From: Stenomitos frigidus ULC18
GTDB lineage: Bacteria > Cyanobacteriota > Cyanobacteriia > Leptolyngbyales > Leptolyngbyaceae
Length of the DNA stretch: 41,726 nt
Assembly (NCBI RefSeq): GCF_003003795.1
Contig: NZ_PVWK01000051.1
Location: 1-41,726, forward strand
Direction: 5' to 3'
This document shows positions 1 through 41,726 of this stretch, piece by piece. Made by a program: the position numbers and the translations under genes. The notes beneath the pieces are model-generated. The model made no database searches and was not told the origin of the DNA. It saw nothing but the letters and a program-made list of their open reading frames with translations. Position 1 is the stretch's first letter. The number at the start of each line of letters is the position of its first letter.

Positions 1-535
1 ACCCATGTAAACGGTGGATCTTAGCGCCTTTCCTCGCAGGGGCATGTCGCTTTACGTACCTTTGCGTCAAGGAACCCAGTTGTCTCAAGGCATCGTGACA
101 ACTCCGCTTGGGGCGGAAGCCATAGGAGGTTTCGATAAACACTGGCTCGTAGATTGCTTCCAGTATCTGACGTGTCATCGCCTGGATGATTTTGTCCTCC
201 AGGCAACTGATCCCAAGGGGACGGCACGTGCCATCTTCTTTGGGTATCTCCACTCGTCGTACGGCTTTAGGGCGGTACGACATCTGAAGCAGTTTCCGGT
301 GCAATGCCTGTAGGTTTTCCTCGAGGTTTTGACCGTATGCTGCTTTTGTCACTCCATCGACTCCGGGCGCTTTCCTGCCGTCCAGCATCTCGAAGCAGGC
401 TCGCAGGTTTTCCACTGTATAGTGGTGCATCAGCGTTGTGAATGCCGATGCCGGTTGGCTGCTTGCCCGTCTCGCTATCCGCTCGATTCCAGTGACCGCC
501 ATTGTTCCACCTCTGAGTATGGTTGACGTTTCCAT
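1..535 (-). CDS. ltrA: Group II intron reverse transcriptase/maturase, N-terminal part
   Basis: An open frame starts at an ATG at 535 (minus) and runs off the left edge, giving about 178 residues. It carries the RT-0 to RT-2 hallmarks of LtrA-type enzymes: RKAPGVDGVT at about 54-63, IPKEDGTCRPLGI at 97-109, EDKIIQ at 113-118 and SYGFRPKRSCHDAL at 137-150. After residue 152 the match stops. The expected RT-3 strand with its first catalytic aspartate is replaced by a basic stretch without family resemblance, so the gene is probably interrupted near nucleotide 80. An intact enzyme would have about 400-600 residues and would splice and mobilise its host intron. Whether the break is a deletion, an insertion or a frameshift cannot be told here. 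Confidence 0.75.
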   Translation of the reverse strand, partial: METSTILRGGTMAVTGIERIARRASSQPASAFTTLMHHYTVENLRACFEMLDGRKAPGVDGVTKAAYGQNLEENLQALHRKLLQMSYRPKAVRRVEIPKEDGTCRPLGISCLEDKIIQAMTRQILEAIYEPVFIETSYGFRPKRSCHDALRQLGSLTQRYVKRHAPARKGAKIHRLHG

Positions 536-999
536 CGAGTGTTCGACCCAATGTGTCCCCCTTCGCTCCATGGGCGTTACCCCACTTCGTCACTACTATG
601 AGGACATCCGACTTCCCATGGCTTATTGGGCTTCCTCCTGGTTGACCAGTTGTGCCGCCCTACCCCGCCAAGCGGGGAGTCCATGGGATCTCCCGAGTTC
701 CCGGCTCTGCCATAGTGACGTGCCACGGTCTACAACCCCGGTGGATTCTCGGCAGTCGTGGCGATTGACTGCCTTGATATTGCCTTCCGCGCTGCACAAG
801 GCGTCGGCATCCACAGTTTCACGTTCATATCGGGGCTGAATCCCTTCACGCTTTCGCATTGTGGCCCATCACCTCCTTGTGTACGCTTCGCCGTCCTCGT
901 TGCCGAGACCGACGCAACACTCAGTACCTGGTGCTTTGCCAGAGCTTCCAGAATGGGGACTTGCACCCCATAGACAAAGCCGAGCTTTGCTCGGCGCAC
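1..999 (-). mobile_element. Group II intron, 5' part (truncated or cut by window edge)
   Basis: Read on the minus strand from 999 downward, the sequence starts GTGCGCCGAGC, the consensus 5' end of bacterial group II introns. A short hairpin and the domain-I-like string GGGGTGCAAGTCCCC follow. Structured non-coding sequence runs to about 540, where the intron-encoded reverse transcriptase begins. Only the 5' half is present: domains IV (rest)-VI and the 3' splice site would lie to the left of the window if they exist. The 5' exon is the sequence above 999. The assignment rests on the boundary motif plus the RT coding sequence; the RNA fold was not computed. Confidence 0.75.
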
Positions 1000-1471
1000 G
1001 TGCAGTGGAACGGAAAACTGGGTTAAGAGGACAATTGGCGCTGCGGTTGCGGCTTCGCTTGTGGCTTTTCAGGCTATGTCGGCTTTACCACTCCAGTTGG
1101 AGCTGTCAGAAGGTCATGGTTAACTGCCCCGCGCAGCAGAAGGCCGGGCTAGAAAGCCTGATTTCTCGGGGAGAGTGTGCCAGTCAGGTGACGAAGGCAT
1201 CGGGGTCGGAGCGATCGTTCAAGGTTAAGGAAAGACTAAATCAGTCCAAACTGGGTCCACCTTCCTTTGGCGGCAGGCAAAGGGATAGTTAAGGTTGAAC
1301 CTGTCTATGTTTAAGCCGCTTGACGCAAGACATATGAAAGATGAGCCTTGACTTAATGCCAAGAGATCTGCTGCAAAGTATGCGCTGATAACCAAAGAGC
1401 GAGAAAAAAAGAGACTCGTGGCAAGGTTTTGTGCATATTACTGAACGATGAGTACTTTAATGGCGCTTAGC
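1000..1471. other. Gene-free stretch between intron and P450
   Basis: About 470 bp with no convincing coding frame. It is the 5' exon side of the group II intron and the 3' flank of the P450 gene. I saw no T-rich terminator hairpin, tRNA or recognisable insertion sequence. An open plus-strand frame crosses 861-1292, but it is arginine/leucine-rich, low in complexity and overlaps the intron. Confidence 0.5.
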
Positions 1472-2866
1472 TCAGTCACCGACAGCCGATCGACGCAAGC
1501 TAGTGACTTGCAGACGGAGTTGATCAGACGGTGCCACTGTTAAGCCGCGACGCAGCGGACGGACGGGCTTAGTATTGACCAGCCTCAACTCCAAGTTTGA
1601 CAATAGCTGGAACAAAACCAGCTTCATCTCAAACAGCGCAAAGGCAGAACCAATGCAGCGACGATCGCCCCCGCCAAAGGGCAAATATTCATAAGGCGAA
1701 AACTGCCGTTCTAAAAAGCGCTCTGGCCGAAAGCGCTTGGGTTCAGGGTAGACGGCAGCACGGTGGTGCGCTAGATAAATCGAGGGCATGATCACCGTAC
1801 CGGCTTCCAGGTCATAGCCAGCCAAGGTGATGGGTTGCTTCACCACTCGCGGGAATGCACTAATAGCGATTGGGTAAAGCCGCAGGGTCTCCTGACAAAC
1901 AGCATTGAGATAGGGCAGTCGGGCAATGGTCATTGGGTCAGGATCAGCCGTAACCTTTAATGCGTTGATTTCGCTCAGGAGCTGCGTGTAAACGTCTGGT
2001 AAAAAGGTAATCCAATACAGCGACCAGGCTAGAGCAGAGGCCGTTGTTTCATGCCCTGCAAATAGTAGCGTCATCAACTCATCGCGCAGTTCGACATCGC
2101 TCAATGGTTGTCCTTCAGAATCACGTGCTGCCATCAGCAACGCTAAAATATCGGTTCGATTCGCGTCAGAGTGACGGTGGCGATCGGCAATTTCGGCATA
2201 GAGTAAGGCATCGACCTGCTGCCGGAGACGCAAAAAGCGCCCCCAGGGACTCCAGGCTCCCCAGTCCTTTTGGAGGAAGGGATAAAACAAAAGCATGGCA
2301 CTGATGGGCGACCCAAAACCATCCAACATCTGACTAAGCGCCTGCCGTAGCTGCTCGTAGCGTGATCCAGCGTTGAGACCAAACACCGCCTTGAGGATTA
2401 CCTGCAAGGAAATTGACTGCATGGCTGGACGCACCGCAAACGTTGTACCGGGCTTCCACTGGCTCATGGTTTGAGTCGTGATTGCCTGGATCACCTGGGC
2501 ATACGAGCGCATCCGATCGCCGTGGAAAGGGGGCATTAGCAGCTGCCGCTGCCGCTGGTGCGCTTCACCTTCAAGCAAAACAAGACCTTGCTCACCGATA
2601 AGGGCTTGCAGAATTTGATTCGCCCTTCCAGCGCTCAGTTGCTCTGGTTTAGCCGTGAAAAGGGCTTCCAGTGCCTCAGGACTGCTGAAGTAGACCAAGG
2701 CAGCTTTAGCATCGGGCTGCGAGAGGCGATAATCATCCCCATAGACTTGAGTACGAGCTTCTAGTGTTTCTAGAGGGTGAAAAATAAAGCGCAGTCCCCA
2801 GAGACGGCGATGCCAAACCGAGGTTTTGGGAGGACCATTCAGCGAGTGAGTCGAAAAATCAGCCAT
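1472..2866 (-). CDS. Cytochrome P450 (CYP110-like)
   Basis: This 464-residue protein is the usual length for a soluble bacterial P450. It is a heme-thiolate monooxygenase expected to oxidise a hydrophobic substrate with electrons from ferredoxin. Visible landmarks are the I-helix oxygen-activation motif AGHETTAS at 270-277, the ExxR motif ETLR at 326-329, a PERF-type segment at 381-384 and the heme-binding loop FGGGDRRCIG at 397-406 with ligand Cys404. No N-terminal membrane anchor is evident. The overall pattern resembles cyanobacterial CYP110 proteins, which often act on fatty acids or terpenes; the substrate here is unknown. It stands alone, divergent from the DUF2887 gene across about 180 bp. 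Family assignment is firm, subfamily tentative. Confidence 0.93.
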   Translation of the reverse strand: MADFSTHSLNGPPKTSVWHRRLWGLRFIFHPLETLEARTQVYGDDYRLSQPDAKAALVYFSSPEALEALFTAKPEQLSAGRANQILQALIGEQGLVLLEGEAHQRQRQLLMPPFHGDRMRSYAQVIQAITTQTMSQWKPGTTFAVRPAMQSISLQVILKAVFGLNAGSRYEQLRQALSQMLDGFGSPISAMLLFYPFLQKDWGAWSPWGRFLRLRQQVDALLYAEIADRHRHSDANRTDILALLMAARDSEGQPLSDVELRDELMTLLFAGHETTASALAWSLYWITFLPDVYTQLLSEINALKVTADPDPMTIARLPYLNAVCQETLRLYPIAISAFPRVVKQPITLAGYDLEAGTVIMPSIYLAHHRAAVYPEPKRFRPERFLERQFSPYEYLPFGGGDRRCIGSAFALFEMKLVLFQLLSNLELRLVNTKPVRPLRRGLTVAPSDQLRLQVTSLRRSAVGD

Positions 2867-3045
2867 GATTCGTTGCGTTGAGCGGATTAGAGTCAGCAGT
2901 AAGAAGTTTCTCCATGGTAGCCAGTGATTGATGGAGGTAACTCAGCGTTAGCTTTGCTAATGGCTTTCAACGTTTAGCTCTGCTTGAGATTGGACGATCG
3001 CTCAGGTTCTATGATTGAGTCTGACCTTGATTCCCACCGCCTACT

Positions 3046-4056
3046 GTGCAAGTCGATGCTCTCTTCTATCAGCTGTTCCAAAGTTTTCCAGCCATCTTCT
3101 TCGACTTACTGGGTCAGCCTAATGTCGATGTCAGCAACTATGAATTCACCTCTCCTGAGGTCAAACAGCCCACCTTCCGCTTTGACGGGGTACTCAAACC
3201 CAAGACAAATTCACCCACTGACATTTTGTATTTCATTGAGATCCAGTTTCAAAAACGCGCCAAGTTTTACACGCGCCTGTTTGCCGAAATCAATCTCTAC
3301 TTCAACCAGTACGATCCACCCTACGAAGATTGGTACGCGGTGGTGATCTTCAAAAACCGCAATACTGAGGTTGCAGCACCTTTGCGCTACCAGGAGGTCA
3401 TGGAGCGAAGAGTGCTTCGGGTTTATCTCGATGACATTGAAGCGTTGGCGCAGCAATCGGTTGGAGTAGGCTTGGTGCAGCTTCTTGCAATCACATCCAA
3501 GCGTAAATTAGGAGAGCGTGCCCAACGGCTAATTGCACGAGCCAGTCAGACTCTCTCAGGAGGGGATGCGTTATCGAGAGAAGAGGCAGTAGAATTGGTG
3601 CAGACGATCGTGCTATATCGATTCCCAAATTTGAGCCGAGAGGAGTTAGAAGCGATGTTGGGCTTAGCTGATCTCAAACACACCAAAGTTTATCAAGAAC
3701 TGCAACAAGAAGTGCGCGCGGAAGCACTTCAAGAAGGTGAGCGCAAAGCAAAAGTTGAGTCTGTTTCTCGGATGCTCACTCGAGACTTTAATGTTCGAGA
3801 AATGGCTGAGCTTTTAGACTTAGAGCTGAGCGTCGTTACGGATGCGGCGATCTCGTCTTTGGTGCGGTCAGAGTTGAATGTTAAGCAAATTGCCCAACGT
3901 TTAGGACTTGAAACAAGCCAAGTCATGCCTAAAGCGATCCGAGCTCTATTAAGTGAGCATAAGAGTGAAGAACAGATTGCACGGCAGCTTGGAGTAACCT
4001 TAGCAGCCGTGCGACGGATGACTCAACCAAAAGCACAGAAGCTTGAAACGAATTAA
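3046..4056 (+). CDS. DUF2887 / Rpn-like PD-(D/E)XK family protein
   Basis: 336 residues from a GTG start; homologues typically begin close to this VDALFYQLFQ sequence, which supports it. The N-terminal two-thirds match the cyanobacterial DUF2887 group, related to recombination-promoting nucleases (Rpn). They hold a restriction-endonuclease-like core with RFDGVL (Asp47) and FIEIQFQ (Glu65, Gln67), a D...ExQ arrangement. The C-terminal part (about 225-330) shows three roughly 38-residue helical repeats, each with a QIAxxLGL or EMAELLDL-like helix-turn-helix segment, suggestive of DNA binding. Such genes are numerous in filamentous cyanobacteria and are linked to mobile-element-like DNA processing, but a cellular role has not been fixed. 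It has no obvious operon partner; parA starts about 120 bp downstream. Confidence 0.85.
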   Translation: MQVDALFYQLFQSFPAIFFDLLGQPNVDVSNYEFTSPEVKQPTFRFDGVLKPKTNSPTDILYFIEIQFQKRAKFYTRLFAEINLYFNQYDPPYEDWYAVVIFKNRNTEVAAPLRYQEVMERRVLRVYLDDIEALAQQSVGVGLVQLLAITSKRKLGERAQRLIARASQTLSGGDALSREEAVELVQTIVLYRFPNLSREELEAMLGLADLKHTKVYQELQQEVRAEALQEGERKAKVESVSRMLTRDFNVREMAELLDLELSVVTDAAISSLVRSELNVKQIAQRLGLETSQVMPKAIRALLSEHKSEEQIARQLGVTLAAVRRMTQPKAQKLETN

Positions 4057-4178
4057 AGCAAAGCGATCATAGAGCGGCAGTCTGACCTGAAAGCAGCAAG
4101 TTTTGTGTGAGATTGGTTGAGCAGATCGCTTGCTAATCCCATACACTTTGGATTGTTGCTGTTGGATTTAGAGCATTG

Positions 4179-4931
4179 GTGAAAGTCATCACGATTTATA
4201 ACCAGTCTGGCGGCGTGATGAAGACTTCCCTGACGATGAATCTGGGGTATCAGCTTGCACAGCATAACCATTCTGTGCTGCTGATTGACATGGATCCCCA
4301 GGCTAGTTTGACTGTCTTTATGGGGTTGGAGCCAGCTGATTTAGAGCAAACCGTTGCAGACACTATTCTTGACAATTCACCTTTGGCAATCCATCAGGAT
4401 TTGCATGGGATGGATCTGCTACCTGCCAATATTACCCTCAGTGCTGTTGAGATGCGTTTGGTTTCGGCAATGGCACGAGAATGGCGATTAAAACGAATTT
4501 TAGAGCCGATTCAGGCACAGTACGATTTCATTTTGATTGATGCACCACCTAGTTTGGGTGTTCTAAGCGTCCTAAGCTTAGTTGCTTCGACGCATGTCTT
4601 AATCCCAATTCAGACGCAGTACAAAAGCTATAAAGGCACGGAACTGTTGTTAGACAGCATTAAGCAGGTACAACAACAGGTTAACACCGAGCTGAAAATT
4701 GCAGGTATTGTTCCGACGATTTATGCTTCTGCCAATGCCCAGGACAAAGCAATCCTGGCAGCAATCCAGGAGCAAATGGCAGCGATCGCTACTATTTATC
4801 CGCCTGTTCCCCGCGCAACAGCTTTTGCGGATGCCTCAATGGAGCATTTGCCTTTGGCACTGTATAGCCCCAATCACAGTGCAGTCAAAATTCTGGAATC
4901 TATTGCGACTGGAGTAGAGAAGCTGTCATGA
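4179..4931 (+). CDS. parA: ParA-family partition ATPase
   Basis: 250 residues from GTG at 4179 (a TTG sits one codon earlier). It is a ParA/Soj-type ATPase that should bind DNA nonspecifically and drive segregation of a ParB-bound centromere. Walker A is SGGVMKTS at 10-17: the catalytic Lys15 is kept, but the signature lysine of the deviant motif (KGGxxKT) is Ser10 and the usual glycine is Met14. Walker A' (LLIDMDPQASL) and Walker B (FILIDAPPSLG) are intact, and the C-terminal half keeps the PIQTQYKSYKG and RATAFADAS segments. Its stop overlaps the parB start (ATGA), so the two form a translationally coupled operon. It is too short for an N-terminal HTH, as in type Ib or chromosomal systems. 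Confidence 0.92.
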   Translation: MKVITIYNQSGGVMKTSLTMNLGYQLAQHNHSVLLIDMDPQASLTVFMGLEPADLEQTVADTILDNSPLAIHQDLHGMDLLPANITLSAVEMRLVSAMAREWRLKRILEPIQAQYDFILIDAPPSLGVLSVLSLVASTHVLIPIQTQYKSYKGTELLLDSIKQVQQQVNTELKIAGIVPTIYASANAQDKAILAAIQEQMAAIATIYPPVPRATAFADASMEHLPLALYSPNHSAVKILESIATGVEKLS

Positions 4932-5836
4932 CCAAGAATCGATCAACAGTACCTCAAATGCGAGGGGTTAGCGCTTTTCTAAGTACGTCTACTGAAGCAC
5001 CTGCTTCAACAAATACTATCTCAATCTCTAAAATCCATCTTCCTTCTAGTCAGCCCCGGCGCTACTTCGATCCGGAAAAGTTGCAGCAGCTGACTGACTC
5101 CATCAAACAACACGGCATTTTAGAACCGCTATTGGTACGTCCACTCGAACAAGGGGGCTATGAACTCGTTGCGGGAGAACGACGGTATAGAGCGGCTAAA
5201 GCGAGTGGCTTAGACAATGTTCCTATCACCGTTCGAGAACTATCGGATCAAGAAGCTGTCCAGCTTGCCTTAGTTGAAAACTTGCAGCGTGAGGATCTCA
5301 ATCCTGTTGAAGAAACCGAAGGAGTTCTGGAACTACTGACGCTGACAATGAGCTGTAGCCGAGAGCAGATTTCAGAAGCATTGACCCAGATGGCAACGGC
5401 TCAAAAGAAGGGGATCGAGCTGTCGGGAAACGTTTCCCGACAGGTAGAAGCGATCGCTAATATTCTGGAATCAACAATTAACCTAACCCCAGAGAGCTTC
5501 CGAACTTCCAGGTTACCTTTACTCAATTTACCCTTAGATATTCTTGACGCACTTCGCCAGGGTAAGTTGGAATATACCAAAGCAAGAGCGATTGCCAGAG
5601 TGAAGGATGAGCAGCAACGCCAGCAGCTATTAAAAGATGCGATTGAGCTGTCTCTATCTCTAACTCAAATTAAGCAACAAGCTAAAGGATTAACAGTAGG
5701 CTCAAAAACAGATCAAGCGACAATGAGTGATCGACTGGTATCAATTTCTCGTAAGTTGAAGGGATTGGATGATCCTAAAAAGCAAAAGCGGCTAGAGAAG
5801 CTATTGCAGGATTTAGAATCTCTATTTGAAAGTTAG
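4928..5836 (+). CDS. parB: ParB/RepB/Spo0J-family partition protein
   Basis: 302 residues, starting 4 bp inside the end of parA. The N-terminal CTPase domain has SQPRRYFDPEKL (41-52), the CTP-binding motif GERRYRAA (83-90) and ENLQREDLNPVEE (117-129). A central helix-turn-helix region follows (about 130-215), then a C-terminal helical part likely to dimerise. It should load onto parS DNA, spread as a CTP clamp and be moved by ParA. A perfect 24-bp palindrome lies within its own coding sequence. The presence of parAB means this DNA either is, or came from, a replicon with active segregation. Confidence 0.93.
   Translation: MTKNRSTVPQMRGVSAFLSTSTEAPASTNTISISKIHLPSSQPRRYFDPEKLQQLTDSIKQHGILEPLLVRPLEQGGYELVAGERRYRAAKASGLDNVPITVRELSDQEAVQLALVENLQREDLNPVEETEGVLELLTLTMSCSREQISEALTQMATAQKKGIELSGNVSRQVEAIANILESTINLTPESFRTSRLPLLNLPLDILDALRQGKLEYTKARAIARVKDEQQRQQLLKDAIELSLSLTQIKQQAKGLTVGSKTDQATMSDRLVSISRKLKGLDDPKKQKRLEKLLQDLESLFES
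5420..5443. promoter_or_regulatory. parS: Candidate parS centromere site (perfect palindrome inside parB)
   Basis: A perfect 24-bp inverted repeat centred between 5431 and 5432, with core GGGAAACGTTTCCC extended by CTGTC and GACAG. ParB sites are usually 14-16-bp perfect palindromes near or inside parAB, so position and symmetry fit. The sequence differs from the widespread TGTTTCACGTGAAACA, so it would need a ParB of different specificity. I saw no second copy in the window. Assignment is inference from symmetry and location. Confidence 0.5.
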
Positions 5837-6083
5837 AGTGCCAGAAGTGTGCCAGTTGAACCTGTAAAACAAACGGTCCCAATAGACACACCTGAGCAGG
5901 CGATCGCGCCTTGACGGCAGCATCGGCTTTCTGCTGTCTCGAAACCCATCTCAAAATCAAACTCTCACAGCAGTCTGTTATAGATGAGTTTTGAGACACT
6001 GGAGCAAAACTGCCGAAAATGCCTGTTATATATAGTCGGATCCGCATACCCCTCATACAGCAGTGCTTCCACTTTGAATACAC

Positions 6084-6096
6084 GTCTTTAACGTAG
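6084..6096 (+). repeat. Left terminal inverted repeat of Tn554-like element
   Basis: GTCTTTAACGTAG; its exact reverse complement is at 9416-9428. It lies about 100 bp beyond the tnpC stop. A CACTTT string occurs about a dozen bases outside both arms, hinting that the symmetry may extend imperfectly. Confidence 0.65.
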
Positions 6097-6193
6097 AGGC
6101 TTGCAGTCTCCTTCAGCGTGGAGCGGCCTGTCCTTTACCTTTCCCCCCTGCTCCACGTTGTTGCGCCGGGTACGGTAAACGACAGGCTCTCAG

Positions 6194-6862
6194 CTAAAAT
6201 TCCACGTCTGGAATTTCTGGTTGCTTTGTTGGGCGTCTGGCTTGAGCAAACCGACGCTGCTCCTGGTCTCGGTCCGTTGCTGTCAGTTGCAGGACCTTGT
6301 TAAACAGGTGTTGATTTTGTTTGGTGAGTGCGGCAAGTTCCGCTTCCAGCGACTCCAGTCCACACAATTGAGCTTGCAACTGCTGCTTTTGTTGCGCGAG
6401 CACCTGGTTCTCCTTGAGCGCTTGCTCCAACAGCGTTTGGAGTTGCTCTGTCTTCGCCAAGTGTGGGTGCGGCTCAGCGGCCAAGCGCTCTGCTGGCGTT
6501 CTAGAGGCTAAACCGTAAGCCACTTCTAGCTGCTGGTTCAGGCTCTCCTTTTCTTGCCGCAAGGCCTTCACCTGTTGCCGCAACGTGCGGATCAGGGCAC
6601 TTTGAGAAGCCTCCGAAGCCGGTTGGCGAGCCGGTGGCTGGGCAGGACTTTGTTCACGCAGAGCAGTGATCCGTGCTTTCAAGTCCGGTTGCTTGTACAA
6701 CCAGTTGCGTGTGACCCCTGCCAGTTGAGCGACTGAGGCAAAGGTAACCAGGTGTCCCTGTCGTAACAGTTGCTTGATGGCGGCCTCCGTTTTAGTCAAG
6801 GCTGCCAGTCGCTTTTTCTGGGCTGCTGCTGCTAAACCATCCGTATTGCGTTGCCAGTTCAT
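6194..6862 (-). CDS. tnpC: Tn554-type TnpC (DUF6262-like) transposition protein
   Basis: 222 residues from the ATG at 6862, which overlaps the tnpB stop as ATGA; this coupling decides the start over a longer frame beginning at 6943. The N-terminus has a helix-turn-helix-like stretch (VTFASVAQLAGVTRNWLYK, about 43-61). A long glutamine- and leucine-rich coiled coil follows, from about 85 to 200. This matches the small third protein of Tn554-family elements, thought to influence the efficiency and orientation of transposition rather than catalysis. It is the distal gene of the tnpABC operon and looks intact. Confidence 0.8.
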   Translation of the reverse strand: MNWQRNTDGLAAAAQKKRLAALTKTEAAIKQLLRQGHLVTFASVAQLAGVTRNWLYKQPDLKARITALREQSPAQPPARQPASEASQSALIRTLRQQVKALRQEKESLNQQLEVAYGLASRTPAERLAAEPHPHLAKTEQLQTLLEQALKENQVLAQQKQQLQAQLCGLESLEAELAALTKQNQHLFNKVLQLTATDRDQEQRRFAQARRPTKQPEIPDVEF

Positions 6863-8308
6863 TTTGACTCCTCCTGCAAGGAGGCGATGAGGCTGCGCAG
6901 GTTTGCGGCGATCTGTTGATTCATCTCCACCTGGCGCGCCCAACCCTTTGCTTGTGCCTGCTCAATCAGTTGCTCAGTCTGATGCAGGTGGGCTTGATGC
7001 TGGTCTAGAAACTCCGTCGTTGTCCGGAAATGGGCACAAGTTAAACAAGCGTTAGCATGCGGACAGGTGCCTGCCAGCGTGGGCAGGGCACAGGCACCAT
7101 TGGGGAGTGCTTGCGCCAGGATATTGCGCTTGAACCATTGCAGATCGGTCGTCTCGAGTTCTGGGTGCTCTGGTGCAATCACCTTGCCCGCCATGTTGAC
7201 CGTTTTGCGGTAGAACTGGGCGATTTCCTGTTTGAGCGTAGCATCATGGATATGAGCATAGACCGCCGTCATGGTGGGAGACCGATGTCCAAGATAGCGC
7301 TGGACAATATGCTGTGGCACACCGTTATTGATCTGAGTAGTGCCAACCGTGTGGCGAAACTGATGCGGTTGAAAATGCCATCGTTGACCGGCGGCATTAC
7401 AAATGTTTTTCTCCGCTGCCAACAGATTGAGGGCACGAGCCACACTGGTTCGGAGCGGCGGTTTGGGATTGGGTCTGAATTGTCCGTCCAGCACTTTGTC
7501 CTTGCGCCCGGCCGCCCTCTGATTGGCGCAGAAGAGGTAGGCATAATCAGCGGGCAAATGCTGGCGGATATAGGCTTGCTGTGCTTGCACAACGGTTGCT
7601 AGTGGGCGAGAAATGGGTTTGTTTGCGGTGGTTTTCATTTTGAAGGAATAGGCTTTTAACCACCAATCCCCTTGGGTGTCTTGACTGATGCAGTCGAAGT
7701 CTAAATGACACACCTCTGAGATGCGTAACCCCGTTTCGAGCAGAACCAGTACCATCCGTTGCTGTGGCAGTGGCAGCAAGTCCAGATGCTGGTGCAACTG
7801 TGCCAAGACCTCGGTTGGAATATAGCGTGGCAACGTTTTTTTAGGCGAGGATAGTCTTCTCGAAAAATGAGGGGTTCTGGTGGTATCGCGAGCCAAGCAT
7901 GACGAACACTCAGAGCCAAGAAACTGTTTAAGCTGCTAATGAGCGCAGACCGGAAGCTGGCGGACAAGGCACAACCACTCAAGTAACTCAGATATTCGAT
8001 GATTAACGGTCGCTTGATGGCAGCAGGCTGCAGCAATGGATGAGAGTGAGCGAGAAAACCAGCAAACTTTTTGAGCGCAGAGAGCCTCGCTTTGGCTGAG
8101 CCAAAACTTAACGTGGCAGGGTATAGCCAATGAATTGTTTGGTGGCTTGTCGCAGCCAGGGTTGGGGAATGGTCGTGAAACTTAAGTGACAATCGCCAGC
8201 CGCTGGTTGAGCGGCGATGCCCCAATGACGCACATCCCACAGGTCTTCGTCGTAGTCTGGCTGGGGCTGCAAGCCAGCGGTCGCAAACACAAGGTTGGTA
8301 GCTTCCAT
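6859..8308 (-). pseudogene. tnpB: Tn554-type TnpB tyrosine recombinase, two frameshifts
   Basis: The start is an ATG at 8308, immediately after the tnpA stop. The reading must change frame twice. Near 8116, ...GYTL joins ...ATLSFGSAKARL if one base is restored. At the seven-A run (minus strand, 7836-7842), ...EDYPRLKK joins TLPRYIPTEVL. Restored, it would have about 483 residues: an N-terminal SAM-like arm-binding domain followed by a phage-integrase catalytic domain with GLRISE, HQFRHT, LGHRSPTMTAVYAHI and a cysteine-containing tail. Both breaks are equivalent to a -1 shift. The second occurs at A AAA AAA, a classic slippery sequence, so it may be programmed; the first has no such motif. Decay, or sequencing error at both sites, is the simpler reading. 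Confidence 0.75.
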
Positions 8309-9391
8309 TTAGGTCTCCTTCTGTTCCAAATACTGTTGATAGGCAGACTTGAGGTCGGCATCTTGCAGATGCACGTAAGTGTTGGCGGTTGTCTGGATAT
8401 GAGCGTGGCCTAAGCGCTTCTGGATGTAGGACAACTCCCATCCTTGTCGCAGGAGCTCGGTGGCATGGGTATGCCGAAACAAGTGAGCATGGAAGTCCAG
8501 TCCTGTCACTTGACCCAATTGCCGCAGCAGCGCCACGACCGTTTGATAGCGCAGGGGCTGTCCAATCTGCCCAGACCACAGGTTGACAAACACGTAGTCT
8601 GAGTCAAGGTCTTCTGGGTATTCATGGATGAGATAGTCCGTGTACAAACGCATTAAGGGTTGAGAAACATGAACGGTGTAGGGCTCTTTCGCTTTGGCAC
8701 GAGCACCATTGGCATTGTCGGCACGCGGCACCACCTGGAGCTCGTTGTCCCATGACCGCATATCAGCATGGTGTAGCCCTAGCACTTGACCAATGCGCAT
8801 TCCCGTTTCATACAGCAGGCAGATGAGCAACTGATCACGAAGGTGGTGACAAGCCGCAACGATCTGCTGTGCTTGGGTGGCTGTGAGCACCGTTGGGCTT
8901 TGCTTGGGTGCTTTCAACTTCAGTAGTTTCGTCTTCTGTTCCTTGCCCGCCTGAAGGTGATGCAGCAACGCTTTGTACTTGCCACTGTGCCGAGCGCCAT
9001 AGCGGTAAGCTTGTAAACTAGCGACGGTGCCAAGCCGTTCCTGGTACGCATAGAAGCTGTAAACCGCTGCCAGAATTGTATTAATCGTGCGCTCGGTGCG
9101 CCGAGCCGGTTGCTTTTGTAGCGCGATGACCTGAGAGGCAGGGCGTCGCAGCCAACGAATGAAGTCGGCCAAGTGCTCGATAGTGATTGCATCCCACTCG
9201 TGCTGGGTGTCGCGCAGAAATTCCCAGAATTGCTTGAGATGAGTAGCGTAGTTGTGAATGGTGTTGGGAGAGCATTCCAGTCCCTCTAAGTAGCGGAGGT
9301 AAGCCTGAATGGCGGGCACCGGCAGATGGTTGTCGTCAAGCACCAACCAACTTTGGGTTTGATCCGGGAGTCGGATCCGTTGAACTTTCAT
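8309..9391 (-). CDS. tnpA: Tn554-type TnpA tyrosine recombinase
   Basis: 360 residues, essentially the length of Tn554 TnpA. It has an N-terminal SAM-like core-binding domain (about 22-130) and a catalytic tyrosine-recombinase domain (about 165-350). The catalytic residues lie in GMRIGQVLGL (Arg I), HAHLFRHTHATEL (HxxR), LGHAHIQTT and the nucleophile context NTYVHL. It should cut and rejoin transposon ends through a covalent 3'-phosphotyrosine. It is the first gene of the operon and is intact, unlike tnpB. The stop codon abuts the tnpB ATG. Confidence 0.9.
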   Translation of the reverse strand: MKVQRIRLPDQTQSWLVLDDNHLPVPAIQAYLRYLEGLECSPNTIHNYATHLKQFWEFLRDTQHEWDAITIEHLADFIRWLRRPASQVIALQKQPARRTERTINTILAAVYSFYAYQERLGTVASLQAYRYGARHSGKYKALLHHLQAGKEQKTKLLKLKAPKQSPTVLTATQAQQIVAACHHLRDQLLICLLYETGMRIGQVLGLHHADMRSWDNELQVVPRADNANGARAKAKEPYTVHVSQPLMRLYTDYLIHEYPEDLDSDYVFVNLWSGQIGQPLRYQTVVALLRQLGQVTGLDFHAHLFRHTHATELLRQGWELSYIQKRLGHAHIQTTANTYVHLQDADLKSAYQQYLEQKET

Positions 9392-9415
9392 AAGGGAGTA
9401 CCCTAAAGACTCTCC

Positions 9416-9428
9416 CTACGTTAAAGAC
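9416..9428 (-). repeat. Right terminal inverted repeat of Tn554-like element
   Basis: On the minus strand this reads GTCTTTAACGTAG, identical to 6084-6096. It sits 25 bp upstream of the tnpA start, so the tnpA promoter must lie within or outside the end. Confidence 0.65.
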
Positions 9429-9645
9429 AGACTCAATATAAAGTGTCTTCAATGAATGAAAAACCCTGGTTTTGTCTACTTTGGATACATTGAAGACGGC
9501 CAAAATCCGACTCTATATAATGCTTTGATTTTGGCAATAATTAAGGTGAGTTCCGCCGCTGCTAGGGCGCACAGGAGCAGGGTATTGCTGGAAATCTGGG
9601 TGTTACCCAGTGAGTCTGACACCATACATGGAGACTGAAGGCACC

Positions 9646-10494
9646 ATGAGCGCGCAACAGTCAGAGATGAATGACTTCTGGACCAGACAAGCACAGGATC
9701 CGCGCTCGTCGGAGGCACTGCTGGCCACCCACCGCGTTGAGTTGGAGACGGACGACGAATGGGACGCACTCTGGATTCTACGCTACCGTGGTGGTCCCCA
9801 AGAGTTCGAGATGGCTCGCCAGCTCACTTGCAGCAGCGATTCTAAGGATCGCATGATCGGAGCGAACTTGCTGGGGCAATTAGGAAGGCCGCCGACCTTC
9901 GTTAAGGAAAGTGTCGCTATCCTCATGGGCTTGCTTGAAGACCCAGATCTCGATGTCATCGAAACGGCAATCACTAACCTCGGCCACCGCAATGATGCTC
10001 GCGCGGTCAAGGCCATGCTTCCGTTCGCGAAAAGCGCCAACGCGGCTATCCGCTACGCTCTCGCCATCGCGCTTGGGCGGATGGCCCGCGATGAGGCGAC
10101 CGCGACTCTAGTTGCTGAAACCCTAACCGCTCTCACCTACGATGATGACGAAGACACGCGCAACTGGGCGATGTTTGGGTTAGGCCGCGAGAGTGATGTG
10201 GACAGCACGGCCATTCGTGCCGCGCTTGCTGCCGGAACTAAGGATCCAAACCATGAGATCCGCGGCGAAGCACTCGTTGGTCTGGCGCGTCGCCAAGACG
10301 ATCGCACCCGCGACGCGCTGCTGCACGAATGGGCAGACGACGAAGTGAGTCTGTTGAGTCTAGAGGCTGCGGAGATACTCGCTGATCCTGCCCTGTTCGT
10401 TCGCTTGACGGAGTTACTCTCTGTGCTTGATTTGGATGATGACCAGCGCTTCAAGAACCAATTGCTGACCGCTATCGCTGCCTGTCGGAGCTGA
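9646..10494 (+). CDS. HEAT-repeat protein
   Basis: 282 residues from the ATG at 9646, chosen because GAAGG lies five bases upstream; earlier in-frame starts (GTG 9610, ATG 9628) lack such a site. The protein is built of about 30-residue helical pairs (for example VIETAITNLGHRNDARAVKAM and AIRYALAIALGRMARDEA) typical of HEAT/PBS-lyase-like repeats, and it is acidic. No catalytic residues, signal peptide or membrane segment is visible, so it is probably a protein-binding scaffold. Its third positions are noticeably GC-richer than those of its neighbours and it sits just outside the transposon, consistent with acquisition by transfer. Function not assigned. Confidence 0.75.
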   Translation: MSAQQSEMNDFWTRQAQDPRSSEALLATHRVELETDDEWDALWILRYRGGPQEFEMARQLTCSSDSKDRMIGANLLGQLGRPPTFVKESVAILMGLLEDPDLDVIETAITNLGHRNDARAVKAMLPFAKSANAAIRYALAIALGRMARDEATATLVAETLTALTYDDDEDTRNWAMFGLGRESDVDSTAIRAALAAGTKDPNHEIRGEALVGLARRQDDRTRDALLHEWADDEVSLLSLEAAEILADPALFVRLTELLSVLDLDDDQRFKNQLLTAIAACRS

Positions 10495-10698
10495 TTCAAC
10501 CAACAACAGCAATCAAACCTATAGCCATAGACGGGAGTCCCGCGCGGTAGACACAGACAGGCACGGATCACGGCATCCTGTCGTTGCTGCGCCAAAAGGT
10601 GAGGCTAATCAAAAACGATGGTTGAACGACGGCTGCTTCACAACCGCCTCAATGCTAAATGCAAGGGGGCGTATGGTGCCCACAGGCCGAACAGCCCC

Positions 10699-11562
10699 TT
10701 ACCGATTGACGTAATAGCCTGTGTAACAAGCCCCAAGCGGTTGAAAATTGAGGGAGGTATAAAGTGCGATCGCAGCAGTATTATCGTGATCGACCCACAG
10801 CTTGACAGCTGGAAATTCCTGCAACAGTTGTTGAGTCAAAAAAGCTAACAAGCGACGAGCAAAGCCTTGTCGCCGAAAGGGTGGAAAGGTGAAGGGGGCT
10901 ACGACAATCCCGTGATGCGCTGTTTCAGCTCGTCTGACCACTGCCACAATTTGCCCACGCTCTTCCAGCACTGCTACTCGCTGTTGTTGTATCCATTGCT
11001 CCCAAGGGTAATCGAGACTGCCACTACCTCGCTCTGCCAAGTATGCAGCCGCGTAAGCTTGTAGGGTTGGTTTGTCTTGCGGCACTGCCCATCGGCCGGC
11101 GGCACCATCGGGAGGTTGAGTGCAAAACAGCACCTGCTGGTCGTACTCTCGTTGAAGTTGGTAGTGCTGCAGTAGACATGGACGGATCCAGGCTTTAGTT
11201 TGCTCAGATGTGCAGAGACGATGAGGGCACTCTCTCGCAAGCAGCAGCGAAAGTAGAGCCTCGGTAGCAGTAAGATTGGCGCTTGCGATCGACACATGAA
11301 TATTTCCAGGTTTTGCCACCACAACGCCCTGCATATGAGCTTGGGTTAATTCACCTGCTGTCGTTTCACTATAAGCAATGGCAACCAGTCCACCCTGGGC
11401 GTGGGGCACGATCTGCTTTTGCAAAATTAGATGCAACGCAATTTCTAAGTCAGGATTTTGATGATGTTGGTTTGCTAACCATTCTGCGGCTACCTGAATT
11501 TGCCTCTGTGAAGGGGCGCTCAGGATGAGAATCGGAGAGAGTTCTACCTGATCATGAGCCAT
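10699..11562 (-). CDS. GNAT-family N-acetyltransferase
   Basis: 287 residues, longer than a minimal GNAT. The C-terminal 100 residues form the acetyl-CoA-binding domain, with the A-motif FRRQGFARRLLAFL near 230 (RxxGxA pyrophosphate loop) and the B-motif VDHDNTAAIALYTSLNFQ. The N-terminal half is less conserved and may be a degenerate second GNAT or a substrate domain, as in FR47-like proteins. The substrate (small molecule or protein amine) cannot be inferred. It is a monocistronic minus-strand gene. Confidence 0.85.
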   Translation of the reverse strand: MAHDQVELSPILILSAPSQRQIQVAAEWLANQHHQNPDLEIALHLILQKQIVPHAQGGLVAIAYSETTAGELTQAHMQGVVVAKPGNIHVSIASANLTATEALLSLLLARECPHRLCTSEQTKAWIRPCLLQHYQLQREYDQQVLFCTQPPDGAAGRWAVPQDKPTLQAYAAAYLAERGSGSLDYPWEQWIQQQRVAVLEERGQIVAVVRRAETAHHGIVVAPFTFPPFRRQGFARRLLAFLTQQLLQEFPAVKLWVDHDNTAAIALYTSLNFQPLGACYTGYYVNR

Positions 11563-11654
11563 CGCTAATCGACCCTGAATAGGACTGATGCGGCATAACT
11601 ACAGACTGCATGACTGCTTTTCCGACCTTTTAGTACCAGGGGCGATAAAGGTAT

Positions 11655-12254
11655 TCACAGTTCCAGTTCATAGATCGCCGCAATCTCATTGGACTGAATC
11701 CCCAAATACGCCAGCGTCTGCTGCTGCGTCGCATGACCAAAGGCTTCCATCAACAGCGGAATGGCGGTACCGCGCTCTAGTCGTTGCCAGTAACCCCACG
11801 TCTTCCGCAGCGTATGACTGCCATAGTTGCCCTTCAGTCCCACATCCTGGCACCAGGTCTTCACCCGCGTACTCATCGTCTCTACCGTCAAACAGCCGCG
11901 TTGCCCTGTGAAGAGGTAATCGTCCGACTTCAAGTCCCCGCTCGCTAACCAGGCTTGGATTGACGCGACGGCGGTGGCATTCAGCGTCACGGGACGATAC
12001 TTATGCGTTTTGCGCTGCTTCAGATCTAAAACATCTCCCGCTCGTAGCGCTTGCACCTGCCCTACCTTCAGCGACAGCAACTCATTGGCACGGTAGGCCG
12101 TGTTAATCCCCAGCGTGAACAGGCACAAATCACGGGGACGATCCGTCAGGATTTTCTTAATGCGACTAATCGCCTTTTTATCCCGAATCGGTTCCACTTT
12201 GATGGTCGATCCGGCAGTGGGATGATTGGGATTTTGCCCCTTCGGAAACGGCAT
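11655..12254 (-). CDS. Small tyrosine-type recombinase/integrase
   Basis: 199 residues from the ATG at 12254, preceded by an AAAGGG stretch about ten bases upstream; a GTG at 12263 is the alternative. It consists almost only of a catalytic phage-integrase domain: TAYRANELLSL (Arg I), THKYRPV (lysine beta-hairpin), SHTLRKTWGY (HxxR), FGHATQQQTLAYLGI (His and nucleophile Tyr). The N-terminal arm- and core-binding domains of larger integrases are absent, which is the norm for this small family. Likely roles are resolution of dimers or of an integrated element. No attachment site was recognised beside it. Confidence 0.85.
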   Translation of the reverse strand: MPFPKGQNPNHPTAGSTIKVEPIRDKKAISRIKKILTDRPRDLCLFTLGINTAYRANELLSLKVGQVQALRAGDVLDLKQRKTHKYRPVTLNATAVASIQAWLASGDLKSDDYLFTGQRGCLTVETMSTRVKTWCQDVGLKGNYGSHTLRKTWGYWQRLERGTAIPLLMEAFGHATQQQTLAYLGIQSNEIAAIYELEL

Positions 12255-12263
12255 CGCGATCAC

Positions 12264-12703
12264 CCTTTCACTTAATTAACTTTCCAGCATTTTAGCCTGA
12301 ATACTTAGTCAGTGAGCTGCACCACCTTTTGGGCACGTCTCCGCTACAGCATGATGCAATTCAAGCACAGCAGTCTTTCCAGCCCCTCCTTCCACCCACT
12401 AACTTCTGAGGAATAGTTAGTGGGTAGGAGCCATCTTGAAGTATCGAAATAAAGGCCTTTCAGATTACTATTTCAATCATGTGCTACTGAAAGCTATAGA
12501 CAATGCTCTGCTGTAAACTGTCTAACTGATAGTCATTTGGCAGGGGTCAGGGTTGGTTACAAAAATATCTTTGCCCTAACGACATTAAATGCATGCAAGT
12601 ATATGCAAGAGAGTGGATAACTCTCTGAGTGTTATTAGCTTGACAAGCGACTGGAAATAACTAGCGCTGCGTTAAGGCAGAGGCTAATTTATCGAGTGAA
12701 TGA
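12264..12703. other. Intergenic stretch with a hairpin
   Basis: 440 bp between divergent genes. It holds a 10-bp stem (ACCCACTAAC at 12394-12403 pairing with 12416-12425, 12-nt loop) without a following T run, so it is an operator or RNA element rather than a clear terminator. Otherwise it is AT-rich leader for the NTPase gene; no small gene was found. Confidence 0.4.
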
Positions 12704-15700
12704 ATGGAGCTTGATGCTGCACTGGAATTTACCGACTCGCAGGTGTTTGCACACACAGGCAAACACCTGACTGATTTGCAAACAGCCGTCTTCAGCGCTT
12801 CCTGGCCCCTGAAAAATCAAAGCTATGACCAGATTGCGGAAACCTATGGGTATTCGCCAAACTACATCAAGCAAGATACAGGGCCAAAATTATGGAAATT
12901 GCTGTCGGAGGTGTTAGGGGAAAAGGTCAGCAAAACGAATTTTAAGGCGGCGATCGAACGGCAATGGCAAGCCAGCGCAGTGAGTGTCGCCCAACCCGCG
13001 ACGCTTGTTGCTCAGTCGGCGATCGCCTTGACTCCAGAAAAGGACATTGCCAGCCTGCGTCAAGATTGGGGGGAAGCGGTTGATGTTTCCATCTTCTATG
13101 GGCGTACTGAAGAATTCTCCCAACTTCAGCAGTGGATTGTTAACGACCACTGCCGTTTAGTTGCGGTTTTAGGCATGGGTGGCATTGGCAAAACGGCTCT
13201 GGCAGTGAAACTCGCCCAACAACTACAAGATCAGTTTGAGCGTATTATCTGGCGATCGCTGCGGGATGCGCCACCCATCAGCGTCATTCTGGCTGATTTA
13301 CTACAATTTTTGAGCCAGACTGAGCAGACTGATCTGCCAGAAGATACTGCTGGTCGAGTCTTACGGCTGATTCAAGAGTTACGCACCACACGCTGTCTGG
13401 TCATCTTAGACAATGCCGAATCGATTTTACAAAGCGGCGACTGTGTCGGACAGTATCAGGCAGGCTACGAAGGCTATGGCGGGCTTTTCCATCATCTCGG
13501 TGCCGATCGACACCAGAGCTGTGTGATTGTGACGAGCCGGGAAAAACACAAAGAAGTGGCTCTTTTAGAAGGGGACGCGCTACCCGTTCGCTCCTTACAA
13601 ATCAAAGGGTTAACCATTGAAGAAGGGCAAGCCATTTGTAAACTCAAAGGAACACTGTCGGGAACAGAGGCGGAATGGCAACGCTTAGTGGAACGGTATG
13701 ATGGCAATCCCCTGGCCTTGAAGATTGTTTCAACGACGGTTCAAGAGTTATTTGATAGCGATATTGCTGAGTTCTTGCAGCAGGGGACGGTTGTTTTTGA
13801 TGATTTGGGTGAGCTGCTCGATCAACAGTTCAATCGCCTCTCAGAGTTAGAGCAAACTATTTTATATTGGCTTGCGATTAAGCGAGAACCCACATCCTTG
13901 CAGGGTTTAGATGGTTATATTGTTGCGCCTGTGTCCAAACGAGAATTGCTGGAGGCAGTGAAGTCCTTAGGACGACGATCGTTGATTGAGAAATATGGAT
14001 CGAGCTTTTCCTTACAACCCGTGGTGATGGAGTATGTTACCGATTGCTTGATTCAACAGATTACGACCGAGATTGCGACCGGTCAGTTGGCGCTGTTTCA
14101 AAGTCATGCCCTGATTGAAGCACAAGCCAAGGAATATCTTAGAGCGATTCAAACCAGCTTTATCCTGAAACCCATTGGCGATCGGCTGCTCTCTACCTTT
14201 AAGAAGAATGCTGCTGCCCAACTAAAACAGATTCTCACCGCACTGCGAGATGACTCGACGCTAGAGCCAGGTTACGCCGGGGGCAACGCCATCAATCTCC
14301 TTTGCTTTTTGGACGTTGATTTAGAAGGTGCAGATTTTTCCCATCTCACCATCTGGCAGGCCTACCTGCAGAACGTCAATTTGCATCAGGTCGATTTCAC
14401 AGGCGCAGATTTAGCCAAATCAGTGTTTGCGCAACGGCTGACTAGCATTGGGTCTGTGGCCTTTAGCCCCGATGGCACGTTATTAGCAACCGGGGATGCA
14501 AGTGGCGAAATTCGGTTGTGGCAGGTCGCGGATGGCAGACAACTGCTGACCTGTAAAGGGCATTCGGGTTGGGTGCGCTCCGTCGCCTTTAGCCCCGATG
14601 GCATTACCCTCGCCAGTGCCAGCAGTGATCAGACCATTCGACTGTGGGATGTCGCCAGTGGCGACTGTCTTAAAGAACTGCGGGAACATTCGGGTTGGGT
14701 GCGCTCTGTCACCTTTAGCCCCGATGGCACCACCCTCGCCAGTGGCAGTGGGGACAATACCATTAAGCTTTGGCATACTCACACAGGCGCATGCCTGCAA
14801 ACGCTGCAAGGTCACCAACATTGGGTATGGTCGGTGACGTTTAGCCCCGATGGTCGGCAGCTGGCCAGCGGCAGTGAAGACAAAACGATCAAGCTGTGGG
14901 ATACCAGTACAGGCACATGCTTGCAGACGTTGGAGGGACATACGCTCTGGGTGCGATCGGTCGCCTTTAGCCCGGATGGTGCAACGCTTGCCAGTGGGGG
15001 TGGAGATAACACAGTCAAACTTTGGGGTCTAGAAACGGGTGAGTGTCTCAAAACACTTCAAGGCCATAGCCATCGCGTGCGATCTGTCGTCTTCAGCCCC
15101 GAAGGAACCATTTTAGCCAGTGGCAGCGGGGACTATACCGTCAAGCTATGGGATATCGCGACGGGACAATGTCTCAAAACTCTGTATGGACACAGCCATC
15201 GTTTAGAGTCAGTCGCCTTCAGTCCCGATGGGGTAACGCTTGCCAGTGTGGGAGAAGACCGCACCATGCGGCTGTGGGACACCAGTACCGGACAATGCCT
15301 GCGCACGTTGCAGGGGTATGCAACCTGGGTGCAATCGGTTGCCTTCAGTCCTGATGGCAACACCTTAGCCAGTGGCAGTGAAGATCATCAGGTGCGGTTG
15401 TGGGATGTGGAAACGGGAGACTGCCGCACCACGATGAAAGGGCATCAAGGCTGGGTGTGTTCCGTGGCTTTCAGTCCTGATGGCTCGACCCTTGCCAGTG
15501 GCAGCAGTGATTACCGCATCAAGCTATGGGATACCCAAACGGGACATTGCTCCAGCACGTTGCAGAGCCAGCGGTGGGTGCGGGCGATCGCGTTCAGCCC
15601 GTCAGGTGACACCCTTGTCAGCGGCAGCGGCGACCATTTGCTGAAGTTATGGGATGTGCAAACGGGAGCCTGCCTCAGAACGTTCTCTGGGCACACGAGT

Positions 15701-16303
15701 TGGGTTTGGTCGATCGCCTTTAGTGCCGATGGCCACACCTTAGCCAGCGCCAGCTACGACAAAACCATCAAGTTATGGCATGCCGAAACGGGAGACTGTC
15801 TGCAAACGCTCTCTGAGCATAAAAGCTGGATTCAAACGGTGGCCTTCAGCCCCGACGGTCAAACTTTGGCCAGTGGGAGTTGCGACAACACCATCAAGCT
15901 ATGGAATGTGCAAACCGGGGCATGCCTTCACACCTTCTTAGGCCACCAAAGCTGGATTCAAACGGTAGCCTTCAGCCCCGACGGCCAAACTTTGGCCAGT
16001 GGGAGTTGTGACAACACCATCAAGCTATGGAATGTGCAAACCGGGGCATGCCAACAGTCGTTACAGGGACACATCAGTTGGATCTGGTCAGTCGCCTTTA
16101 GCCCCGATGGTCAACGGTTAGCCAGTGGGTCGCAAGATGAAACCATCAAACTGTGGGATCTCAAGACGGGTCATTGCCTCAAGACCCTGATTGCGAAAAG
16201 ACCTTACGAAGGGATGAACATCACTGATGTCAAAGGGCTGACAGACGCGCAAAAAGCAACCTTAAAGGCTCTCGGTGCTGTTGAAATGGAGTTTTCTAAT
16301 TGA
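12704..16303 (+). CDS. STAND NTPase: HTH-NB-ARC-WD40 (14 repeats)
   Basis: 1199 residues. Residues 10-85 match the N-terminal helix-turn-helix domain common in cyanobacterial STAND proteins (vWA-MoxR-associated type). The NB-ARC ATPase follows, with Walker A GMGGIGKT at 157-164, Walker B LVILDN at 232-237 and GNPLALKIV. Then come a winged-helix/helical region and a short pentapeptide-like stretch (LEGADF, FTGADLAKSVF, about 540-575). From about 582 there are 14 WD40 repeats of about 42 residues (SVAFSPDG...LASGS.D.TIKLWD), enough for two seven-bladed propellers. Such proteins are thought to sense a ligand with the repeats and oligomerise on ATP binding; roles include regulation and conflict or defence. 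No nuclease or protease effector is attached. WD repeats 12 and 13 are near-identical in DNA. Confidence 0.93.
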   Translation: MELDAALEFTDSQVFAHTGKHLTDLQTAVFSASWPLKNQSYDQIAETYGYSPNYIKQDTGPKLWKLLSEVLGEKVSKTNFKAAIERQWQASAVSVAQPATLVAQSAIALTPEKDIASLRQDWGEAVDVSIFYGRTEEFSQLQQWIVNDHCRLVAVLGMGGIGKTALAVKLAQQLQDQFERIIWRSLRDAPPISVILADLLQFLSQTEQTDLPEDTAGRVLRLIQELRTTRCLVILDNAESILQSGDCVGQYQAGYEGYGGLFHHLGADRHQSCVIVTSREKHKEVALLEGDALPVRSLQIKGLTIEEGQAICKLKGTLSGTEAEWQRLVERYDGNPLALKIVSTTVQELFDSDIAEFLQQGTVVFDDLGELLDQQFNRLSELEQTILYWLAIKREPTSLQGLDGYIVAPVSKRELLEAVKSLGRRSLIEKYGSSFSLQPVVMEYVTDCLIQQITTEIATGQLALFQSHALIEAQAKEYLRAIQTSFILKPIGDRLLSTFKKNAAAQLKQILTALRDDSTLEPGYAGGNAINLLCFLDVDLEGADFSHLTIWQAYLQNVNLHQVDFTGADLAKSVFAQRLTSIGSVAFSPDGTLLATGDASGEIRLWQVADGRQLLTCKGHSGWVRSVAFSPDGITLASASSDQTIRLWDVASGDCLKELREHSGWVRSVTFSPDGTTLASGSGDNTIKLWHTHTGACLQTLQGHQHWVWSVTFSPDGRQLASGSEDKTIKLWDTSTGTCLQTLEGHTLWVRSVAFSPDGATLASGGGDNTVKLWGLETGECLKTLQGHSHRVRSVVFSPEGTILASGSGDYTVKLWDIATGQCLKTLYGHSHRLESVAFSPDGVTLASVGEDRTMRLWDTSTGQCLRTLQGYATWVQSVAFSPDGNTLASGSEDHQVRLWDVETGDCRTTMKGHQGWVCSVAFSPDGSTLASGSSDYRIKLWDTQTGHCSSTLQSQRWVRAIAFSPSGDTLVSGSGDHLLKLWDVQTGACLRTFSGHTSWVWSIAFSADGHTLASASYDKTIKLWHAETGDCLQTLSEHKSWIQTVAFSPDGQTLASGSCDNTIKLWNVQTGACLHTFLGHQSWIQTVAFSPDGQTLASGSCDNTIKLWNVQTGACQQSLQGHISWIWSVAFSPDGQRLASGSQDETIKLWDLKTGHCLKTLIAKRPYEGMNITDVKGLTDAQKATLKALGAVEMEFSN
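15825..16052 (+). repeat. Near-identical tandem WD40 repeats 12 and 13
   Basis: Positions 15825-15926 and 15951-16052 differ at three bases in 102, all synonymous third positions; the period is 126 bp (42 codons). Other repeats in the gene are clearly more diverged, so this is a recent internal duplication or conversion. Confidence 0.9.
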
Positions 16304-16335
16304 GAAAAGCCCGTTAACAGCAGTCTTCATACCTT

Positions 16336-17184
16336 TTACGGTTGCTTCAGCTTGGGTTTACGCCAGAACCGGAGACCCAGCAAGCCAAGACAAACTAAGG
16401 ACGCTAAGACATTGGATGGTTCAGGAACAGCAGCAGCGGCTTGATTTGAACCATACTCAACTAACAGCAGGGATGTGGGATTAGCAAAGAAATGCGAAAG
16501 GCTGCCCTGCACTGAAGCCGATGCAGAGGCCTGCTTACCATCTAAAGCACTATTGAGAGCGGTTTGCCTGGTACTGAACGTAATGCCAGCGCTTTGATCC
16601 ACAGTGAGAGCATTACTGTTACCCGGCGTTCCTAAGCTACCCGCGATCGTTAAAAAGTCCAGGAGGGTCAGGTTGTTTGGATCAGCCGCATCAAATAACC
16701 CCAAGCCGATCGTACCGATCGCAGTAGCCGTCTCAATCCCCGGTTGATCGATCGCAGTCTGTAAGTTTAATGAATTAGTGAAATCAAACGAAAAGGTCTC
16801 TCCATGACCGATTTGAAAGGAGTAGCCCACCACTTGTGCAATACTCTGAGCGAAGCCAAAGTAGCTGTTGCCACTGCCACTCACAACGCTAGAAGACGAG
16901 CCACTCGCCCGTGAACTGGATTGATTTAAGGCATCGGTGAGAAATAGTGCATCGGCATCAGCATTGCTCTTAACCAACCCATCAGGAGCAATGACTTGCG
17001 TCTTGGCATCATGTAAAGCAGTAACATCCAGCGGCAACACACTAAAGTTGTTGACTTCAAAGGTGGCTTCAGAACTGGAGAATGTGGCTGCCCAACCGGG
17101 AACTCCTACCAGAACGCTCGTACCGATCGAGGTCACAAAAGCGGCAACAAGATGACTGACCCGTAAGCGATTATGCATAGACAT
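16336..17184 (-). CDS. PEP-CTERM sorted exoprotein
   Basis: 282 residues from the ATG at 17184, chosen because GAGGA lies about ten bases upstream (a longer TTG frame starts at 17199). It has an N-terminal signal peptide (hydrophobic SHLVAAFVTSIGTSVLVGV, cleavage near PGWAA). The serine/alanine-rich secreted body has no recognised enzymatic domain. The C-terminal sorting signal is VPEPSNVLASLVCLGLLGL followed by RFWRK. PEP-CTERM proteins are processed by exosortase (not in this window) and end up at the outer surface or in extracellular material. Its stop converges with the NTPase gene. The specific role is unknown. Confidence 0.87.
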   Translation of the reverse strand: MSMHNRLRVSHLVAAFVTSIGTSVLVGVPGWAATFSSSEATFEVNNFSVLPLDVTALHDAKTQVIAPDGLVKSNADADALFLTDALNQSSSRASGSSSSVVSGSGNSYFGFAQSIAQVVGYSFQIGHGETFSFDFTNSLNLQTAIDQPGIETATAIGTIGLGLFDAADPNNLTLLDFLTIAGSLGTPGNSNALTVDQSAGITFSTRQTALNSALDGKQASASASVQGSLSHFFANPTSLLLVEYGSNQAAAAVPEPSNVLASLVCLGLLGLRFWRKPKLKQP

Positions 17185-17233
17185 ATTAACTATCCTCAAT
17201 TAACTTAAGCGTCTGACAGACAGGAAAAACACG

Positions 17234-18136
17234 TTACTGAGGCTGTGGTGTAGCCGCACTCGTTTGATTGAATTCCAACACAGCCGGTTTCTTTTTCACT
17301 TGAGCGTCCAAGGGGCGTACTTTCTCGACCAGCTTCACAAACTGGCTATAGTCAGGCACTTTGACATTGGGAATGTAACCCGCATCTTCGACAATGCTTC
17401 CAGTAGCCTCATTCATGGCTTTTTTAATCTGCTCTTGAGCATTGGCATCGACGGTTGGACTGACTAAAACAACACCCGCAGGCACTGGACGACTGGTATG
17501 CAACACGCGAAATTTTGTGGTGCCAAACTGGTTTCGATGCTGCTGAAACTCTTCTTCAGACAACGCTCCGGCGTCGATCGTGCCCTTGCTTAACCACTCC
17601 AAAATTGTTGCTGGAGTCGGTGAGAAGCGGATCTCTTTGAGCGTTAAACCATAGAGATCATAGAGGGGTAAATAATAGCCAGAGGCAGACCCTGGTTGCC
17701 CCAGCGCCACAACCTTATTCGCTAAGTCTGCGATAGTACTGACTGGACTGTCATCGCGGACAAGTAGTACTGAGCGTAGATTCTTCAAACCCTGGAGCGG
17801 GAAGATCGGCGTATATTGATTTTTACCGATCGCGATCGCTGCCAAACCGGGAGGCGCGAAAACAACAGACCAGGTTTTGTTATTAATCTGTTGCACTGCT
17901 TGCAATTCATTCAGTGCTGGTTCAAGTTCAATAATTTTATGAGTTTGCTTGCCTAAGTATTCTTTAAAGTTTTGATATTTGTCTAACGATTGTGCGCCTG
18001 TATCGTAACTGACCAGCCCAACAACCCATTTTTCGACCGGCTCAGAACTGTTTTGGCTACAGCTTGAAAAGGCTAAAGCTGGTAGCAGAAATAATTGAGT
18101 GAGCAGCAGATGACGCAACCGAAGGGGTAACCGCAT
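17234..18136 (-). CDS. PhnD-like phosphonate/phosphate-type periplasmic binding lipoprotein
   Basis: 300 residues from the ATG at 18136. The N-terminus is a lipoprotein-like signal (LRHLLLTQLFLLPALAFSSC, Cys26). The mature part is a type 2 periplasmic-binding fold of the PhnD/phosphonate-binding superfamily: KWVVGLVSYDTGAQ, VFAPPGLAAIA, VSTIADLANKVVALGQPGSASGYYLP and IDAGALSEEEF. Family members bind phosphonate, phosphite or phosphate-like anions, and some are sensor-coupled. No ABC permease or ATPase lies beside it, so it may be an orphan or a sensing lipoprotein. It is divergent from the bacteriocin precursor array. The upstream stretch holds the near-palindrome CCTTAACTGGCAGTTTAAGG at 18312-18331. 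Confidence 0.82.
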   Translation of the reverse strand: MRLPLRLRHLLLTQLFLLPALAFSSCSQNSSEPVEKWVVGLVSYDTGAQSLDKYQNFKEYLGKQTHKIIELEPALNELQAVQQINNKTWSVVFAPPGLAAIAIGKNQYTPIFPLQGLKNLRSVLLVRDDSPVSTIADLANKVVALGQPGSASGYYLPLYDLYGLTLKEIRFSPTPATILEWLSKGTIDAGALSEEEFQQHRNQFGTTKFRVLHTSRPVPAGVVLVSPTVDANAQEQIKKAMNEATGSIVEDAGYIPNVKVPDYSQFVKLVEKVRPLDAQVKKKPAVLEFNQTSAATPQPQ

Positions 18137-18420
18137 ACATTTAATCACAAAAAGCGAATGACGAAAATCGGAACACGGTTCAGTTAATGGACATGCTGCT
18201 GTATCAGGTGAACAGGCCCGACAGCAACGCTGGACTGGGTAAGAGAGCAGACACAAGCGTTGAGCTAACTCAAGGTCAGTTGAGCGCGGTTGCCACTGCG
18301 AGTGCTTGATACCTTAACTGGCAGTTTAAGGGCATTGACAACTGAAATGAACCTTGGTTGCAAAAATATATCATCCATATCGGCTGATCAGCGCTCTTTT
18401 CAGGCAAGAAAGTGTAGAAC

Positions 18421-18545
18421 CTGAACTTTTCTGAACTATTCTCAATTCCTCTCACATCCTCCTTGTCTTGCCATTTATTTAACTCCTGGATTTACCTCAG
18501 TTTTCCTAGATTGTGGGCAGCCTGAAACGCTCATATAGTAGGGAC
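18421..18545 (+). promoter_or_regulatory. Precursor promoter P1 with 10-bp phased repeats
   Basis: Distal direct repeats lie at exact 10-bp spacing: CTGAACTTTT (18421), CTGAACTATT (18431), CTCAATTCCT (18441) and CTCACATCCT (18451). A proximal trio follows: CTGGATTTAC (18486), CTCAGTTTTC (18496), CTAGATTGTG (18506). The last overlaps the -35 box TTGTGG (18511-18516). After a 17-bp spacer comes TATAGT (18534-18539). The arrangement is that of an activator of the OmpR/PhoB type bound next to RNA polymerase. It drives precursors 1 and 2. Confidence 0.7.
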
Positions 18546-18620
18546 ATCAACTGAATCAAGCGGTTCACCAAACCACTCCAGATTCAACCTCTACTCAACC
18601 ACAACCTCAGGAGAACCATC

Positions 18621-18845
18621 ATGTCAGACAATCTTGCTCAAGTTCAAGACACCAACATCGAACTGTCGGATGACGAATTAGAAGGCGTTGCTGGTGGTGT
18701 TGCCCTTTCCATCGCTGATGCTACTGGCGTCGCCTTCGGTAAGAACTTCGCCGCTACCGTGAACAGCTCTGATACCCAAACCATCTCAGTACCCAACTTC
18801 AACCTTGCTACGGGTCAAGCACACTCTGCGTCGATCGCTGGCTAG
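18621..18845 (+). CDS. Double-glycine-leader bacteriocin-like precursor 1
   Basis: 74 residues preceded by AGGAGAACC. The 26-residue leader has MSDN start, the amphipathic ELSDDELEGV and the cleavage motif VAGG, the class cut by C39-peptidase ABC transporters such as the one at 28910. The predicted 48-residue core starts VALSIADATG and ends HSASIAG; it has no cysteine, is rich in Ser/Thr/Ala/Asn and is nearly the same in six paralogues. The leader ending resembles the tail of Nif11/nitrile-hydratase-type leaders but lacks their long folded part. No modifying enzyme is evident in the locus. Bacteriocin is a family-level guess; it could also be a secreted signal or structural peptide. Confidence 0.88.
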   Translation: MSDNLAQVQDTNIELSDDELEGVAGGVALSIADATGVAFGKNFAATVNSSDTQTISVPNFNLATGQAHSASIAG

Positions 18846-18915
18846 ACCGCCCCTCTTTCACTTTTCCCAGTCCCTACTTCATCTCAACCCACACACAACC
18901 CTTAGGAGAACTACC

Positions 18916-19140
18916 ATGTCAGACAAACTTGCTCAAGCTCAAGACACCAGCATCGAACTGTCGGAACAGGATTTAGATAGCGTCGCTGGTGGCGTTGCTC
19001 TCTCTATCGCTGATGCTACTGGCGTCGCGTTCGGTAAGAACTTTGCGGCTACTGTGAACAGCTCTGACACACAAACCATCTCGGTGCCTAACTTTAACTT
19101 AGCTACGGGTCAAGCACACTCCGCTTCGATCGCTGGCTAA
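18916..19140 (+). CDS. Double-glycine-leader precursor 2
   Basis: 74 residues. The ATG at 18916 has AGGAGAACTACC upstream and matches the paralogues; an open extension to 18805 overlaps precursor 1 and is not used. The leader is of the second type (MSDKLAQAQDTSIELSEQDLDSVAGG broken into MSDKL..., SEQDLDS, VAGG). The core is identical to that of precursor 1. It is 70 bp behind precursor 1 and presumably on the same transcript. Confidence 0.88.
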   Translation: MSDKLAQAQDTSIELSEQDLDSVAGGVALSIADATGVAFGKNFAATVNSSDTQTISVPNFNLATGQAHSASIAG

Positions 19141-19172
19141 ATCCTTGCAATGACAAACGTATACCTCGAAGT

Positions 19173-19197
19173 CACCCTTGTCATTTTGGCAAGGGTG
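19173..19197 (+). other. Hairpin after precursor 2
   Basis: CACCCTTG (19173-19180) pairs with CAAGGGTG (19190-19197) around a 9-nt loop, with no T run. It could stabilise the precursor mRNA end or reduce readthrough into the 28-codon frame that follows. Confidence 0.45.
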
Positions 19198-19228
19198 TAT
19201 TCCTTCACAACACCTCTGGGAGGTCTTT

Positions 19229-19315
19229 ATGCTGACTTTTATCGCTTTTTTGAGCCTCTATGGCCTGACTCACACGCTCTTTCTCAAGGCACTCTTTCAC
19301 ACACCGAACGCTTAA
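19229..19315 (+). CDS. Possible 28-aa hydrophobic peptide
   Basis: A short frame with a strong ribosome site (GGGAGGT, seven bases from ATG) encodes MLTFIAFLSLYGLTHTLFLK plus eight residues, one likely membrane-spanning helix. It lies inside unit 1 of the precursor array, between the second precursor and the unit terminator, and is absent from units 2 and 3. Small membrane peptides next to bacteriocin genes can be immunity factors, but this is unproved and the frame may be fortuitous. Confidence 0.35.
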   Translation: MLTFIAFLSLYGLTHTLFLKALFHTPNA

Positions 19316-19345
19316 ATTGAATGACAACTCATGCTTGCATTATCA

Positions 19346-19376
19346 AAAACCCTCGCCCCTTGGTGAGGGTTTTGTT
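19346..19376 (+). terminator. Rho-independent terminator of unit 1
   Basis: AAAACCCTC and GAGGGTTTT form a strong GC-centred stem, extended inside by CC/GG pairs, followed by TTTTGTTTT. The same element recurs after unit 2. Confidence 0.85.
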
Positions 19377-19400
19377 TTGGCATAGAAATCAAAGGCGCAC

Positions 19401-19515
19401 CTTAACTTTCCTGAACTCCTCTTAGTTTTGCAAAGCCTTAAATCTGTTTTAACTCCTGGATTTACCTCAGTTTTCCTAGATTGTGGGCAGCCTGAAACGC
19501 TCCTATAGTAGGGAC
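19401..19515 (+). promoter_or_regulatory. Precursor promoter P2 with 10-bp phased repeats
   Basis: Distal repeats are CTTAACTTTC (19401), CTGAACTCCT (19411) and CTTAGTTTTG (19421). The proximal trio starts at 19456 and is identical to that of P1. The core promoter is TTGTGG (19481-19486), 17 bp, TATAGT (19504-19509). From 19450 to the start codon this copy is nearly identical to P1, so the unit was duplicated together with its promoter. Confidence 0.7.
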
Positions 19516-19590
19516 ATCAACTGAATCAAGCGGTTCACCAAACCACTCCCGATTCAACCGCTACTTAACTACAACCTCAGGAGAAGCATC

Positions 19591-19815
19591 ATGTCAGACA
19601 ATCTTGTACAAGCTCAAGTCAGCAACATCGAACTGTCGGATGACGAATTAGAAGGTGTTGCTGGTGGTGTTGCCCTTTCCATCGCTGATGCCACTGGCGT
19701 TGCGTTTGGTAAGAACTTTGCCGCTACCGTCAACAGCTCCGATACACAAAGCATCTCGGTACCCAACTTCAACCTTGCTACCGGTCAAGCACACTCCGCT
19801 TCGATCTCTGGCTAG
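19591..19815 (+). CDS. Double-glycine-leader precursor 3
   Basis: 74 residues, first gene of unit 2, with AGGAGAAGC ahead of the ATG. The leader is of the first type (SDDELEGVAGG), with the variation LVQAQVSN upstream. The core differs from precursor 1 at two conservative sites (DTQS for DTQT, SISG for SIAG). Same export logic as the other paralogues. Confidence 0.88.
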   Translation: MSDNLVQAQVSNIELSDDELEGVAGGVALSIADATGVAFGKNFAATVNSSDTQSISVPNFNLATGQAHSASISG

Positions 19816-19882
19816 ACCTCGCTTCTTGAACCGCTTCAATCCTTACTTCACCCCAATTCACAACATAACCAGGAGAACCATC

Positions 19883-20107
19883 ATGTCAGACAAATTTGTT
19901 CAATCCCAAGACACCAGCATCGAATTGTCCGAGCACGAGCTAGACGGCGTTGCTGGTGGTGTTGCCCTTTCCATCGCTGATGCCACTGGCGTCGCCTTCG
20001 GTAAGAACTTCGCCGCTACCGTCAACAGCTCCGATACCCAAACCATCTCAGTACCCAACTTCAACCTTGCTACGGGTCAAGCACACTCTGCGTCGATCGC
20101 TGGCTAA
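19883..20107 (+). CDS. Double-glycine-leader precursor 4
   Basis: 74 residues from the ATG at 19883 (AGGAGAACC upstream); an open extension to 19655 runs through precursor 3 in another frame and is rejected. The leader is MSDKFVQSQ... SEHELDGVAGG and the core is identical to that of precursors 1 and 2. Second gene of unit 2. Confidence 0.88.
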   Translation: MSDKFVQSQDTSIELSEHELDGVAGGVALSIADATGVAFGKNFAATVNSSDTQTISVPNFNLATGQAHSASIAG

Positions 20108-20155
20108 GCCGACTCATCCATAAACAAGTGCTTCAAACGAATGCTTGCAGTATCA

Positions 20156-20186
20156 AAAACCCTCGCCCATTGGTGAGGGTTTTGCT
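20156..20186 (+). terminator. Rho-independent terminator of unit 2
   Basis: Same AAAACCCTC/GAGGGTTTT stem as at 19346, followed by a T-rich tail. It separates unit 2 from promoter P3. Confidence 0.85.
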
Positions 20187-20210
20187 TTGGTATAGGGGGC
20201 AAAGGCGCAC

Positions 20211-20325
20211 CTTAACTTTTCTGAACTCCTCTTAGTTTTGCAAAGCCTTAAATCTGATTTAACTCCTGGATTTACCTCAGTTTTCCTAGATTGTGAGCAG
20301 CCTGAAACGCTCCTATAGTAAGGAC
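20211..20325 (+). promoter_or_regulatory. Precursor promoter P3 with 10-bp phased repeats
   Basis: Distal repeats are CTTAACTTTT (20211), CTGAACTCCT (20221) and CTTAGTTTTG (20231). The proximal trio starts at 20266. The core promoter is TTGTGA (20291-20296), 17 bp, TATAGT (20314-20319). Spacing matches P2 exactly. Confidence 0.7.
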
Positions 20326-20400
20326 ATCAACTGAATCAAGCGGTTCACCCAACCACTGCCGATTCAACCTCTACTTAACTACAACCTCAGGAGAACCATC

Positions 20401-20622
20401 ATGTCAGACAAGCTTCAAACTCAAGTAAGCAACATCGAACTGTCAGATGACGAATTAGAAGGCGTTGCCGGTGGCGTTGCCCTCTCCATCGCTGATGCAA
20501 CCGGTACTGCGTTCGGTAAGAACTTTGCGGCTACCGTCAACAGCTCTGATACACAAACCATCTCGGTGCCTAACTTCAACCTCGCTACGGGTCAGGCTCA
20601 TTCCGCTTCGATCGCTGGCTAG
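20401..20622 (+). CDS. Double-glycine-leader precursor 5
   Basis: 73 residues, first gene of unit 3, AGGAGAACC ahead of the ATG. The leader is one residue shorter (MSDKLQTQVSN... SDDELEGVAGG). The 48-residue core has a single change relative to precursor 1 (ATGTAFGK for ATGVAFGK). Confidence 0.88.
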   Translation: MSDKLQTQVSNIELSDDELEGVAGGVALSIADATGTAFGKNFAATVNSSDTQTISVPNFNLATGQAHSASIAG

Positions 20623-20708
20623 ACCTTAGCACTCGTTTCACTACTCTCTCAAAGCTTTTTCCAAACACAATCCAAAACACAATCCAAAACACAATCAGGA
20701 GAACTACC

Positions 20709-20933
20709 ATGTCAGACAAACTTGCTCAAACTCAAGACACCAGCATTGAACTTTCGGAACAGGATTTAGATAGCGTCGCTGGTGGCGTTGCTCTCTCTAT
20801 CGCTGATGCCACTGGCGTTGCGTTTGGTAAGAACTTCGCGGCTACCGTCAACAGCTCTGATACACAAAGCATCTCGGTGCCTAACTTCAACCTTGCTACC
20901 GGTCAAGCTCACTCCGCATCGATCGCTGGCTAG
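20709..20933 (+). CDS. Double-glycine-leader precursor 6
   Basis: 74 residues, second gene of unit 3, AGGAGAACTACC ahead of the ATG. The leader is almost that of precursor 2 (SEQDLDSVAGG). The core differs from precursor 1 only at DTQS. A short repeated string (CCAAAACACAAT) lies just upstream. Confidence 0.88.
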   Translation: MSDKLAQTQDTSIELSEQDLDSVAGGVALSIADATGVAFGKNFAATVNSSDTQSISVPNFNLATGQAHSASIAG

Positions 20934-20948
20934 AACCTACTTAAGCAA

Positions 20949-20985
20949 GCGGGTTTCTCTTCTGGAGTGACAGGAAGAAACTCGC
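20949..20985 (+). other. Hairpin between precursors 6 and 7
   Basis: GCGGGTTTC (20949-20957) pairs, with one mismatch, with GAAACTCGC (20977-20985). There is no T tract, so it may be an attenuator allowing partial readthrough to precursor 7, for which no own promoter was seen. Confidence 0.45.
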
Positions 20986-21049
20986 TGACTACTTTCAGAG
21001 AACCGCAATCAAGAAACTTAATCCCTTACACAACTACAGGAGAATGATC

Positions 21050-21292
21050 ATGTCAGACAACCTCGTTCAATCCCAAGATACCAGCATCGAGCTTTCCGAA
21101 GAAGATTTGGAAGCGGTCGCTGGAGGCGTTGCTGGAGTCACTATCGATATTGGTACAGTAGCTCAGGGCAGTGAACTGGCCTTCACAGATACAAAAGCCT
21201 TCACAGGTGCTTTCTCAAATGGCTTTGCGTCTGTTGGCGCTGGCATTGGTGCAGGTGTGGCAGTGAGCGTCAACAAGCCATCTCTCCCCTAG
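21050..21292 (+). CDS. Double-glycine-leader precursor 7, divergent core
   Basis: 80 residues from the ATG at 21050, which is ten bases from AGGAGA and matches the MSDN start of the family; an ATG at 21044 is too close to the ribosome site. The leader (LVQSQDTS, SEEDLEAVAGG) is clearly paralogous. The 54-residue core is unrelated to the others: it begins VAGVTIDIGT, is glycine/alanine-rich (VGAGIGAGVAVSV) and ends KPSLP. The glycine-zipper-like stretch could insert in membranes, as in class IIb or two-peptide bacteriocins. Confidence 0.87.
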   Translation: MSDNLVQSQDTSIELSEEDLEAVAGGVAGVTIDIGTVAQGSELAFTDTKAFTGAFSNGFASVGAGIGAGVAVSVNKPSLP

Positions 21293-21662
21293 GTTCGAAT
21301 TAGCCACGCTGTTCAAGCTACAGTCTCTGCTTGCCTTAAAGGGACATCGATTCACCAACTCAACTATCCAGGCTGGCGTGTGAGTACGTGTCCATTACTA
21401 ATGAAGCATTGCTGGCGAGTCAACCACATCAATCGACTGAAGAGCCAGGTTAACGATCGCTAACCTGGCTCGACCCGTGGCACATTTCTGGCAAAGGGTT
21501 TGCTCCGCCCAACAAATTAGATGAGGCCAGATCTGGTACAATTTTCATCACGCGAATAAAATTGATCTACATCGCTTCATGTTTTGATCTAGTCCACGCC
21601 AATCAATCCCAATTGTCCGTTGATCGACTCACCCCGTGTACGCTACCCACCCACCACGCACC
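21293..21662. other. Intergenic stretch with hairpin after the array
   Basis: 370 bp. GAGCCAGGTTA (21442-21452) and TAACCTGGCTC (21461-21471) form a perfect 11-bp stem around a HIP1-like loop, probably the array's end hairpin though lacking a T tract. A 10-bp palindrome CCAGATCTGG is at 21527-21536. No promoter with the phased repeats occurs before the SOD gene. Confidence 0.55.
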
Positions 21663-22235
21663 ATGAAAAAAATCGCACCTCTTTTGCTTTTAGCTCTTGG
21701 TACGCTTTTAGCGGTGACACTGATTTTCTTGCCGCATCAAGCCAATGCCTCCGATCGCGCTTTGCGTGCCCAAGTCAACCTTCAGGGCGCACCTGACTCC
21801 GGCATCTCTGGACATGTGCTGTTCATCCAAACCCGCGAAGGCATTTTGCCCACCGTCCAGATCATCGCCGAAGTCACAGGTCTGCCGCCAAACACGCTAC
21901 ACGGCTTTCATATCCATGAGAATGGAACATGCGAGCCTAGCTTTGCAGCCGCAGGCGGGCACTACGATCCAGGTCCAAATGGCAACTCCGATCCCGATGC
22001 CAATCATCCCTTTCATATGGGTGATCTTCCAAACTTGCGAGCGAATGATCAGGGTATAGCGAAGGTCAAACATACCACAAGCCGTATCACGCTCTCTGCT
22101 GGTCCACTCAGCCTCTTTGACGACAATGGCAGTGCTATCATTGTCCATGCAAATGAAGACCGGGGGACAACGGGCGTCACTGGTGGTGCCGGAGGGTCAC
22201 GGATTGCTTGCGGAGTCGTTGAAGCAAACGGGTGA
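21663..22235 (+). CDS. sodC: Cu/Zn superoxide dismutase
   Basis: 190 residues from the ATG at 21663, which gives a clean signal peptide (MKKIAPLLLLALGTLLAVT, cleavage near ANA-S). The mature protein has the Cu/Zn SOD signature HGFHIHENGTCEP (copper His ligands and disulfide Cys), AGGHYDPGP and HPFHMGDLPNL (zinc and bridging ligands), IIVHANEDRG and the C-terminal SRIACGVV with the partner cysteine. It disproportionates superoxide in the periplasm. Cu/Zn SOD is uncommon in cyanobacteria, which mostly use Fe, Mn or Ni forms. Its place in the bacteriocin locus may be accidental. Confidence 0.93.
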   Translation: MKKIAPLLLLALGTLLAVTLIFLPHQANASDRALRAQVNLQGAPDSGISGHVLFIQTREGILPTVQIIAEVTGLPPNTLHGFHIHENGTCEPSFAAAGGHYDPGPNGNSDPDANHPFHMGDLPNLRANDQGIAKVKHTTSRITLSAGPLSLFDDNGSAIIVHANEDRGTTGVTGGAGGSRIACGVVEANG

Positions 22236-22261
22236 AGGAGCACAGTTCTCTGATTTTCTGC

Positions 22262-22387
22262 CGCGATGGATGACTTTTTCCAATCCTTTAGCGTTAATCA
22301 TCTGGCTAACCCATGAATCCAGGGAGGAATTTCAACAAATTCTTCCCTGGATTCATGGGATCTACAAAACTTAAGTCATCCATCGCG
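22262..22387. repeat. Nested inverted repeats (MITE-like or bidirectional terminator)
   Basis: An outer perfect 15-bp pair (CGCGATGGATGACTT at 22262-22276; complement at 22373-22387) encloses a long inner hairpin. In the inner one, CCCATGAATCCAGGGA (22310-22325) pairs with 22344-22359, with near-complementary loop-proximal bases. The whole is 126 bp, between the convergent SOD and metallopeptidase genes. Inner hairpin: plausible terminator for both. Outer pair: unlike a terminator, more like the ends of a miniature element. No target duplication was seen. Confidence 0.65.
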
Positions 22388-22395
22388 TCGTACGT

Positions 22396-23592
22396 TTATA
22401 GACCCGTGATGAGTACAGAGTAAGCGGCTTGAATTAGCTGGACTCCTGCGTCTGAGGCCAGTTCTTCCAGGGTTAACTGTGTGAGCGCGATCGTGACTAA
22501 GGCGTCTTGCCGAGGCTGATTAGGTTCACATCTGTACTGCACATCAAAGCGTTCTAAATTCCTTGCTGCCGCCTGCACCAGTGCCCCTAACACCTGAAAG
22601 GCACCCTCTGAAAGTGGCGGCTGTCCCCGATAGTTTTGCAACCGTCCGCCTTCCCGGTAAGGAGGAAAGGCTTCCAGACCGACAAACCGCAAGAACCAGT
22701 CAGCATGATAGCGTCCGGCTGCGGCGACGATGCCCCAATAGTCAGCAATGAGTTCATCCAACAGATGATTGCGCATAGAGCCCAGCACGCGGTAGGTAAA
22801 GTAATGGGTACACTCATGCTCTAGACGAACGATCGACGAGAGGCGTTGCCAGTCTGTCTCTGGCAACCCCATAGCAGACGCTGACACAGCACTATAGGGA
22901 CCATCACTAAGAATGATGAATCGATCTTGATAGAGTGCTTTTTGCGGTGCCACACGCTGGAATTCTGCCACCCAATCACTCTCAGAACAAGCAGTCGGGT
23001 TGGTCGTTTCCCACTGTTGGCGATACTGACGAATCCGATCCCAGTTGTTGAAACCGGAAACGATACAGGCTCCCATCGAGTCAAGTACTGGCTTTGGTTC
23101 ATTGCGTAGTGCCAGCGCCTGCACCAGGGCAACAAAATCCTCCCGCTGGCTGACCATCAGGACTGGGATTGCTCCTGCCAGGCTCTCATGAATCACCAGC
23201 TCTAGTTGGTCTGGTTGTTGCAAAACCAAACCTGTTGCTTCAATTAGTTCAGTCGGAGAAATACCTTTGCGTGTAGCAGCCCGATAGGCATCCGTTTGGC
23301 TGATGCCCGCCTGAATAGGAAACTGTAGCTGTACGAGTCGTTGTTTCAATGCCTCAAACGCGCCAATTTCTTGCGCGATCGCAGCATATTGCTGCCAGGT
23401 CGCCACATGCGATTCTGGCTCTAGTGGTAGCGTTAGAGCCTGTTCCAGATGCTGTTGAGCAAACGCATGATCGCTATAGACAAGCAGTTCTTCTACTTGT
23501 CCAACGACAGCCCCATAGGCTGCCAGTATCTCAGCCCTCCGTGCCCGTCTGGTGGTATCCAAGGGTGCTATCCCAATTAACGACCAGGCCAC
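22396..23592 (-). CDS. Putative zinc metallopeptidase-like protein (HECTH)
   Basis: 398 residues from a GTG that overlaps the end of the MinD-like gene by 16 bp, so the two are translationally coupled. The only recognisable motif is LEHECTHYFTYR, an HExxH zinc site at 259-263, followed by LLDELIADYWG (Glu280 and Asp284), a plausible third ligand as in gluzincins. The N-terminal 200 residues are helical and of unknown fold. There is no signal peptide or membrane helix, so it is cytoplasmic. Whether it is an active protease is unproved. With its ATPase partner inside a peptide-export locus, a role in maturing, immunity against or clearing the peptides is possible but inferred. Confidence 0.6.
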   Translation of the reverse strand: MAWSLIGIAPLDTTRRARRAEILAAYGAVVGQVEELLVYSDHAFAQQHLEQALTLPLEPESHVATWQQYAAIAQEIGAFEALKQRLVQLQFPIQAGISQTDAYRAATRKGISPTELIEATGLVLQQPDQLELVIHESLAGAIPVLMVSQREDFVALVQALALRNEPKPVLDSMGACIVSGFNNWDRIRQYRQQWETTNPTACSESDWVAEFQRVAPQKALYQDRFIILSDGPYSAVSASAMGLPETDWQRLSSIVRLEHECTHYFTYRVLGSMRNHLLDELIADYWGIVAAAGRYHADWFLRFVGLEAFPPYREGGRLQNYRGQPPLSEGAFQVLGALVQAAARNLERFDVQYRCEPNQPRQDALVTIALTQLTLEELASDAGVQLIQAAYSVLITGL

Positions 23593-24392
23593 CGGAGTTT
23601 AGACAACACAGAAGGAGTTGCTTGCGGTTTCTTATCTTCTTGCAACACTTGATTCGCTACCTTTTGCAGTTCCTGAGTGAGTAAATGATCAGGGTGACGC
23701 AAGCAAAAAAGGTCACTACTGGCAAGCTTCATCATTTCATCGCAGTTAGGCAACACGCCCGCAACAGGCGAATTGTAGGTTTTTTCAACCAGTTGCCGCA
23801 CCTCGTCAAAATTCAAACTTTGTAAAACTCTGTTCACCAACAGCAACATCTTCGGCACCTTCAATTTCCGGGCTAACTCTACAGTGACGGCAGTGCCTTG
23901 AAAATCCTGACGATCGGGCCGCAGAATGATAACGAGCGTGTTTGAAATGGTGATGGAAAGCAAGGTCTCTTCGTTAATCCCAGGATGAGTATCAATAAAG
24001 AGATAGTCTAAATTGAGACTGCGAATCAGTTGCCGAAACCCATCGTTCAGCAGACGCACGTTATAACCATCCTTCAAAACACGAGCAATTTCACCGACTT
24101 TAACGCTAGAAGGAATCAGAAAAATATTGCCCTTTGCCTGTTTAATGCTTTCAGGGCTGACATCGTAAGCACAGTCTTCGATCTTACAACGACCCCACAA
24201 ATAATCATTTAAAGTGAGCTTAATCTTCTCAACATTCAGACCAAACAGAATATGAATACCGGGTGATTGAATATCGGTATCAACGATCCCCACTCGCTTT
24301 CCCATGCCAGCTACGATCGCTGCTAAGTTAGCTGTTGTGTTTGATTTACCAGTGCCGCCTCGAAAGGAGTGAATAGACACAATCTGGGACAT
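23577..24392 (-). CDS. MinD/ParA-family ATPase (RGGTGKS type)
   Basis: 271 residues from the ATG at 24392, with GAGGTG upstream. A deviant Walker A, FRGGTGKSNTTAN (10-22), has Arg11 where MinD/ParA proteins carry the signature lysine; Lys16 is retained. The switch I/A' segment VGIVDTDIQSPGIH and Walker B YLFIDTHPG are intact. No C-terminal amphipathic MinD membrane helix is evident. The family is common in cyanobacteria beside genes of unknown role. It is the first gene of a two-gene operon with the HECTH protein. It may position a complex or act as a switch; cell-division MinD is unlikely because minC and minE are absent. Confidence 0.85.
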   Translation of the reverse strand: MSQIVSIHSFRGGTGKSNTTANLAAIVAGMGKRVGIVDTDIQSPGIHILFGLNVEKIKLTLNDYLWGRCKIEDCAYDVSPESIKQAKGNIFLIPSSVKVGEIARVLKDGYNVRLLNDGFRQLIRSLNLDYLFIDTHPGINEETLLSITISNTLVIILRPDRQDFQGTAVTVELARKLKVPKMLLLVNRVLQSLNFDEVRQLVEKTYNSPVAGVLPNCDEMMKLASSDLFCLRHPDHLLTQELQKVANQVLQEDKKPQATPSVLSKLRWPGR

Positions 24393-24740
24393 GACGCACC
24401 TCAATGTAAAAAGTGATGGAGTTCTGCAAAAAAGAATTCAACCTGCCACATCCTGCATGGTCATAATCAATTCCATCAGAAGCAATGCTCTTGAGCGGAA
24501 ACCTGTTTGGCTTATATCATTTTTGGCTTGATTTTACTAGTAGCACTGCGCAGGCAACCATTGCTGCAATCACTATAAGAAATATCAACCAGTATGACCA
24601 TACAGGTAACCTAAGTAAAATTCAGGAATGGCATCGATCAGGATGTGTTTTGGTCAGGCGAAAGGATGCTTTGAATCCTCAGCAGGACTACACACGATCG
24701 CCGCTTCATTCCAGCAAACGATCGCGGTTCTGAGCATTAC
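24393..24740. other. Intergenic stretch upstream of the MinD-like gene
   Basis: About 350 bp between the MinD-like start and promoter P4. It should hold the minus-strand promoter of the MinD/HECTH operon. An open frame at 24485-24733 lacks a ribosome site and any family resemblance. Nothing else was recognised. Confidence 0.4.
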
Positions 24741-24866
24741 CTGAATTTTTCTGAATTTTTCTGAGTAATCGTCGTTTTTCTCCTTTGTCTTCACTCAACT
24801 CAACTCCTGGATTTAGCTCACAACTTCTAGATTGTGAGCAAGCTGATTCAGGCATACAGTGACGGC
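24741..24866 (+). promoter_or_regulatory. Promoter P4 with 10-bp phased repeats (small membrane protein)
   Basis: Distal repeats are CTGAATTTTT (24741), CTGAATTTTT (24751) and CTGAGTAATC (24761). The proximal trio is CTGGATTTAG (24807), CTCACAACTT (24817) and CTAGATTGTG (24827). The core promoter is TTGTGA (24832-24837), 17 bp, TACAGT (24855-24860). Register relative to -35 equals that of P1-P3 although surrounding sequence differs, showing that the repeats are conserved by function. It points to the 50-codon gene at 25024. Confidence 0.65.
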
Positions 24867-25023
24867 AGCAAGGGAATGAAGCCTTAAGCATATTGTTACC
24901 TTGAGACCTTAAGAACGGTTACTAAAGATAGCCTAAAAAAGACGGCCAGTCTCTTATTTACATTGCTTTAGTTGACCTAAACGAACCTTTTAAAAAGTAA
25001 AAATTCTAGCTTGGGAGGCACCT

Positions 25024-25176
25024 ATGAACCGTCGAGTACATTGGAAAGAACTACTGCTACACCTCATTCTTTGGTTAGCGACTGAGCTCATTCTGAATTT
25101 GACTGAACTTAGTGATTTATCAAATTACAGCGAGTTTGTTTTACAGCAAAATAGGCTTGAACTCCGAAAAGCATAA
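25024..25176 (+). CDS. Small membrane protein (50 aa), co-regulated with precursors
   Basis: 50 residues with a good ribosome site (GGGAGGCACCT before ATG). It has a basic start (MNRRVHWKE), one hydrophobic helix (LLLHLILWLATELILNL, about 10-26) and a charged tail (YSEFVLQQNRLELRKA). It resembles short single-helix cyanobacterial hypothetical proteins with a WLxxEIxLNL-like core. It follows promoter P4, so it belongs to the same regulon as the precursors. It has no double-glycine motif, so it is not a precursor; immunity or exporter accessory protein are possible roles by inference. Confidence 0.6.
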   Translation: MNRRVHWKELLLHLILWLATELILNLTELSDLSNYSEFVLQQNRLELRKA

Positions 25177-25726
25177 ATAGTGCATCAATAGGAGCTAAAT
25201 AAGATTTGTTAATTTTTGCTTAGCAAGGTAAAAATGCTTGAGTCAGAAGCCAGAATGAATTGTCGGTGAGAGAGAAGCGCGATCAGGCAAACTTTTTTGC
25301 CAAGAACCTCAATTTTCCTGAATTTTTCTATATTTACATTATTTTGGGGATTCCCTATAGTACTGGATACAACCAATACTAATCGGTTGAGCATTCTAGT
25401 TTCTTCTCATTCATGCTTTGATGAGAGTTCATGCTTCATTACAAACGCTTCAAAACTGACGAAAAAAGGCTTTAATCACTATGGGCCAAATTTTCGTTCC
25501 TGATCGCACAAGCAGCATGGTTGTCCGATCGGTGCTGTTAGTAGTGAGGGCAGCGTGTGAAGAACGCAGCCATGTCATACTCCCTTTGCCTGTTGTAGAA
25601 GCGTGCCCTTGGCGCATTTTTGATCGTTCTTCATCACCCGTATGGGTGGCAGCGTTCAAAGAAGCAGAATTCGTTTCCTGATTGAGTCCCACCCGATTCC
25701 CGTTACCAAGACCAGGAGGAGCATCT
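25177..25726. other. Leader region before precursor 8
   Basis: 550 bp holding promoter P5 and a leader of roughly 360 nt up to precursor 8. A frame at 25481-25681 has no ribosome site and no family likeness. CACCCGTATGGGTG at 25636-25649 is a short hairpin. The long leader could carry RNA regulation, but no known riboswitch was recognised. Confidence 0.4.
25308..25367 (+). promoter_or_regulatory. Promoter P5 with 10-bp phased repeats (precursor 8)
   Basis: One trio only: CTCAATTTTC (25308), CTGAATTTTT (25318), CTATATTTAC (25328). The last overlaps the -35 box TTTACA (25333-25338) in exactly the register of P1-P4. After 17 bp comes TATAGT (25356-25361). TTTACATT here also fits an RpaB HLR1 half-site. 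Confidence 0.6.
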
Positions 25727-25909
25727 ATGTCTACCGATCGTGCCAGCGACAATCAAGCACACCCCAGCAGAACGCTAGAGAATGTCACCGCAGCCACCGG
25801 GGCAACCTCAACTGCTGAAACAGAAATATCGGATGAAACCTTAGAAGCCGTAGCTGGCGGTGGTGTCGCCAAGCCGCCGTTGCATCAGCCTCTGGTTGGT
25901 CATGGTTGA
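25727..25909 (+). CDS. Double-glycine-leader precursor 8, very short core
   Basis: 60 residues from the ATG at 25727, eight bases after AGGAGGA; an upstream TTG frame start is rejected. The leader is long (45 residues), Thr/Ala-rich (TAATGATSTAETEIS) and ends ISDETLEAVAGG. The predicted core is only 15 residues: GVAKPPLHQPLVGHG, proline- and histidine-rich, without cysteine. It is nearest to the exporter genes and, with P5, is the only precursor with a separate long leader mRNA. A metal-binding or signalling peptide is conceivable. Confidence 0.75.
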   Translation: MSTDRASDNQAHPSRTLENVTAATGATSTAETEISDETLEAVAGGGVAKPPLHQPLVGHG

Positions 25910-26198
25910 GCCATCGCTGCTGCTGTGACGCATTGTGTCAGCGTCTCATCATCGTTAACGGCTGCTCCATAGACAGCATTTTCCCAATGAATCGTCGCAG
26001 TCTTGTGCCTGCAGATTGCTGGTGAATTGTTTGATCTCTTTGCTTTAACGATCGCTTCACTGCTTTGACGCACTGTAAAACACCCCCTGCAGCCTGTGGC
26101 GCTTCTGAAGCTTGTCTGCACAAAATCCTTGCCTCGTCGGTCGTTCGCAGCAACTATGCATCCTCGTGTCGTGAGTAAACCATAAGGCGTTATTGGTT

Positions 26199-27299
26199 AT
26201 GACAGAAGTTCTACTTCAAGAATTAAGTAACAGCGACATTAACTGGATGATCGCTACCGGCAAGCGTGAGGAAATTGCAGCAGGCGAGGTCTTGCTTCAG
26301 CAAAATGAAGCCGCTCATACCCTCTATCTCCTTCTAGAAGGAGCCTTAACCATTGGGATTCCCCAGGCGGAAAGCGATCCGTTAGCCCTTGCCTTCTCAG
26401 TGTTGGAAGGTCGGGAAACCACGGAACGAGAGATTGCTCGCATCGCCAGCGGTGAACTGGTGGGTGAAGAATGCTTTCTCGATTCCCGTGCGCCTTTTAC
26501 CATTGTTCGGGCATTGGAAGATTCACTCGTTTTAGCGATTCCACAAAGTCAAATCGTCGCCAAACTGCAACAGGATGTGAGTTTTGCCGCTCATTTGTAC
26601 CGCGCGATCGCCGTTTTGCTTTCTAACCGACTGCGGTCTGTCGTGAACCAGCTTGGCTATAGCCGCTTTGCCCAAAGCGCTCAAATTCGAGAAGTCCTCT
26701 TTGTGTTTGGCGAATTGAGCGATAGCGATATTGATTGGATTATTGCGGCTGGGCAGCGGGAAGAGATCCCGGCGGGCAAAATCCTGATCCACAAGGGTCG
26801 GCCGGTGGACGGGCTGTACATCTTGCTCAATGGCACCATGACGGTTTCGATCTCAGACAATGACAACAATCCCCTGGCGATCGTCTTTGCCTCCCTGGAC
26901 AGCAGTGAAGACCCCGGTCGTGAAATTGCTCGCTTGCTGCGCGGCGATATTGCCGGTGAAATGCCCTTTGTGGACGATCGCCCACCTGAAACCACCATTA
27001 AAGCGCACGAAGATTCTCTGGTCTTGATGGTTCCCAAACAGCAGTTAGTGGTCAAGCTGCATCAAGATGAGGTATTTGCCTCTCACTTTTATCGAGTCAT
27101 TTCAATCTTGCTCCTCAATCGCTTGCGTGATATCAGCAGCCGATTGGGCTATGGCCGACGCACTTACGACGAAGGTCAGGCGTTGGATAACAACATCGAA
27201 TATGAAGAAGAATTAGATTTCAATGTGCTGGATCACGTCTCCTTAGCAGGCGCACGTTTTGATTGGTTGCTGAAGTGCCTCAACGTGAAAGGAGCGTGA
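26199..27299 (+). CDS. Tandem cyclic-nucleotide-binding-fold protein
   Basis: 366 residues from the ATG at 26199. Two cNMP-binding (Crp-like) beta-barrel domains occupy about 1-140 and 165-310; both begin with the matching segment LSxSDIxWxIAxGxREEI. A 50-residue acidic tail follows. No HTH is attached, so it is not a Crp-type regulator. In both domains the phosphate-binding-cassette arginine of canonical cAMP sites appears replaced (GEECFLDSRAPFTIVRA and GEMPFVDDRPPETTIKA carry Pro in that column), suggesting a structural role or another ligand. Genes of this type accompany NHLM exporters in cyanobacteria. It precedes the HlyD gene by about 125 bp. Confidence 0.85.
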   Translation: MTEVLLQELSNSDINWMIATGKREEIAAGEVLLQQNEAAHTLYLLLEGALTIGIPQAESDPLALAFSVLEGRETTEREIARIASGELVGEECFLDSRAPFTIVRALEDSLVLAIPQSQIVAKLQQDVSFAAHLYRAIAVLLSNRLRSVVNQLGYSRFAQSAQIREVLFVFGELSDSDIDWIIAAGQREEIPAGKILIHKGRPVDGLYILLNGTMTVSISDNDNNPLAIVFASLDSSEDPGREIARLLRGDIAGEMPFVDDRPPETTIKAHEDSLVLMVPKQQLVVKLHQDEVFASHFYRVISILLLNRLRDISSRLGYGRRTYDEGQALDNNIEYEEELDFNVLDHVSLAGARFDWLLKCLNVKGA

Positions 27300-27302
27300 G
27301 CG

Positions 27303-27380
27303 ATGATTGCATCCTTTCAAGAAGCCATACGCTTTTGGCATGGATACGGAATGCCGTTAAGCCAATCAAACTATCTGTAA
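27303..27380 (+). CDS. Possible 25-aa peptide
   Basis: A short frame starts 3 bp after the cNMP-fold gene; AAAGGAGCG lies 8-16 bases upstream. It encodes MIASFQEAIRFWHGYGMPLS plus five residues. It has no double-glycine motif and is not clearly hydrophobic. Possibly only a translational-coupling frame. Confidence 0.25.
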   Translation: MIASFQEAIRFWHGYGMPLSQSNYL

Positions 27381-27423
27381 CTAACGATTAATTTCAATTT
27401 GCACTGTACTGGGGTGATGCCAA

Positions 27424-28863
27424 ATGTTAGACCAAAAGCGTGAACTCTTCAGGAAAGAACCCCTGGCGCGTTTATCGTCTCCAGAGCAGTTAGACCAATT
27501 GATGCAAGTGGTTGGGCCGAAATCCTGGCTGCCCTTAGCGGCTTTGGGTGGACTCACCTTTGTGGCGATCGTCTGGAGCATTGTCGGACGGCTACCCATT
27601 ACTGTGACGGGGCAAGGCGTATTGATTCGGCCTCAAAAAGTGGTGTTGGTGCAAACACCCGGTGCCGGACAGATCTTGACCATCAATGTGAAAGCGGGAG
27701 ATGCGGTGAAGCAGGGTGAGACGCTGGCCACCCTCGATCCCGATCCGGAGCTGAAGAAGCAACTACAGCAAGAACTCAGCAAACTTTCAGAGCTGCAAGA
27801 TCAAGATCGACAAGCCAATGCCCTCCAGGGGCAGCGAATGGAGCGGGAAGGACAGTCCAGTACCCAACAGCGTCAGACCCTGCTCAAAAGCCTACAGAAT
27901 GCGCAAAACCTGACTCCAGTGTTGCGAAACAAAGACCTGGAATCACTGCGCGCCGATCGCCAAAGCTTGCAGCAGCGGGTGCAAGCGCTGCAAACTCTAC
28001 TGCCGGTACTACAGGATCGGGTCAAGAAACGGCAGCAAATCTTTGAGGAAGGTGCCCTGTCTAGCGAAGTGGTGCTACAGGCACAGCAGGAATACCTGAA
28101 TAACCAGGCAACGCTGGCCGATGCCCAGTCTCAATTGAAGCGACTGGATACCAAAGAAGCAGAGGCAGAGCGTCAGTATCTCAGTAGCTTGACCAACATG
28201 TCTGGTATCAGCGCCCAATTACGGGCCTTAGATAGCCAGGAAACGGGTTTAGCGCAGCAAAACCTGGAGACGACGAGCAGTCGCCAGAATCGGCTGCAAG
28301 AAGTCAAACGCAGCATCGCTCGCCTGGAAGTAGAAATCAAGGAAAAGAGCAAAATTCTCAGCGGGTACACCGGCAGAGTCGAAGAAATTGCGGTGAAGCC
28401 GGGGCAAGTCATTGCAGCGGGCAGCACTATCGCCACGCTCAATGCCGAAACGCCCTCTGACAAGTTGGTCAGCGTGACCTACTTTACGGTGCAAGATGGC
28501 AAGCGCATTAAGGCTGGCATGCCCGTACAGGTCACCCCCAGCACCGTCAAACGTGAGCGCTTTGGTGGCGTTCTGGGCTCAGTGACTAGTGTGTCATCCC
28601 TACCTGCTACGCCTCAAGGTGCGTTGGTACTGATTGGCAATGAAGAAACGGTGAAAAACCTGATGTCGGGCGATCGCACGATCGAAGTGTTCACCCAGCT
28701 TCAAGAAGATCCCACCACGGAGAGCGGCTACAAATGGTCGTCTTCAAAGGGCCCAGCACAAAAGCTTTCGGCTGCCACCACCACCACTGTGCGGGTCAAA
28801 GTCGGGGAGCAAAGCCCGATTAGCTACATCATTCCCCTGCTGAAGTCAGTCACTGATAGTTGA
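27424..28863 (+). CDS. NHLM bacteriocin system secretion protein (HlyD-type adaptor)
   Basis: 479 residues. A short cytoplasmic N-terminus precedes one membrane helix (SWLPLAALGGLTFVAIVWSIV, about 34-54). The first half of a lipoyl domain (VQTPGAGQILTINVKAGDAVKQGETLATLDP) follows. A long glutamine-rich coiled-coil hairpin spans about 105-320. The second lipoyl half (GYTGRVEEIAVKPGQVIAAGSTIATL) and a beta-barrel end it. It should bridge the ABC transporters to an outer-membrane TolC-like channel, which is not encoded here. The unit order with the next two genes is that of NHLM/NHLP export systems. Confidence 0.92.
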   Translation: MLDQKRELFRKEPLARLSSPEQLDQLMQVVGPKSWLPLAALGGLTFVAIVWSIVGRLPITVTGQGVLIRPQKVVLVQTPGAGQILTINVKAGDAVKQGETLATLDPDPELKKQLQQELSKLSELQDQDRQANALQGQRMEREGQSSTQQRQTLLKSLQNAQNLTPVLRNKDLESLRADRQSLQQRVQALQTLLPVLQDRVKKRQQIFEEGALSSEVVLQAQQEYLNNQATLADAQSQLKRLDTKEAEAERQYLSSLTNMSGISAQLRALDSQETGLAQQNLETTSSRQNRLQEVKRSIARLEVEIKEKSKILSGYTGRVEEIAVKPGQVIAAGSTIATLNAETPSDKLVSVTYFTVQDGKRIKAGMPVQVTPSTVKRERFGGVLGSVTSVSSLPATPQGALVLIGNEETVKNLMSGDRTIEVFTQLQEDPTTESGYKWSSSKGPAQKLSAATTTTVRVKVGEQSPISYIIPLLKSVTDS

Positions 28864-28909
28864 TTCGCCTTCGTGATCGCCCCATCCTCCTCGTAGATCC
28901 ATCAGTCAC

Positions 28910-31132
28910 ATGGCAAGCATTCTGGGTTTCAAACTTTTCGAACCAAACGTCTCTGGCAGGGTCAAAACGCCGACCCTCCTGCAAATGGAGGCGGTGGAAT
29001 GTGGTGCCGCTGCACTTGGAATCATCCTGGGCTACTACGGTCGGATTGTGCCACTGCCAGAACTACGGCAGGAGTGCGGTGTCTCACGCGATGGCAGTAA
29101 AGCCTCCAACGTGGTGAAAGCAGCTAGACACTATGGCTTACAAGCTAAAGGTCTCCAAAAGCCGCTGGACACGCTGAAGGATCTGCGTCCTCCCTACATT
29201 GTGTTCTGGAATTTCAATCACTTCCTCGTACTGGAAGGGTTTGGGCCCGAGCAGGTGTATCTCAATGATCCCGCCACAGGCCCCCGATCTGTTTCGTTAG
29301 AAGAATTTGACCAGGCGTATACCGGCGTGGTGCTGGTGATGGAACCGGGTCCTAATTTCAGCCAGGGTGGACGGAAAGCCAGCATCCTCGAAAGCTTGGG
29401 TCGTCGTCTCAATGGGGTGCAAGGGGCGCTGTTGTACTGTCTGTTAGCAGGGTTGCTGCTCACGATTCCTCGCTTAGCAATCCCGGCATTCACGCAGATC
29501 TTTGTCGATGAAGTGCTGGTGCAGGGTCGGCAGGAATGGTTGCGCTTGCTGATGGTGGGCATGTTGGTGACGGTGGTCCTGATTGGGCTGTTGGCTCGCC
29601 TGCGGCTCTATTACCTGCGGCGATTAATGCTAAAGCTGTCAATCGGCATGTCGGGTCAGTTTCTCTGGCATACGCTTCGTTTACCCGTTGGCTTTTATGC
29701 CCAGCGGTTTGCCGGGGAGATCAGCAGCCGCCTGGATATGAATGACAAAGTTGCGGGTATTTTGTCGGGTCGGCTGGCCACCACCGTCATTGATGCGGTC
29801 ATGATTGTCTTCTATGCCCTTCTGATGTTCTTCTACGACTGGGTGTTGACGCTCATTGGCTTCTTCTTTGCCGGGATCAATGTTCTGGCGTTGCAGTTAC
29901 TCTCTCGCTCTCGTGTGGATGCCAACATGCGTCTGGCACAGGAGTATGGCAAGGTGTCTGGGGTCACGATCGGCGGCATCCAAACGATGGAAACCGTCAA
30001 AGCCTCTGGCCTGGAATCCGATCTCTTTGCCAAGTTCGCTGGCTACTATGCCAAAGCCGTGAATTCACAACAGCAGCTTGCCCTGCAAAATCAGATCCTC
30101 TCGGTCTTGCCCACGCTGCTCGGCACGTTAATTACGGCCTCCATCCTGGTTGTAGGCGGGCTGCGGGTGATGAATGGCAACCTGACGATCGGCATGCTCA
30201 TTGCCTTCCAACTGTTGATGGGTAGTTTTCTGGCTCCCGTCAATAGCCTGGTTAACTTTGGCAGTACGCTGCAAGAGCTTGAAGGCGATCTCAACCGCCT
30301 GGATGATGTTTTGCAAAACCCCGTCGATCCAGAAGCCGATCGCAAAGAGACCGCCTATCAGATTGATATAGACTCCTTTCGCCTACAGGGCACTGTCGAG
30401 TTAAGCAATGTCACCTTTGGCTATAGCCGACTGGATGGCCCGTTGATTGAAAATTTCAGCCTCACGGTGAAGCCCGGAGAGCGGGTAGCACTGGTTGGCG
30501 GCAGCGGTTCCGGCAAGTCTACCTTAGCCAAACTCGTGTGTGGGCTGTATGAACCCTGGGATGGTGAGATTCGGTTTGATGGCAAACCTCGATCACAGCT
30601 ACCCCGATCGGTACTGGCAAATTCAGTCGCGATGGTAGAGCAGGATATCTTTTTGTTTGCTGGCACCGTGACCGAAAACCTCACGCTCTGGGACGACACC
30701 GTTCCGCGCAACGATATCATTCAGGCGTGCAAAGATGCTGCTATTAACGACCTTGTACTGCTGATGCCCGGTGGCTATGATGCCGAGTTGATCGAAGCGG
30801 GTGCCAATATTAGCGGTGGACAGCGCCAGCGGTTAGAAATTGCTCGCGCCCTGGTGAGAAATCCATCCATTCTGGTACTGGATGAAGCGACCAGCGCCCT
30901 GGATGCGGAAACGGAGGTAATCATCGATCGCAACCTCCGCAGACGGGGTTGTGCTTGCATTGTGGTGGCTCATCGCTTGAGCACGATTCGAGATTGTGAT
31001 GAAATCATCGTGCTGGAACGGGGCAAGGTGGTGCAACGCGGCACCCACGAGTCGTTAAGTCAGGAAGGCGGTGCCTACGGTCGCCTCATTCACCGTGAAG
31101 GCGGGGCATTGCAGGAGGTGAGCCATGCTTAA
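28910..31132 (+). CDS. NHLM bacteriocin ABC transporter with C39 peptidase
   Basis: 740 residues. The N-terminal C39 peptidase domain (about 15-145) has Gln25, catalytic Cys31 (QMEAVECGAAA), His104 (NFNHFLVLEG) and Asp120 (LNDPATG), a complete triad. It should cut the precursors after the VAGG motif. A six-helix ABC exporter domain follows (about 165-450), then the nucleotide-binding domain with Walker A GGSGSGKST near 530, signature SGGQRQR and Walker B ILVLDEATSALD near 655, and His-loop AHRLST. It overlaps the next gene by 8 bp. Confidence 0.95.
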   Translation: MASILGFKLFEPNVSGRVKTPTLLQMEAVECGAAALGIILGYYGRIVPLPELRQECGVSRDGSKASNVVKAARHYGLQAKGLQKPLDTLKDLRPPYIVFWNFNHFLVLEGFGPEQVYLNDPATGPRSVSLEEFDQAYTGVVLVMEPGPNFSQGGRKASILESLGRRLNGVQGALLYCLLAGLLLTIPRLAIPAFTQIFVDEVLVQGRQEWLRLLMVGMLVTVVLIGLLARLRLYYLRRLMLKLSIGMSGQFLWHTLRLPVGFYAQRFAGEISSRLDMNDKVAGILSGRLATTVIDAVMIVFYALLMFFYDWVLTLIGFFFAGINVLALQLLSRSRVDANMRLAQEYGKVSGVTIGGIQTMETVKASGLESDLFAKFAGYYAKAVNSQQQLALQNQILSVLPTLLGTLITASILVVGGLRVMNGNLTIGMLIAFQLLMGSFLAPVNSLVNFGSTLQELEGDLNRLDDVLQNPVDPEADRKETAYQIDIDSFRLQGTVELSNVTFGYSRLDGPLIENFSLTVKPGERVALVGGSGSGKSTLAKLVCGLYEPWDGEIRFDGKPRSQLPRSVLANSVAMVEQDIFLFAGTVTENLTLWDDTVPRNDIIQACKDAAINDLVLLMPGGYDAELIEAGANISGGQRQRLEIARALVRNPSILVLDEATSALDAETEVIIDRNLRRRGCACIVVAHRLSTIRDCDEIIVLERGKVVQRGTHESLSQEGGAYGRLIHREGGALQEVSHA

Positions 31133-34046
31133 GCAATTAGACGATACGGAGTTGCAGCCGCAGTTACGCACAATCCAGGGAAATCAAGCTGTACTGCTGG
31201 ATGATCCGGAGTCTTTCTGGATCATCAAAGCAGGCTCCATGTCTGTTTTTACGGTGGCGCTTGCGGACGGCATGCCCAGCGGTGCCCGTCACCATCTTTT
31301 CAATGCCAGTGCAGGAGAAGCCCTGTTTAGCACAGCCGACGATCGCGGCATGGAATCTGGTCGCGGTCTTTTGGCGGTTGCTATTGAAGAAACCGAGCTA
31401 CTCCAATGTTCCATCTGGCAGTTAGGCAATCCGGCAACAACGACTGATCTGGATGCGATTTCCCTGCTAGAAACCTGGATTAATCACGTGAGTGCGGCCC
31501 TTAAACTAATGGCAACGGACGCCGTCAGTGTGCCCGCGATCGGCCGCAAGTTTCTCTCCCTAACGCCCGGTCAAACCTTCGAACCGTTCAAAGGCACGGT
31601 TGCCTGGGTGCAGGTGCAGCAGGGTACGGCTCGCTGGATGGGGCTGGCTACGGCTCCTCTAACGTCTGCGTCAGCGATGATGCCGTTTAGTCAGGGTCTA
31701 TGGTTGCAAGCAGAAACGACGATCGAAATTGCGCTGTTAGAAACCAATGAACTGGAGGATCTGGAAACGCTGCTGGCGGGGTTAACCCAATTGCATGGGC
31801 AGTTCCTTCACTGCCTTGATATCATTGAGCAACAGACCACAGCAGAAGCGTTTCGGCGGTTTCAAGAACGAGAAGTGCTGAATCGTCAGGTCACCGAGTC
31901 CACCTTAGACGCACTCGCCTCGGTTCTGCAGCCTCAGAGCCTACCAGCGCTCCCTACCGATGGCACGCCGCTCCTTGTGGCAGCCGGTGCGGTGGGTAGA
32001 GCCATGGCTGTCACGATTCAACCCCCAGCCCGCTCAGAAGCACTCAATCGGGTTAAAGATCCACTAGAGGCGATCGCCCGTGCCTCCCGCTTACGGATGC
32101 GGCGAGTGCTGCTGACCCATCGCTGGTGGCAACGCGATAACGGTCCCCTGCTGGCCTACACCGACCCAGACCGCGACCCAGTAGCGTTACTGCCAGCCGC
32201 AGCCGGTCGTTATGAATTATTTGATCCCGTCAGCCGACAGCGGGTTCTGGTGGATGAGCAGGTAGCGGCAACGCTGGCTCCCGAGGCTTTCATGTTCTAT
32301 CGCCCGCTGGGTGACAGCGTGAAGCGTCCGCTGGATTTGCTGTTCTTTAGTCTCAAAGGTCATCAACTCGATCTCATCCTGCTGGTGGTGACGGGGCTAG
32401 CAGCGACCCTGCTCGGCATGTTGATTCCGCAAGCAACGGCCATTCTCATCGATAGCGCCATCCCTGATGGCGATCGCGGCCTGCTCTTGCAGTTGGGTCT
32501 CGCACTGTTTGCAGTGGCGATCGGTCAAACCGCCTTTGAAATGGCACGGGGCGTGGTCAGCTTGCGAGTTGAAACCGCTGCCGATGCGGTGCTGCAACCG
32601 GCAGTCTGGGATAACTTACTCAGCCTCAAACCGTCTTTTTTCCGCCAGTATTCCTCTGGGGATATTCAATCGCGGGTGCTGTCGGTCGGCAAAATTCGGC
32701 GGCAGGTTAGCGGGGCGACTCTTCGCACTGTCTTTAGCAGCGTCTTTGCGCTCCTCAACCTGGGGCTCATGTTTGTCTACAGTTGGCAACTCGCGCTCAT
32801 TGCGTGCGTGCTGGCTTTTATTACAGTCTTTGTGACGATCGCCTCCAGTATGCTCAACCTGCGCCAGGTGCGGCCCCTGCAACAGTTGGATGGGTTACTG
32901 CTGGGGTTAACCGTGCAACTGATTAATGGGGTCGCCAAACTGCGGGTAGCTGCTGCTGAAGAGCGCGCCTTTGCCTACTGGGGCAAGAAGTATAGTCATC
33001 AGAAAAAACTGATGGCAAAATCCCAGCGGATTGATGATAGCGTCGCTGTGTTCAATGAAGTATTGCCCACGGTGAGCGCCGTACTTCTCTTCTGGTTTGC
33101 GATTCTCTTTATTCAGCAGTCGCGTGGCGATGCCACCACGGGTTTGAGTGCAGGTGTCTTTCTGGCCTTTAATGCGGCCTTTGGCATTTTTATTCAAGGG
33201 GCAAGAGATTTAAGCAATACCTTGATCAACACCCTGAACATCATTCCGCTGTGGGAGCGGGCACAATCCATCGTCAAGGCGGAACCGGAAGTAGATGCGA
33301 GCAAAACCGATCCAGGGCGACTGACGGGTCGATTGGCGCTAGAACATGTCACCTTCCGCTACCGCGAGGATGGCCCGTTGATTCTGGATGATGTCACCAT
33401 TCGTGCTGAACCGGGAGAATTTGTAGCGGTTGTTGGTCCGTCAGGGAGCGGTAAATCCACAGTCTTCCGACTGCTGCTCGGGTTTGAAACACCTGCCTCA
33501 GGCACCGTCTACTATGACGGTCAAGATCTATCGGGCTTAGATGTCAACGCGGTGCGGCGGCAGTTAGGGGTGGTCTTGCAAAATGGCAGGATTAGTACCG
33601 GCTCTCTGTTTGAAATTATCACTGGCGGCGCACTGGTCACGATGGATGAGGCGTGGGAAGCAGCCAATAACGCTGGCTTTGCTGACGACATCAAGCAAAT
33701 GCCGATGGGTATGCACACGGTCATTAGTGAAGGAGCCACTAACCTTTCCGGTGGGCAACGGCAACGGCTGTTAATTGCCCGAGCGTTGGTGCTCAAACCC
33801 AAAATTATTTTGATGGATGAAGCCACAAGCGCTCTCGATAACAATACACAGGCGGTGATTACCGAGAGCCTGTATCGCATGAATGCCACGCGGGTAGTGA
33901 TTGCTCACCGCCTGAGTACGATTCGCGATGCCGATCGCATTTACGTTGTGGAAGCGGGGCGCGTGGTGCAGATGGGTCACTTTGATGAACTGGTGCAGCA
34001 GGAAGGGGGTCTGTTTGCACGACTCGCCGCACGGCAGTTGGAATGA
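31125..34046 (+). CDS. NHLM bacteriocin ABC transporter, second subunit
   Basis: 973 residues, with strong ribosome site GGAGGTG before the ATG and overlap with the upstream gene. The large N-terminal part (about 1-400) has a cupin/cNMP-like barrel start (FWIIKAGSMSVFTV) and a second segment typical of this NHLM subfamily. It has no C39 peptidase. The exporter transmembrane domain runs about 410-700. The NBD holds Walker A GPSGSGKST near 771, LSGGQRQRLL, Walker B IILMDEATSALD and AHRLST. It probably forms a heterodimer with the C39 transporter. The soluble N-terminus may gate transport or meet the tandem cNMP-fold protein. Confidence 0.94.
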   Translation: MLKQLDDTELQPQLRTIQGNQAVLLDDPESFWIIKAGSMSVFTVALADGMPSGARHHLFNASAGEALFSTADDRGMESGRGLLAVAIEETELLQCSIWQLGNPATTTDLDAISLLETWINHVSAALKLMATDAVSVPAIGRKFLSLTPGQTFEPFKGTVAWVQVQQGTARWMGLATAPLTSASAMMPFSQGLWLQAETTIEIALLETNELEDLETLLAGLTQLHGQFLHCLDIIEQQTTAEAFRRFQEREVLNRQVTESTLDALASVLQPQSLPALPTDGTPLLVAAGAVGRAMAVTIQPPARSEALNRVKDPLEAIARASRLRMRRVLLTHRWWQRDNGPLLAYTDPDRDPVALLPAAAGRYELFDPVSRQRVLVDEQVAATLAPEAFMFYRPLGDSVKRPLDLLFFSLKGHQLDLILLVVTGLAATLLGMLIPQATAILIDSAIPDGDRGLLLQLGLALFAVAIGQTAFEMARGVVSLRVETAADAVLQPAVWDNLLSLKPSFFRQYSSGDIQSRVLSVGKIRRQVSGATLRTVFSSVFALLNLGLMFVYSWQLALIACVLAFITVFVTIASSMLNLRQVRPLQQLDGLLLGLTVQLINGVAKLRVAAAEERAFAYWGKKYSHQKKLMAKSQRIDDSVAVFNEVLPTVSAVLLFWFAILFIQQSRGDATTGLSAGVFLAFNAAFGIFIQGARDLSNTLINTLNIIPLWERAQSIVKAEPEVDASKTDPGRLTGRLALEHVTFRYREDGPLILDDVTIRAEPGEFVAVVGPSGSGKSTVFRLLLGFETPASGTVYYDGQDLSGLDVNAVRRQLGVVLQNGRISTGSLFEIITGGALVTMDEAWEAANNAGFADDIKQMPMGMHTVISEGATNLSGGQRQRLLIARALVLKPKIILMDEATSALDNNTQAVITESLYRMNATRVVIAHRLSTIRDADRIYVVEAGRVVQMGHFDELVQQEGGLFARLAARQLE

Positions 34047-34087
34047 TTTTACAAACTTACGTTTGATGGAAAAGGGTGTGAACAATT

Positions 34088-34171
34088 ATGGACTTCTTCA
34101 CGGTCGGCTTATGCCTGGTTTGTTTTTTGATTTTGATCGCCTTCTGGCTGCCTGATGTGTTGAAAAGCTGA
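34088..34171 (+). CDS. Possible 27-aa single-helix membrane peptide
   Basis: The frame begins 41 bp after the exporter stop, with GGAAAAGGG about 12-20 bases upstream. It encodes MDFFTVGLCLVCFLILIAFW plus LPDVLKS, a nearly complete membrane-spanning segment. Position and composition suit a small accessory subunit or immunity peptide of the exporter, but length alone gives weak support. Confidence 0.4.
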   Translation: MDFFTVGLCLVCFLILIAFWLPDVLKS

Positions 34172-34258
34172 AGGCCAGAACGAAGTGCCCCGGCTGCTTT
34201 AAAACAGTCGAAGCACTGTACCTCGATGTGAACATTTACCGTCTTGATGGAATTAGCC

Positions 34259-35230
34259 ATGCTCAAACCTCTCCGATCGGTTCTAAACAACTTTAAATTA
34301 GGTCAAAAACTGACCCTCCTTTTGCTAGTAGTGTTTGCTGTGGGAGTCGTGGCCAGTGGTGTCGCGCTATCGAGCATCCTGAACACCAGTGCTCAAAATG
34401 AAGTCACGTCAAAAGCACTCATGCTCATGACAACGATGATTTCAGTGCGAGATTACACCAACACGCAAGTGAAACCAGAGTTAAAAGATAAATTAGCAAC
34501 GGAATTTTTACCTCAAACGGTGCCGTCCTACTCAGCACGGGAGGTCTTCGAAAAGGTGCGCACTGATCCGGAATACAAGGAATTTTTCTATAAAGAAGCC
34601 ACGCTGAATCCCACCAATTTGAGAGACAAAGCCGATAGCTTTGAAGCGCCGCTGGTTGAGCAATTTCGCAAGGATGCCAATCTCAAAGAGCTGCGAGGCT
34701 TTCATGATTCTCCCAGTGGCAAACTCTTCTATATTGCGCGTCCACTTCCCATTTCTAAAGACAGTTGCTTGCAATGCCACAGTACGCCCGAGGCTGCGCC
34801 CAAGAGCATGATTGAGCGCTATGGCGCGACCAATGGCTTCGGTTGGAAACTCAAGGAAGTGGTGGGCGCACAAATTATCTCTGTTCCTGCTACCACCGTG
34901 CTACAAAATGCTCAAAAATCCTTTCTCTTGTTGATCGGCGTTTTCCTACTGATCTTTGCCGCGACAATTCTGGTCGTCAATTTCTGGTTAAAACGGTATG
35001 TGGTGCGCCCTCTCAATCGAATGGCGAAGGTCGCAGAAGCGGTAAGTATGGGCGATACAGCGGCAGAGTTTGAGCGCACATCCAATGATGAAGTGGGCAG
35101 TCTGGCAGAAACATTTTCGCGTATGAAAATGAGCCTGACGATGGCAATGCAGCGCCTGGAGCAGTATCGTAGTAGCCGTCGCAGCGTTGATCGTAGTGTC
35201 GATCGACCACCCAGTTCTCAGGAGCGGTAA
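34259..35230 (+). CDS. Tll0287-like (DUF3365) c-heme sensor with HAMP domain
   Basis: 323 residues from the ATG at 34259 (GGA about ten bases upstream; ATG 34247 is an alternative). One membrane helix (LTLLLLVVFAVGVVASGVAL) is followed by a periplasmic Tll0287-like domain with CLQCH (about 170-174), a c-type heme attachment motif. A second helix (LLLIGVFLLIFAATILVVNFWL) and a HAMP domain (VVRPLNRMAKVAEAVSMGD... NDEVGSLAETFSRM) follow. The protein ends soon after with an Arg/Ser tail, so no kinase or methyl-accepting output is attached. It may sense redox, oxygen or NO and signal through a partner, perhaps the neighbouring kinases on the other strand. Confidence 0.87.
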   Translation: MLKPLRSVLNNFKLGQKLTLLLLVVFAVGVVASGVALSSILNTSAQNEVTSKALMLMTTMISVRDYTNTQVKPELKDKLATEFLPQTVPSYSAREVFEKVRTDPEYKEFFYKEATLNPTNLRDKADSFEAPLVEQFRKDANLKELRGFHDSPSGKLFYIARPLPISKDSCLQCHSTPEAAPKSMIERYGATNGFGWKLKEVVGAQIISVPATTVLQNAQKSFLLLIGVFLLIFAATILVVNFWLKRYVVRPLNRMAKVAEAVSMGDTAAEFERTSNDEVGSLAETFSRMKMSLTMAMQRLEQYRSSRRSVDRSVDRPPSSQER

Positions 35231-35261
35231 CGCCACTGATCGGCCTACTGCACTGCTAGCC

Positions 35262-36401
35262 CTATGGCAGCGCTAACAGCAGACGTTGCCGAAATTTAGT
35301 CGCCTGTTCAGGATTGGGAATCTCAGCAGCGACGGCTTCAATGAGTTCTTTAGACGTCACTTCTGGGTCATTAAACAGAATCTCTTCCAGAATGTACTTC
35401 GCCATTGGCCCAATATATTGAGTGAGTTCTTGCTGGCAAAGCTCGATAAATTCTGCACTCAAGTTGAAACCCGGTGCTGCGTCACTCACAGCGTTGGCCA
35501 TGAATGGTTCCGCTGCTAGCGGCATCGCACTCTGGAACCCAGCTTCGGTCGATCGCTCCAACACCGACAGCACTTCTTGAGCCGACTGGTACCGATCCAT
35601 TGGTTTCTCTGCCACCATTTTGCTCAGAATCGGGCTGAGCCTGGAAGTGCTGCTGACATAGGATTGCCAGCGCCACTCAAGGGAGCGTTGATCAATTAAA
35701 TCCAGTGGTTCTCGCCCTGTTAAAAGCACAATCGCGGTGACCGCCAGTGCATAGAGGTCGCTACACGGATAACACTGCCCAACCCGAATCTGCTCCGGAG
35801 GAGAATACCCAAACTTACCAACAAACGACAGATGCTCTGACTCGTTGGCTGATTGGACACTATTGGCCCAGATCTGAGATACCTTCTGCTTCACCAGCCC
35901 AAAATCAATTAAAACTGGTTTCGCTTGTCCCCTGGGCAACATAATGTTGTCTGGAGAAATATCGCGATGCACGATATTGTTTTCATGCAGATGAGCGAGC
36001 ACGGGCAGCAAGTCTTTTAACCACTGCGTAATCTCCGACTCCGAAAAGAGCTTGCCTTGCTTTTGCCGCTCTCTCAAGAGACGGAAATAGGTTTTACCGT
36101 CAATATATTCCTGCACAATAAATAGCTGTTCTGCTTCTTCGAACCAGGCCAGAAATTTGGGCACCTGAGGGTGGTTGATCTTGTACAAAACCCTGGCTTC
36201 TCGCTCAAAGAGCTTACGAGAGCGTTGAATGGCGGCCTGATCCGTATTGGTCGGCAAAAAGACCTTCAGGACGCACATTTCACCGCACCGCTCGACATTT
36301 GAAGCCAGGTAGGTACGCCCAAAGCCACCCCTCCCCAGAACCCCCTGAATTTGATAGCGGTTCTTGACGACAGTGCCAATTTCAATCTCTGCTTTTAACA
36401 C
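35262..36401 (-). CDS. Ser/Thr protein kinase with one C-terminal helical module
   Basis: 379 residues from a GTG. The kinase domain (about 14-285) has glycine loop LGRGGFGRTYLA, catalytic lysine in CVLKVF, HRDISPDNIML and LIDFGLVK; HRDIS replaces HRDIK, as in many cyanobacterial kinases, so activity should be tested. The C-terminal 60 residues (about 315-378: CQQELTQYIGPMAKYILEE... AAEIPNPEQATKFRQRLL) form a helical module shared with the adjacent kinase. No membrane helix. It follows the larger kinase by 77 bp and is probably in its operon. Confidence 0.92.
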   Translation of the reverse strand: MLKAEIEIGTVVKNRYQIQGVLGRGGFGRTYLASNVERCGEMCVLKVFLPTNTDQAAIQRSRKLFEREARVLYKINHPQVPKFLAWFEEAEQLFIVQEYIDGKTYFRLLRERQKQGKLFSESEITQWLKDLLPVLAHLHENNIVHRDISPDNIMLPRGQAKPVLIDFGLVKQKVSQIWANSVQSANESEHLSFVGKFGYSPPEQIRVGQCYPCSDLYALAVTAIVLLTGREPLDLIDQRSLEWRWQSYVSSTSRLSPILSKMVAEKPMDRYQSAQEVLSVLERSTEAGFQSAMPLAAEPFMANAVSDAAPGFNLSAEFIELCQQELTQYIGPMAKYILEEILFNDPEVTSKELIEAVAAEIPNPEQATKFRQRLLLALP

Positions 36402-36478
36402 GGTTGGGCGGTTGCTGATGATCCAGGATACAGGACAGTGATTTTAGCCTTCAGTTTACTACAGGCTTACGGAGTCGT

Positions 36479-38434
36479 TTATGAGTTTAGTGACAGTAGT
36501 AGACGCTGACGAAACTCTGCTGCTTGTTTGGTATTCGGAATTTCTGCCGCTAACGTCTCAATCAACTGATAAACAGAAAGATGGGGGTTTTGCTCCAACG
36601 TATCCTCCACAATGTATTTCGCCATCGGACCAATACAACGGGTTAGCTCTTGTTGACATTGGCTAGCAAAGGTTGGGGTGGGTTGAGACGACGACACTGC
36701 TTTGGTCTGACTCCCCGACTGATGGGACGTTGATTGCGGCGGCAGGTTGTCCATTTTTCTGCCTGACTGCATTGCTTGGGTGGGAGTCTCACTCTTAGAC
36801 AAGGCTGCCAGTGACGTTGCAACACGTTTCTTAAACTCAGCCGCTTGCTGAAGGTCAGGAATTTCTGCCGCAAGCGCTTCAATCAGTTGCTCTTGAGACA
36901 AGCCAGGGTGATCATCCAGCGTGTCTTCTAGAATACACTTTGCCATCATGCCGATGTAACGACTGAGGGCTTGCTGACACAGGTCGAGAACCGTTGAGTC
37001 TAAGTGGGGTAAAGCGCCTTCAAACGCTGTATCAATTGGCAAGGGCTCAAAGTCCTGGCTTCCAATCGGTTCTGCTGATTCAAGGCTTAATCTAGGCATG
37101 AATTGAGTGTCCAATGACGTGGCAACACTCTTCTTAAACTCAGCGGATTGTTGAGGATCAGGAATTTCAGCCGCAAGCGCCTCAATCAATTGCTCCTGGG
37201 ACAGACCAGGGGTATCTTCCAGGGTGTCTTCTACAATACACGTTGCTACCACGCCAATATACTGGCTGAGGGTTTGCTGGCACTGCTTGAGAAACGCTGG
37301 GTCTAGATCGGAAAACGCTTCAGCCTGGCTGCTAAATTGCAGTTGACCGAAAAGGGAACTTGTCGATCGGTCAGCGTCTGTATCGAGTAAGGCAGCCGCA
37401 TAGTCTACCGAAGTATCGAGATCAGGGTCTGTATAACGTTCATTCCTCAGGGAATCGGCCTGCGCCTGCAATTGTTTAAAATAGTCTGTCTCTTCAATTT
37501 CAGCAAGTTGCTGATTTTTATCGGTTTCGTCAATCTCAATCTCAAGTGTTAGCGCTAAGCTCTCTCCAGAAAAAGTAGACGGTTGGGGCTGTAGAAGGGC
37601 AAGGACTTCTGAGGCCGATTGATACCGATCATCCGGCTTCTCGGCTAGCATCTTGTCTAGAATCGTTGACAGGCGATCGTCAACCTCAACATGAGACTGC
37701 CATTGCCATTCCAAGGAGCGATTAATTAAGCCTCCGGGTTCTTTACCCGTCAACAGCACGATCGCCGTTACTGCCAGTGAGTACAGGTCACTGCAGGGGT
37801 AACATTGCCCCATACGGATCTGTTCTGGCGGCGAATAGCCAAATTTACCCACGAAGGACGTTTCGGGCGGAGGACTGGAGCGATCGGATGTCATCTCCCA
37901 AATTTGCGAAACCCTCTGCTTGACTAGCCCAAAATCAATCAATATTGGCTGCCATTGACCATCGGGCAGCATGATGTTGTCGGGAGAGATATCGCGGTGA
38001 ACAATATCGTTGCGATGTAAATAATCCAGCACAGACAACAGGCTCTGGAGCCATTGGCTCACTTCCGCTTGAGAAAAGGGTTGGTGCTGATGGGACAGTC
38101 GATCATGCAGCAACCGAAAGTACGTCTTGCCGCTAATATACTCTTGAACGATGAACAGACTTTCATCGTGCTCAAACAGTGCTAAAAACCTCGGAATTTG
38201 AGGATGATTGATTTTGTATAAGATCCTCGCTTCTCTCTCAAACAGCTCCCGTGCTTTTTGTACCGCATACTGTTTCGTATGAGTCGGCACAAATTCTTTC
38301 AAAACACACGGCTCATCAAAACGCTCGACATCAGACGCTAGGTACGTGCGCCCAAAACCACCCCGCCCAAGCACGTCCCGAATTTGATAGCGGTTATTGA
38401 TTAAGGTTCCAATCCCTATCTTTGCGTCTGCCAT
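36479..38434 (-). CDS. Ser/Thr protein kinase with three C-terminal helical modules
   Basis: 651 residues from the ATG at 38434 (a TTG frame begins two codons earlier). The kinase domain is closely paralogous to the previous gene (LGRGGFGRTYLA, CVLKEF, HRDISPDNIML, LIDFGLVKQRVSQIW). An acidic linker (about 290-375) follows. Then come three copies of the roughly 60-residue module CQQxLSxYIGxxAxxIxEDTL...LIEALAAEIPxxQxAxEF at about 380-440, 480-540 and 588-650, separated by Ser/Pro-rich linkers. The last copy is closest to that of the downstream kinase. The modules probably mediate oligomerisation or substrate docking. Confidence 0.92.
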   Translation of the reverse strand: MADAKIGIGTLINNRYQIRDVLGRGGFGRTYLASDVERFDEPCVLKEFVPTHTKQYAVQKARELFEREARILYKINHPQIPRFLALFEHDESLFIVQEYISGKTYFRLLHDRLSHQHQPFSQAEVSQWLQSLLSVLDYLHRNDIVHRDISPDNIMLPDGQWQPILIDFGLVKQRVSQIWEMTSDRSSPPPETSFVGKFGYSPPEQIRMGQCYPCSDLYSLAVTAIVLLTGKEPGGLINRSLEWQWQSHVEVDDRLSTILDKMLAEKPDDRYQSASEVLALLQPQPSTFSGESLALTLEIEIDETDKNQQLAEIEETDYFKQLQAQADSLRNERYTDPDLDTSVDYAAALLDTDADRSTSSLFGQLQFSSQAEAFSDLDPAFLKQCQQTLSQYIGVVATCIVEDTLEDTPGLSQEQLIEALAAEIPDPQQSAEFKKSVATSLDTQFMPRLSLESAEPIGSQDFEPLPIDTAFEGALPHLDSTVLDLCQQALSRYIGMMAKCILEDTLDDHPGLSQEQLIEALAAEIPDLQQAAEFKKRVATSLAALSKSETPTQAMQSGRKMDNLPPQSTSHQSGSQTKAVSSSQPTPTFASQCQQELTRCIGPMAKYIVEDTLEQNPHLSVYQLIETLAAEIPNTKQAAEFRQRLLLSLNS

Positions 38435-39193
38435 GCCCAAGCAACTTGTTGCACCTGAAGATACGAGAATCCCTCGATGTCTGATAGATCTCTAGTAATA
38501 GCTGTCTTAACTCTAAACGATTAGTTGAGAAATAAAATAGGAATTATGGGTGGCTCACAACGATTCATATAGAAATCCTATTTGATTTTTGAAAAGCTCC
38601 GTACATTTGAAGCTTCGGAAAATTAAAGGTGGTATTTTTCAGAAACCACTCCAACAACCACTTGAGTTGAAGGAACGAATGGGCTAAACCACAAAAATGG
38701 CGAATCTAGGTCTTCGCTCAAAGTTACGCATCCTCAATGGGATTTTGTTGAGGACAATTGGGCGCAAAGCGAATGCAGTGAATCTGCCATTGCCGGCTCG
38801 GTTGTCCCTCATTAAATGGGCTGAGATAGGCATTGAGCCGAGATACGTGCGAAAGTTGATCATATGAGTGCTAAAGCCCTTCATAGAGAGGCTTTTAGAA
38901 TCTAGCTCGAAACAGGGCTAATTTTGTTGGTCTCTTGCTAAGGTGAGCAGAAGTGCCACGTGGCATCAGGGTTTCAGCCTCTGAAAACGGGTAAAAACGC
39001 CGCTGTACTACCCACTTTTGAGCAAAATTAGTCCAAAACGGGTCCAGAGCCACTAGTACACCCCAAAAAACCGGTTGCTCTTGAACCACTCACTTCCCCG
39101 TTCACTCAGCGATCGCGGCCAGCACTCAGTCAATCATTGTGACCCACGATCCAGCATGATAAGAGTGCAGGTTCTTGGCAATAAAGCAGCAGC
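38435..39193. other. Gene-free 760-bp stretch
   Basis: It should contain the promoters of the kinase operon (minus) and of the cyAbrB gene (plus). TGCCACGTGGCA at 38954-38965 is a perfect 12-bp palindrome and possible operator. Two minus-strand open frames (38684-38884, 38895-39089) have no ribosome sites or family likeness and may be remnants. Nothing mobile was recognised. Confidence 0.4.
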
Positions 39194-39583
39194 ATGGCGA
39201 AACAGAAGACGAGCGAACCCCTGACAGGCGCAGCATTACTGCAGAAGGTAAAGACGTTAGCGGCTCTGAGCAAGACCCAGAAAGCGAAAGCCTGCGGTTA
39301 TTACACGGTCACGAAGGGTGGCGGGGAACGCGTCAACCTGCTGCAGTTTCTGCAGGCTCTCATTGAAGCGGAAGGCATTGCACTGGACAAACCAGCTGCT
39401 GAACGTGGTCGAGATGGGCGCAGTGCGCGTTACCGGATCACGGTGCAAGCGAATGGTCAATTGTTGATCGGGACCGCGTATACCCAGCAAATGGGGCTCC
39501 AGCCGGGTGATACGTTTGAGTTGGTGCTGGGGCGCAAACACTTCCAACTCAAACCACTGGACTCTGTCGATGGCGGGGTCTGA
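39194..39583 (+). CDS. cyAbrB-type transcriptional regulator
   Basis: 129 residues. It has the cyanobacterial AbrB architecture: a helical N-terminus (PLTGAALLQKVKTLAALSKTQKAKACGYYTV, given here in part as GAALLQKV and KACGYYTV) and a C-terminal AbrB/SpoVT-like swapped-hairpin DNA-binding domain (YRITVQANGQLLIGTAYTQQ, GDTFELVLGRKHFQLK). cyAbrB proteins bind widely over the genome and balance carbon/nitrogen metabolism; many cyanobacteria have two or more. No operon partner. Confidence 0.9.
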   Translation: MAKQKTSEPLTGAALLQKVKTLAALSKTQKAKACGYYTVTKGGGERVNLLQFLQALIEAEGIALDKPAAERGRDGRSARYRITVQANGQLLIGTAYTQQMGLQPGDTFELVLGRKHFQLKPLDSVDGGV

Positions 39584-39971
39584 CACCGTTTCTGGCCAGG
39601 AAGGAGCACAGCGCTTAAAAACTTTCCTCGGAGATGTTTCAGACTGTGATCTGGCTGCTTTTAGTCAAGCTGAGGCGCAAAATTGCTGTCAGCGCGTTGG
39701 GGCAGAGCGTGATGGCTCCCTGCGACTGCGCTTCGCTTTAACGGCCAATCATGGCGGGGACGGCACACGGTCCCCAGTCTCCGCTTGCAGGCAAGGAGCG
39801 ACCGCGATCGCGTCGCCAGCGATGGGACAGTCAGGGTACGCAAACCTCGCTCACCTTACCCCTGAACCGTTCTGGTCACGGGTGTCGCGAGCAATGATCT
39901 GACGGCTGCGGTTTCTGTTTGTGGCAACGGGAACTCTAGTTAAACAATTCCCAGGCAGTGCTTAAGACCGC
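39584..39971. other. Gene-free stretch upstream of third kinase
   Basis: About 390 bp rich in GCGATCGC-type sites (for example near 39800). No coding frame with a ribosome site, no clear terminator and no repeats; presumably the kinase promoter lies at its right end. Confidence 0.4.
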
Positions 39972-41345
39972 ATGAGCGATTTTCCTGACTTTACAGAGTA
40001 CGGCTACCAGATCGATCGCGAACTGGGGCACAACCGCAGCAATGGACGTGTCACCTATCTGGCAATCAATCAGGGCACGCAAGCAGCCGTCGTCATCAAG
40101 CAATTTCAGTTTGCTCAAGCGGGGTCTACCTGGTCAGACTATCAGCAGTATGAGCAAGAAATGAAGCTGCTGCAACGCCTCAAGCATCCCAGTATTCCAA
40201 GTTTTCTCAGCGCTTTTGAAACACCAACGGGCTTCTGCTTGGTGCAGGCATACAAACCAGCACCCTCATTAGCACAACGCCGTATCTGGACAGTGCGTGA
40301 AGTCCGACAGATTGCCGAAGCCTTGCTGAACGTGCTGATCTACCTGCAACAGCAACAGCCACCGATCATTCATCGTGATATCAAGCCAGAAAATGTTCTG
40401 GTCGATCGACAAAACAGCTTTAACGTCTATCTGGTCGATTTTGGGTTTGCTCGCTTGGGTGGCGGCGAACTGGCAGTGAGCAGTATGGTCAAAGGCACGA
40501 TGGGCTTTATGCCCCCAGAGCAACTCTTTAACCGTGAACTAACGGTTGCCTCGGATTTGTACAGTCTGGGTGTAACGCTACTCTGTCTGCTAACGGGCAC
40601 CCGATCGAGCGATGTGGGGCGACTTATCAACGAAAATTACAGCATTGCGTTTGAGCAACTGCCCAAGCAAGGACGAGCGCTCAAACCTTGGTTGATGGCG
40701 ATGACGGCACCCAAAGTAGTGCATCGCTATCCAGACGCGCGAGCGGCACTGCAAGCCTTACGCCAGGTTGATCTTGCCCCAATCTCTAACTTAGCCAAAC
40801 TCTGGAAGGCGCTGTCTGGTGTACGCTTGAGCCTTGCAACCGTAAAACCATCGCGTGTCGCCATCCTTCTCATCACTGCGATCGCTCCTTCCCTGGTTGT
40901 TTGGCCATTATTAAGGGGAGATCAGAGTCTCTCTGCTCATCAAGCTCGTTACTATCGGCTCTTGAATCAGGCCAATCTGCTTTTGGAAGAAGGGATAACC
41001 AACAGTTCATTCTTGGAAAGTGCGTTACCTGTTTACGACAGTGCGATTCGCATGCACCCTAAGCAGGTCGAAGCCTGGTATGACAAGGGCTTGGTGCTAA
41101 TGTACTTGCAACGTGATCAAGAAGCACTCCCGTGTTTTGAAACGGCTTTACAACCGGATATGGATCGGGACACATTTCTCATCGAGCAAGTCTGGTGGAA
41201 AAAAGCATTCACGCTTGCCAGACTGCATCAGAAAATAGAAGCAATTGCTGCCTACGATCGTGCGTTGCAAATAAACCCCAATCTGTCACGCGCCAGTCTT
41301 GAACGAGCGGCGCTCATACAAGGAGATCCAAGATATGCCCCCTAA
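39972..41345 (+). CDS. Ser/Thr protein kinase with membrane helix and TPR-like repeats
   Basis: 457 residues. The kinase domain (about 10-265) has a weak glycine loop (LGHNRSNGRVTYLA), Lys43 in VVIKQF, helix-C Glu in EQEMKLL, HRDIKPENVLV, VDFGFAR and MPPEQL. One membrane helix (VAILLITAIAPSLVVWPLL, about 297-315) places the C-terminus in the periplasm. That part holds TPR-like repeats (ALPVYDSAIRMHPKQVEAWYDKGLVLMYLQRDQEAL split across about 350-385, and IEAIAAYDRALQINPNLSRAS). It resembles eukaryote-like kinases of cyanobacteria that sense envelope conditions. It is not of the HRDIS type of the other two. Confidence 0.9.
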   Translation: MSDFPDFTEYGYQIDRELGHNRSNGRVTYLAINQGTQAAVVIKQFQFAQAGSTWSDYQQYEQEMKLLQRLKHPSIPSFLSAFETPTGFCLVQAYKPAPSLAQRRIWTVREVRQIAEALLNVLIYLQQQQPPIIHRDIKPENVLVDRQNSFNVYLVDFGFARLGGGELAVSSMVKGTMGFMPPEQLFNRELTVASDLYSLGVTLLCLLTGTRSSDVGRLINENYSIAFEQLPKQGRALKPWLMAMTAPKVVHRYPDARAALQALRQVDLAPISNLAKLWKALSGVRLSLATVKPSRVAILLITAIAPSLVVWPLLRGDQSLSAHQARYYRLLNQANLLLEEGITNSSFLESALPVYDSAIRMHPKQVEAWYDKGLVLMYLQRDQEALPCFETALQPDMDRDTFLIEQVWWKKAFTLARLHQKIEAIAAYDRALQINPNLSRASLERAALIQGDPRYAP

Positions 41346-41521
41346 AGGTGCTGCGTTAGCCGCTATAGGGTACCGTGAGGCGGGGTCGTGCCAAGAACCC
41401 CAAAGTGTGGATCGAAGTTGGGATAGACGGAGGGGGCGATCGCGTTGGTTAGTTGCCCCGCGACGCAGCCGTCCAAACAGCGATGGCCGTACTGGCACTT
41501 TGGCACCGGAGTTGTGCAAAG

Positions 41522-41725
41522 CTAAGCAAGGATTGCTTGGAAGGAATGTAATTCAGAGGCAAGAGCGATGTCTTGAAGAGGCAAGCAGAGAGCCTCGACC
41601 TGGGCTTTCGCCTTGACAAAGTTGGAGACAAGCACCGTTAAGTAAGTTAAGGAGATTTCTGGCAAAGAATTTACCCAAGCTTCTAGAATATTCTTATGTT
41701 CTTGCAAAAAGTAAGGCACAAGCGT
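41522..41725 (-). CDS. Possible 3' end of a small gene at the window edge
   Basis: An open minus-strand frame of at least 67 codons enters from the right edge and ends at 41522, with a helical, leucine-rich product (LQEHKNILEAWVNSLPEIS, FVKAKAQVEALCLPLQD). A GTG at 41719 could be a start, but the gene may begin outside the window. No family recognised. Confidence 0.3.
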   Translation of the reverse strand, partial: TLVPYFLQEHKNILEAWVNSLPEISLTYLTVLVSNFVKAKAQVEALCLPLQDIALASELHSFQAILA

Positions 41726-41726
41726 T

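Follow-up and report, generated by a model that had tools for sequence, protein, structure and literature searches.

Cyanobacterial genomes hold many proteins of the NB-ARC/STAND class. Among STAND activators, MalT oligomerises in an ATP-driven manner and binds directly repeated boxes; its HTH is C-terminal and of the LuxR type, and its boxes differ from the element described here. Tandem head-to-tail sites with a one-turn period are typical of the OmpR/PhoB family of response regulators. A literature search found no operator for a cyanobacterial NB-ARC/STAND protein, none of the exact arrays reported below, and little on the control of bacteriocin clusters in cyanobacteria.

The sites of AfsR and other Streptomyces SARPs are direct repeats 11 or 22 bp apart, which are found close to or across the -35 as well as between it and the -10 (PMC10936776, excerpt). 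The candidate STAND regulator proposed here shares with them an N-terminal DNA-binding part and an NB-ARC-type NOD domain, in addition to one-turn direct repeats at promoters and the control of antimicrobial production, the DNA-binding part and the control being predictions of this analysis. They differ in the period (10 instead of 11), the number of units (three or more), the cyanobacterial host and the N-terminus, which here would be a small sigma-4-like HTH. A SARP domain (ODB + BTA) was absent from the Pfam matches of the leading candidate listed at E<=0.001 and from the best 25 of 32 matches at E<=10, and the NB-ARC region of the candidate encoded beside the cluster matched the AfsR model NF053617 weakly (23.9 bits, cut-off 1430). 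In the PimR-type SARP-LAL system, the main operator also has three direct repeats, bound cooperatively by monomers, and a second operator has the 10-bp period (7 + 3) of our element; however, the main operator is built from the heptamer CGGCAAG with 4-bp spacers, and the regulator differs in architecture (PMC5930380, excerpt). The Pho box of SphR resembles the element in its three tandem T-rich octamers at promoters, whereas its 11-bp period and TTAA core (YTTAAYYW NNN) were not found here (PMC9846622, excerpt). Similarly, the HLR1 site of RpaB is a direct repeat with a period of ~10 bp, but its TTACA-type core, present in 4 of 7 HLR1 sites (PMC6331805, excerpt), is confined, within our five promoters, to the P5 -35.

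The cluster and its five promoters

The window, positions 1 to 41,726 of Stenomitos frigidus ULC18 contig NZ_PVWK01000051.1 (assembly GCF_003003795.1), carries seven similar CTB-type bacteriocin precursor genes between 18621 and 21292. All seven matches to the CTB family model NF038167 in this genome fall in the cluster, four above the curated cut-off and three below. Precursors 1 (18621..18845, +; 34.1 bits, cut-off 32) and 2 (18916..19140, +; 33.9 bits) are paired under promoter P1. Precursor 3 (19591..19815, +; 29.3 bits, below the cut-off, identified with alignment) stands under P2 and pairs with the gene at 19883-20107, and precursor 5 (20401..20622, +; NF038167 search and alignment) stands under P3, followed by genes at 20709-20933 and 21050-21292. 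Downstream of P4 lies a 50-aa ORF with a hydrophobic stretch (25024..25176, +), without a match in an NCBIfam profile search, and downstream of P5 a translated and aligned 60-aa double-glycine peptide, ISDETLEAVAGG (25727..25909, +). The genes further downstream encode a double cNMP-binding bacteriocin transport-associated protein (26193..27299, +; TIGR03896, 357.8 bits) and an NHLP HlyD protein, a C39-peptidase ABC transporter and a second ABC transporter (27424..34046, +; TIGR03794, TIGR03796 and TIGR03797, each above its cut-off). Group V cyanobacterial bacteriocin clusters likewise combine a bimodular CAP_ED protein, HlyD, a C39 ABC transporter and an additional ABC transporter, so that the cluster, with two CAP_ED domains in one protein, belongs among them; the promoter element described here has no counterpart in the excerpted text on Group V (PMC3140520).

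The five trios of the initial annotation are indeed present at 18421, 19401, 20211, 24741 and 25308 in exact 10-bp steps, but their strength is unequal. As a measure we used the lag-10 identity over each named 30-bp trio, out of 20. The trio of P1, CTGAACTTTT CTGAACTATT CTCAATTCCT (18421..18450, +), reaches 15/20 and starts 113 bp before the -10; that of P4, CTGAATTTTT CTGAATTTTT CTGAGTAATC (24741..24770, +), reaches 16/20 at 114 bp; and that of P5, CTCAATTTTC CTGAATTTTT CTATATTTAC (25308..25337, +), reaches 14/20 and overlaps the -35 TTTACA. Only these three sites in the window attain at least 14/20. The trios of P2 (19401..19430, +; 10/20) and P3 (20211..20240, +; 11/20), both 103 bp before the -10, are degenerate.

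The initial annotation also has, at every promoter, a word set whose last word overlaps the -35, with a 17-bp spacer from there to the -10. This geometry holds at all five, each set starting 48 bp before the -10, yet the trio is strong only at P5. The spacer leads to TATAGT at P1 (18534..18539, +), P2, P3 and P5 (25356..25361, +; TATAGTACTG is kept in RU_5_1, another member of the Leptolyngbyaceae), and to TACAGT at P4. The weak set of P1 lies over the -35 TTGTGG (18486..18515, +) and recurs as the same duplicated sequence at P2 (19456..19485, +) and P3 (20266..20295, +); its 11/20 is a level reached by 0.7% of the window's 30-mers. The corresponding set of P4 (24807..24836, +) is not a trio, with 5/20, the chance level, and is overlapped by a perfect inverted repeat, GCTCACAA-N8-TTGTGAGC (24816-24839), read from the sequence.

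A search of the 7.0-Mb genome for the word pattern CTNAAYTTTYCTGAAYTNYTCT gave zero-mismatch matches only at the five promoters. With up to two mismatches it occurs at eight places, two of them outside the window (C42:32215 and C164:16265), and its reverse at none. As the pattern was written from the five sites themselves, tests independent of them count more, namely a motif-free lag test and a genome search with model R1. R1 was trained on 14 STAND promoters, all taken from other genomes, with no bacteriocin promoter among them, although its training words were chosen in register by resemblance to the bacteriocin word. In the own genome, its best match is a STAND promoter on contig C42 (29.4 bits), followed by P4 (20.6), P1 (17.4) and P5 (14.3), then by matches of 12.9, 12.6, 12.5 and 12.2 bits and, at rank nine, P2 (11.3). 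The C42 promoter aside, the best copies are thus those of the cluster. P3 scored 8.9 bits in the window and is absent from the genome-wide list, and none of the -35 sets of P1-P4 was detected in the window at E<=10.

P4 and P5 had been said to lie in otherwise different sequence. For P4 this proved wrong: a 143-bp match with 68% identity (E 2.8e-6) shows it to be a diverged copy of P1, P2 and P3 being copies at 94-96%. P5 can be aligned without gaps to the P1 core, with 20/30 identities in the trio, so duplication accounts for part of the shared element, and P1-P4, being related copies of which P2 and P3 are weak against R1, together weigh scarcely more than a single independent case. In RU_5_1, 28/30 positions of the P5 trio are identical before the orthologous operon, with the 60-aa peptide orthologue downstream of the same P5-type promoter, whereas the DNA immediately upstream aligns poorly. 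Both differences are T/C changes at one unit position. This comparison is evidence for retention of the word itself.

The same element at STAND gene promoters

The unit CTGAAYTTTY (RAAARTTCAG on the other strand), repeated three times head to tail at steps of one helical turn, also precedes the HTH-NB-ARC (STAND) genes of a single cyanobacterial clade, 36-56 bp from their start, in several families. In this genome the carrier is the gene at C42:30795-32174 (-), whose protein is a STAND ATPase by its NB-ARC (34.6 bits, cut-off 23.5) and NACHT (34.0 bits, cut-off 26.7) matches. The element is oriented in reverse between STAND and bacteriocin promoters. The C42 protein was searched in 242 genomes, the best six candidates per genome being scored and the best 30 loci kept. 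With a carrier defined by an upstream score of 20 or more of 24, half of them (15/30) carry the trio, and the remaining 15 score at most 16. Across 67 loci examined there are 22 carriers, which in a tree of 61 loci (six rows without an HTH were left out) form one side of a 100/100 branch, with 39 non-carriers on the other. RU_5_1, which keeps the P5 trio, also has a gene of the carrier clade with the array (L193).

The motif-free test gave the same period. For 16 loci initially grouped as short, the best lag-10 identity averages 16.4/20 and that of other lags 8.1-13.1, and in 13 of the 16 no lag scores higher than 10; the lag-10 mean for 14 long WD40-type genes is 8.9. Among 58 relatives, STAND promoters take the 13 top places of the R1 search, six of them outside the training set. 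At E<=0.1 most relatives with any site have 1-5, and a STAND promoter often stands on top; few good sites per genome and this ranking make the pattern unlike that of a global response regulator. Strong matches without a STAND gene are G052:C7 (26.5 bits), a family of 16 equal repeat copies in G038 and tandem repeats in G042. As controls, 41 NHLP loci (729 kb) yielded a single match of at least 14 bits (14.7), and 45 CTB loci (299 kb) none at E<=10. No trio was found in the other CTB and NHLP clusters examined, so that of this cluster looks like a local recruitment.

Candidate regulators of the cluster

The phased tandem element common to the precursor promoters and that of the small P4 gene suggests that they probably answer to one regulator, as the initial annotation had it; SphR and RpaB, whose orthologues it put forward for binding assays, are not supported. 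STAND-clade promoters share the element, and the regulator is better sought in this clade than among response regulators. We consider it rather probable that the trio serves as operator to a STAND regulator of the SARP/MalT-like kind, most likely the C42-encoded protein, with the HTH-NB-ARC-WD40 protein of the cluster (12704..16303, +; WD40 match and N-terminal homology to the C42 protein) as second candidate and as possible partner. By analogy with MalT, whose oligomerisation and binding serve as a template, or AfsR, the STAND protein would oligomerise once its NB-ARC domain is switched on, and one protomer might bind each 10-bp unit on a single helix face through a sigma-region-4-like N-terminal HTH. 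Sigma70_r4_2 gave weak Pfam matches in 5 of 20 N-termini (best E 1.6e-4); the match in the window protein is weak (15.7 bits, cut-off 24.1), the C42 N-terminus alone gave no match in the Pfam search, and a structure model had a pLDDT too low to use (49.7). At the C42 gene's own promoter the array occupies the -35/-10 spacer and may mediate autoregulation. The P5 array overlaps the -35; those of P1-P4 are placed about 105-115 bp before the -10, in an orientation opposite to transcription. The likely outcome would be activation, or relief of RNA polymerase hindrance, for the precursor genes as well as for the P5 peptide and the small gene under P4. The element at STAND promoters may alternatively be the site of another regulator.

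More tentatively, those NB-ARC (NLR-like) proteins of cyanobacteria that bear a sigma-4-like HTH could be ligand-gated transcription switches, which oligomerise on 10-bp-phased operators, regulate themselves as well as NfeD-like membrane operons and further STAND genes, and have been wired to bacteriocin release in certain lineages, coupling an immune-receptor-like sensor to chemical attack. If true, the NB-ARC/STAND class would gain a DNA site, a transcription-switch function and a small testable regulon, and the switching of a cyanobacterial bacteriocin cluster would be explained.

That the cluster-linked protein at 12704-16303 regulates the cluster in place of the C42 protein, through a kind of site shared across the family, is unlikely. 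Its N-terminal homology agrees with such a role, as does its linkage to the P5 operon in two genera, the orthologue in RU_5_1 sharing a contig with that operon, though the block has moved to the opposite side. It belongs, however, to the other tree clade, in which 0/39 members carry a trio, itself included (upstream score 12 of 24). The linkage may moreover be due to chance, as such genes are common: the C42 protein has six matches in its own genome among the best 6 of 43 candidates, which were the ones scored.

We likewise doubt that the trio of the bacteriocin promoters is bound by a response regulator of the OmpR/PhoB family, be it SphR, RpaB or another, with the STAND gene merely a further target. 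The one-turn head-to-tail spacing fits such operators, P5 alone having a strong array across its -35; the first words of P2 and P3 (CTTAACTT) match the Pho-box unit, and one of two Nodularia bacteriocin clusters, containing a CTB operon, is induced under P starvation, where the authors found no Synechocystis-like P-box (PMC9846622, excerpt). Yet the period is 10 rather than 11, and YTTAAYYW triples at 11-bp steps are absent from the genome at up to two mismatches. None of six PstS-type genes has an upstream trio (best score 15 of 24), and one, on C111, has a Pho-box-like stretch instead (20 of 24, lag-11 14/20). SphR is thus disfavoured and, with TTACA confined to P5 among the five promoters, RpaB fits poorly; the few good R1 sites per genome, often headed by a STAND promoter, also speak against a response regulator. 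The STAND reading would correct the phosphate and high-light hypothesis ahead of bench work, though phosphate may still be a cue. The PhnD-like lipoprotein gene invoked for phosphate (17234..18256, -) is real, with PF12974 above its cut-off (116 bits) and TIGR01098/PhnD below, and is linked in RU_5_1 too; it is uninformative about the identity of the regulator.

Still less probable are phased T-tracts acting as intrinsic curvature or a UP-like element without a specific protein. Every unit has a T-run at one-turn spacing, and each array is placed either across the -35 or further upstream, but non-T letters are kept too, CTG being invariant at all three units across 14 STAND arrays, and the two changes in RU_5_1 are both T/C at one position; moreover, the arrays track one protein clade instead of promoters generally, and their orientation flips between STAND and bacteriocin promoters. 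Least probable of all is mere duplication, in which P1-P5 descend from an ancestral promoter and the words are functionless: the copying of P2-P4 from P1 and the alignable P5 agree with it, whereas the P5 trio is retained in another genus beside a poorly conserved upstream flank, and P4, P1 and P5 rank second to fourth genome-wide with a model built from other genomes.

Trios at the bacteriocin-cluster promoters

The trio consists of three 10-bp words of the type CTGAAYTTTY (RAAARTTCAG on the other strand) at 10-bp steps. At the five bacteriocin-cluster promoters P1~P5, the words and their steps lie where the initial annotation placed them, with a 17-bp spacer in all five. Its five trios stand only in part: those of P1, P4 and P5 are strong, whereas those of P2 and P3 are weak, with a lag-10 identity (matches between successive words, out of 20) of 10/20 and 11/20, respectively. 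Within the window, values of at least 14/20 are reached at P1, P4 and P5 only. The word set over the -35 box is weak in P1~P3 (lag-10 identity of 11/20) and no trio in P4 (5/20), and P4, described as otherwise different sequence, is related to P1 as a diverged duplicate (68% across 143 bp). The upstream trio is 113, 103, 103 and 114 bp from the -10 box in P1, P2, P3 and P4, respectively, the P1 distance differing from those of P2 and P3 by one turn, and the P5 trio is 48 bp away. On reading the window sequence, no P5-like promoter was seen directly after the upstream trio of P1 or P4. A perfect inverted repeat, GCTCACAA-N8-TTGTGAGC (24816-24839), lies over the -35 box of P4, is weaker in P1~P3, and is possibly a second operator.

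The 7.0-Mb genome comprises 167 contigs, and all seven of its matches to CTB-like bacteriocin precursors (NF038167), four of them over the cut-off, are found in the window (contig C48, 41,726 bases). The window also encodes a double-glycine peptide (25727-25909) and an NHLP export operon with a double-cNMP protein, HlyD, a C39 ABC transporter and a second ABC transporter, which is the gene set of the 'group V' clusters (PMC3140520). A 28-aa hydrophobic ORF (19229-19315) separates the first and second precursor pairs. A plasmid origin of the window is possible because it carries ParB-like (4928-5836) and ParA-like (23577-24404) genes.

Association of the trio with STAND genes

A search pattern written from the five P1~P5 sites had no further match in the own genome at 0 mismatches; allowing up to two added C42:32215 and C164:16265. 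The C42 site precedes the gene of a 460-aa HTH-NB-ARC (STAND) protein (C42:30795-32174, minus strand), whose N-terminus is homologous to that of the window's HTH-STAND-WD40 gene (12704-16303, plus strand). The other site, L273 (G000:C164:16265-16286, CTAAATTTTTCTAGATTTTTCTAGATT), has two mismatches and lies before the gene of a 313-aa pentapeptide-repeat/carboxypeptidase-regulatory-like protein. It is absent from the listed genome-wide matches of R1, a sequence-only trio model built from 14 STAND promoters, none from the own genome. In this genome R1 ranked C42 first (29.4 bits), followed by P4 (20.6), P1 (17.4), P5 (14.3), four background sites (12.2-12.9) and P2 (11.3); P3 scores 8.9 bits within the window. 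As P1 and P4 are related, P4, P1 and P5 together with C42 amount to two or three independent agreements, not four.

Across 58 relatives the five-site pattern recurs, and the site adjoins a C42-type protein gene in 13 fetched loci, counting the own C42 twice (L014/L017). In a motif-independent survey, the C42 protein served as the query against 242 genomes of the class; the six best candidates per genome were scored, and the 30 best loci were analyzed. Half of these (15/30) have at least three AAAGTTCAGS units upstream; these 15 carriers score at least 20/24 for the trio, the other 15 at most 16/24. In the carriers the array ends 2-4 bp before a TANACT-like -10 box (one TATGCT), with 37-56 bp from trio to start codon. 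The motif-free mean best lag-10 identity is 16.4/20 in the 16 short loci versus 8.9 in the 14 long WD40-type genes.

The set was extended to 67 loci, comprising the 30 best, 20 from ten chosen genomes, 12 fetched by place, L042 and L049 (found by motif), L057 and L058 (own genome) and the window gene; 22 are carriers, 44 non-carriers and one lacks upstream DNA. In the tree of 61 rows, six loci without the HTH being left out, the 22 carriers form one side of a branch with a support of 100/100, an association of the trio with one clade of STAND genes. An autoregulatory site of every HTH-STAND gene was rejected, as 39/61 rows have no trio, including the short L198 and L210 and the window's own STAND gene. 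Besides the window's own gene, these 39 rows include two of the four STAND genes found in the own genome by the N-terminus. A divergent NfeD-like gene was found in 10 of the 16 short loci, so it is the STAND gene, and not NfeD, that the element accompanies.

Over the 58 relatives, the best 13 R1 matches are STAND promoters, six of them outside the training set. Counted against the STAND reading are matches that it does not explain: G052:C7 (26.5 bits), tandem repeats in G042 and the repeats of G038; the G038 repeats, 16 equal matches of 23.2 bits scattered over one small genome, constitute an operator-like repeat family. Other R1 sites are single or paired cases: sites before an XRE-HTH + AAA_35 gene in G030 and before a similar ORF in G021; one in Leptolyngbyaceae cyanobacterium RU_5_1; one in G040 before a 788-aa HTH-STAND-TPR gene, whose divergent small ORF resembles, by reading, the NfeD-like one; and one in G022 near a small ORF resembling, again by reading, the NfeD-operon ORF. 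The trio in RU_5_1 (L264:6843-6869, G014:C146) scores 22.4 bits and precedes an nSTAND1-WD40 gene; as at P5, its third word overlaps a -35 box, here TTGGCA.

Candidate regulator

In C42-type STAND proteins an N-terminal HTH-like part is followed by NB-ARC. Its sequence weakly suggests a sigma-region-4-like HTH; the single-sequence structure model of the N-terminus has a pLDDT of 49.7. A PDB profile search returned only two entries: a designed repeat, which had an E of 0.0084 but no stretch of its own, and, at E 0.3, a tRNA nucleotidyltransferase. No further relatives were found in the viral collection. The sites of SARPs, AfsR among them, are direct repeats spaced by one turn that lie over the -35 box or in the -35/-10 spacer (PMC10936776), and the PimR operator has three repeats (PMC5930380). 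The trio arrays resemble AfsR-type sites in the one-turn phasing and position of their repeats, and the PimR operator in repeat number. From these operators and the HTH-NB-ARC make-up, we propose that a STAND oligomer would bind the trio cooperatively, head-to-tail; trio binding, oligomerisation, activation and a cue are what we infer for the STAND protein.

Phosphate starvation could act through this STAND route, given the Nodularia result (PMC9846622). The regulators suggested initially fare worse: RpaB appears disfavoured on sequence grounds, and SphR is disfavoured by 0 Pho-box triples in the genome and six PstS-type upstream regions without a trio. The titles and abstracts searched gave no description of the trio element or of an operator for a cyanobacterial NB-ARC protein.

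The RU_5_1 locus and other CTB and NHLP clusters

RU_5_1 has a P5-type promoter with a 28/30 identical trio, TTTACA and TATAGTACTG, followed by the orthologous double-glycine peptide and the cNMP protein, the latter aligning at 82% identity. Further orthologues lie on the same contig, namely those of the HTH-STAND-WD40 gene (about 80-85%), the PhnD-like protein, the transporters, the Tll0287/HAMP protein and two kinases, and RU_5_1 has its own STAND-clade member with an array (L193). The STAND-PhnD block (window 12704-18256 versus G014:C315, L209 and L089) is found on one side of the transporter operon in the window and on the other in RU_5_1, as after circular permutation or translocation. 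The HTH-STAND-WD40 orthologue L209 (G014:C315:2607-6190) reads in two frames, from either a frameshift or an assembly error.

The trio was rejected as a general CTB-promoter feature, as none of 30 CTB loci has a plain word score above 22/27 (best L073, L077 and L086, at 20-22), and R1 has 0 matches at E<=10 in 45 CTB loci (299 kb). It was also rejected as a general NHLP-operon feature: among 42 loci a score of 25 occurs in RU_5_1 only, followed by L111 and L117 (22/27) and L135, L141, L143 and L145 (21). In 41 NHLP loci (729 kb), R1 has one match above 14 bits, L130. The Fischerella loci L111 and L117 have a weak trio-like stretch on the minus strand, 441 bp (L111) and 465 bp (L117) upstream of the cNMP gene, in a place resembling that of the RU_5_1 site.
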